A stretch of 33,293 nt of DNA from Prevotella sp. (GTDB lineage Bacteria; Bacteroidota; Bacteroidia; Bacteroidales; Bacteroidaceae). The DNA lies in the NCBI GenBank assembly GCA_017459445.1, contig JAFUDJ010000027.1:1-33293 (forward strand), written 5' to 3'. Below the pieces are notes generated by a model that did no database searches, had not been told where the DNA came from, and saw nothing but the letters and a program-made list of their open reading frames with translations. Made by a program: the position numbers and the translations under genes. Within the stretch, counting starts at the first letter, position 1. Every line of letters begins with the position of its first letter. This document shows, piece after piece, positions 1 to 33,293 of the stretch.

Positions 1-2
1 CA

Positions 3-101
3 GAATCATTCAATGCCAAAATCAAGGCTTTCAGAACGCAGTTCAGAGGTGTAGGGGACATCAAGTTCTTTATGTACAGGTTGGCCACACTTTATTCTTA
101 A
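3..101 (+). CDS. ISL3-type transposase, C-terminal fragment (cut by window edge)
   Basis: The first 32 codons of an open frame run off the left edge and stop with TAA at 99-101. The peptide begins ESFNAKIKAFRTQFRGV and ends KFFMYRLATLYS. This matches the C-terminal end of DDE transposases of the ISL3/ISAon1 type found in Bacteroidetes, which end in an SFNAKIK(A/S)FR stretch; the family match is from memory. Only the tail is visible, so neither the catalytic DDE residues nor the left end of the element can be checked. The right end of the element should lie between 102 and about 178, but no terminal repeat can be named without the other end. The element sits beside a tRNA gene, a common place for insertions. 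Confidence 0.75.
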   Translation, partial: ESFNAKIKAFRTQFRGVGDIKFFMYRLATLYS

Positions 102-179
102 TTAGCTCAAGCAATTACCAACCGGGTAAATCCGCTGAGCCAAAATTGGGTGCAACTTTGAAATATTGTAGAAAACAAA

Positions 180-206
180 AAGGAGTCAGATTTTCTCTAA
201 CTCCTT
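180..206. terminator. Bidirectional terminator between IS remnant and tRNA-Asn
   Basis: AAGGAGT (180-186) pairs with ACTCCTT (200-206) around a 13-nt loop. GTTTTT follows on the plus strand, and TTTTTGTTTTC follows on the minus strand. It can therefore stop both the transposase transcript and the minus-strand tRNA-Asn transcript. Confidence 0.7.
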
Positions 207-240
207 GTTTTTCAATGCTATGCAGCGATTTTGATTTTTG

Positions 241-314
241 CGCTTCAGGATGGGCTTGAACCAACGACCCCCTGATTAACAGTCAGGTGCTCTAACCAAC
301 TGAGCTACTGAAGC
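241..314 (-). tRNA. tRNA-Asn (anticodon GTT)
   Basis: On the minus strand the acceptor arm GCTTCAG pairs with CTGAAGC, followed by discriminator base G. The D-arm contains AGCTCAGTTGGTTAGAGC. The anticodon stem CCTGA/TCAGG closes the loop CTGTTAA, giving anticodon GTT. The T-arm carries GGTTCAAGCC. Length is 74 nt, and the CCA end is not encoded. A consensus promoter lies just upstream and a hairpin terminator downstream, so it appears to be a single-gene unit. Confidence 0.96.
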
Positions 315-345
315 AGATGTGCGCTCGTTTATTCGATTGCGGGTG

Positions 346-377
346 CAAAGGTAAGTGTTTTTTTCGAATCTCGCAAA
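346..377 (-). promoter_or_regulatory. Bacteroidetes-type promoter of tRNA-Asn
   Basis: Read on the minus strand: TTTG (377-374), a 20-bp spacer, then TACCTTTG (353-346). This fits the Bacteroidetes primary sigma consensus TTTG-N19-21-TAnnTTTG. It lies about 32 bp before the tRNA. Confidence 0.85.
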
Positions 378-416
378 CTTTTTATGAAAAAAATTCATTG
401 GAACGGTAATTTTTTG

Positions 417-424
417 TAATTTTG
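417..424 (+). promoter_or_regulatory. Possible -7 element of the S41 protease gene
   Basis: TAATTTTG matches TAnnTTTG. No well-spaced TTTG lies upstream; the nearest TTG is at 398-400, about 16 bp away. The assignment is therefore tentative. If used, transcription would begin around 430 and the leader would contain the 44-bp duplication. Confidence 0.4.
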
Positions 425-438
425 CAGGCACTAACAGT

Positions 439-520
439 AACAAAGCCCCCTTCTACGGTTTAATAAATACAAGAAAAATAACAACAAAGCCCCCTTCTAC
501 GGTTTAACAAATGCAAGAAA
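439..520 (+). repeat. Two-copy direct repeat (44-bp step) in the S41 protease leader
   Basis: Bases 439-476 are nearly identical to 483-520. Both copies contain AAAGCCCCCTTCTACGGTTT. The few differences include A to G, which turns ATA in copy 1 into an ATG at 511 in copy 2. The step is 44 bp, and a weaker 22-bp substep is visible (AACAAA, TAATAAA, AACAAA, TAACAAA at 439, 461, 483 and 505). The repeat fills the space between the presumed promoter and the start codon. Confidence 0.85.
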
Positions 521-2127
521 CAATGAATAGTGCAATGGTGAATATATGGTCAAAAGCATGCGTCAGACGTGCTTTTTCCATGCTCCTTATAGTCTTTTTC
601 CCTCTAATGTCAGCAGCCCAGGACGTCAAGAACCATAACCTTGAAGTGGCCAAGAACTTAGAGATTTTCAACGCCTTATACCGGAATTTGGACATGATGT
701 ATGTCGACACGCTGGATGCCGGCGTGGTTATCGGGAAGGGCATCGACGCGATGCTTGCCTCGCTTGACCCTTACACGGAGTACTATCCCGAGGAGAAGCA
801 GAAAGAGCTGAAGACGATGCTGACCGGCAAGTATGCCGGTATCGGCGCCTTGATACGCTATCACCAGCGCCTGAAGCGCGTCGTCATCGAGGAGCCTTAC
901 GAAGGAATGCCTGCAGCCGAAGTCGGTTTGAAGCGCGGCGACATCATCCTGCAGATTGACGACACGGTGACGACCGACAAGAACACCGCCTTCGTGAGCA
1001 GCCATCTGCGTGGTGAGGCCGGCACGAGCTTCATCCTGAAGGTGCAGCGCCCGTCAACGGGGAAGACCATGAGTTTCAAGATTACGCGCCGCAGCATCAA
1101 GTTGCCGGAGATAACCTACTACGGCATGCGTCCCAACGGCATCGGCTACATCAACCTAAGCACGTTCACCGGCGAGCCGGCCAAGGCCATGCGGCTGGCG
1201 TTCCTCGACTTGAAGAAGCAAGGCGCCGACAAACTCATACTCGACCTGCGCGGCAACGGCGGCGGTTCGCTGGCCGAGTGCGTCGACATTCTGAACATGT
1301 GGGTACCCAAGGGTGTCCGCATCGTAGAGACGAAAGGCAAGCTGAAGCGCGCCAACAACGAGTATAAGACACGCATGGAGCCCATAGACACGGTGATGCC
1401 CATTGCCGTGCTGGTGAACGGCGAGACGGCCTCAGCCTCCGAGATTACCTGCGGTGCCCTGCAAGACCTCAAGCGCGGTATAATAATAGGTACGCGCACG
1501 TACGGAAAGGGCCTTGTCCAGATTCCGAATGTCGACCTGCCCTACAACTCAAACCTCAAGCTTACCACCTCGCGCTACTTCCTGCCCAGCGGTCGCGGCA
1601 TCAAGATGAAGGAAGGCATCAAGCCCGACATCGAAGTCAAGCCCGACACCATGGCCAACATCACCCTCTACCTGAGCCGTCTTGACTCCACGGAAGTAGT
1701 CTTCGACTACGTCCAGGACTATATTGCCAAGCACCCGTCCATCTCCTCCGCCGACGCCTTCCAGCTCACCGATGCCGACTATGAGGAGTTCAAGCAGCGC
1801 GTCATCAAGGCCGGCTTCACCTACGACCAGGTCAGCAAAAAGCAGTATGAGGAGCTGGTCAAGGCCGCCAAGTTTGAAGGCTACTACGAGGAAGCGCGCG
1901 AGGAGTTCGATGCGCTAAAGGCGAAAATAGACCATCATGACGTTGCCCGCGACCTGGATGTCCACCGCGAGGAAATCCAGCAGATGCTCGAACAAGACAT
2001 CGTCTCGGCCTATTACTATCAGGCCGGTCAGCTGCAGGTAGGGCTCCGGACCGATAAAACCATCCATGAGGCCGAGCGGATTCTGAGCACTCCGGGGGAG
2101 TATCAAAGTGTCCTAAATTGTGAATAA
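511..2127 (+). CDS. S41 family C-terminal processing peptidase (CtpA/Tsp-like)
   Basis: A 538-residue serine protease exported by an N-terminal signal: a hydrophobic stretch near residues 22-34 ends in SAAQ. A PDZ domain follows at roughly residues 100-190 (GIGALIRY, then GMPAAEVGLKRGDIILQIDD). The S41 catalytic domain comes next. NGETASASE carries the probable nucleophile Ser308, and RTYGKGLVQ carries Lys333 and Gln337; the spacing (25, then 4) matches the Ser/Lys/Gln triad of CtpB. The last 150 residues are charged and helical, as in other Bacteroidetes members. The family trims or degrades envelope proteins after recognising a free C-terminus. The ATGs at 511, 523 and 535 are all possible starts, and the 511 ATG exists only because of a base change in the leader duplication. 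The gene stands alone. Confidence 0.93.
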   Translation: MQETMNSAMVNIWSKACVRRAFSMLLIVFFPLMSAAQDVKNHNLEVAKNLEIFNALYRNLDMMYVDTLDAGVVIGKGIDAMLASLDPYTEYYPEEKQKELKTMLTGKYAGIGALIRYHQRLKRVVIEEPYEGMPAAEVGLKRGDIILQIDDTVTTDKNTAFVSSHLRGEAGTSFILKVQRPSTGKTMSFKITRRSIKLPEITYYGMRPNGIGYINLSTFTGEPAKAMRLAFLDLKKQGADKLILDLRGNGGGSLAECVDILNMWVPKGVRIVETKGKLKRANNEYKTRMEPIDTVMPIAVLVNGETASASEITCGALQDLKRGIIIGTRTYGKGLVQIPNVDLPYNSNLKLTTSRYFLPSGRGIKMKEGIKPDIEVKPDTMANITLYLSRLDSTEVVFDYVQDYIAKHPSISSADAFQLTDADYEEFKQRVIKAGFTYDQVSKKQYEELVKAAKFEGYYEEAREEFDALKAKIDHHDVARDLDVHREEIQQMLEQDIVSAYYYQAGQLQVGLRTDKTIHEAERILSTPGEYQSVLNCE

Positions 2128-2214
2128 ACGGTTAAAAACGGGGAACAAATGGACGAAAAATAGGCTTGTTTGATTAAAAAATGTGAAATCCAAGTAATTT
2201 CTTCCTGAAAATAT

Positions 2215-2244
2215 TTTGAGAACATAAAACATTTCGTACCTTTG
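2215..2244 (+). promoter_or_regulatory. Orphan promoter in the convergent gap
   Basis: TTTG (2215-2218) and TACCTTTG (2237-2244) are 18 bp apart, slightly short but with a perfect -7 element. No plus-strand gene follows; a strong terminator does, ending at 2329. The promoter therefore seems to drive a short RNA. Confidence 0.6.
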
Positions 2245-2249
2245 CACTC

Positions 2250-2329
2250 GCACACAACTAGTAATTTTAATCTATATTTATCATTTTCCTCGAAGGGGAA
2301 ACCGTCTGAGAAGATAGTTTCCCCTTTTT
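2250..2329 (+). ncRNA. Candidate small RNA (about 80 nt)
   Basis: Inferred from a TACCTTTG promoter ending at 2244 and an intrinsic terminator at 2293-2329, with no credible ORF between. The body is AU-rich single-stranded sequence (about 2255-2290) followed by the GC-rich terminator stem. I do not recognise a named RNA family. The alternative is that the terminator simply serves the S41 gene, which ends at 2127, and the promoter match is chance. Confidence 0.45.
2293..2329 (+). terminator. Intrinsic terminator
   Basis: AAGGGGAAAC (2293-2302) pairs with GTTTCCCCTT (2317-2326), followed by T residues to 2329. The minus strand lacks a T-run, so it acts on plus-strand transcripts: the small RNA candidate, the S41 gene, or both. 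Confidence 0.85.
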
Positions 2330-2369
2330 CTATGTCTGCCCGCCATGTAACAAAGATTAGGACGGCCGT

Positions 2370-3437
2370 TCACATGGTGAACAGTCCACCCCACGGATAG
2401 CTGCCCGGTTTCAGCGTGACCAGGGTGCCGCAGCGCGCACGCATCTGCACGACGCCCGGTGCCACCTGCCGCACAATGGTGAAATCCGTCCACCCAAGGG
2501 CCTGCAACGTCCCCCATGCCGTGGCGCCCCCCTCAATGATAAGCTGCTCCGGGCGATGCTTCGCGACGAGTTGACGCGCCATGCGGGCCATCACCGTCCG
2601 CAAGTGGACGGCCACTTCCCTACCCGTCCGGTGCGTATGGGGGATGGACAGGATAAGGCTGTGGGCGTCATCATAGGCCGTTACGTCCCATAGGCTGAGG
2701 TCGTCGGCACCGTCATAGATGGCGCGCGGCATGGGTGCTACGGGTATTCCGAGGTCAAGGGTCCTGCTCTGCGTGCTGCCGCAAAGAATGAGTGTAGAGG
2801 GAGGCGTCGTCGGGGCCGGAGCCAGTATGAAAGCCGTAAAAAGCGCCGCAGCGCCGGCAAAGAGCGTCTGTCCGTCGTTGTATTGCGCCACGACGCGGGC
2901 AATATCCTCGTCGCACACCGCGTCCGGCATGACGATACCCTGCGCCCCGGCATCAGGGAAGCGCTCCTTCAGGACGGCCGTCCGCGCCGGGAACTCCGGG
3001 TCATAGCTGAAAGCCGTCTCATGGATAGGCACCTCCCTCGCCGGCAGTCCCTTGCCGCCGGCCTCCCGAATGTAGTAGACGCCGTCGCGGATGATGCGCC
3101 CTTTCGACGGGTTGGCCGGCAGATAGACGGCGCGCCGGTAGCCCGTGGCCTCCATCAGCGCCGTCAGCTCGGCCACGACATGTCCGCGCAGGGCCGAGTC
3201 AGTCTTCTTGAATATCACGGGATGCGGCGCGCCGACCAGCCGCCGCGTCTCCGCCACGGCCTCCTCCTCGGTCATGGAGCGCGTGTCGGTGGCCACGACG
3301 GTGACGGCATCCGCCCCGTCCTCTTCCGCGTCGCAACCCGCCTCGCCGCCACAGACGAGGCGAACGTGCAAGCCGTGGCTGTGGGCTATGCCCGCTATTT
3401 CGGCAGCCCCCGTGATGTCGTCAGCAATAACAATCAT
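2370..3437 (-). CDS. Four-carbon acid sugar kinase (DUF1537, OtnK/DtnK-like)
   Basis: ATP-dependent kinase of the family that phosphorylates the 4-OH of threonate or erythronate. The N-terminal substrate domain starts with IVIADDITGAAEIA and includes KKTDSALRGH and LPANPSKGRII. The C-terminal nucleotide domain shows EGGATAWGT, QVAPGVVQM and TLKPGSYPWGG, which correspond to the family's GG.T, PG and K.G.FG motifs. The ATG at 3437 is preferred over the in-frame GTG at 3446, because members normally start directly before the IVIADD strand. At about 355 residues it is shorter than the usual 400-430, with the middle region reduced. It is the last gene of the operon, 24 nt after the PdxA-like gene. 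Neighbouring kinase and PdxA genes are the known signature of the D-threonate/D-erythronate pathways. The exact substrate cannot be read from sequence. Confidence 0.85.
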   Translation of the reverse strand: MIVIADDITGAAEIAGIAHSHGLHVRLVCGGEAGCDAEEDGADAVTVVATDTRSMTEEEAVAETRRLVGAPHPVIFKKTDSALRGHVVAELTALMEATGYRRAVYLPANPSKGRIIRDGVYYIREAGGKGLPAREVPIHETAFSYDPEFPARTAVLKERFPDAGAQGIVMPDAVCDEDIARVVAQYNDGQTLFAGAAALFTAFILAPAPTTPPSTLILCGSTQSRTLDLGIPVAPMPRAIYDGADDLSLWDVTAYDDAHSLILSIPHTHRTGREVAVHLRTVMARMARQLVAKHRPEQLIIEGGATAWGTLQALGWTDFTIVRQVAPGVVQMRARCGTLVTLKPGSYPWGGLFTM

Positions 3438-3461
3438 GCGCAGCACTGTTTTTCCATATCC

Positions 3462-4502
3462 TCACTTCCCATTTTTCGCTTTCCGGTAGATGGCCATGCG
3501 GGTGGCATAGTCAATGCTGAGCGTCATGGCCGAGTCGTTGGCGATGCCCTTTCCGGCGACGTCGAAGGCTGTGCCGTGGTCCACCGAGACGCGGATGATG
3601 GGCAGCCCGAGCGTGATGTTGACGCCGGAAGCCGACTCCATCTTGCCCGTTTCCTTGTTCCAGTTGAAGGCGCACACCTTCAGGGGGATATGCCCCTGGT
3701 CGTGGTACATGGCCACGACGCCGTCGAACTGGCCGCATTTCGCCTTGGCGAATACCGAGTCGGGCGGCACGGGTCCGTCCACGTTGAAGCCGCGCTGGCG
3801 CAGTTCCTCGATGGCCGGCGTGATTTCCTGCGCCTCCTCGTAGCCGAACATGCCGTTCTCGCTGGAGTGCGGGTTCAGGCCGGCCACGCCGATGTGGGGC
3901 CGCTCGATGCCGAACTGGCGGCACGCGTCGTCAATCAGCTCCACGCACTCTATGACGCGCGCCTTCTTCACCAGGTCGCAGGCCTTGCGCAGCGGCACAT
4001 GAGTGGAGACATGGATAACGCGTATGTTCTCGTCGGCCAGCATCATGGCGTACTTCTTCGTGTTCGTGAACGTCGCATAAATCTCGGTATGCCCGTCGTA
4101 GTGGTGGCCAGCCAGGTTCAGCGCCTCCTTGTTGAGCGGAGCCGTGACGGTGCCGTCCACCTCGTCGGCCATGGCCAGTTCTATGGCCTTCTTGATGTAC
4201 TGGAATGCCGCATTGCCGCACTGCGCCTGCACCTCGCCGAAGCGGAACGTAGACAGGTCGACGCAGTGGAGGTCGATGACGTCAATGGTTCCGTGCTCGA
4301 AGCGGGCCTCCTTGACGCTCTGGATGGCGTTCACCTGGAGGTCAAGGCCAAGCAGCCGAACTGCTTGGCACAGTATCTCTGCGTCGCCGGTAACGACGGG
4401 TCGGCATTTCTCGTAAGTCTCTTTGCGGTTCAGGGCGCGCACCGTAATCTCAGGTCCTATGCCTGCGGGGTCGCCCATGGTGATGGCTAATATTGGTTTC
4501 AT
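3462..4502 (-). CDS. pdxA: PdxA-type 4-phospho-hydroxyacid dehydrogenase (PdxA or PdxA2)
   Basis: 346 residues, full length for the family. It opens with ITMGDPAGIGPEI. The three metal-binding histidine regions are visible: GHHYDGHTE, MYHDQGHIPLKV and SVDHGTAFDVAGKG. PdxA oxidises 4-phosphohydroxy-L-threonine in vitamin B6 synthesis. The PdxA2 subgroup oxidises and decarboxylates 4-phospho-D-threonate or erythronate to dihydroxyacetone phosphate. The downstream DUF1537 kinase makes exactly that kind of substrate, so a catabolic PdxA2 role is favoured. A B6 role is not excluded, because no pdxJ is visible here. A 128-bp octamer array fills most of the gap from the upstream dehydrogenase gene. 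Confidence 0.9.
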   Translation of the reverse strand: MKPILAITMGDPAGIGPEITVRALNRKETYEKCRPVVTGDAEILCQAVRLLGLDLQVNAIQSVKEARFEHGTIDVIDLHCVDLSTFRFGEVQAQCGNAAFQYIKKAIELAMADEVDGTVTAPLNKEALNLAGHHYDGHTEIYATFTNTKKYAMMLADENIRVIHVSTHVPLRKACDLVKKARVIECVELIDDACRQFGIERPHIGVAGLNPHSSENGMFGYEEAQEITPAIEELRQRGFNVDGPVPPDSVFAKAKCGQFDGVVAMYHDQGHIPLKVCAFNWNKETGKMESASGVNITLGLPIIRVSVDHGTAFDVAGKGIANDSAMTLSIDYATRMAIYRKAKNGK

Positions 4503-4543
4503 TGCTTGTTTTTTTTCGTTATTTTTTGGGGGCGGGGGCGTTA

Positions 4544-4671
4544 TTTCGAGGTTTCGACATTTCGTTATTTCGATTTTTCGAGGTTTCGAGATTTCGAGAT
4601 TTCGAAATTTCGAAATTTCGATGCTTCGAGGCTTCGAGGCTTCGAAATATCGAAATGTCGAAACTTCGGGC
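4544..4671 (-). repeat. Octamer array A: 16 phased units before pdxA
   Basis: On the plus strand the units read TTTCGAGG, TTTCGACA, TTTCGTTA and so on, exactly 8 bp apart for 16 units with no indel. In the direction of pdxA the consensus is NNTCGAAA. The array begins at the stop codon of the dehydrogenase gene (4671-4673 on the minus strand) and ends 41 nt before the pdxA ATG, in sequence containing AAATAACG and an A-run. A C-run is the only other content of the junction. Confidence 0.95.
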
Positions 4672-5816
4672 TAATAAAGACTAATGTAAATATCGCGGGC
4701 GTCCTGCTCGGTCACCTCGCGGGGGTTGTTCTTCAGCAGCCGCTGCACCTGCATGGCGGCACGCGCCATGCCGTCGACGGCAGTCTGCGGAATGCCGAGG
4801 TCCGTCAGTTTCTTGGGAATGCCGACGGCGTCGGCCAGCCTGTAGATGAAGTCTACGCCGCGCTGTGCCGTCTCGTTGTCGTCACGGCCGGGTTCGCAGC
4901 CTAACGCCACGGCCACTTCGGCATAGCGCTTCAGGTTTGCGGGCCGGTTGAACTTCATCACGCCGGGCAGCAGGATGGCGTTCGAGAGCCCGTGGGGGAT
5001 ATGGAACTCGCCACCCAACGGGTACGACAGGGCATGGACGGCAGCCGTATTCACGGGGCCGAGGCACAGTCCGCCGTACAAAGAGCCCAGGGCGAGGGCC
5101 TCACGCGCCTCCACATCCTTGCCGTCGCGCACGGCTCGCTCCAAGTTGGCCGCTATGAGACGGATGCCCTGCAGGGCATAGATGTCAACGGCGGGATGTG
5201 CAAACTTGTTCGTATACGCCTCGATGCAGTGCGTCAGTGCGTCCATGCCCGTGTCGGCCGTCACCTTGGCGGGTACGGTCCAAGTCAGCTGCGGGTCTAC
5301 GTAGGCAACGTCGGCTATGAGGTAAGGGCTTACGATACCCTTCTTCAGATGGTCGCGCTCGTCGAGCAGGATGGCGTTGGGCGACACCTCGCTGCCCGTT
5401 CCCGCCGTCGTCGGCAGACAGGCAAACCAGAGGCCGCGCCGGCGGATGAAGCCCGTGCCGAAGCAGTCCTCCACCTGTTGGTCGCTATTGAGGAATGCCG
5501 CCACCAGCTTCGTTACGTCGAGCACGCTGCCGCCACCCACGCCCACGACGCTGTCGGCGCCGAACAGCCGGGCCGCTTCCAGAATGCGCTTAAAGTCGGC
5601 CACCGTCGGCTCCGCCACGATGTCCTGCACCACCTCCACTGCCGTTCCCTGCCCGGTCAGCAGGCCGACGGCCTCGTCGATAAGCGGGCGGATGGGCGGC
5701 GCCGTCAGCACCAGGAGGCGCTTCAGGCCCAACAGTTTGTAATCTTCTACCAAAGTCCGGATGCAGCCCGTGCCGAAGACTATCTTCTGCGGCTGCAAAA
5801 GTGTGATTGCTTTCAT
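4671..5816 (-). CDS. Iron-containing (group III) alcohol dehydrogenase
   Basis: 381 residues, the normal length. Cofactor and metal motifs appear in order: GGGSVLDVTKLVA (nucleotide-binding loop), PTTAGTGSEVSP, DTGMDALTHCIEAY (Asp and His ligands), then HALSYPLGGEFHIPHGLSNA (the remaining two His ligands). The family reversibly reduces aldehydes or ketones with NAD(P)H, as in lactaldehyde, propanediol and butanol dehydrogenases. It is the first gene of a three-gene minus-strand set with the PdxA-like dehydrogenase and the acid sugar kinase, so it may supply or remove a three- or four-carbon intermediate. The real substrate is unknown. No consensus promoter is visible upstream, only the 22-bp inverted array. 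Confidence 0.93.
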   Translation of the reverse strand: MKAITLLQPQKIVFGTGCIRTLVEDYKLLGLKRLLVLTAPPIRPLIDEAVGLLTGQGTAVEVVQDIVAEPTVADFKRILEAARLFGADSVVGVGGGSVLDVTKLVAAFLNSDQQVEDCFGTGFIRRRGLWFACLPTTAGTGSEVSPNAILLDERDHLKKGIVSPYLIADVAYVDPQLTWTVPAKVTADTGMDALTHCIEAYTNKFAHPAVDIYALQGIRLIAANLERAVRDGKDVEAREALALGSLYGGLCLGPVNTAAVHALSYPLGGEFHIPHGLSNAILLPGVMKFNRPANLKRYAEVAVALGCEPGRDDNETAQRGVDFIYRLADAVGIPKKLTDLGIPQTAVDGMARAAMQVQRLLKNNPREVTEQDARDIYISLY

Positions 5817-5895
5817 GCTTTTACCTTATTATTTATAGCTATTAGAAAGACGCACACCGTGCCTTTTTGTCATCTTTGCCGTCACTCCCGTCCGG

Positions 5896-6042
5896 GTTTT
5901 ATGCCACTTTGTGCACGCTTTTATGGCACTTTGAGCGGACTTTTATGCCATTTAGCTCCAAGTTTTATGTCAAAAGTCCGCGCTGTTTGACATAAAAGTC
6001 CGCTCAAAGTGCCATAAAAGTGCGCACGAAATGACATAAAAG
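5896..6042. repeat. 22-bp tandem array with inverted second half
   Basis: Four head-to-tail 22-bp units start at 5896, 5918, 5940 and 5962, each beginning (G/C)TTTTATG followed by (C/G/T)CA. They are followed by the same unit inverted, ending CATAAAAG at 5998, 6020 and 6042. As a result 5918-5947 and 5991-6020 are a 30-nt perfect inverted repeat, with imperfect pairing out to about 5889 and 6049. A shorter alternative stem pairs TTTTATGTCAAA with TTTGACATAAAA near 5963-5998. The array lies in the leader of the dehydrogenase operon, downstream of thioredoxin; the 5817-6124 gap holds no gene. Confidence 0.92.
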
Positions 6043-6062
6043 TCGGAAGCTCCCGACACAAA

Positions 6063-6093
6063 GAAGCCACCGAACCGAAGGTCCGGAGGCTTC
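6063..6093 (-). terminator. Probable terminator of the thioredoxin gene
   Basis: On the minus strand GAAGCC and GGCTTC enclose CCGGACC and GGTTCGG, forming a long GC-rich stem with a 3-nt loop 30 nt after the trx stop codon. It is followed by only TTTGTG, so the T-tract is weak. Confidence 0.65.
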
Positions 6094-6124
6094 AAAGTAA
6101 GGTAAATCGCGCCCGGGAGCCCGC

Positions 6125-6439
6125 TTACAGCAGGCTCTCAAACTTCTCCTGCAGCTTGGCTTTAGGCTGTGCGCCGACCATCTTGTCGACCACCTGTCCG
6201 CCCTTGAAGAAGAGGATGGTGGGGATGTTGCGGATGCCAAACTCCACGGCCAGTTCCTCGCACTCCTCGACATCGCACTTGCCAACGGCAATGCGGCCGT
6301 CGTATTCCTCGGCCAGCTCGGCAATGACGGGAGCCATCATGCGGCAGGGGCCGCACCACGTTGCCCAGAAATCGACTACTAACGGCTGTTCGCCATTCTT
6401 CAGGCTCTCAAAGTTCTCGCTTGTGATTGTTAATTCCAT
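6125..6439 (-). CDS. trxA: Thioredoxin
   Basis: 104 residues, standard thioredoxin length. The redox site WCGPC lies at residues 28-32, followed by MMAPVI. The cis-proline region reads RNIPTILFFKGG. There is no signal peptide, so it should be cytoplasmic, acting as a dithiol reductant with thioredoxin reductase. It lies 144 bp after dnaE on the same strand. No consensus promoter is obvious in the gap, so it may share the dnaE transcript or use a weak promoter. Confidence 0.95.
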   Translation of the reverse strand: MELTITSENFESLKNGEQPLVVDFWATWCGPCRMMAPVIAELAEEYDGRIAVGKCDVEECEELAVEFGIRNIPTILFFKGGQVVDKMVGAQPKAKLQEKFESLL

Positions 6440-6583
6440 GTTGACAGTTTTACAATTAAACGGTTTGCTATTATTACTAATTCTCGGTTCTATCCATTGA
6501 AGCTCCTACAAACATCGTGCCACTTTTTTCCGCGCCGTGGCAAGCCGGCGAATCAGCCGTGGGCTTGTCGGGCCGGTCACTTG

Positions 6584-9500
6584 CTAATTGATTTTATAGT
6601 CCAGTGCCGGCGTCTGCTCAATGTATTGTATCAGCGGGTGCCTCACGTCGATGGTTTTCGTGGCGCTGCGCAACAGCACGTGGTGCTTGCCCATGGTGTC
6701 GTGCAGCTGGAAGAAGAGCTTCGTATCCCCCGGGTAGGTGTCAATCAGCTCGCCCAGCTCGGTCACCACCTGGTCGTCCAGGAGGTCGGTGGTCAGCGAG
6801 ATGGTGATGCGGTCGATGGCTTTCTGCTTGACGGTCTGCAGGTACTCGATGTTCTGCACCTTCAGCTGCATGATGTCGCTATGCTGGAAGCGCGGCTGCA
6901 CCTTGGCCGTGATGTACACCGAGGCGCCCTCGGCGAACATGCCGCTCCAGCGCCCCCAGACCTCTCCGAAGAGCGCCAGCTCGCCGGAGCCGTCAAAGTC
7001 TTCCAGCATGACGAATCCGCAGGGCTGTCCCCGCTTGTCGAAGCGGGTGCGCACGCCTGTCACGATGCCGCCGATGATGACGTCCTCGCGGTCCTTCAGC
7101 TTGTTGACGTCTGCCAATTCGTCACACCGGGTGTTGCAGAGGTTGTCGAGCACGATTTTGTATTCGTCCAACGGATGAGCCGACAAGTAGATGCCTACCA
7201 GCTCGCGCTCCTTGTTAAGGCGCTCGATGTCGCTCCAGCGGATGTCGCTCTTCGGCAGCGGCGGTGTCTGTATCTCGATGTCGCCGAAGCCGCCGAAGAG
7301 CGAGTTCTGCGCCTGCTGCTGCTCCAGCTGATAGGTCTGGCCGTAGCGCATGATGGTGTCGATGAAGGCGTCGCCCTTGGCATTCTGCGCGAAGAAGTCC
7401 TCGCGGCGGATGCCGAACGAGTCGAAGCCGCCGCTGAGCACCAGCACCTCGATGGCTTTGCGGTTGACCTGGCTGAAGGAGATGCGCTGCACGAAGTCGA
7501 AGATGTTCTTGTACGGACCGTTCTTCTCGCGCTCGTCGATGATGGCCTGTGCCGCACCGTCGCCCAGCCCCTTGATGCCGGCCAGGCCGAAGCGGATTTC
7601 GCCCTTTTTGTTGACGCCGAACTTCTGGTACGACTCGTTGACGTCGGGCCCCAGCGTGTCAATGCCCATCTGCTTGCACTCGTCCATGAGCTTGGTGATT
7701 TCCGTTATCTGGTCGCGGCGCCTCGACATGATGGCGGCCATGAACTCAGCCGGGTAGTTGGCCTTGAGGTAGGCCGTCTGATAGGCCACCCATGAGTAGC
7801 AGGCGGCGTGCGACTTGTTAAAGGCGTATGAGGCGAACTTCTCCCAGTCGGCCCAGATTTTCTCCAAGACCTGCGGGTCGTGGCCATTTCTCTTGCCGCC
7901 GTCGATGAATTTGGGCTTCATGGCGTCTACAATGTCCTTCTTCTTCTTACCCATCGCCTTACGCAGCGCGTCGCTCTCGCCACGGGTGAAGTCGGCCAGC
8001 TGGCGCGACAGGAGCATCACCTGCTCCTGGTAGACGGTGATGCCGTAGGTGTCCTTCAGGTACTTTTCCATGCAGGGGATGTCGTACTTGATTTCCTCCT
8101 TGCCGTTCTTGCGGGCAATGAACGAGGGAATGTAGTCCATAGGACCGGGCCGGTAGAGGGCGTTCATGGCAATGAGGTCCTCGAAGACCGTGGGATGCAG
8201 CTCGCGGAGATACTTCTGCATGCCGTTCGATTCGAACTGGAAGGTGCCGATAGTGCGCCCCTGCTGGTAGAGTTCGAAGGTCTTGGGGTCGTCGATGGGG
8301 ATGGTATCAAGGTCGAGGTCGATGCCGCGCGTCTGCTTGATGACGGCACAGGCCTCCTTCATTTCCGACAGCGTCTTCAGGCCGAGGAAGTCCATTTTGA
8401 TGAGCCCCGTCGACTCAATGACGTGGCCGTCGTACTGCGTGCAGTTGGTCTTCTGGTCCTTGAAGTCGGGGTCGTCGGCCGTGCTGACGGGCACCCAGTC
8501 GCTGATAGGGTCGCGGCAGATGATGAAGCCGCAGGCATGGATGCCCGTGCCGCGCACGGTGCCCTCCAGCATCTTGGCGTACTTGATGGTGTTGCGCAGG
8601 GCGGGGTCGTTGCTGGCCTCGGCGTCGCGCAGCTCCGGCGTACACTTGATGGCATTGGGCAGGTTCATCTTCATGCCGTCGGGCAGGCGGTCGGGGATGG
8701 CCTTACACAGGGCGTTGGAGACGGGCAGCGGCACCTTCTCGACGCGCGCCACGTCCTTGATGGAGTTCTTGGTGGCCATGGTGGCGTAGGTAATGATGTG
8801 CGCACAGTTCTCATGGCCGTACTTGTCCTCCACCCATTTCAGCACGCGGCCGCGCCCGTCGTCGTCGAAGTCGGTGTCGATATCGGGCAGCGAGATACGG
8901 TCGGGGTTCAGGAAACGCTCGAACAGCAGGTCGTACTTCAGCGGGTCTATCTTCGTGATGCCCAAGCAATAGGCCACCACGGAGCCGGCAGCCGAGCCAC
9001 GCCCCGGCCCCACCATGACGCCCAGCTCGTCGCGGGCGGAGTTGATAAAGTCCTGCACGATGAGGAAGTAGCCGGGGAAACCCATGGTCTTCATGATGTG
9101 CAGCTCGAAGCGGATGCGGTCCTCGACTTCCTGGGGGAGGCTGGAATTTCCGGGCGCTCCGGATTGGCCGGAATCACCGGATTGTCCGGATTCCCCGGAT
9201 TTTCCGGCTCCATAGAGCCGGTGCGCCCCCTGATAGGCCAGCTTCGCCAGATAGTCGGCCTCGAACTTGATGCGGTACAGCTTGTCGTAGCCGCCCAGCT
9301 TCTTGATTTTCTTCTCGCCTTCCTCGCGCGGCAGCGGGTTCTCTCCGTTCTCGTCGCGGGTGAATTCCTCGTAAAGCTGCTCCTCGGTGAACTTCTGCCG
9401 CCACTGCTCCTCGGTGCCAAACGACTCGGGAATGGGAAAGAAGGGCATGATGGGGTCGTGGTCGATGCTGTAGATTTCGACCTTGTTGAGTATCTCCAGC

Positions 9501-10357
9501 GTGTTGCTAAGGGCCTCGGGGACATCGGCGAAGACCTCGTTCATCTCCTCGCGCGTCTTGAACCACTCCTGCTTGGAGTAGAGCATGCGCGTCGGGTCGT
9601 CAAGGTCCTTGGCGGTAGCCAGGCAGAGCAGATGGTCGTGGGCCTCGGCATTCTCCTGGTCTACGAAGTGGGCATCGTTGGTGCAGACGAGCTTGATGCC
9701 ATACTCACGGGCCAGCTCGATAATCACTTTGTTGGCTTGCTGCTGCAAGGGGAACGTCTCGCGGTTGGCGCGGATGGCGGGGTCCTTGACCTCGTGGCGC
9801 TGCAACTCCAGGTAATAGTCGTCGCCGAATACGCGGTGATACCACTCGATGGCCTCGCGGGCTCCGGCTATGTCGCCGTTCAATATCTTCTTGGGCACCT
9901 CGCCGGCTATGCAGGCCGAGCACACGATAAGGCCCTCGTGGAACTGCTCCAAATCCTCGCGGTCGGTACGGGGCCGCATGTAGTAGCCGTCGACCCATGA
10001 GCGGCTGACCAGCTTGATGAGGTTCTTGTAGCCCTGATAGTTCTTGGCCAGCACGATGAGGTGATAGCCGCTCTGGTCTTCCTTGCCACGCCGCAGCGAC
10101 TTGGAGCCATGGCGCGACACATACATCTCGCAGCCGAAGATGGGGACGAAGGGCTCCTGGCCGGCTTTCTTGCGGCCTTTGTTGACACCGTTGACATAGT
10201 CGTGGAACTCCTTGATGCCGAACATGTCGCCATGGTCGGTGACGGCCATGCCGCGCATGCCGTTGTCTATGGCCTTGTCTACCAGCCGTTTGATGCTCGA
10301 CTGGCCGTCCAGTATCGAGTAGTAAGTGTGTACATGAAGATGTACGAAATCTTCCAT
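6584..10357 (-). CDS. dnaE: DNA polymerase III subunit alpha
   Basis: 1257-residue replicative polymerase. The PHP domain starts at residue 5 with LHVHTYYSILDGQSS. The polymerase palm motif PDIDTDFDDDGR, at about residues 489-500, carries the catalytic aspartates; the fingers and helix-hairpin-helix region follow (GIKGLGDGAAQAI), then an OB-fold near residues 1080-1170 (IGGIVTGVRTRFDKRGQPCG). The start codon directly precedes the PHP domain. Between the PHP domain and the palm, at about residues 382-405, a low-complexity insert of Gly-Ser-X triplets interrupts an otherwise conserved stretch. It is encoded by 9-bp repeats. The gene is divergent from psd. Confidence 0.97.
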   Translation of the reverse strand: MEDFVHLHVHTYYSILDGQSSIKRLVDKAIDNGMRGMAVTDHGDMFGIKEFHDYVNGVNKGRKKAGQEPFVPIFGCEMYVSRHGSKSLRRGKEDQSGYHLIVLAKNYQGYKNLIKLVSRSWVDGYYMRPRTDREDLEQFHEGLIVCSACIAGEVPKKILNGDIAGAREAIEWYHRVFGDDYYLELQRHEVKDPAIRANRETFPLQQQANKVIIELAREYGIKLVCTNDAHFVDQENAEAHDHLLCLATAKDLDDPTRMLYSKQEWFKTREEMNEVFADVPEALSNTLEILNKVEIYSIDHDPIMPFFPIPESFGTEEQWRQKFTEEQLYEEFTRDENGENPLPREEGEKKIKKLGGYDKLYRIKFEADYLAKLAYQGAHRLYGAGKSGESGQSGDSGQSGAPGNSSLPQEVEDRIRFELHIMKTMGFPGYFLIVQDFINSARDELGVMVGPGRGSAAGSVVAYCLGITKIDPLKYDLLFERFLNPDRISLPDIDTDFDDDGRGRVLKWVEDKYGHENCAHIITYATMATKNSIKDVARVEKVPLPVSNALCKAIPDRLPDGMKMNLPNAIKCTPELRDAEASNDPALRNTIKYAKMLEGTVRGTGIHACGFIICRDPISDWVPVSTADDPDFKDQKTNCTQYDGHVIESTGLIKMDFLGLKTLSEMKEACAVIKQTRGIDLDLDTIPIDDPKTFELYQQGRTIGTFQFESNGMQKYLRELHPTVFEDLIAMNALYRPGPMDYIPSFIARKNGKEEIKYDIPCMEKYLKDTYGITVYQEQVMLLSRQLADFTRGESDALRKAMGKKKKDIVDAMKPKFIDGGKRNGHDPQVLEKIWADWEKFASYAFNKSHAACYSWVAYQTAYLKANYPAEFMAAIMSRRRDQITEITKLMDECKQMGIDTLGPDVNESYQKFGVNKKGEIRFGLAGIKGLGDGAAQAIIDEREKNGPYKNIFDFVQRISFSQVNRKAIEVLVLSGGFDSFGIRREDFFAQNAKGDAFIDTIMRYGQTYQLEQQQAQNSLFGGFGDIEIQTPPLPKSDIRWSDIERLNKERELVGIYLSAHPLDEYKIVLDNLCNTRCDELADVNKLKDREDVIIGGIVTGVRTRFDKRGQPCGFVMLEDFDGSGELALFGEVWGRWSGMFAEGASVYITAKVQPRFQHSDIMQLKVQNIEYLQTVKQKAIDRITISLTTDLLDDQVVTELGELIDTYPGDTKLFFQLHDTMGKHHVLLRSATKTIDVRHPLIQYIEQTPALDYKIN
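9143..9212 (-). repeat. In-frame 9-bp repeat expansion inside dnaE
   Basis: On the plus strand CCGGATTGG, CCGGAATCA, CCGGATTGT, CCGGATTCC, CCGGATTTT and related copies follow each other every 9 bp. They encode a run of Gly-Ser-X triplets (KSGESGQSGDSGQSG) between HRLYGAG and LPQEVEDRIRFEL. The frame is kept because the period is a multiple of 3. Confidence 0.9.
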
Positions 10358-10385
10358 AATAGCGTATTTTTCCGGTTTTGAGGCG

Positions 10386-10417
10386 TAAAGTTACGCCGAA
10401 AAGGTGAGAATACCAAA
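10386..10417 (-). promoter_or_regulatory. Probable dnaE promoter with palindromic -7 region
   Basis: On the minus strand TTTG (10417-10414), a 20-bp spacer, then TAACTTTA (10393-10386), one mismatch from TAnnTTTG. The -7 box lies within the perfect palindrome GGCGTAAAGTTACGCC (10382-10397), which could be an operator. The leader would be about 20 nt. Confidence 0.6.
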
Positions 10418-10478
10418 AAATTTTATAATTATTAATTGATTTCAAGGAACTAAAGTTTCATAATTCATAATTATTATG

Positions 10479-10486
10479 TACCTTTG
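10479..10486 (+). promoter_or_regulatory. -7 element of psd
   Basis: TACCTTTG is a perfect -7 element. No clear TTTG stands 20 bp upstream; the nearest match is the weak GTTTC around 10455. It lies 42 bp before the psd ATG and would drive psd, pssA and the DUF4834 gene. Confidence 0.65.
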
Positions 10487-10527
10487 CATGTTGGAACGGT
10501 TAACTGAAACCTTTTGAAAAAAACTGT

Positions 10528-11217
10528 ATGGGAAAACGCATTAAGAAACTGAAAAAGATAAGAATACACCGCGAAGGCACCAACGAACTGACCCTTGGCA
10601 TGGTGGCCTTGGGCGTCGTCGGCACGCTGCTGTGGACTTTCATTGACAACAAGTTTCCTTTCTGGGCCTTCATCGCCGTGTTCGGCACGGTATGGATAGT
10701 TGCCCTTAACTTCTACCGCTGCCCTATCCGCTACTTCAACGGCGACACGGAGAAACTGATTGTGGCGCCTGCCGACGGAAAGATTGTCGTGGTGGAGGAA
10801 GCCGACGAGAACACGTACTTCCACGACAAACGGCTCATGATTAGCATCTTCATGAGCCCATGGAACGTGCACGCCAACTGGTTCCCCGTGGACGGCAAGG
10901 TGAAGTTTGTGAAGCACTTCAACGGCAACTACCACAAGGCATGGCTGCCCAAGGCCAGCGAAGAGAACGAACACGCCGACATCATGATAGAGACGCCCGA
11001 CGGACAGGAGGTGCTGGTGAGGCAGATAGCCGGTGCCGTGGCGCGCCGCATCGTGACATACGCCAAGGAAGACGAGGAATGCTACATCGACGAACACCTG
11101 GGATTCATCAAGCTGGGCTCGCGCGTCGACGTCTATCTGCCGCTGACTGCCCGCGCCTGTGTCACCATGGACCAGCCTACCACCGGCGACCAGACGGTCA
11201 TCGCAAAGCTAACCTAA
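10528..11217 (+). CDS. psd: Phosphatidylserine decarboxylase
   Basis: 229 residues, the short bacterial class. It converts phosphatidylserine to phosphatidylethanolamine at the inner membrane. Hydrophobic segments lie near residues 22-60 ([16 protein letters not shown] and [16 protein letters not shown]). The catalytic core follows, with [15 protein letters not shown]. The self-cleavage site that creates the pyruvoyl group is Gly197-Ser198 in [11 protein letters not shown]. The next gene makes its substrate, and the two are only about 27 bp apart. Confidence 0.95.
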
Positions 11218-11244
11218 CGGCCAATGTTCAATATCCAAAGTCTA

Positions 11245-11925
11245 ATGATTAAGAAACACATCCCTAATACCATCACTTGCCTGAACCTTATATCGGGCTG
11301 CATAGCCACCTACTGGGCGCTTTGCGGCGTGTGGGACACGGCACTGCTATTTATCGTCATCGGAGCCGTCTTCGACTTCTTCGACGGCATGTCGGCACGC
11401 CTGCTCGGCGTTTCGTCGCCCATCGGCAAAGAACTGGACTCGCTGGCCGACGACATCACCTTCGGCTTTGCACCATCGGCCATTCTCTTCGACTTCCTGA
11501 AGAGCGGCATACAGTATCTGCCGTGGCACTATCTGGCCTACGCGGCATTCATCATGGCGGCCTTCTCGGCACTGCGGCTGGCCAAGTTCAACTTGGACGA
11601 GCGGCAGGCCATGGGCTTCATCGGCCTGCCGACGCCGGCCAACGCCCTGTTCTGGGGAGCATTGTTAGTGGGTGCCGGCGACTGGCTGCTCTCATCACCT
11701 TATTTATATTATGCCGTGTTTGCGGGACTCTTCGTCAGCTGCTGGCTGCTGGTGAGCGAGATTCCGATGTTTGCCCTGAAGTTCAAGACATGGGGATGGA
11801 AGGGCAACGAAGTAAAATACCTCTTCCTGCTGACGTGCATCCCCCTGCTGCTGCTGTTAGGCATCAGCGGACTGGCAGCCATCATAGCGTGGTACATCGT
11901 GCTGTCGGCAATCACCAAGAAATAA
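11245..11925 (+). CDS. pssA: CDP-diacylglycerol--serine O-phosphatidyltransferase
   Basis: Integral membrane enzyme making phosphatidylserine from CDP-diacylglycerol and serine. The CDP-alcohol phosphotransferase signature is complete: DFFDGMSAR, eight residues, then G, three residues, D, three residues, D (GKELDSLAD). Several hydrophobic helices follow to the C-terminus. The ATG at 11245 (MIKKHIPNTITCLN) is preferred to the one at 11224, because members begin just before the IPN-ITxxN motif. It is co-transcribed with psd, so product and consumer of phosphatidylserine are encoded side by side. Confidence 0.94.
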   Translation: MIKKHIPNTITCLNLISGCIATYWALCGVWDTALLFIVIGAVFDFFDGMSARLLGVSSPIGKELDSLADDITFGFAPSAILFDFLKSGIQYLPWHYLAYAAFIMAAFSALRLAKFNLDERQAMGFIGLPTPANALFWGALLVGAGDWLLSSPYLYYAVFAGLFVSCWLLVSEIPMFALKFKTWGWKGNEVKYLFLLTCIPLLLLLGISGLAAIIAWYIVLSAITKK

Positions 11926-11948
11926 TCCTATAGCTCATCCCCCTGTAT

Positions 11949-12335
11949 ATGAAGGCACTACTAAGCATCTTCGTCTTTATCTTCCTGGTCATCGTACTCA
12001 TCCTCTTGCTGACAGGGGGATTCATCATACGCACCATCCGCAAGCTGCGCGACACGGCACAGCAGATGGCCGACCAGCAGGAATTCCGGTTCCGGCAGGA
12101 GACCGGCCGGCAACGGCGCCAATACCGGACACACGACGCCCAAGGGACGCGCAAAAGCCATACCACCCACAAGACCCATACGGGCAACGAAACAGAAGAA
12201 ACCACCCGCTACACGTCAACGGCAACGGGTGAGACCATCATCGACCAAAACCATCAGGAGCGCGAAAACAGGAAGATTTTCGATGACTCCGACGGTGAAT
12301 ACACCGACTTCGTCGAAGTGAAAGGTGAAGAGTGA
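11949..12335 (+). CDS. DUF4834 family small membrane protein
   Basis: 128 residues: one N-terminal transmembrane helix (about residues 4-27, rich in L, I, V and F), then a polar tail rich in Q, R, T and H. The sequence FIIRTIRKLRDTAQQM directly after the helix and the position after pssA match the DUF4834 family of Bacteroidetes, as I recall it. No function is known. The position suggests envelope lipid synthesis or its membrane organisation, but that is inference. Its last codons form one arm of the terminator-like hairpin shared with pyrH. Confidence 0.75.
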   Translation: MKALLSIFVFIFLVIVLILLLTGGFIIRTIRKLRDTAQQMADQQEFRFRQETGRQRRQYRTHDAQGTRKSHTTHKTHTGNETEETTRYTSTATGETIIDQNHQERENRKIFDDSDGEYTDFVEVKGEE

Positions 12336-12406
12336 AAAATGAAAATTTCTACCGGACAATGATGGTGGCAGCAAATTTTTCACTTTTCGCTCTTCACTTT
12401 TCACTT
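12316..12406. terminator. Long heptamer-built hairpin spanning two convergent stop codons
   Basis: 12316-12348 and 12373-12406 form an imperfect inverted repeat over 30 bp long. Each arm consists of four 7-bp units (GTGAAAG, GTGAAGA, GTGAAAA, ATGAAAA in the left arm; the right arm read on the minus strand is the same kind). It covers the stop codons of the DUF4834 gene (12335) and pyrH (12405-12407). It is probably a bidirectional terminator, but it lacks a separate T-tract. Confidence 0.75.
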
Positions 12407-13115
12407 AATTATGCACCAGCGTGCCTATCTCCTCGCCGTCCATCACCTTCTTTAAGTTGCCGACGACATCCATATTGAACACATAGATAGGCAAGTTGTT
12501 GTCCTGACACATGCAGATAGCGGTCAGGTCCATGACCTTCAGGCCGCGCGCGAGTACCTCTTTATAAGTAATGGCGTCGAACTTCGTGGCCGTCGGGTCC
12601 TTCTCCGGGTCGGCGGTATAGACGCCGTCCACACGGGTACCCTTCAGCATGACGTCGGCCTCAATCTCAATACCGCGCAGCGAGCTGCCCGTATCGGTGG
12701 TGAAATAAGGGGAGCCGGTGCCTGCCGAGAAGATGCAGACATAGCCCTGCTCCATGGCCTCAATGGCTTTCCACTTAGTATAGAACTCGCCGATGGGCTC
12801 CATGCGGATGGCCGTCATGACGCGGTTCTTGACACCCACGGCACCCAAGGCCGACGAGAGCGCCAGCGAGTTGATGACCGTGGCGCACATACCCATCTGG
12901 TCGCCCTTCACGCGGTCGAAGCCTTTCTGCGAGCCGCTCAACCCACGGAAGATGTTGCCGCCACCGATGACGATGCCAATCTGGACGCCCATCTCGCTCA
13001 CTTCCTTAATCTGGCGTGCATAGTCACTCAGGCGCTCCGGGTCGATGCCATAGCCCTGTTTTCCCATCAGGCTCTCGCCCGACAACTTCAGAAGAATTCT
13101 TTTAAATCTTGCCAT
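12405..13115 (-). CDS. pyrH: Uridylate kinase
   Basis: 236 residues. An amino-acid-kinase fold enzyme that phosphorylates UMP to UDP. Motifs: [20 protein letters not shown] at the N-terminus, GGGNIFRG, and [10 protein letters not shown] with the nucleotide-binding region [13 protein letters not shown]. It is essential and usually allosterically controlled by GTP and UTP. Here it stands alone with an unusually long leader of about 200 nt between a consensus promoter and the ATG. The leader consists of a 15-bp repeat and octamer array B. Confidence 0.96.
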
Positions 13116-13140
13116 AATCGTTTTCTTATTATTCGTTATT

Positions 13141-13268
13141 TTTCAATGTTTCGATATTCCGACGTTTCGAGATTTCGATGTCTCGCAGCCTTGATGATTC
13201 GCCGCCTCGTTGAATCGAAATTTCGAAAGCTCGAAAACTCGAAAATTCGAAATTTCGATATTTCGATA
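13141..13268 (-). repeat. Octamer array B: 16 phased units in the pyrH leader
   Basis: Sixteen 8-bp units in strict phase (128 bp), with consensus NNTCGAAA in the pyrH direction. The middle units (about 13181-13212) are more degenerate, for example CCTTGATG and ATTCGCCG, but keep the phase. The array ends 25 nt before the ATG in AAAAATAACGAATAATAAG. It lies downstream of the pyrH promoter, so it should be transcribed. Confidence 0.92.
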
Positions 13269-13310
13269 CCCCGGCGCTCAATGCCCCGGCGCTCAATGCC
13301 CCGACGCCCC
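13269..13310 (-). repeat. 15-bp GC-rich repeat next to array B
   Basis: CCCCGGCGCTCAATG occurs twice exactly (13269-13283 and 13284-13298), followed by a partial copy, CCCCGACGCCCC. It lies between the pyrH promoter and the octamer array. Confidence 0.9.
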
Positions 13311-13329
13311 TAAAACTCCAATTCTTCGG

Positions 13330-13360
13330 CAAAGATAAGAAAAAAATCACAATGTTGCAA
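13330..13360 (-). promoter_or_regulatory. pyrH promoter
   Basis: On the minus strand TTG (13360-13358), a 20-bp spacer, then TATCTTTG (13337-13330). Predicted transcription start is near 13323, about 210 nt before the pyrH ATG. Confidence 0.75.
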
Positions 13361-13404
13361 GCAACACAAAAAAAATATCTGACGGGTGATAATTTATGGA
13401 AACC

Positions 13405-13436
13405 TTTGGATATTTGAGAAATAATGCTTACTTTTG
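13405..13436 (+). promoter_or_regulatory. birA promoter
   Basis: TTTG (13405-13408), a 20-bp spacer, TACTTTTG (13429-13436). The start codon follows 24 bp later. It should drive birA and probably the four-helix-bundle and tadA genes. Confidence 0.85.
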
Positions 13437-13460
13437 CGGAAAAGAGCGGATTGAGCACTT

Positions 13461-14165
13461 ATGGCAGATTGGACAATCATACACATCGACGAAACGGACT
13501 CCACCAACCGGTGGCTGCGGGAGACTGACCAGCAGGGGCAGATGGTCTGCGTATATGCGGACTATCAGACGGCAGGGCGTGGCTGCGCCATGAATAAATG
13601 GGAGTCGGAGCGGGGCAAGAACCTAACATTCTCCATACTGATTCACCCGGAAAACATGGCTGCCGCCCGACAATTTGATATCTCGATGGCGATTTCACTG
13701 GCCATCTGCGAGGCACTTGGACTGTATATAGGCGACCTGAGCATCAAATGGCCCAACGACATCTATTGGCGCGACAGGAAAATTGCCGGTATACTGATAG
13801 AACATACACTTCATGGCAATGTCATCAAGGACAGCATCATTGGAGTCGGCCTGAATGTCAACCAGCGCGTATTTCATAGTGATGCGCCAAATCCCGTATC
13901 ACTATGGCAGATATGCGAACATGAGACCGACCGCAAACAACTGCTCCACGACATCCTGCATGCCTTTCAAAGGCTTTTGGGCCAGGACATCCGAGAGTCG
14001 TACCTGAGCAAGCTCTATCGTCGTCGCGGTTTCTATCCGTACGCCGATAAGAACGGTGCTTTTATGGCAGAATTAGTGACTGTAGAGCCCGACGGCCACC
14101 TGATACTTTGCGACGACAACGGCCAACAACGCCGCTACGCCTTTAAGGAAGTCAGTTATGGCTGA
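13461..14165 (+). CDS. birA: Biotin--[acetyl-CoA-carboxylase] ligase
   Basis: 234 residues, the catalytic and C-terminal domains only. There is no N-terminal helix-turn-helix, so it is a monofunctional ligase rather than a biotin repressor. DETDSTNRWL opens the fold. QTAGRGCAMNKWES is the biotinyl-AMP binding loop, with Cys-Ala in place of the common RxGR. KWPNDIYW and KIAGILIE carry the lysine-containing active-site strands. It activates biotin with ATP and transfers it to carboxylase lysines in the cytoplasm. Confidence 0.94.
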   Translation: MADWTIIHIDETDSTNRWLRETDQQGQMVCVYADYQTAGRGCAMNKWESERGKNLTFSILIHPENMAAARQFDISMAISLAICEALGLYIGDLSIKWPNDIYWRDRKIAGILIEHTLHGNVIKDSIIGVGLNVNQRVFHSDAPNPVSLWQICEHETDRKQLLHDILHAFQRLLGQDIRESYLSKLYRRRGFYPYADKNGAFMAELVTVEPDGHLILCDDNGQQRRYAFKEVSYG

Positions 14166-14290
14166 GCCGGAAAATCTCTCGAAAGCTCGGGAAATCCCGG
14201 AACCTCGAAAGCTCGAAATTTCGGAAAATCGAAACATCGAAGTTTCGAAATTTCGAAAAATCGGAACATCGAAATCTCGAAACCTCGAAA
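14166..14290 (+). repeat. Octamer array C between birA and the four-helix-bundle gene
   Basis: The array starts right after the birA stop codon (14163-14165). The last 11 units (14203-14290) are perfectly phased NNTCGAAA; the first part has small indels. It ends CCTCGAAA followed by TAACAACAAAA, then an A-rich leader to the ATG at 14324. Total length is 125 bp, close to the 128 bp of arrays A and B. Confidence 0.93.
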
Positions 14291-14323
14291 TAACAACAAA
14301 AAAACAAAAAAAACAAAAAAACA

Positions 14324-15064
14324 ATGGAAATCGCAATCTTCAAGCACTACTGGCTCGACACATGGGTACTTGCCAACGTGATACAGCTGGCCACGCAGGA
14401 CTTCTGCATCCGCTACCTGGACCACTCCAACGACCCGTGCGGAAGGCTCTTCGACCAGATGACCATGGCCGCACGGTCGGTGCCGGCCAACATCGCTGAA
14501 GGAAGTTCCCGCCATTCCACTTCACGGGAGACGGAGATGAAGCTGGTCGACGTGGCACGAGCCAGTCTTGCAGAGCTTTCCAACGACTACATCAACTGGC
14601 TGTTGCGATACGAGAGCACGCCCTGGTCGACAAAGACACCAGAATATAACGCCATCAACAGTATCCAACTGGATCGTCCTACCTATAAAGAGGACGTCCT
14701 GCACCTGAGCAGCATCCATATCCTCGCCCAAAAGCACAAGTTCGACGCATGGCTCAACAGCGGCGATTCGCTGACGGCAGCCAACTGCCTCATTATTCTC
14801 TGCAACCGCCTCATCATGATGCTACGCCGGCAGATAGAGCATCTGTTAGAGACCTTCAAAGAGGAAGGAGGCTTCACGGAAGCCCTCACTGCCGAGCGCC
14901 TGTCCTTCAGACAACAGCAAAGCATCCAAGCCAACGCCCCCGCCTGTCCGCTATGCGGGAAGCCAATGCTCAAGCGCATGGCCAAAAAGGGCATCAACTC
15001 CGGCAAGGAGTTTTGGAGCTGCAGCGGCTATCCGGCATGCAACGGAACCCTAAACATCCTGTAA
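14324..15064 (+). CDS. Four-helix-bundle suffix protein with C-terminal zinc ribbon
   Basis: 246 residues. The first 130 or so resemble the four-helix-bundle family (23S rRNA intervening-sequence protein type) with the typical RLFDQMTMAARSVPANIAEG and SRETEMKLVDVARASLAEL. A middle suffix region follows. The C-terminus is a topoisomerase-type zinc ribbon with four cysteines: CPLCGKPM, then FWSCSGYPAC. I recall this arrangement as the four helix bundle suffix domain family of Bacteroidales; its function is unknown. The zinc ribbon suggests nucleic-acid binding. The gene is flanked on both sides by octamer arrays, between birA and tadA. There is no signal peptide. Confidence 0.82.
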   Translation: MEIAIFKHYWLDTWVLANVIQLATQDFCIRYLDHSNDPCGRLFDQMTMAARSVPANIAEGSSRHSTSRETEMKLVDVARASLAELSNDYINWLLRYESTPWSTKTPEYNAINSIQLDRPTYKEDVLHLSSIHILAQKHKFDAWLNSGDSLTAANCLIILCNRLIMMLRRQIEHLLETFKEEGGFTEALTAERLSFRQQQSIQANAPACPLCGKPMLKRMAKKGINSGKEFWSCSGYPACNGTLNIL

Positions 15065-15071
15065 CGCAAAA

Positions 15072-15175
15072 CATCGGAACACCGGAGCCTCGAAAAATCG
15101 AAATCTCGAAACCTCGGGAAATCGAAATCTCGAAATTTCGAAATTTCGAAACTTCGAAACATCGAAACATCGAAA
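15072..15175 (+). repeat. Octamer array D before tadA
   Basis: Thirteen strictly phased 8-bp units (104 bp), from CATCGGAA to CATCGAAA. They begin 8 bp after the upstream stop codon (15062-15064) and end 10 bp before the tadA ATG, in an A-run. Orientation relative to the next gene is the same as in arrays A-C. Confidence 0.95.
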
Positions 15176-15185
15176 AAAAAAGCCA

Positions 15186-15632
15186 ATGAACACCCCCCAA
15201 AATCAAGACGAGAAATATATGCGGATGGCCCTGGCCGAAGCACAGCAGGCCTTTGACGAGGGCGAGATACCCATCGGTGCCGTCGTGGTATGCCAAGACA
15301 GGGTGATAGCCCGGGCGCACAACCTGACGGAGACGCTGAACGACGTGACGGCACATGCCGAGATGCAGGCCATCACGCAGGCGGCTAACGAGCTGGGCGG
15401 CAAGTACCTCACCGACTGCACCCTGTATGTCACCGTGGAGCCGTGCATCATGTGTGCCGGGGCCATCGGTTGGAGTCAGACGAGCCGTGTGGTCTATGGC
15501 TGCCGCGACGAGAAACGGGGCTATAGCGACTATGCTCCGCGCGCCCTGCATGCCCGATGCACAGTAACTGGCGGCATCCTTGAGGAAGAATGCCGCCAGC
15601 TAATGCAGGACTTCTTTCGCCAAAAGCGATGA
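15186..15632 (+). CDS. tadA: tRNA-specific adenosine deaminase (TadA)
   Basis: 148 residues. Zinc-dependent deaminase that converts adenosine to inosine at the wobble position of tRNA-Arg(ACG). The catalytic motif HAE is at residues 57-59, and PCIMC supplies the two zinc cysteines (87 and 90). The start at 15186 follows an A-rich sequence that closes octamer array D. Other nucleoside deaminases share these motifs, but the length and the surrounding PCIMCAGAI favour TadA. Confidence 0.9.
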   Translation: MNTPQNQDEKYMRMALAEAQQAFDEGEIPIGAVVVCQDRVIARAHNLTETLNDVTAHAEMQAITQAANELGGKYLTDCTLYVTVEPCIMCAGAIGWSQTSRVVYGCRDEKRGYSDYAPRALHARCTVTGGILEEECRQLMQDFFRQKR

Positions 15633-15635
15633 GCC

Positions 15636-15720
15636 TTTTTAATCCTTTATCTTAAATCCTTAATTTCTTAATTCTTCAATCCTTAATTCCTTAATTCTTT
15701 AATCCTTCAATTCCTTAATT
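15636..15720 (-). repeat. AT-rich 7-9 bp periodic array at a convergent junction
   Basis: On the minus strand units such as AATTAAGG, ATTGAAG, ATTAAAG and AATTAAGA follow each other every 7-9 bp across the whole gap between tadA and the metalloprotease gene. It is less regular than the octamer arrays and has no strong hairpin. Confidence 0.75.
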
Positions 15721-15721
15721 T

Positions 15722-18283
15722 TCACTTCACCACGACCTTCTTGCCATTGACGATGTAGAGGCCATGGGCAGGACGCTCCACACGCTGACCCTGCAGATTG
15801 TAGAAGCGGCCGTCTTTCCTGACGTCCATACGTATCTCGCTGATGCCGGCAGGCTCAGACTCTACGGGGGTTCCCAGCATATAAAGCTCGTTGATGATAG
15901 CACCGCTCAGCACATCGGTGCCATAGATGGCGGGTATGTCGAAATACTTGCCGTCATAGTCGGAGAGGCTAATGCCGGATACCTGCAACTTGTTAAAGAC
16001 ACGGGCACGGCTGTCGCCTTCGACGGCCCACACACCGCTCTCCCTAACCATTTTCACACCCTTTACCAGCACATAGTCGCCATAGTCGGCCGGCGTCAGC
16101 TGGCTAAGGCGCACCTCGCGGGGCTGTACCGTAGGACCGGCGGTAATCGTCAAGGCATCGGCTGCGGTAGAACTGCTGCCTACAGCAACAGGCATCATAT
16201 TGCTATAGCTGGGCAGGGCAAAGACGGTACCGTTGACGATATCGTTACGCTTCAGTCCCAACGACATATTGTTAAGCACGATGGGACCCGTGGCATCGCG
16301 GATATAGCTGTCGGTGCCCTTGACATAGAGCACTTCGGCATTGTCGAACCTAAGAAGCTGCTCCTCGTCGGTATCCAAATTCTTAAAGTCGGCTACGCTG
16401 TACATCGGCACTTCCACAACCGTTACCGTGCAGGGATTGGACAGCAAACCCGTGGAACTGGAAACGAGAATCTGGCATGTGCCGGGGCTTACGCCCGTCA
16501 CCCGGCCCTCACTGTCGACGGTAGCTATTTCGGGCGATGGCGCCCACCATGCAAGGACATACTCGGCAAAGTCCGGCTCTACGACAGGAGTAAGCTGCCT
16601 CGTCACGCCGACGCCAATGGTCATCTCGGTAGGCAGCGACAGGCTCTTCAGCTCAAGGGTGTTGGTAATGTCAAAGGTTACGACGCCGTTTGCCATCTTA
16701 ATATTTGTCAGGCCCCACTTCGTACTTCTGCCGGACCATGTCTTGAGATTGGCCGGTTCCGTGGTATTATGCAGGGCAGTGATATTATAAGTTCCGGGGA
16801 ACAAGTCGGAAGCCAGCGCACTGGCGTCACCCTGGCCGCCACCGGCTCTCACAACTTCGTAGTAGTTATGCTTCGGATTGGCATTGACACGGTTGCCGCC
16901 ACTGCTCTCAATACTCCACACCGTTTCGTTCGTCTTGTCCACACGGTGTACCAGCATGCCGCTACCCGGCATATAGCGGTCCCATTTAAAGGCAGAAGCC
17001 TGGCGGTTCTCAAGCAGGAAGTACTCCTTGTCGACAGGGGAGTCAATGCGATAACCCTCGAAATTGGTAGCCAGCGGATTGAGCGTATAGCTACCCTCGG
17101 CGGTTATCTTCTGCGGTTCGTCCATGAAGCCTACGGCGCTGCGCTCATACAGCGAATAGCCGACAGGTGTGCGGCCGGCATTCAGATAGTTGCCGCCAGC
17201 CATCACCGACCACTCACCCGGATGGTCGCTCTCGCCACCACTCTGCGTATAGTCGGTATCATAGAAGTCGGGCAGGCCCAGCACATGGCTGAACTCATGG
17301 CAGATAGTGCCGATACCCTCAAGTTGATGACGCCAGTAGCCGTAGTACGTATAGGAATACATCTCCACGGAGGCCGCATAGTCGAAAATATTGACATTGT
17401 CCTTTCGGATGTAATAGCTTGTGTAGTTCGGATTGTAGACAGCAGCACGGTGCGGCCAGAACAGGCGGTCGTCAACACCGTAGTTGGAGCCATTGCCGGC
17501 AAAGATGACATACACCAGGTCGACAAAACCGTCGCCATCGCGGTCGTAGTCCTTGTAGTTGACGTCGGCATCGGCGGCATTGACCGCTGCCGTCACCAAA
17601 GCGTTGGCATTATCCGTGCCTTTGGCATCGTACTGGCTATAGTTGATGGTATAAGGTCCCACCACGTCGAACTGGGGGGCGAACTTGCCGTTGGAGTTGT
17701 CCGAGAAATAGTCGCGCACACTGCCGGTATAGCTCTGCCAGCGGTTGTTCTCATCGGTATAGCCCGTATAGCCCTCCTTGTTCACCATGTCGGTGATGAG
17801 CTCCTTGTAGTCGGTACGCGAGAACTGCTTGTCGTTGAACTCAGCCAGAATTATCAAGCCCTTGAAGTTCTCATACTTCACGGTCTTGTTCGGAGCGGCC
17901 AGCGCATCGGCCTGACGCGCCTGCATAGCCTTCTTCATGCGGGCTTTGGCAGCAGTCATCTGCGGAGCCTGGTGCTTCTCGACACCCGACAGGAACGACA
18001 GTTCCTCTGCCGTACGGTCGGCAACGTCGTGAGCTACCTGCGCCGTGGCTTCCAGACGCCCGTCCTTCAGCTGTGCATAGACATAGAATCCACGGCTGTC
18101 CCGTACCACCGAGTAGCCGTCGTCGGTCGTCTGGAAGTGGCACCACTCGTCGCCGTGCAGGCGGATAGTCACATAGCTGCCGTCAGGCTGCTGAATCTTC
18201 ACTGCTCCCGGCATGGCAGGAACAGCCTGCATGGCACATGCCACTGCGAGCAGTACCATCAACAAAAAACTTCTATACTTCAT
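15722..18283 (-). CDS. Secreted M6-like metalloprotease with C-terminal sorting tail
   Basis: About 853 residues from the ATG at 18283. The longer frame from 18337 is rejected because it would start upstream of the promoter's -7 box. A signal peptide is present (KYRSFLLMVLLAVACAMQA). The protease domain contains HEFSHVLGLPDFYD at about residues 328-341, the HExxHxxGxxD zinc site of M6/immune-inhibitor-A-like enzymes. A Big2-like Ig region follows (SLPTEMTIGVGVTRQLTPV, then GVSPGTCQILVSS). The end reads FYNLQGQRVERPAHGLYIVNGKK, a C-terminal sorting-type tail common in Prevotella secreted proteins. It probably digests extracellular protein and feeds peptides to the adjacent SusCD system; this is inference from position. 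Confidence 0.88.
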   Translation of the reverse strand: MKYRSFLLMVLLAVACAMQAVPAMPGAVKIQQPDGSYVTIRLHGDEWCHFQTTDDGYSVVRDSRGFYVYAQLKDGRLEATAQVAHDVADRTAEELSFLSGVEKHQAPQMTAAKARMKKAMQARQADALAAPNKTVKYENFKGLIILAEFNDKQFSRTDYKELITDMVNKEGYTGYTDENNRWQSYTGSVRDYFSDNSNGKFAPQFDVVGPYTINYSQYDAKGTDNANALVTAAVNAADADVNYKDYDRDGDGFVDLVYVIFAGNGSNYGVDDRLFWPHRAAVYNPNYTSYYIRKDNVNIFDYAASVEMYSYTYYGYWRHQLEGIGTICHEFSHVLGLPDFYDTDYTQSGGESDHPGEWSVMAGGNYLNAGRTPVGYSLYERSAVGFMDEPQKITAEGSYTLNPLATNFEGYRIDSPVDKEYFLLENRQASAFKWDRYMPGSGMLVHRVDKTNETVWSIESSGGNRVNANPKHNYYEVVRAGGGQGDASALASDLFPGTYNITALHNTTEPANLKTWSGRSTKWGLTNIKMANGVVTFDITNTLELKSLSLPTEMTIGVGVTRQLTPVVEPDFAEYVLAWWAPSPEIATVDSEGRVTGVSPGTCQILVSSSTGLLSNPCTVTVVEVPMYSVADFKNLDTDEEQLLRFDNAEVLYVKGTDSYIRDATGPIVLNNMSLGLKRNDIVNGTVFALPSYSNMMPVAVGSSSTAADALTITAGPTVQPREVRLSQLTPADYGDYVLVKGVKMVRESGVWAVEGDSRARVFNKLQVSGISLSDYDGKYFDIPAIYGTDVLSGAIINELYMLGTPVESEPAGISEIRMDVRKDGRFYNLQGQRVERPAHGLYIVNGKKVVVK

Positions 18284-18306
18284 AGCATTATGTTCATTAT
18301 CTGCCG

Positions 18307-18338
18307 CAAAGATAGCGATAATAATTGAAAACACCAAA
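18307..18338 (-). promoter_or_regulatory. Promoter of the M6-like metalloprotease
   Basis: On the minus strand TTTG (18338-18335), a 20-bp spacer, TATCTTTG (18314-18307). The start codon at 18283 follows after 23 bp. It separates this gene from the upstream SusC operon. Confidence 0.88.
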
Positions 18339-18357
18339 TAATATTCTGCAAAACATG

Positions 18358-18445
18358 ATGTTTATGCTCCGTAAGTGCCATACTTAGCTTACAAAAACAA
18401 TATGTTTACGCCCCGTAAATATCATACTTACGAGGCGTAAACATA
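18358..18445. repeat. 22-bp periodic array with two 29-bp direct copies
   Basis: Units start ATGTTTA, ATACTTA, ATGTTTA and ATACTTA at 18358, 18380, 18402 and 18424, exactly 22 bp apart. 18358-18386 and 18402-18430 match over 29 bp with few changes. The last two units are inverted relative to each other and form the terminator hairpin. Confidence 0.8.
18391..18445 (-). terminator. Terminator of the SusC operon
   Basis: TATGTTTACGCC (18401-18412) pairs perfectly with GGCGTAAACATA (18434-18445), plus an inner CGTAA/TTACG. On the minus strand the hairpin is followed by TTGTTTTTGT (18400-18391). It lies between the last operon gene and the metalloprotease promoter. Confidence 0.78.
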
Positions 18446-18497
18446 ATGGTTATGAATAGCGTGGAGCTAATCGCACACGCCGACGCCGGCGAAATGC

Positions 18498-20255
18498 CTA
18501 CTTCACAACATACTTCTTGCCGTTCTTGATGACAAGACCCTTGAAGTCCTTGCCTACGCGCTGGCCATTGAGGTTGTAGAGAGCCTCACCCTGACCCTTG
18601 CCATCAAATTTGACGGCGTTGACTGCTGCGTCGGGAACCACGGCATCGCCCTGGACAATGGTAATAACAGCACTCTCTGCACCACGGTCGCTGACAATTT
18701 TCAGCTGGCAGTAACGTCCCGTAATATCAGACGGAAGAGGCTCTGCCGTCAGTTGCAGTATGTTAATCATATAACTCTCATAATACTGGTCTGTGAAACC
18801 CGTCAGAGAAAGCCAATCAGGAACCTCATCCTCCTCATTGGCAGGTACCAGGTAATAGTTTGCTTCTTCTTCCTGACCTTCCTCTGTGGAGAACCAAGGC
18901 ATGGTGGAATAGACTTCAATAGCATTCTGATGATAAGCTGACGCGGGGTCGTCTTCATCCTCCAAGAATTCAGCCTTGGTCTCAATGATGCCGCCCTCAA
19001 CAGGTGCGACAAACTCCTCGAATTCCTCAGAAATGTAAGCAACGTCGAACATACCTTCCAGTAATATATAGGCATTATAACAAACCGTTGCACCTGTTGG
19101 TGTCGTACCATAAGAAAATAACTGGCCTTTGTAATCGCCTGTGGCTTCGTCGTAATACATTTCATAGGTAGGTATACCCATGACATAGTCGTAGGAAGCT
19201 GCAGCTGCATTGCCAAAGAAAAGGCCCAAATCAACACCTTCCTGTCCCCAGCCGGTAATGACTAAAGCAAACATGTCGTTAATAACGAGGGGTTCCTCAC
19301 TTTCAAAACCGAAATCGTCCAGAGTTTTATTGACAATATCAACATAGCCATAGGAACCACCGTCAGTAAAATTATAAGAGTCTGTAATATCATCAGAGGT
19401 AATTGTCATGTCGGCTAACACCTCGTCAGTCAGGACAGGCCGATAATTTTCATCGAAGCCAGCCTTGATAATCTGGGCGTGCAGCTCCTTTCCGGCAAAA
19501 GCATCTGCAAGGTTATCCTGATTACTACTAAGTACAGGAAGAATTATCTTAGTGAGATACAGAGGGCTGGCCGGCTTGTCGAAATACTCAACGATACCGT
19601 CGCTGAAGACACTCTCTTCCTCGCCGTCACCATCAAAGTCGAAAGTTCTAACACCAGTACCAAAGCCGTATGAGTCATCATCATAGCCTGTATAAGTATG
19701 GCCTTGCACCGTGTCCCATTTGGTCATATCCATAATGTCATCAGTGCTGATGCAACCGACCTGTGCAAAATTGTAATCTTCGCCAATAGTGAAAGTAGCA
19801 TTACCCCATTTGAGAATGGGTAGATAATATAAACGCCCTGAAGGAATGGCGTACCACTCTTCCAAATCGTTGTTCTCATTACCTTCCGCCACATTCTCAG
19901 AGCCGTTAGAGCCTTCAAAAAACCACTGGGTCTCAGCACGATTTGAGCCATTGGTCATATTCAGGTAAGTAAGATTAGTGAAGTTAGGAAAAACCAGATA
20001 GTTATAACTGCTTCCACTATTAGTGAATGTGTTATAGAAAGTACCATAAGGACGGGCATAGTACATAGCATCGTAGAATGACCTCCTGGGAGCTTTCATA
20101 GCAACTGCACCCTGCTCCTTGGCTACTTTGGGCGCAATTTGCTTTTCAATCGTTCTCTGGTTTACAGGGACCTTGGTTGCACGCTGTTGCAGCTGTGCAC
20201 TGACCGTCACACTGACAAACAGTGCTGCGGACATCAATAAAAGAAACTTTTTCAT
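18498..20255 (-). CDS. Secreted protein of unknown function with C-terminal sorting tail
   Basis: About 585 residues from the ATG at 20255 (KKFLLLMSAALFVSVTVSAQ signal peptide); the longer frame from 20294 lacks a signal at its start. The body is rich in Tyr, Asp and Gly, with no enzyme motif I recognise. FDFDGDGEEE looks like a calcium-binding-type loop. A BACON-like beta module may lie before the end (SDITGRYCQLKIVSDRGAE, then AVITIVQGD). The C-terminus, ALYNLNGQRVGKDFKGLVIK and NGKKYVVK, is the same type of sorting tail as in the metalloprotease. It is the last gene of the SusC operon, 17 bp after the DUF4302 gene. Confidence 0.78.
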   Translation of the reverse strand: MKKFLLLMSAALFVSVTVSAQLQQRATKVPVNQRTIEKQIAPKVAKEQGAVAMKAPRRSFYDAMYYARPYGTFYNTFTNSGSSYNYLVFPNFTNLTYLNMTNGSNRAETQWFFEGSNGSENVAEGNENNDLEEWYAIPSGRLYYLPILKWGNATFTIGEDYNFAQVGCISTDDIMDMTKWDTVQGHTYTGYDDDSYGFGTGVRTFDFDGDGEEESVFSDGIVEYFDKPASPLYLTKIILPVLSSNQDNLADAFAGKELHAQIIKAGFDENYRPVLTDEVLADMTITSDDITDSYNFTDGGSYGYVDIVNKTLDDFGFESEEPLVINDMFALVITGWGQEGVDLGLFFGNAAAASYDYVMGIPTYEMYYDEATGDYKGQLFSYGTTPTGATVCYNAYILLEGMFDVAYISEEFEEFVAPVEGGIIETKAEFLEDEDDPASAYHQNAIEVYSTMPWFSTEEGQEEEANYYLVPANEEDEVPDWLSLTGFTDQYYESYMINILQLTAEPLPSDITGRYCQLKIVSDRGAESAVITIVQGDAVVPDAAVNAVKFDGKGQGEALYNLNGQRVGKDFKGLVIKNGKKYVVK

Positions 20256-20272
20256 TGTTTTCGATATTTGAA

Positions 20273-21676
20273 TTAATAATTGATTATAAACCATACTTCC
20301 GGGTCGTCTTCAGCAACAAGCTTAAGACGGCGCAAATTAAAATTGGAATCAGCGGCGGATATGAAGTACGTACGACTAAGGAACGCTATCAGATTTCCCG
20401 GTGCTCCATCAAACAGTGTAGCCATATTCCCGGAAGCAGCATCCAAAGGCTCCCGATACGTAAATGTAACCTTGCCACCTTCTTCTGCAAAAGAGGTGTC
20501 AAAGACGAAACTTGCCATGGCATTGCCCGACTTACTGGGCTGCTTATAGACAACATTCCAGCAGTCAACCTTGACATTCTGCCCGTCAACCTTCTGTGTG
20601 CCTTTGTTCAGCGAAATACCGACAAAGGAATAGTGGCGCTTCTGCTTGTCCTTTGAGTCGACCATACTTGCGTAGCCTTCAACAAGTTTGTCAAAATAGT
20701 CCTTCAGCTTATCGGAATACTCACCAGTGACGGATGTGTCCCAATAATGCGAATTGTCAAGAGTCAGGGCAAAGAACTGGTCGGAGGGATAGCCCTCAAT
20801 AGTGTTTTCGCTGTTAAGCACACCATAGAACTTGTCGTCCTCGACACTATAGACGAACTCCTGCTCCATCTGATGACCGTCAACCATCAGCGTATCCTTG
20901 AAACGCAGATGATACTTGTCGTTATACTTCGTGACAAGGAACGGCTCCTGCCATCCATAGGCAACAGAGTCTTTACCTTCAGGATAGACCGTCGCATAGC
21001 CACGGTACATCCAGTTCATGTTATAGCGCGTTCCACCTTCGTTCATGACCAGTTCCCAAGGAGCATCTGTAACAAAATGGCTGGTTCTGAACTGCTCTAT
21101 ATCGTCAAGGTACTCTTCAAAGTCCGTGCCTTCGGGAACACGGGAAAGGCGCTCGTAAAGACCGCGCTTCTTACCCTTGAGCATAATGTGGTCACCGTTT
21201 TCAGGAACGTCGACCATGACAAACTCATAATCACCCTGGAATCCCTTGCCGGACTCGTCGGAGTCAGTGCTGGGAATATCAGTGGGGTCAGCAAACAAGC
21301 CTAAATTCTTATTATAAGTATTATAGGTAAGCACCGGTCCCATATCGGTAATAACCTCGAAAGCAGTGGAATCCTCCATTATCTTGTTATTAGTCAGGGA
21401 GTTTTTCATCAGCGTATAAACGGCTCCATTGTCGTGGAAGCGATTCATAATGAGATAGCCGCCCCCCGTCAGCATGTCTTCATTGTTGGTATAGGGATAG
21501 TACTCCAAGACCCATCCTCCCTTGCTGTCGGCAAGACGCTGGGTATAGGTGTTGCTGATGGCATTGAGTCTCTCTGCTGCCGAGTGGTCGAAAAGGTCTT
21601 CCTCTTCATTGGAACAGCCTACAAATCCAAGTGCTGTCAGCAAGAGGAAAGCAACAGGAAAAAATCTTTTCGTCAT
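20273..21676 (-). CDS. DUF4302 family lipoprotein
   Basis: 467 residues. Signal with lipobox ending GFVGC, so Cys21 would be lipidated and the protein placed on the outer membrane. RLADSKGGWVLEYYPY and GGGYLIMNRFHDNGAVYTLM match what I recall of DUF4302, a Bacteroidetes family encoded in SusC/SusD operons next to the zinc metallohydrolase lipoprotein, as here. The biochemical function is unknown; a surface-exposed substrate-binding role is plausible from position. It lies 22 bp after the preceding gene. Confidence 0.82.
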   Translation of the reverse strand: MTKRFFPVAFLLLTALGFVGCSNEEEDLFDHSAAERLNAISNTYTQRLADSKGGWVLEYYPYTNNEDMLTGGGYLIMNRFHDNGAVYTLMKNSLTNNKIMEDSTAFEVITDMGPVLTYNTYNKNLGLFADPTDIPSTDSDESGKGFQGDYEFVMVDVPENGDHIMLKGKKRGLYERLSRVPEGTDFEEYLDDIEQFRTSHFVTDAPWELVMNEGGTRYNMNWMYRGYATVYPEGKDSVAYGWQEPFLVTKYNDKYHLRFKDTLMVDGHQMEQEFVYSVEDDKFYGVLNSENTIEGYPSDQFFALTLDNSHYWDTSVTGEYSDKLKDYFDKLVEGYASMVDSKDKQKRHYSFVGISLNKGTQKVDGQNVKVDCWNVVYKQPSKSGNAMASFVFDTSFAEEGGKVTFTYREPLDAASGNMATLFDGAPGNLIAFLSRTYFISAADSNFNLRRLKLVAEDDPEVWFIINY

Positions 21677-21698
21677 ATTGTGTAGTCCTCCTTATATT

Positions 21699-23384
21699 TT
21701 ATTTAACAATCTGAAACTTCTTAATCTTCTCAAGTTCATAGAGCAGGTCGTCCAGCACCGACTTGCCAGTCTCCGGGTCGACGTGGGTAATAGCATTCAG
21801 CTGGCGCTCCTCAGTTCGGAATGTAGCCGGATTGTAGTAAGTCTCGGTGAGATAACGACCGTCCGGGCCTTTCAGGAACTGGCGGCTTTGTATCATGTCG
21901 CGGAGTTCGTCAAGGTCGATTCCGTACTGAGTCTTCATATACTCACGCACAAATTCCACTTTCTGCTCAATCACCTGACGAGCACCGACGGCATTGGGAG
22001 TCCACTTAGGCTGGTACTTTACGAAATTGAGTCTGTCAATGCTGATAACAGCCTGATTAGTACTTGAAATAGGCTCTGAGGCATTAGCACCCTTGTCTGC
22101 GATAATCTTCAAGTCGTGAAGCTCGGAATACCCCCTGAGGTTGAGGATAAAGGAGGAGGCGGTGCCAAAGTCCACAGTCTGCTTCTTACCGTTGTCCAAG
22201 CGATAGCTCACCTTCCAGCTGCCAACTGTTGGACGGGGCAGCAAAATCTGAAGCTCGTCGAATTTCGACACGTCAAAAGCATCATACTTTTCATAAGACA
22301 GGCAATAGGTGGCGGCACTGGCTGTATACGTAGCACTGAGTACGGCATCACCACTCTGGGAATAGACTTGTCTTTCCACCTGTTCATCAGTATCACCATA
22401 CAATGCCTTGGTGCTGAGGTCTGATTGGTAGTTAACGACATTGTCGTTCTGGTCACGTTCGCACATACGACGGTAAATCTTGTGCTTGTCATTACCAGAC
22501 TCGTCGACTTTCAAATAGCCGATAGTATCAATGTCAATCGCATAGGTACTCTTCAACATCGCATCATAGTCTTTTTCGTCGATGTCGTCATCCTTATTGA
22601 AATCCGGCAGGTCAATCAGTTCCCATTCATATTCAGCAGTCTCCAGCATTCGCTTCCACGCCACAGAGTCGCGGGTGATGTAACGACCGAAAGTCTCTAC
22701 CCAGTCCTCGGTGTAGGACATCGAGGCATAAGGAGTGACAAAACCTTGCGAGGCAGCTACGGAATCAGGAGTCTCGTTCCAAGAAGAAGAGTTGTACAGA
22801 CCGTTGCTCAGCAAGTTGAACGTGGTAGGGTGCAACTTGTTGTTGTCCAAAATATGACCAAACTCATGGTGCATGGTCTCAAAGAAATACTCGTTCATGT
22901 TGTCAATGTCGCCTGGGTCAAGAAGATTCACGCGATAGAGCGTAACCTTCGTACCACCCTCGGTGACACCAAGCGTCTCTGTACCTGACGAGGTATTGAG
23001 GTTCTTGGAGCCGATGACATGAATAATGCGGGGGCTATATTTTTTCAGAAACACCTCCTTATCAGCTGCGGCCTGCTTATAGACATCGTGCCACAGGTAC
23101 TTAGTCAACACCGCCAGCTTGCAACTGTTATCATAAGAAGCAGGAGTCAGGTTCTTGTCCTTATCCGAACCCGTATACTCCATGCGGTAGATGAACTTCA
23201 TATTGTAAGGTTCCAAGAAGTTCGCCTTCACAAAGGAGTCCAAGGGGAAGGTATACTGGGTGCGGTCCAACGGATAGTCGTTGGTATCGAAAATGGTAGC
23301 CGTGAACTCATCGTCCTTACACGATGCCAGCTGGAGCACCATTGCCAGAGCCAGCATCATCAGTACTGTGAATCTATTTTTCAT
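21699..23384 (-). CDS. Substrate import-associated zinc metallohydrolase lipoprotein
   Basis: About 561 residues from the ATG at 23384. Lipobox LASC puts the lipidated cysteine at position 22. The zinc motif HHEFGHIL is near residues 170-177, and a downstream YTEDWVETFGRYI probably gives the third ligand (glutamate). This matches the Bacteroidetes HExxH lipoprotein family found with SusC/SusD pairs. It would act on the cell surface on a peptide or similar substrate before import. The C-terminal part has a beta-rich domain (about 330-450) that may bind ligand. It lies 26 bp after the SusD gene. Confidence 0.85.
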   Translation of the reverse strand: MKNRFTVLMMLALAMVLQLASCKDDEFTATIFDTNDYPLDRTQYTFPLDSFVKANFLEPYNMKFIYRMEYTGSDKDKNLTPASYDNSCKLAVLTKYLWHDVYKQAAADKEVFLKKYSPRIIHVIGSKNLNTSSGTETLGVTEGGTKVTLYRVNLLDPGDIDNMNEYFFETMHHEFGHILDNNKLHPTTFNLLSNGLYNSSSWNETPDSVAASQGFVTPYASMSYTEDWVETFGRYITRDSVAWKRMLETAEYEWELIDLPDFNKDDDIDEKDYDAMLKSTYAIDIDTIGYLKVDESGNDKHKIYRRMCERDQNDNVVNYQSDLSTKALYGDTDEQVERQVYSQSGDAVLSATYTASAATYCLSYEKYDAFDVSKFDELQILLPRPTVGSWKVSYRLDNGKKQTVDFGTASSFILNLRGYSELHDLKIIADKGANASEPISSTNQAVISIDRLNFVKYQPKWTPNAVGARQVIEQKVEFVREYMKTQYGIDLDELRDMIQSRQFLKGPDGRYLTETYYNPATFRTEERQLNAITHVDPETGKSVLDDLLYELEKIKKFQIVK

Positions 23385-23410
23385 CATCGTATACATATAC
23401 TGTTATCTAA

Positions 23411-25234
23411 TTAATTCTTTTTCTCAAATTCATCCGGACGGGGCAGGCGCATTTCCAAGCGGGCTGCACTGGGAGCGGGGGCAAGTTCTACACGAGAGGA
23501 ACCGGCACCGTTGGCACGTGCCTCCCAAGGAGCTTCAACGGCACGACGCACATCATCGCCAGTCAGCGTATACACCTCTTTATCAGGTCCGAAGTAGTGA
23601 GTCCACTCCATGCCCCAGCGCTTAAGGTCGAAGAAACGGATTCCCTCGAAGTTATGCTCGAAGCGGCGGAAAGAGTTCAGACAGTTCATAAAGGGAACGG
23701 CCTCTGGTGAGATGACAATATCTGAAGAGATGTTTGTAGTGATAAAGTCCCAATCGTCAAAACAGTTGTTGCGCTTCGTCTTATCTGTAGTACCATTGGT
23801 AAAGGCTTTCACCAATAAGTCGTCTGTCAACAGCTTGACTTTGGGCGAACCAACCAGGTCAGCAGAACCCTCAACAGAATATGACTTCTTGTCGCGGTCA
23901 GAGAAAGAATTGAGGGAGTTATTCCAATAGGCTTTCAAGTCGTGACCGGCATCAGTCAGATTGCCCAGCATGATATTAGCCTCAGCACGCTCCAACAACA
24001 AATCCATAGCCGTAAAGACACGGATTACCTGATGGGGATAACCTGTTTGGGCTATCTTGTCTGTCATCTCGAATTCCTCGTTGATTTTACAAGAATAGAA
24101 TCCATAGTCATGCTGTGAATTGCTGAACAACATTCCGCTGACAAAAGCAATAGGGTTGCCATAATAATTGGGCCACAACTCACTGATGGTATAAAGGTGC
24201 ATCGCATTTTGTGCGGCTTCACCGGCTACACTGTAACGGTATCCGAAAATGATACGGGAATAGGTACTATAGGTGACTAACAGCATCAGATTATTGTTCA
24301 AGTCAGGGTGTTGCCACTGTTTGCCATAGTCATCAGAAGAAGCGCAGTCTGCGAATATGGAATAATCCATTGACATACGCTGTAAGGTAGACTCGTCGCC
24401 TATCTCACCCAAAACGACATTGGCATGCTCTATAACTTTCTCCCAATCGTGATGGAACAGATAGACACGGGCAGCAAAGGCATGGGCAGCCAAGGTGTTG
24501 AAGTGATACTTAGGAGTATCATAATAGCTGTCGCTGACATAGCGCAAGCCTTCTTCCATATCTTCAATGACATGTTTATAAAACTCTGCAACGTTCAGAC
24601 GCTCATAGTTCTTAATCAGCTGTGTCTCCGTCTCAGTAACGTAAGGCAGGCAGATTTCCTGTGAACTACGAGCTTCGTTCTTGTATGCCTGACTAAAGAT
24701 GTTGGCCAAAACGAAGTGAGTATAGGAACGAAGCAATAGTGCTTCTGCATACGTGGCACGCAGACGGGCAGGCAACTGGTCATAGTCCTTTCTGTCGGTA
24801 ATTCCCTGCTTGGCAGCCAAATTGTCGATGGCCTCAAGTGCAGCATTAGCAGCAGCTATTGTGCTATACCACTGGCTCCAAATACGACCGGGTGACTCTC
24901 CATCATTGATAGTAGCCGACTCTGCAGGCTCAAAGCGGAACATTTCATCCGTCCAGCGGGAACTGGAGGCATAGTTATAATGGTTCTCCACCTGCTTGTC
25001 CCAAGGGCCAGAAGGCAGATGGGGAGCATTATTGTCAATCATATTGTCGCTTGACAACTCACAGACATACTGGTAATTGGTGGCAGGATAGGAACCCTTC
25101 AACAAATCGACTATATTGTCTTCTGTTAATAGTTCCGTACGCTCGTCGGGTATCTTGTCAAGGAAATCGCTGCATGCCGTCAGCATGAGAGCGGCAGCAA
25201 AGACCGAACTAATCTGTAATATATACTTTTTCAT
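23411..25234 (-). CDS. SusD/RagB family nutrient-binding lipoprotein
   Basis: About 607 residues. Lipobox LTAC puts lipidation at Cys21, then SDFLDKIPDE, the usual start of mature SusD proteins. The TPR-like helical core includes ANAALEAIDNL and ALLLRSYTHFVLANIFSQAY. The C-terminal region ends in the typical EGIRFFDLKRWG. It forms the lid over the SusC barrel at the outer membrane and binds the imported ligand. Two ATGs (25240 and 25234) are possible; the second directly precedes KKYILQ. The associated peptidases suggest a peptide ligand, as for RagAB, rather than a glycan. Confidence 0.93.
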   Translation of the reverse strand: MKKYILQISSVFAAALMLTACSDFLDKIPDERTELLTEDNIVDLLKGSYPATNYQYVCELSSDNMIDNNAPHLPSGPWDKQVENHYNYASSSRWTDEMFRFEPAESATINDGESPGRIWSQWYSTIAAANAALEAIDNLAAKQGITDRKDYDQLPARLRATYAEALLLRSYTHFVLANIFSQAYKNEARSSQEICLPYVTETETQLIKNYERLNVAEFYKHVIEDMEEGLRYVSDSYYDTPKYHFNTLAAHAFAARVYLFHHDWEKVIEHANVVLGEIGDESTLQRMSMDYSIFADCASSDDYGKQWQHPDLNNNLMLLVTYSTYSRIIFGYRYSVAGEAAQNAMHLYTISELWPNYYGNPIAFVSGMLFSNSQHDYGFYSCKINEEFEMTDKIAQTGYPHQVIRVFTAMDLLLERAEANIMLGNLTDAGHDLKAYWNNSLNSFSDRDKKSYSVEGSADLVGSPKVKLLTDDLLVKAFTNGTTDKTKRNNCFDDWDFITTNISSDIVISPEAVPFMNCLNSFRRFEHNFEGIRFFDLKRWGMEWTHYFGPDKEVYTLTGDDVRRAVEAPWEARANGAGSSRVELAPAPSAARLEMRLPRPDEFEKKN

Positions 25235-25236
25235 CG

Positions 25237-25271
25237 TCATAATTCTCCATTTTCAATTATCAATTCTCAAT
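25237..25271 (-). repeat. Heptamer array filling the SusC-SusD junction
   Basis: On the minus strand five consecutive 7-bp units run from the last base of the susC-like stop codon to the susD-like start: ATTGAGA, ATTGATA, ATTGAAA, ATGGAGA, ATTATGA. The final unit contains the ATG at 25240. Confidence 0.85.
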
Positions 25272-28200
25272 TAGATTCCTAAGCGTACCGTAAACGTGAA
25301 CTGCTTGGAGAGAGGCTGAGCCACACCACCTGAGTTAACAAACTCCGGGTCTTGACCGTTGAGTTTCTTGTCGGAATAGACCAACCACAGATTAGTAGCA
25401 TCGAGCTTCAGTGAAGCAGAGCTAAGACCTATCTTGCGAATGAGTTTCGGACTGAAGTCGTAGGTCAGCGAGATGTCCTTCAGACGGATGAAACCGCCGT
25501 CGGCAACACGTGCCGAGGAATAGTTATAGGAATTGTAGGCGTAGCTCAGATAACGGTTGTTGTAATACTGTGCAACCGAAGCAATGGCAGGAATATCGGT
25601 GATATGCTCATCGCCGGGCACTACCCAACGGTTCTTGAACTCCTTCGGCATAGCCGACTGGTCGCTATAAGCATAGGAGAATACCGGGTCAAGACGAATC
25701 TTGTTGCCGAAAGAATAGGTAAAGAAGATGTTCAGACGCCAGTTCTTCCAGCTAATCGTATTGTTCAGACCGCCGGTATAGGCAGGCTCCGTAGGGCCTT
25801 CATACTTCAGGAAGTCCAACAGGTCGTGCTCCTGGAAGTTAATATCGGTAGTGGTCACCTCGCCATTCTCATTGATAATCTGGGGAATACCCTCGTCGTT
25901 CAGACCGGCAAAGGGAATTGAGAACAGGGCACGGTGGTCATAACCGACACGGGCATAGCCGCCAACGCCTACCAAGTCGATGACACGACTGGTAGACAGC
26001 AGGTCAGTAATCTTGGTCTTGTTGTAGGAGAAGGTCAGGTCAGTATTCCACTGCCAGTCCTGTGTAATGATATTGCGGGTTGACAGGGTGAACTCCATAC
26101 CGTGAGAGTCCATGGCTGCCACGTTGGCAAACTTGCGCAACTCACCGCCATAACCGTTGGTATTCATATAACCCATCAAGTCCTTGTTCTTGCGCCAATA
26201 GAAGTCGCTGACCAGATTAATGCGGTTGTTGAAGAATCCCAAGTCAACGCCTAAGTTGAACTCGTATTTCTTCTCGAACGTCAAGTCAGAGTTACCCAGC
26301 TGGACAAGCTCCATGCCCGTCTCCTGCTGGTCGCTCTGCGGACGCCAGATAATGGAGGGATAATAGATAGGATAGGCATTGGAAGCCGTGGTCTGTTCAC
26401 CTGTCAGCGAATAGCTCAGACGGATGGTTCCATGCGACATTTTGCCACCGGTTTTCTGCATCCATTTCTGGAACCAAGGCTCCTCATGGGCATTCCACGA
26501 AGCACTGACGTTCCACGTCGGCAGCCAGCGCGAGCTGGTGGCCTTACCAAGCTGGTTGGTTCCGTCATAGCGGCCCGTCAGGTTCAGCTGGTAGCGTCCC
26601 TTATATGAGTAGTTAATATTGGCCATGTAAGCCATGCGGCGGTTCCATGAGCTGGCACGCGAATTAAGTGTAGAGCCTTCCTCCTTGGCCTGCTTGAAAA
26701 ACTCAGGGGTAATGGTGACCAGTCGGCTGCGCTCATAGTCCATTCCATAGACCTGATTCTCAGATGCATAGTAGTCAGCACGGTTGGCCTCCATACCTAC
26801 CAGGACGTTCAGGATATGGGTATCGTTCCATACCTTGTTGTAGTTGACAGTTCCACGGAAGTCTAACTGCTGCACCTTGTTCTGGTTCTCAATCCAAATA
26901 CCGCCAGTAGGCATCACTGACATAGGCAGAGAGTTGGGTTTGTCGGGGTCGGTGTACAGATAGATGTTGTTGTACATCACATTCGGGTCGTCCACACCGG
27001 CACGATAAGCCTCAGCCTGATTGGAGGTGTTCATGATATTATGGTCGCGGTTCGACCTGTTGACACGGTAAGAACCCAACAGGTTGATTTCCAAGCCACG
27101 GATGGGCTTGTAGGAAACTTCACCCTGGAACTTGACATCCATCACATCAATATCAATATAGTTATTTCCCAGCTCGTGGAAAATATTGAAGTCGGCATAA
27201 TTGCGCTTGTAGGTCTGGTTGGGGTCCAGCGTACGAGCGGTGTTCAGGGCAAAGCTGAACGGGTTGATATCGAAGTCACGACTGACGGCACCGCTCACTA
27301 CGTCTGTCGATTGGTTCAGCGTACCGGGAGCCTTCTGCTTACGATAGCTGGCATTGGTACGCAAAGTCAGCGTAAGCTGTTTGGAGAGGTTGAACGAGGC
27401 ATTCATGTTGGCCGTATAGCGCTGCACCTCACTGGCTTTCGACCAACCTGGGTCTACCATAGCCGACAACGAAGCATAGAGGTTGGCTTTCTCGGTACCG
27501 CTGCTGATACTGACAGAGTGGTTCTGCACGATATTATTGTTGAACAGCAGGTCGAACCAGTCGGTATTACGGAACTCAGCCTGTTGCAGGTAGGCATTCA
27601 TGGCTGCATCGGTATAGGGGAGGCCAAACTGGCCGTTAGTCTCGTCATACTGCTGGATAAGGTTGTACATCTTACCATACAGACCGCTGCTCGAACCGTA
27701 AGCCAAGGCGGAGAACTCCAGCCAGCCCTTGGCGGCCATCTCCTTATAAATACCCATCTGCTCCTGTGAGTTACAGATATTGTATTCCTTATAGCTGGGC
27801 TTCAAGCGATAGGTAAACTCACCGGTATAGTTGATGGCACTGTGACCTACACGGCCTCGCTTAGTGGTGACAACCACCACACCGGCCATGGCACGAGCAC
27901 CGTAGATACTGGTGGCAGAACCGTCCTTCAGCACTTGGAACGACTCAATGTCATCGGCATTCAAACCTGCGATGGCATTGGCAATCAGCGTCTGGGCATC
28001 ACCGGAAGAAAGGTCATCAGAACTGACGTTTACAGCATCCTCCATAATGACACCGTCGACCACCCACAGCGGGCTGGACGAGCCATAGATGGATGTTGCA
28101 CCACGCACCTTGATTTTTGGGGCCGTACCGAACGTACTTGACACATTCTGCACCGAGACACCGGCCGCACGACCTTCCAAAGCACGGGTAACGTCGGCCA

Positions 28201-28591
28201 CACCGTCAAGCTTTGACTTTTCGGCGTCAATCTTTGTCGTTGCACCCGTAAACAGGCGCTTATCCATCTTCTGCATACCCGTTACGACGACATCGCCCAG
28301 GGTGTGAGAGTCTGATTCCATGGTAACTTTCATCCCATTCTGGGCCTTCACCGTCTGGGTAACCATACCGACATAGCTTATCACAAGCTTTTTCCCCGCC
28401 GGCACCGTAATCGTGAAGTTGCCGTCCAAGTCGGTCTTTGTTCCTTGTTTGGTACCTTGAATCATAACCGTGGCACCTATACAGGGCTCACCGTTGTCTT
28501 CAAAGACTGTACCTGTAATCTTGTTCTGAGCAAAGGCCATGACGGTGCTCAGCAACAGACAGGTGAGAAACATCGTTAGTCTTTTTTCCAT
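25271..28591 (-). CDS. SusC/RagA family TonB-dependent outer membrane transporter
   Basis: About 1106 residues from the ATG at 28591, where MEKRLTMFLTC is the usual start of Prevotella members. Signal peptide ends MAFAQ. A carboxypeptidase-regulatory-like domain follows (KITGTVFEDNGEPCIGATV), then a TonB box/plug region (DVVVTGMQKMDKRLFTGATT, GATSIYGSSSPLWVVDGV, LKDGSATSIYGARAMAGVVV), then the beta barrel to the C-terminal strand KQFTFTVRLGI. It is energised through TonB and pairs with the next gene product. It is the first gene of a five-gene operon with a strong promoter and a leader of about 115 nt. Confidence 0.96.
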   Translation of the reverse strand: MEKRLTMFLTCLLLSTVMAFAQNKITGTVFEDNGEPCIGATVMIQGTKQGTKTDLDGNFTITVPAGKKLVISYVGMVTQTVKAQNGMKVTMESDSHTLGDVVVTGMQKMDKRLFTGATTKIDAEKSKLDGVADVTRALEGRAAGVSVQNVSSTFGTAPKIKVRGATSIYGSSSPLWVVDGVIMEDAVNVSSDDLSSGDAQTLIANAIAGLNADDIESFQVLKDGSATSIYGARAMAGVVVVTTKRGRVGHSAINYTGEFTYRLKPSYKEYNICNSQEQMGIYKEMAAKGWLEFSALAYGSSSGLYGKMYNLIQQYDETNGQFGLPYTDAAMNAYLQQAEFRNTDWFDLLFNNNIVQNHSVSISSGTEKANLYASLSAMVDPGWSKASEVQRYTANMNASFNLSKQLTLTLRTNASYRKQKAPGTLNQSTDVVSGAVSRDFDINPFSFALNTARTLDPNQTYKRNYADFNIFHELGNNYIDIDVMDVKFQGEVSYKPIRGLEINLLGSYRVNRSNRDHNIMNTSNQAEAYRAGVDDPNVMYNNIYLYTDPDKPNSLPMSVMPTGGIWIENQNKVQQLDFRGTVNYNKVWNDTHILNVLVGMEANRADYYASENQVYGMDYERSRLVTITPEFFKQAKEEGSTLNSRASSWNRRMAYMANINYSYKGRYQLNLTGRYDGTNQLGKATSSRWLPTWNVSASWNAHEEPWFQKWMQKTGGKMSHGTIRLSYSLTGEQTTASNAYPIYYPSIIWRPQSDQQETGMELVQLGNSDLTFEKKYEFNLGVDLGFFNNRINLVSDFYWRKNKDLMGYMNTNGYGGELRKFANVAAMDSHGMEFTLSTRNIITQDWQWNTDLTFSYNKTKITDLLSTSRVIDLVGVGGYARVGYDHRALFSIPFAGLNDEGIPQIINENGEVTTTDINFQEHDLLDFLKYEGPTEPAYTGGLNNTISWKNWRLNIFFTYSFGNKIRLDPVFSYAYSDQSAMPKEFKNRWVVPGDEHITDIPAIASVAQYYNNRYLSYAYNSYNYSSARVADGGFIRLKDISLTYDFSPKLIRKIGLSSASLKLDATNLWLVYSDKKLNGQDPEFVNSGGVAQPLSKQFTFTVRLGI

Positions 28592-28664
28592 AAACACTTC
28601 TCTATTTTTTTATTATTTATTATTATCGTACCTGTTCTATATTAAATATACTCAACACACACAA

Positions 28665-28690
28665 GCGCCCACTTTTTGGGATAATGGCGC
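28665..28690 (-). promoter_or_regulatory. Hairpin in the SusC operon leader
   Basis: GCGCC at 28665-28669 pairs with GGCGC at 28686-28690. It falls about 15-40 nt after the predicted transcription start. It has no T-run and a short stem, so a regulatory role is only a possibility. Confidence 0.3.
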
Positions 28691-28713
28691 ATGCATGCAA
28701 ATTAAAAGTCCTG

Positions 28714-28745
28714 CAAAGATACTGCTTTCATCTGTAAAAAACAAA
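28714..28745 (-). promoter_or_regulatory. SusC operon promoter
   Basis: On the minus strand TTTG (28745-28742), a 20-bp spacer, TATCTTTG (28721-28714). This is a full consensus match, 123 bp before the start codon. No sigma/anti-sigma or two-component regulator gene is adjacent. Confidence 0.88.
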
Positions 28746-28812
28746 TAAAATTATAAAAAAGGAGCATTTTCACTCACTTTTTAACTTTTTCTTTTGTTTT
28801 TATACCAAAATG

Positions 28813-28838
28813 GCGAGAAAAAGCAAGAAAAGGCTCGC
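28813..28838 (-). terminator. Possible terminator after the coiled-coil lipoprotein gene
   Basis: On the minus strand GCGAG and CTCGC enclose a T-rich loop just after the stop codon at 28849. The stem is only 5 bp and the following T-tract is short. Confidence 0.3.
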
Positions 28839-28848
28839 AAACCGTCAT

Positions 28849-29703
28849 TTATTTCACCAAGACGACAAGGTACTTGCTGGCCGACCAGAACAACTGGGGG
28901 TTGGTAATGCGCAGAATATACTGCTTGTTGGCATCCTGCTCCAGGGTATAGCTGGAGGCGGGATGGGCCGTCAGCACCTTGGCGGAACGGCTGTACAAGC
29001 GCACTTCCTTGTCGACGCGGATGTCTATCTTCGTGAAATAGTCGCGGTTGAAGTTGGAATGGAGCAACTTTCCGTTCTCCAGGATATGCTGCGCTTTCAG
29101 CTCGCGCTTGGTGCCATAGACGAACCAGGCCGTATTGAGCTGTTTGTCCTGATTGGCAATGGTCTGTGACTTCTGGGTGGTCTCCTCCGTCAGCGTGGTG
29201 ACATCCTGCGACAGATTGGTAACCTGCGTATTCAGTTCGCCTATCTGCACATCCTTGGCCTCCAGTTCTGCCCGCAGCTGAGCCAGCTGGGCGTCTTTTT
29301 CCTCCATCTGGCGGTTGAGGTTGTCCAAGGCACGGCGCAGCTGTTCACCCTTCACTGAGCTTTGGCGTAACTGGTTGCGCAGCTTGTTAATCAGTTCACG
29401 ATTCTGCTGCATCGTCTCCTGAATGAACTGCATATTCTCCCGGATACGCTCCGACGACGACCCGGACTCTTCCATACGGGCCACGATGACACGGTCCTCG
29501 GCCTCGTTGATGGCACGGAAGCCCTCCACGACATCGTTCATGGTGGACATCATGTCGTCAATTTCGTTATCTTTCTGGGTGATGATGCGGTTCAGCGAGT
29601 CGCGCTGTTGTATCAGGGCTACGTCTTTCGCATCGTTGCCCTGTTGCTTACAGGCCGTCAGGGACAGTAGGGCCAATGTCAGGTATAGTAGTTTCTTTGT
29701 CAT
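28849..29703 (-). CDS. Coiled-coil lipoprotein of unknown function
   Basis: 284 residues. Lipobox LTAC with lipidated Cys18. Residues about 30-180 are a long coiled coil (regular heptads such as INKLRNQLRQSSVKGEQLRR and LAQLRAELEAKD). The last 90 residues form a compact domain ending FWSASKYLVVLVK. The start overlaps the rsmI stop by ATGA (29700-29703), so translation is probably coupled. I recall similar uncharacterised lipoproteins next to rsmI in Bacteroidales. A role as an envelope spacer or scaffold is a guess from the coiled coil. Confidence 0.8.
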   Translation of the reverse strand: MTKKLLYLTLALLSLTACKQQGNDAKDVALIQQRDSLNRIITQKDNEIDDMMSTMNDVVEGFRAINEAEDRVIVARMEESGSSSERIRENMQFIQETMQQNRELINKLRNQLRQSSVKGEQLRRALDNLNRQMEEKDAQLAQLRAELEAKDVQIGELNTQVTNLSQDVTTLTEETTQKSQTIANQDKQLNTAWFVYGTKRELKAQHILENGKLLHSNFNRDYFTKIDIRVDKEVRLYSRSAKVLTAHPASSYTLEQDANKQYILRITNPQLFWSASKYLVVLVK

Positions 29704-30386
29704 AGTTTCTCGTCTTTTGTTTTTCCGCCCACCACGATAACAAACTCGCCTCGTGGCTCATGGTCCGTGAAATGGGCTATGGCCTCCGCTAACGTGCCGC
29801 GAACACTTTCTTCATGGACCTTGGAAATCTCACGGCACACGCTAACCGGGCGCTCCGAGCCAAAGACTTCAGCAAACTGCTGGAGTGTTTTCAGCACGCG
29901 GTAGGGGGATTCATAGAACACCATTGTGCGCTCTTCGTCGCGCAGAGACGCTATCTTCGACTGGCGACCCTTCTTCTGGGGCAGAAAGCCTTCAAAACAG
30001 AAACGGTCGCAAGGCAGTCCGCTCGACACCAAGGCGGGCACAAAGGCCGTGGCTCCCGGCAAGGTCTGCACCTCAACGCCTGCCCTGACGGCCTCACGCA
30101 CTAGGAAAAAACCGGGGTCGCTGATGCCCGGCGTGCCGGCGTCGCTGACGAGAGCCACCGTTTGTCCTGCTTTCAGCCGCTCCACAATGGCTGCCGACGT
30201 GCCGTGTTCATTGAACTTATGATGGGACAGAAGGTGCTGCTGTATCTGGAAATGCTTCAGCAGAATGCCCGAAGTACGGGTATCCTCGGCCAGCACGACA
30301 TCAGCCTCTTTCAGAATCCTGATGGCACGAAGCGTCATGTCCTCCATATTTCCCACTGGTGTGGGTACGATGTATAATATGCCCAT
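29700..30386 (-). CDS. rsmI: 16S rRNA (cytidine(1402)-2'-O)-methyltransferase
   Basis: 228 residues. Tetrapyrrole-methylase-fold enzyme that 2'-O-methylates C1402 of 16S rRNA using S-adenosylmethionine. Motifs: LYIVPTPVGNMEDMTLRA, LAEDTRTSG, LVSDAGTPGISDPGF, LPGATAFVPALVSSGLP and FYESPYR. All are present in the usual order. The predicted start lies only 8 bp after the -7 element, so the mRNA leader is extremely short. The stop overlaps the downstream lipoprotein gene. Confidence 0.96.
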   Translation of the reverse strand: MGILYIVPTPVGNMEDMTLRAIRILKEADVVLAEDTRTSGILLKHFQIQQHLLSHHKFNEHGTSAAIVERLKAGQTVALVSDAGTPGISDPGFFLVREAVRAGVEVQTLPGATAFVPALVSSGLPCDRFCFEGFLPQKKGRQSKIASLRDEERTMVFYESPYRVLKTLQQFAEVFGSERPVSVCREISKVHEESVRGTLAEAIAHFTDHEPRGEFVIVVGGKTKDEKL

Positions 30387-30394
30387 TTCGGTGA

Positions 30395-30402
30395 CAAAGG
30401 TA
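30395..30402 (-). promoter_or_regulatory. rsmI -7 element
   Basis: TACCTTTG on the minus strand (30402-30395), 8 bp before the rsmI ATG. No clear TTTG stands 20 bp further upstream. Confidence 0.6.
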
Positions 30403-30422
30403 CGAATAATTTTTATTTCTCA

Positions 30423-30453
30423 TTTGTTATTTTTTATTTTTTTATTATCTTTG
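30423..30453 (+). promoter_or_regulatory. tdk promoter (near-leaderless)
   Basis: TTTG (30423-30426), a 19-bp spacer, TATCTTTG (30446-30453). The tdk ATG is at 30458, only 4 bp after the -7 element, so transcription should start at or very near the start codon. Confidence 0.8.
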
Positions 30454-30457
30454 CACC

Positions 30458-31081
30458 ATGATTACATATCCATCGTCGGGCGAGGCACGCCGCCCGGGCA
30501 GAATAGAGGTAGTGTGCGGCTCGATGTTCTCAGGCAAAACCGAGGAACTCATCCGCCGTCTGCGCCGTGCACAGTTCGCCAAGCAGAAGGTTGAAATATT
30601 CAAACCGGCCATTGACACCCGCTACAGCGACGAGGAGGTGGTGAGCCACGACCATCATGCCATCCCCTCCACCCCACTCGACTCGTCGGCCAGCATTCTG
30701 CTGCTGTCGAGCGACATTGACGTCGTGGGCATTGACGAGGCGCAGTTCTTCGACATGGGGCTGGTTGACGTGTGCAATGAACTGGCCTATCGTGGCGTCC
30801 GCGTCATTATTGCCGGATTGGACATGGACTTCCGGGGCATCCCCTTCGGCCCCATGCCGGCACTCTGTGCCATTGCCGACGACGTCACCAAGGTGCATGC
30901 CATCTGCGTCAAATGCGGCAGCCTGGCCTATGTCAGCCACCGTACCGTACAGAACGACAAGCGCGTACTGCTGGGAGAGACGCAGGAATACGAACCGCTC
31001 TGCCGCCATTGCTACCAAAAAGCCATTGCCGAGGAGGAAAAGGCAAAAAGCGACAAAGCCGCAGAAAATACCGCCGATTAA
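30458..31081 (+). CDS. tdk: Thymidine kinase
   Basis: 207 residues, type II thymidine kinase of the salvage pathway. The Walker A region is [24 protein letters not shown] carries the Walker B/catalytic region. Zinc cysteines appear as CVKCGSLA and CRHCYQ. The start at 30458 keeps the N-terminal extension ([14 protein letters not shown]) that precedes the P-loop in Bacteroidetes members. It is divergent from rsmI. Confidence 0.96.
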
Positions 31082-31111
31082 GGCGCAAATAAAAAAAAAC
31101 AACCCAAGAAA

Positions 31112-31143
31112 TTTGGCTGTTTCAAAAAAACATCGTAACTTTG
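31112..31143 (+). promoter_or_regulatory. tRNA-Lys promoter
   Basis: TTTG (31112-31115), a 20-bp spacer, TAACTTTG (31136-31143), 23 bp before the tRNA. Confidence 0.88.
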
Positions 31144-31166
31144 CAGCCGCTTTTCAAAGCAACGGA

Positions 31167-31239
31167 GATCCGCTAGCTCAGTTGGTAGAGCACAACACTT
31201 TTAATGTTGGGGTCTTGGGTTCGAGCCCCAAGCGGATCA
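31167..31239 (+). tRNA. tRNA-Lys (anticodon TTT)
   Basis: Acceptor GATCCGC pairs with GCGGATC, discriminator A. The D-arm contains AGCTCAGTTGGTAGAGC. The anticodon stem CAACA/TGTTG closes CTTTTAA, anticodon TTT. The T-arm carries GGTTCGAGCC. 73 nt, no encoded CCA. Confidence 0.97.
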
Positions 31240-31245
31240 CCCGAC

Positions 31246-31287
31246 AAAGTCCGCAAGAAGTTGGGATTCCAACACTTGCGGACTTTT
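31246..31287 (+). terminator. tRNA-Lys terminator
   Basis: AAAGTCCGCAAG (31246-31257) pairs with CTTGCGGACTTT (31275-31286), with an inner GTTGG/CCAAC stem: a long, nearly perfect hairpin starting 7 nt after the tRNA. It ends only 11 bp before the AraC start codon, so any transcript reading through would carry it in the araC leader. Confidence 0.85.
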
Positions 31288-31297
31288 GAATTGGAAT

Positions 31298-32107
31298 ATG
31301 GATGTCATTCAACATATTATTGTAGACCACACGCTGAAGCGAATTGGTGAGGTGGCGTTTGCCGACTATCTCTGCCATGCCTACTGCTATGGCGGGTACT
31401 GCACTTTCGATTATAACGGGCAAAGGTTCCGCTTTGAGACGGGCAACTGCATGATTATCCCCCGAAGGGGCGACTTGGTGAAGAACCTGCAGGAAAGCGA
31501 GGACTTCAAGGTGGATGTAATATACGTGACGCAACAGTTTATCGAAATTTCCACACCGCAGAGCAACTATGGCATGCGCGGCCAGCTGTCATTGTTCCAA
31601 AACCCCATTATGAAACTGAAGCCAGAACAGCAAGAGGTGTGCAAGCAGAACTTCGATGCCGTAATGCGGAGGGTGGCACAGACGGAGCACAGCTTCCGCC
31701 ACGACGCCTTGATGAACGCCGTGGAGTGCATGATTATCGACTTCTTCGACTTCCACGCCAAGCTTTATGGAGCCGACAAAATCACATCGCAGCAACACCT
31801 GTTAATGGAGCAGTTCATTGACATGCTGGAGCGTGGCGACTTCCGCAAAAACCGCGAAATAAGCTACTATGCCGACCAGCTGTGTGTCACTACCAAGTAC
31901 CTCTCAGAGGTATCAAAGAAGGTCAGCGGTCTGCCTGCAGCATTCTGGATAACGCGTTATGCATCGCTCGACATCAGCAGATTGCTGCGCAACCGCAACT
32001 TGTCGTTCACCGACATTAGCGACATGTTCGGTTTCTCGTCGCTCTCGCATTTCAGCCGTTACGTGCAAACCAACTTGGGGGCTAAGCCATCTGACTTCAG
32101 GGAGTAA
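31298..32107 (+). CDS. AraC family transcriptional regulator
   Basis: About 269 residues from ATG 31298 (a TTG at 31286 is less likely, since it overlaps the terminator). The N-terminal cupin-like sensor domain includes CHAYCYGGYCTFDYNG and GNCMIIPRRGDLV. The C-terminal double helix-turn-helix starts at about residue 170: EISYYADQLCVTTKYLSEVS, then LLRNRNLSFTDISDMFGFSS and LSHFSRYVQTNLGAKPSDFR, the AraC signature. No target is visible nearby and the ligand is unknown. No consensus promoter lies between the tRNA terminator and the gene. Confidence 0.9.
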   Translation: MDVIQHIIVDHTLKRIGEVAFADYLCHAYCYGGYCTFDYNGQRFRFETGNCMIIPRRGDLVKNLQESEDFKVDVIYVTQQFIEISTPQSNYGMRGQLSLFQNPIMKLKPEQQEVCKQNFDAVMRRVAQTEHSFRHDALMNAVECMIIDFFDFHAKLYGADKITSQQHLLMEQFIDMLERGDFRKNREISYYADQLCVTTKYLSEVSKKVSGLPAAFWITRYASLDISRLLRNRNLSFTDISDMFGFSSLSHFSRYVQTNLGAKPSDFRE

Positions 32108-32160
32108 CGATTTTTCGGGTCTTCCATTCCCCTCCACAACAAGGCTCAATCCTTTTCTTG

Positions 32161-32201
32161 AAAAAAACATAGGCCTTGTACGAATGGTACAAAGCCTATG
32201 T
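32161..32201 (-). terminator. Terminator of the rpoA-rplQ operon
   Basis: The inverted repeat ACATAGGC...TTGTAC (32167-32181) with GTACAA...GCCTATGT (32187-32201) is followed on the minus strand by seven T residues (32167-32161). It lies 30 bp after rplQ and also faces the end of the AraC gene. Confidence 0.9.
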
Positions 32202-32231
32202 CATTATGATTAGATTATCATCTCCAAGAAA

Positions 32232-32720
32232 CTACTCGGCCTTGGCTTCTTCAGCGGGAGCCTCAGCAGCAGGAGCCTCGGCTACAGGTGCCTCAGCCTT
32301 GGGAGCAGACTTGCGCGAACGGCGGGTCTTCTTCTCGGCCTTGGGAGCCTTGAGCATGTTCTCATCGAAGTCGACAAGCTCGATGAAAGCAATGTCAGCG
32401 GCGTCGCCCTGACGGCTGCCAAGCTTGATGATGCGGGTGTAGCCACCAGGACGGTCACCCACCTTCTGGGCTACAGGGCCGAAGAGCTCCTTCAGCGCCT
32501 CCTTGTTCTGCAGATAGCTGAACACAACGCGGCGGCTGTTGGTGCTGTCGTCCTTGGAGCGCGTGATGAGCGGCTCAACATATTTCTTGAGTGCCTTTGC
32601 CTTGGCGAGGGTCGTAGTGATTCTTTTGTGCATAATCAACGAGATGGCCATGTTGGCAAGCATGGCACGGCGATGGTCAGCAGTACGGCCCAGATGATTG
32701 AATTTTCTTCCGTGTCTCAT
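32232..32720 (-). CDS. rplQ: 50S ribosomal protein L17
   Basis: 162 residues. The conserved part [20 protein letters not shown] through [22 protein letters not shown] is about 125 residues, the usual L17 length. A C-terminal extension of about 35 residues, rich in Lys/Arg then Ala/Glu/Pro ([19 protein letters not shown]), follows. Such tails are common in Bacteroidetes ribosomal proteins. The gene sits 9 bp after rpoA, the standard order at the end of the alpha operon. Confidence 0.97.
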
Positions 32721-32729
32721 TTTTGTTTT

Positions 32730-33293
32730 TTACTCTTTATCAAGTTTATACTTTGAAATATCGGTTCCAAACGACAGATTCAGACTCTCGAGCAAATCAT
32801 CAAGCTCCGTGAGCGATTTCTTACCGAAGTTGCGGAACTTCAAGAGGTCAGTCTTGTTGTACTGAACGAGGTCGCCAAGTGTCTCGACATCAGCAGCCTT
32901 CAGACAGTTGAGGGCACGAACTGAAAGGTTCATGTCAACCAACTTGGTCTTCAGCAACTGGCGCATGTGCAGGACTTCCTCATCAAACTCCTGATTACCC
33001 TCGACATCACTGGTCTCTAAGGTTATCTTCTCGTCGGAGAAGAGCATGAAGTGGTAGATGAGGATTTTGGCTGCCTCCTTCAAGGCATCCTTCGGGTGTA
33101 TGGAACCATCCGTCGTCACCTCCAGCACGAGCTTGTCGTAGTCGGTCTTCTGCTCGACACGATACGGCTCAACGCTGTACTTGACGTTGCGGATTGGGGT
33201 GTAGATTGAGTCAATAGCTATCACATTGACATCGGTGCAGAACTCGCGATTCTCATCGGCGGGAACATAGCCTCGGCCCTTATTGATAGTGAG
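32730..33293 (-). CDS. rpoA: RNA polymerase subunit alpha, C-terminal part (cut by window edge)
   Basis: The open frame continues to the right edge ([19 protein letters not shown] precedes the internal GTG at 33224), so only the last 187 or so residues are seen. The end of the N-terminal assembly domain is present ([34 protein letters not shown]). The C-terminal domain follows ([39 protein letters not shown]). It should be followed upstream, outside the window, by rpsD and other alpha-operon genes. Confidence 0.97.

Follow-up and report, generated by a model that had tools for sequence, protein, structure and literature searches.

The 33,293-nucleotide window analysed here (Prevotella sp., contig JAFUDJ010000027.1, taken whole) raises the question of why one 8-base tandem repeat should fill the spacers ahead of several unrelated genes, and whether it matters there as DNA, as RNA or not at all. 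The original prediction described four such arrays and read them as a 5' leader or junction element facing the next start codon. All four are present where it had placed them, and arrays A, B and C are followed by the AAATAAC tail that it had described. The features concerned are as follows:

3462..4502, minus strand: pdxA, the gene served by array A
4544..4671, minus strand: array A, 16 units, in the spacer from adh to pdxA
12405..13115, minus strand: pyrH, the gene served by array B
13141..13268, minus strand: array B, in the pyrH leader, of mixed orientation
13330..13337, minus strand: TATCTTTG, a promoter-like box (TAnnTTTG) oriented toward pyrH, with 61 bp between it and the first unit of array B
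13461..14165, plus strand: birA (biotin ligase domain), opposite to pyrH in the window
14166..14290, plus strand: array C, in the spacer from birA to the four-helix-bundle gene
14324..15064, plus strand: four-helix-bundle gene (23S_rRNA_IVP plus Top1 zinc-ribbon protein), served by array C
15072..15175, plus strand: array D, in the spacer from the four-helix-bundle gene to tadA
15186..15632, plus strand: tadA, the gene served by array D

For array C, the finder took 14197-14290, and the decayed units ahead of this were read by eye. The claim that the arrays always read toward the downstream gene is true of C and D and fails in part for the other two. In array A, the units nearest the adh stop, about three of them, are antisense and give a long predicted hairpin. 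Array B reads toward pyrH in its decayed stretch beside that gene (13141-13212) and in the two units nearest the promoter (13253-13268), and a clean run of some five units (about 13213-13252) faces the other way, toward birA. Such opposite-sense blocks are found only in A and B among the 38 segments that the listed matches gave in this genome and in none of the 94 segments of the other sets. The genes birA and pyrH are co-directional in 72 of the 75 relatives' loci that have both.

The four arrays belong to a genome-wide family. In the genome holding the window (1.97 Mb, 55% complete), a phased pattern of four TCGA-N4 units occurs at 74 places (backwards control, 0) and an oriented three-unit pattern at 101 (control, 0). 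Within the stretches round the pattern matches listed, arrays stand at no fewer than 35 junctions, 34 of them between co-directional genes and in gene sense; these arrays begin at or close to the stop codon of the preceding gene and finish shortly before the next ATG, and the sole exception is array B, ahead of pyrH and beside the turned-round birA. Counted by segment, 37 of 38 among the matches listed are co-directional in gene sense and one is divergent; for comparison, gaps of 30 bp or more in these stretches, those with arrays included, are co-directional in 83 cases, convergent in 14 and divergent in 15. Across six sets holding 132 segments, 114 are co-directional in sense and seven sit in divergent gaps, upstream of the adjacent start and facing it (array B being mixed), so that 121 of the 128 non-edge segments read forward to a start codon with array B counted in. 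The exceptions, all among relatives' segments, are three intragenic cases (gene calls came from a simple script), one convergent, three antisense to co-directional genes and four at contig edges. The family is thus neither limited to the window nor random in orientation or position across the genome, which bears out the proposed junction element facing the next start codon.

The genes downstream include tsf, ftsZ, mraY and argH. Segments hold up to 19 units, and in this genome the last unit lies 4-74 bp ahead of the called start (median 23; 34 junctions). Over the six sets together, the upstream stop codon falls in the unit register at 27 of 84 junctions (1 in 8 expected; p=2e-6), a register absent in two genomes (0/2 in G156, 1/10 in G194). 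At six divergent loci (seven segments, by eye), a TAnnTTTG box, which we take to be a promoter box from its consensus, stands 1-61 bp upstream of the array, and the array is therefore 5' UTR there. Dispersed single units were rejected as a general start-site motif, since TCGAAA is not enriched in array-less leaders: the last 100 bp of 93 such leaders in this genome hold none, a weak result given that shuffles expect 2.2.

The unit is YHTCGAAA. Among the 444 units of this genome, C4 (.99) and G5 (.98) are nearly invariant as against T3 (.84) and A6 (.82), and positions 1-2 vary. The variable dinucleotide that had been described does exist, but it is not free, as position 1 is C or T in 92% of units and G is rare at both positions. 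T3 is missing from 16% of units and A6 from 18%; the CG is therefore what is kept, and TCGA as such is not. In one relative (G156), G occupies position 5 in only 81% of units. Phase is kept, with 373 of 398 CG-CG distances equal to 8, 8 equal to 16 and 17 not multiples of 8, a regularity that partly reflects the finder's search in fixed phase. The view that spacing is more constrained than sequence did not hold up, the CG core being about as constrained as the spacing. Adjacent units are identical in 11% of cases (8% when shuffled), and the near-identical neighbours of phase-variable simple-sequence repeats or VNTRs are not seen. A content rises along the arrays from.355 in the first fifth to.456 in the last.

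Stacked TTTCGAAA pairs, which had also been suggested, found no support as a general RNA structure of the arrays. The arrays do fold more than their dinucleotide shuffles (mean z -2.6, range -10.7 to -0.2, 32 segments) and more than 22 other co-directional gaps (minimum free energy -0.162 per nt). Nonetheless, the sense strand (-0.238 per nt) folds less than the antisense (-0.366), with coding sequence at -0.293, and the predicted folds of the four window leaders differ, long hairpins being confined to A and B.

The arrays are not a genus-wide trait: the pattern matches 16 of 200 genomes of the genus, this one included, with a single match in the backwards control (G098). Outside the genus, matches are at control level (3/148 genomes against two in the control, G276 and G300), and G302 and G219 carry nearly pure tandem copies, which form another class. 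Array copy number differs between species (one genome per species). At 12 junction pairs with orthologous flanks, the array is retained and the number and order of units differ; in other species, the junctions concerned are short gaps or are occupied by different repeats. No single junction requires an array, as one is present in only 3 of 30 genomes at rpsB-tsf and 1 of 29 at ftsA-ftsZ. One pair of sister species (L077/L078) has a 24-bp gap with one unit in one and a 73-bp array in the other, with identical tails, which fits growth or loss of the array in place and bears on the transferability that the original prediction had suggested.

We tentatively favour, at somewhat short of even confidence, the interpretation that the arrays are RNA-level, sequence-constrained 5' leader elements of mRNA, with a putative factor and function. 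It draws on their position and gene sense, the 8-base period, the conserved CG core with varying flanks, the rise of A toward the start codon, the differing unit number and order at orthologous junctions and the fact that most genomes of the genus have none. Each array would be a string of YHUCGAAA octamers ahead of its cistron, transcribed together with the downstream gene but not translated. In operons it would start at the stop codon of the preceding gene, elsewhere downstream of the promoter, and in both cases it would lead up to an A-rich tail preceding the AUG. Units would be gained and lost through local duplication and deletion. Such leaders may be tolerated or favoured even inside essential operons because Bacteroidota select starts without Shine-Dalgarno pairing, via weakly structured, A-rich leaders (PMC3155529). 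The array could keep two cistrons apart and help the second to be initiated independently. Recognition of the unit, whether by some part of the initiation machinery or by an RNA-binding protein (S1-like or of another kind), would be the reason why the CG core persists.

It is also quite possible, though we lean against it, that the arrays are neutral filler. Slippage would expand short tandem repeats where they do no harm, as between cistrons of a phylum without Shine-Dalgarno sequences, where an A-rich insertion would be harmless; only the A-rich strand would survive in mRNA, and the unit would go unread. Other repeat families with units of 6-9 bases do fill gaps in the same loci: repeats at lags of 6-9 are significant in 119 of 533 co-directional gaps, 46 with TCGAAA and 73 with other units, and at rpsB-tsf five relatives have a GGTAAAAA-type repeat instead (by eye). 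The patchy distribution points the same way, as array state at the birA locus switches at least nine times on the tree, nearly as with shuffled labels (mean 10.5). Slippage alone, however, predicts equal decay at all positions and alike neighbours, whereas the CG stays near-invariant beside varying positions 1-2 and neighbours are scarcely more alike than in shuffles. Moreover, the other families also occupy convergent (26/115) and divergent (36/166) gaps, in contrast to TCGAAA arrays, which are almost never convergent (1/132 segments).

A DNA-level role, in which closely packed TCGA sites would serve a methylase, a DNA-binding protein or recombination, is highly improbable. In its favour, TCGA is palindromic, birA is turned round between B and C, and B has an opposite-sense block such as could remain from an inversion with its ends inside arrays. 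Yet a palindromic site needs no strand locking, which this role, among those first suggested, leaves unexplained; the arrays lack the strand-symmetric placement of methylase or DNA-protein site arrays, sitting in leaders and hardly ever in convergent gaps, and TCGA is not kept whole. We likewise give very little credence to a mobile or templated process that puts one unit family at unrelated junctions, be it by recombination between arrays or by a reverse-transcriptase-like writer with loose template positions. The spread of a single unit family over so many junctions would suit it, as would, weakly, the lack of single TCGAAA in array-less leaders. Unit runs common to different loci of this genome show a modest excess at three units (25 against 8.9 expected) and four (4 against 0.4), but none at two (170 against 157), and no five-unit run is common to its loci; the composition gradient along arrays may itself cause the excess, and what separates the two sister species is growth or loss of an array in place.

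If the arrays are mRNA leader elements, they might further be a platform for a candidate lineage-specific RNA factor, or a modified initiation machinery, recognising UCG every eight bases, an extension that we consider unlikely. Were it true, a genome-wide translational network would cover essential operons (rpsB-tsf, ftsA-ftsZ, mraY, birA-pyrH), appearing and vanishing between sister species, with unit number setting dosage. The arrays bear on how start codons are chosen without Shine-Dalgarno sequences in Bacteroidota: they are natural insertions of a countable, defined leader element, and related species carry them in the same essential operons. Since the empty or differently filled junctions of related species act as controls, the effects of leader length, composition and motif are directly testable.

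No published account of octamer arrays in Prevotella or Bacteroidales was found in the open-licence literature. The closest precedent appears to be the TAACTGA intergenic direct repeats (MacGregor 2015, PMC4679880), described there as lying just upstream of start codons, mostly in "forward" orientation to them, before unrelated and some presumably essential genes, and as patchily distributed, five Bacteroidetes included; a translational role via S1 or another RNA-binding protein was considered. The Prevotella arrays are likewise short, forward to start codons, before unrelated genes and patchy. They differ in that the TAACTGA sets consist of exact heptamer copies, some split by related 7-mers, with two to six copies per set and 819 single copies in the main genome of that account, whereas YHTCGAAA is an octamer with only CG near-fixed, runs to at most 19 units per segment and fills the spacer from stop to start. 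The same paper mentions Moraxella uspA1/uspA2, where pure G or AGAT tracts in the 5' UTR mediate phase variation; the Prevotella repeat also lies between promoter and start codon, but its units differ and many of the genes are housekeeping. In place, low G+C and weak structure, the arrays resemble the Bacteroidota leaders without Shine-Dalgarno sequences described as unstructured, A-rich and low in G+C before the start (Accetto and Avgustin 2011, PMC3155529), in a paper that covers composition, logos and structure and whose main text does not contain the word "repeat".

The STRR/LTRR of cyanobacteria are degenerate short heptamer tandem repeats between genes. The Prevotella arrays are similarly degenerate and intergenic, with a period of 8 rather than 7 and in another phylum, and we know of no strand locking to the next start codon in the STRR/LTRR.

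The four-helix-bundle gene was also considered as an agent spreading the arrays and rejected, as arrays occur in all five genomes and the gene does not. It has no match in the array carrier G156, is present in one copy each in the genome of the window and in G040, and has weak matches in G083 and G194.

The four window arrays lie exactly where the original prediction had placed them, in front of the genes it had named from sequence and Pfam recovered:
4544-4671, array A, before pdxA
13141-13268, array B, before pyrH
14166-14290, array C, before a four-helix-bundle gene
15072-15175, array D, before tadA

The genome-wide search that it had proposed revealed arrays far beyond these four. In the window's own genome, the phased four-unit TCGA pattern occurs at 74 places and the oriented three-unit pattern gave 101 matches, with no match to the backwards control in either case. 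Among the matches listed, a phase-8 finder resolved at least 38 array segments at at least 35 junctions; both this finder and the gene caller were home-made scripts, and the finder's backwards control returned one segment across the own genome and the relatives' loci. The own sample consisted of the window and 25 stretches outside it holding the listed pattern places. For comparison we took the best 80 among 587 candidate loci from named relatives, the nearest of which suggest Prevotella as the genus, and 60 stretches of four congeners (G040, G083, G156, and G194), chosen from part of their listed array places; the genomes used are incomplete. Of the 41 operon gaps of 80-199 bp in the own sample, 28 have an array, a share that is not a genome rate because the stretches were selected for holding arrays.

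The family is polar: with the six sets pooled, 121 of 128 non-edge segments (the mixed array B included) point to the next start codon. In the own genome, co-directional genes flank 37 of the 38 segments, with TCGAAA in gene direction; the exception, array B, is flanked by divergent genes (1/38), and none falls in a convergent gap, though 14 of the 112 gaps of at least 30 bp in these stretches are convergent. The 80 relatives' loci hold 20 segments, 15 of them in sense between co-directional genes and 5 between divergent ones; the co-directional sense counts are 22/24 in G040, 10/13 in G083, 12/13 in G156, and 18/24 in G194. The other 12 congener segments comprise one divergent, one convergent, three intragenic (according to the home-made gene calls), three antisense to co-directional genes, and four at edges. 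Own arrays begin within about 20 bp of the upstream stop codon in 30 of 34 cases (the others overlap or start 16-96 bp away), and their other end is 4-74 bp upstream of the called start codon. The stop codon also tends to share the register of the units: of 84 junctions of the six sets with a stop-to-unit distance from -30 to 12, 27 have a distance divisible by 8 (expected 10.5, p = 2e-6), the contributions being own 11/30, relatives' loci 5/14, G040 8/19, G083 2/9, G194 1/10, and G156 0/2.

An NCBIfam scan took in one upstream gene and 29 further downstream genes, so that all but two of the downstream genes at the 34 co-directional junctions were covered. Array-preceded genes include argH, tsf, rnfA, meaB, mraY, ftsZ, and others, along with those for a Na-pump decarboxylase beta subunit, D-Ala-D-Ala ligase, and phosphoglucosamine mutase; arrays also precede the genes of a LutB-like protein and a methylmalonyl-CoA decarboxylase alpha-like subunit and an FtsW/RodA-like gene, these three scoring below the curated cut-off. 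Eight of the 30 scanned proteins had no NCBIfam family at 1e-20. The genes upstream of tsf and ftsZ, recognised from sequence, are presumably rpsB and ftsA. Three arrays, before mraY, the FtsW/RodA-like gene, and ftsZ, sit in one apparent division/cell-wall cluster (L033 and L034, contig C35 of G000, the own genome). The four-helix-bundle gene (14324-15064) joins a 23S rRNA intervening-sequence-type bundle to a Top1 zinc ribbon; the domains were tested on the window copy only, and the presumed fusion gene has birA and tadA close by in five genomes (window, L041, L044, L061, L129).

The seven divergent segments occupy six loci (window B, L129, L061, L044, L064, and L067), and at all six a TAnnTTTG box, which we take to be the Bacteroidota promoter element, lies 1-61 bp upstream of the array, so that the array there is most likely the 5' UTR. 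For array B, the predicted orientation toward pyrH held for two promoter-end units and the decayed pyrH-side half but not for a block of five or so clean units at 13213-13252, which points away from pyrH. Since 72 of the 75 relatives' loci with both genes have birA and pyrH in one direction (as tadA-, birA+, pyrH+ in 49 of the 58 that also hold tadA), with listed gaps of 3 to 150 bp, array B is most likely a former birA-pyrH operon spacer, birA having been turned round afterwards. The two genes are divergent in the window, L061, and G040 (L129), and an inversion ending inside arrays could be the source of the opposite-sense block. In L049 and L058 they are convergent with their ends touching, a further small inversion at this site. 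A 15-bp unit, CCCCGGCGCTCAATG, is repeated 2.6 times between array B and the pyrH promoter box (13269-13307), and in L050 and L071 the birA-pyrH gap holds a putative hairpin-like spacer common to the two species and no array.

Across species, both genomes carry an array in 12 junction pairs (11 junctions; flanks more than 45% identical on both sides), with unit number and order differing. At the birA locus, 11 of 76 genomes have an array within 700 bp, requiring at least nine changes of state on the tree, close to the mean of 10.5 for shuffled labels; well-supported branches force six. Of two sister species, L077 has a single TATCG in a gap of 24 bp, and L078 a 73-bp array ending in the same tail. 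For rpsB-tsf and ftsA-ftsZ the best 30 of 40 genomes searched were taken each. At rpsB-tsf, three of 30 (own, L192, L194) have TCGAAA arrays, while five (L187, L189, L190, L196, L197) show by eye an octamer-like GGTAAAAA/AGTAAAAA leader repeat instead; a similar repeat occurs at own locus L019. At ftsA-ftsZ, one of 29 genomes has an array (in L238 the upstream gene is out of reach), as does G040, outside that set. A TNACGGAA variant in L043 and L045 likewise places CG every 8 bases. Of 200 genomes of the genus, 16 (counting the own genome) carry the four-unit pattern, with one control match in a different genome; in the order outside the genus, 3 of 148 match the pattern and 2 of 148 the control. 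Other 6-9-base repeats occupy 73/533 co-directional, 36/166 divergent, and 26/115 convergent gaps of the same loci.

Within own segments scoring at least 20 (444 units), C4 is kept in 99% and G5 in 98% of units versus T3 in 84% and A6 in 82%, a difference that is no finder artefact because the finder rewards positions 3-6 equally. At position 1, 92% of units have C or T, and positions 1-2 seldom carry G; the share of G at position 5 drops to 81% in G156. Spacing of successive CGs is 8 in 373/398 own cases, 115/118 in G040, 39/39 in G083, 54/55 in G194, 47/58 in G156, and 88/127 in the relatives' loci, a count that takes in spans between segments. The arrays are also graded: the mean relative place is 0.26 for TCGTAA units (n=24), on the stop-codon side, and 0.71 for TAACG units (n=16), on the start-codon side, and along own arrays of at least eight units A content climbs from 35.5% to 45.6%, with perfect TCGAAA making up 38, 43, 58, 65, and 55% by fifths. 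Adjacent units are identical in 11% of own cases versus 8% when shuffled (5% between loci) and in 14% versus 15% in G040; thus, the arrays are not fresh slippage products.

According to PMC3155529, Bacteroidota have no working Shine-Dalgarno interaction and use leaders of low G+C and weak structure, S1 perhaps taking part; an A-rich repeat leader would therefore be tolerable, and may support independent initiation. This accounts for where the arrays lie, for their strand and turnover, and for their exchange with other repeats; it leaves the CG core unexplained. The constancy of that core beside variable flanks calls for sequence recognition, and we therefore rank first, tentatively, the view that the arrays may act as an RNA leader read by its sequence, and second, as a somewhat less probable reading, neutral filler. 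The TAACTGA heptamer repeats that PMC4679880 reports from Beggiatoaceae, cyanobacteria, and five Bacteroidetes resemble them in place, forward orientation, and the translational role proposed there, but differ in unit, in unit degeneracy, and in that our arrays fill the spacer.

Other repeats share the own genome. The convergent junction of tadA and the next minus-strand gene (15639-15724) is full of AATTAAGG-like 7-8-base repeats, and GTGAAAA-type heptamers (12316-12345 and 12377-12406), mutually inverted, mark the ends of two convergent genes. Repeats of 22 bp (2 x 11) around CATAAAAGT precede genes as inverted sets in three regions:
window, 5897-6044
own locus L030, near 728-1111
own locus L039, near 2683-3279
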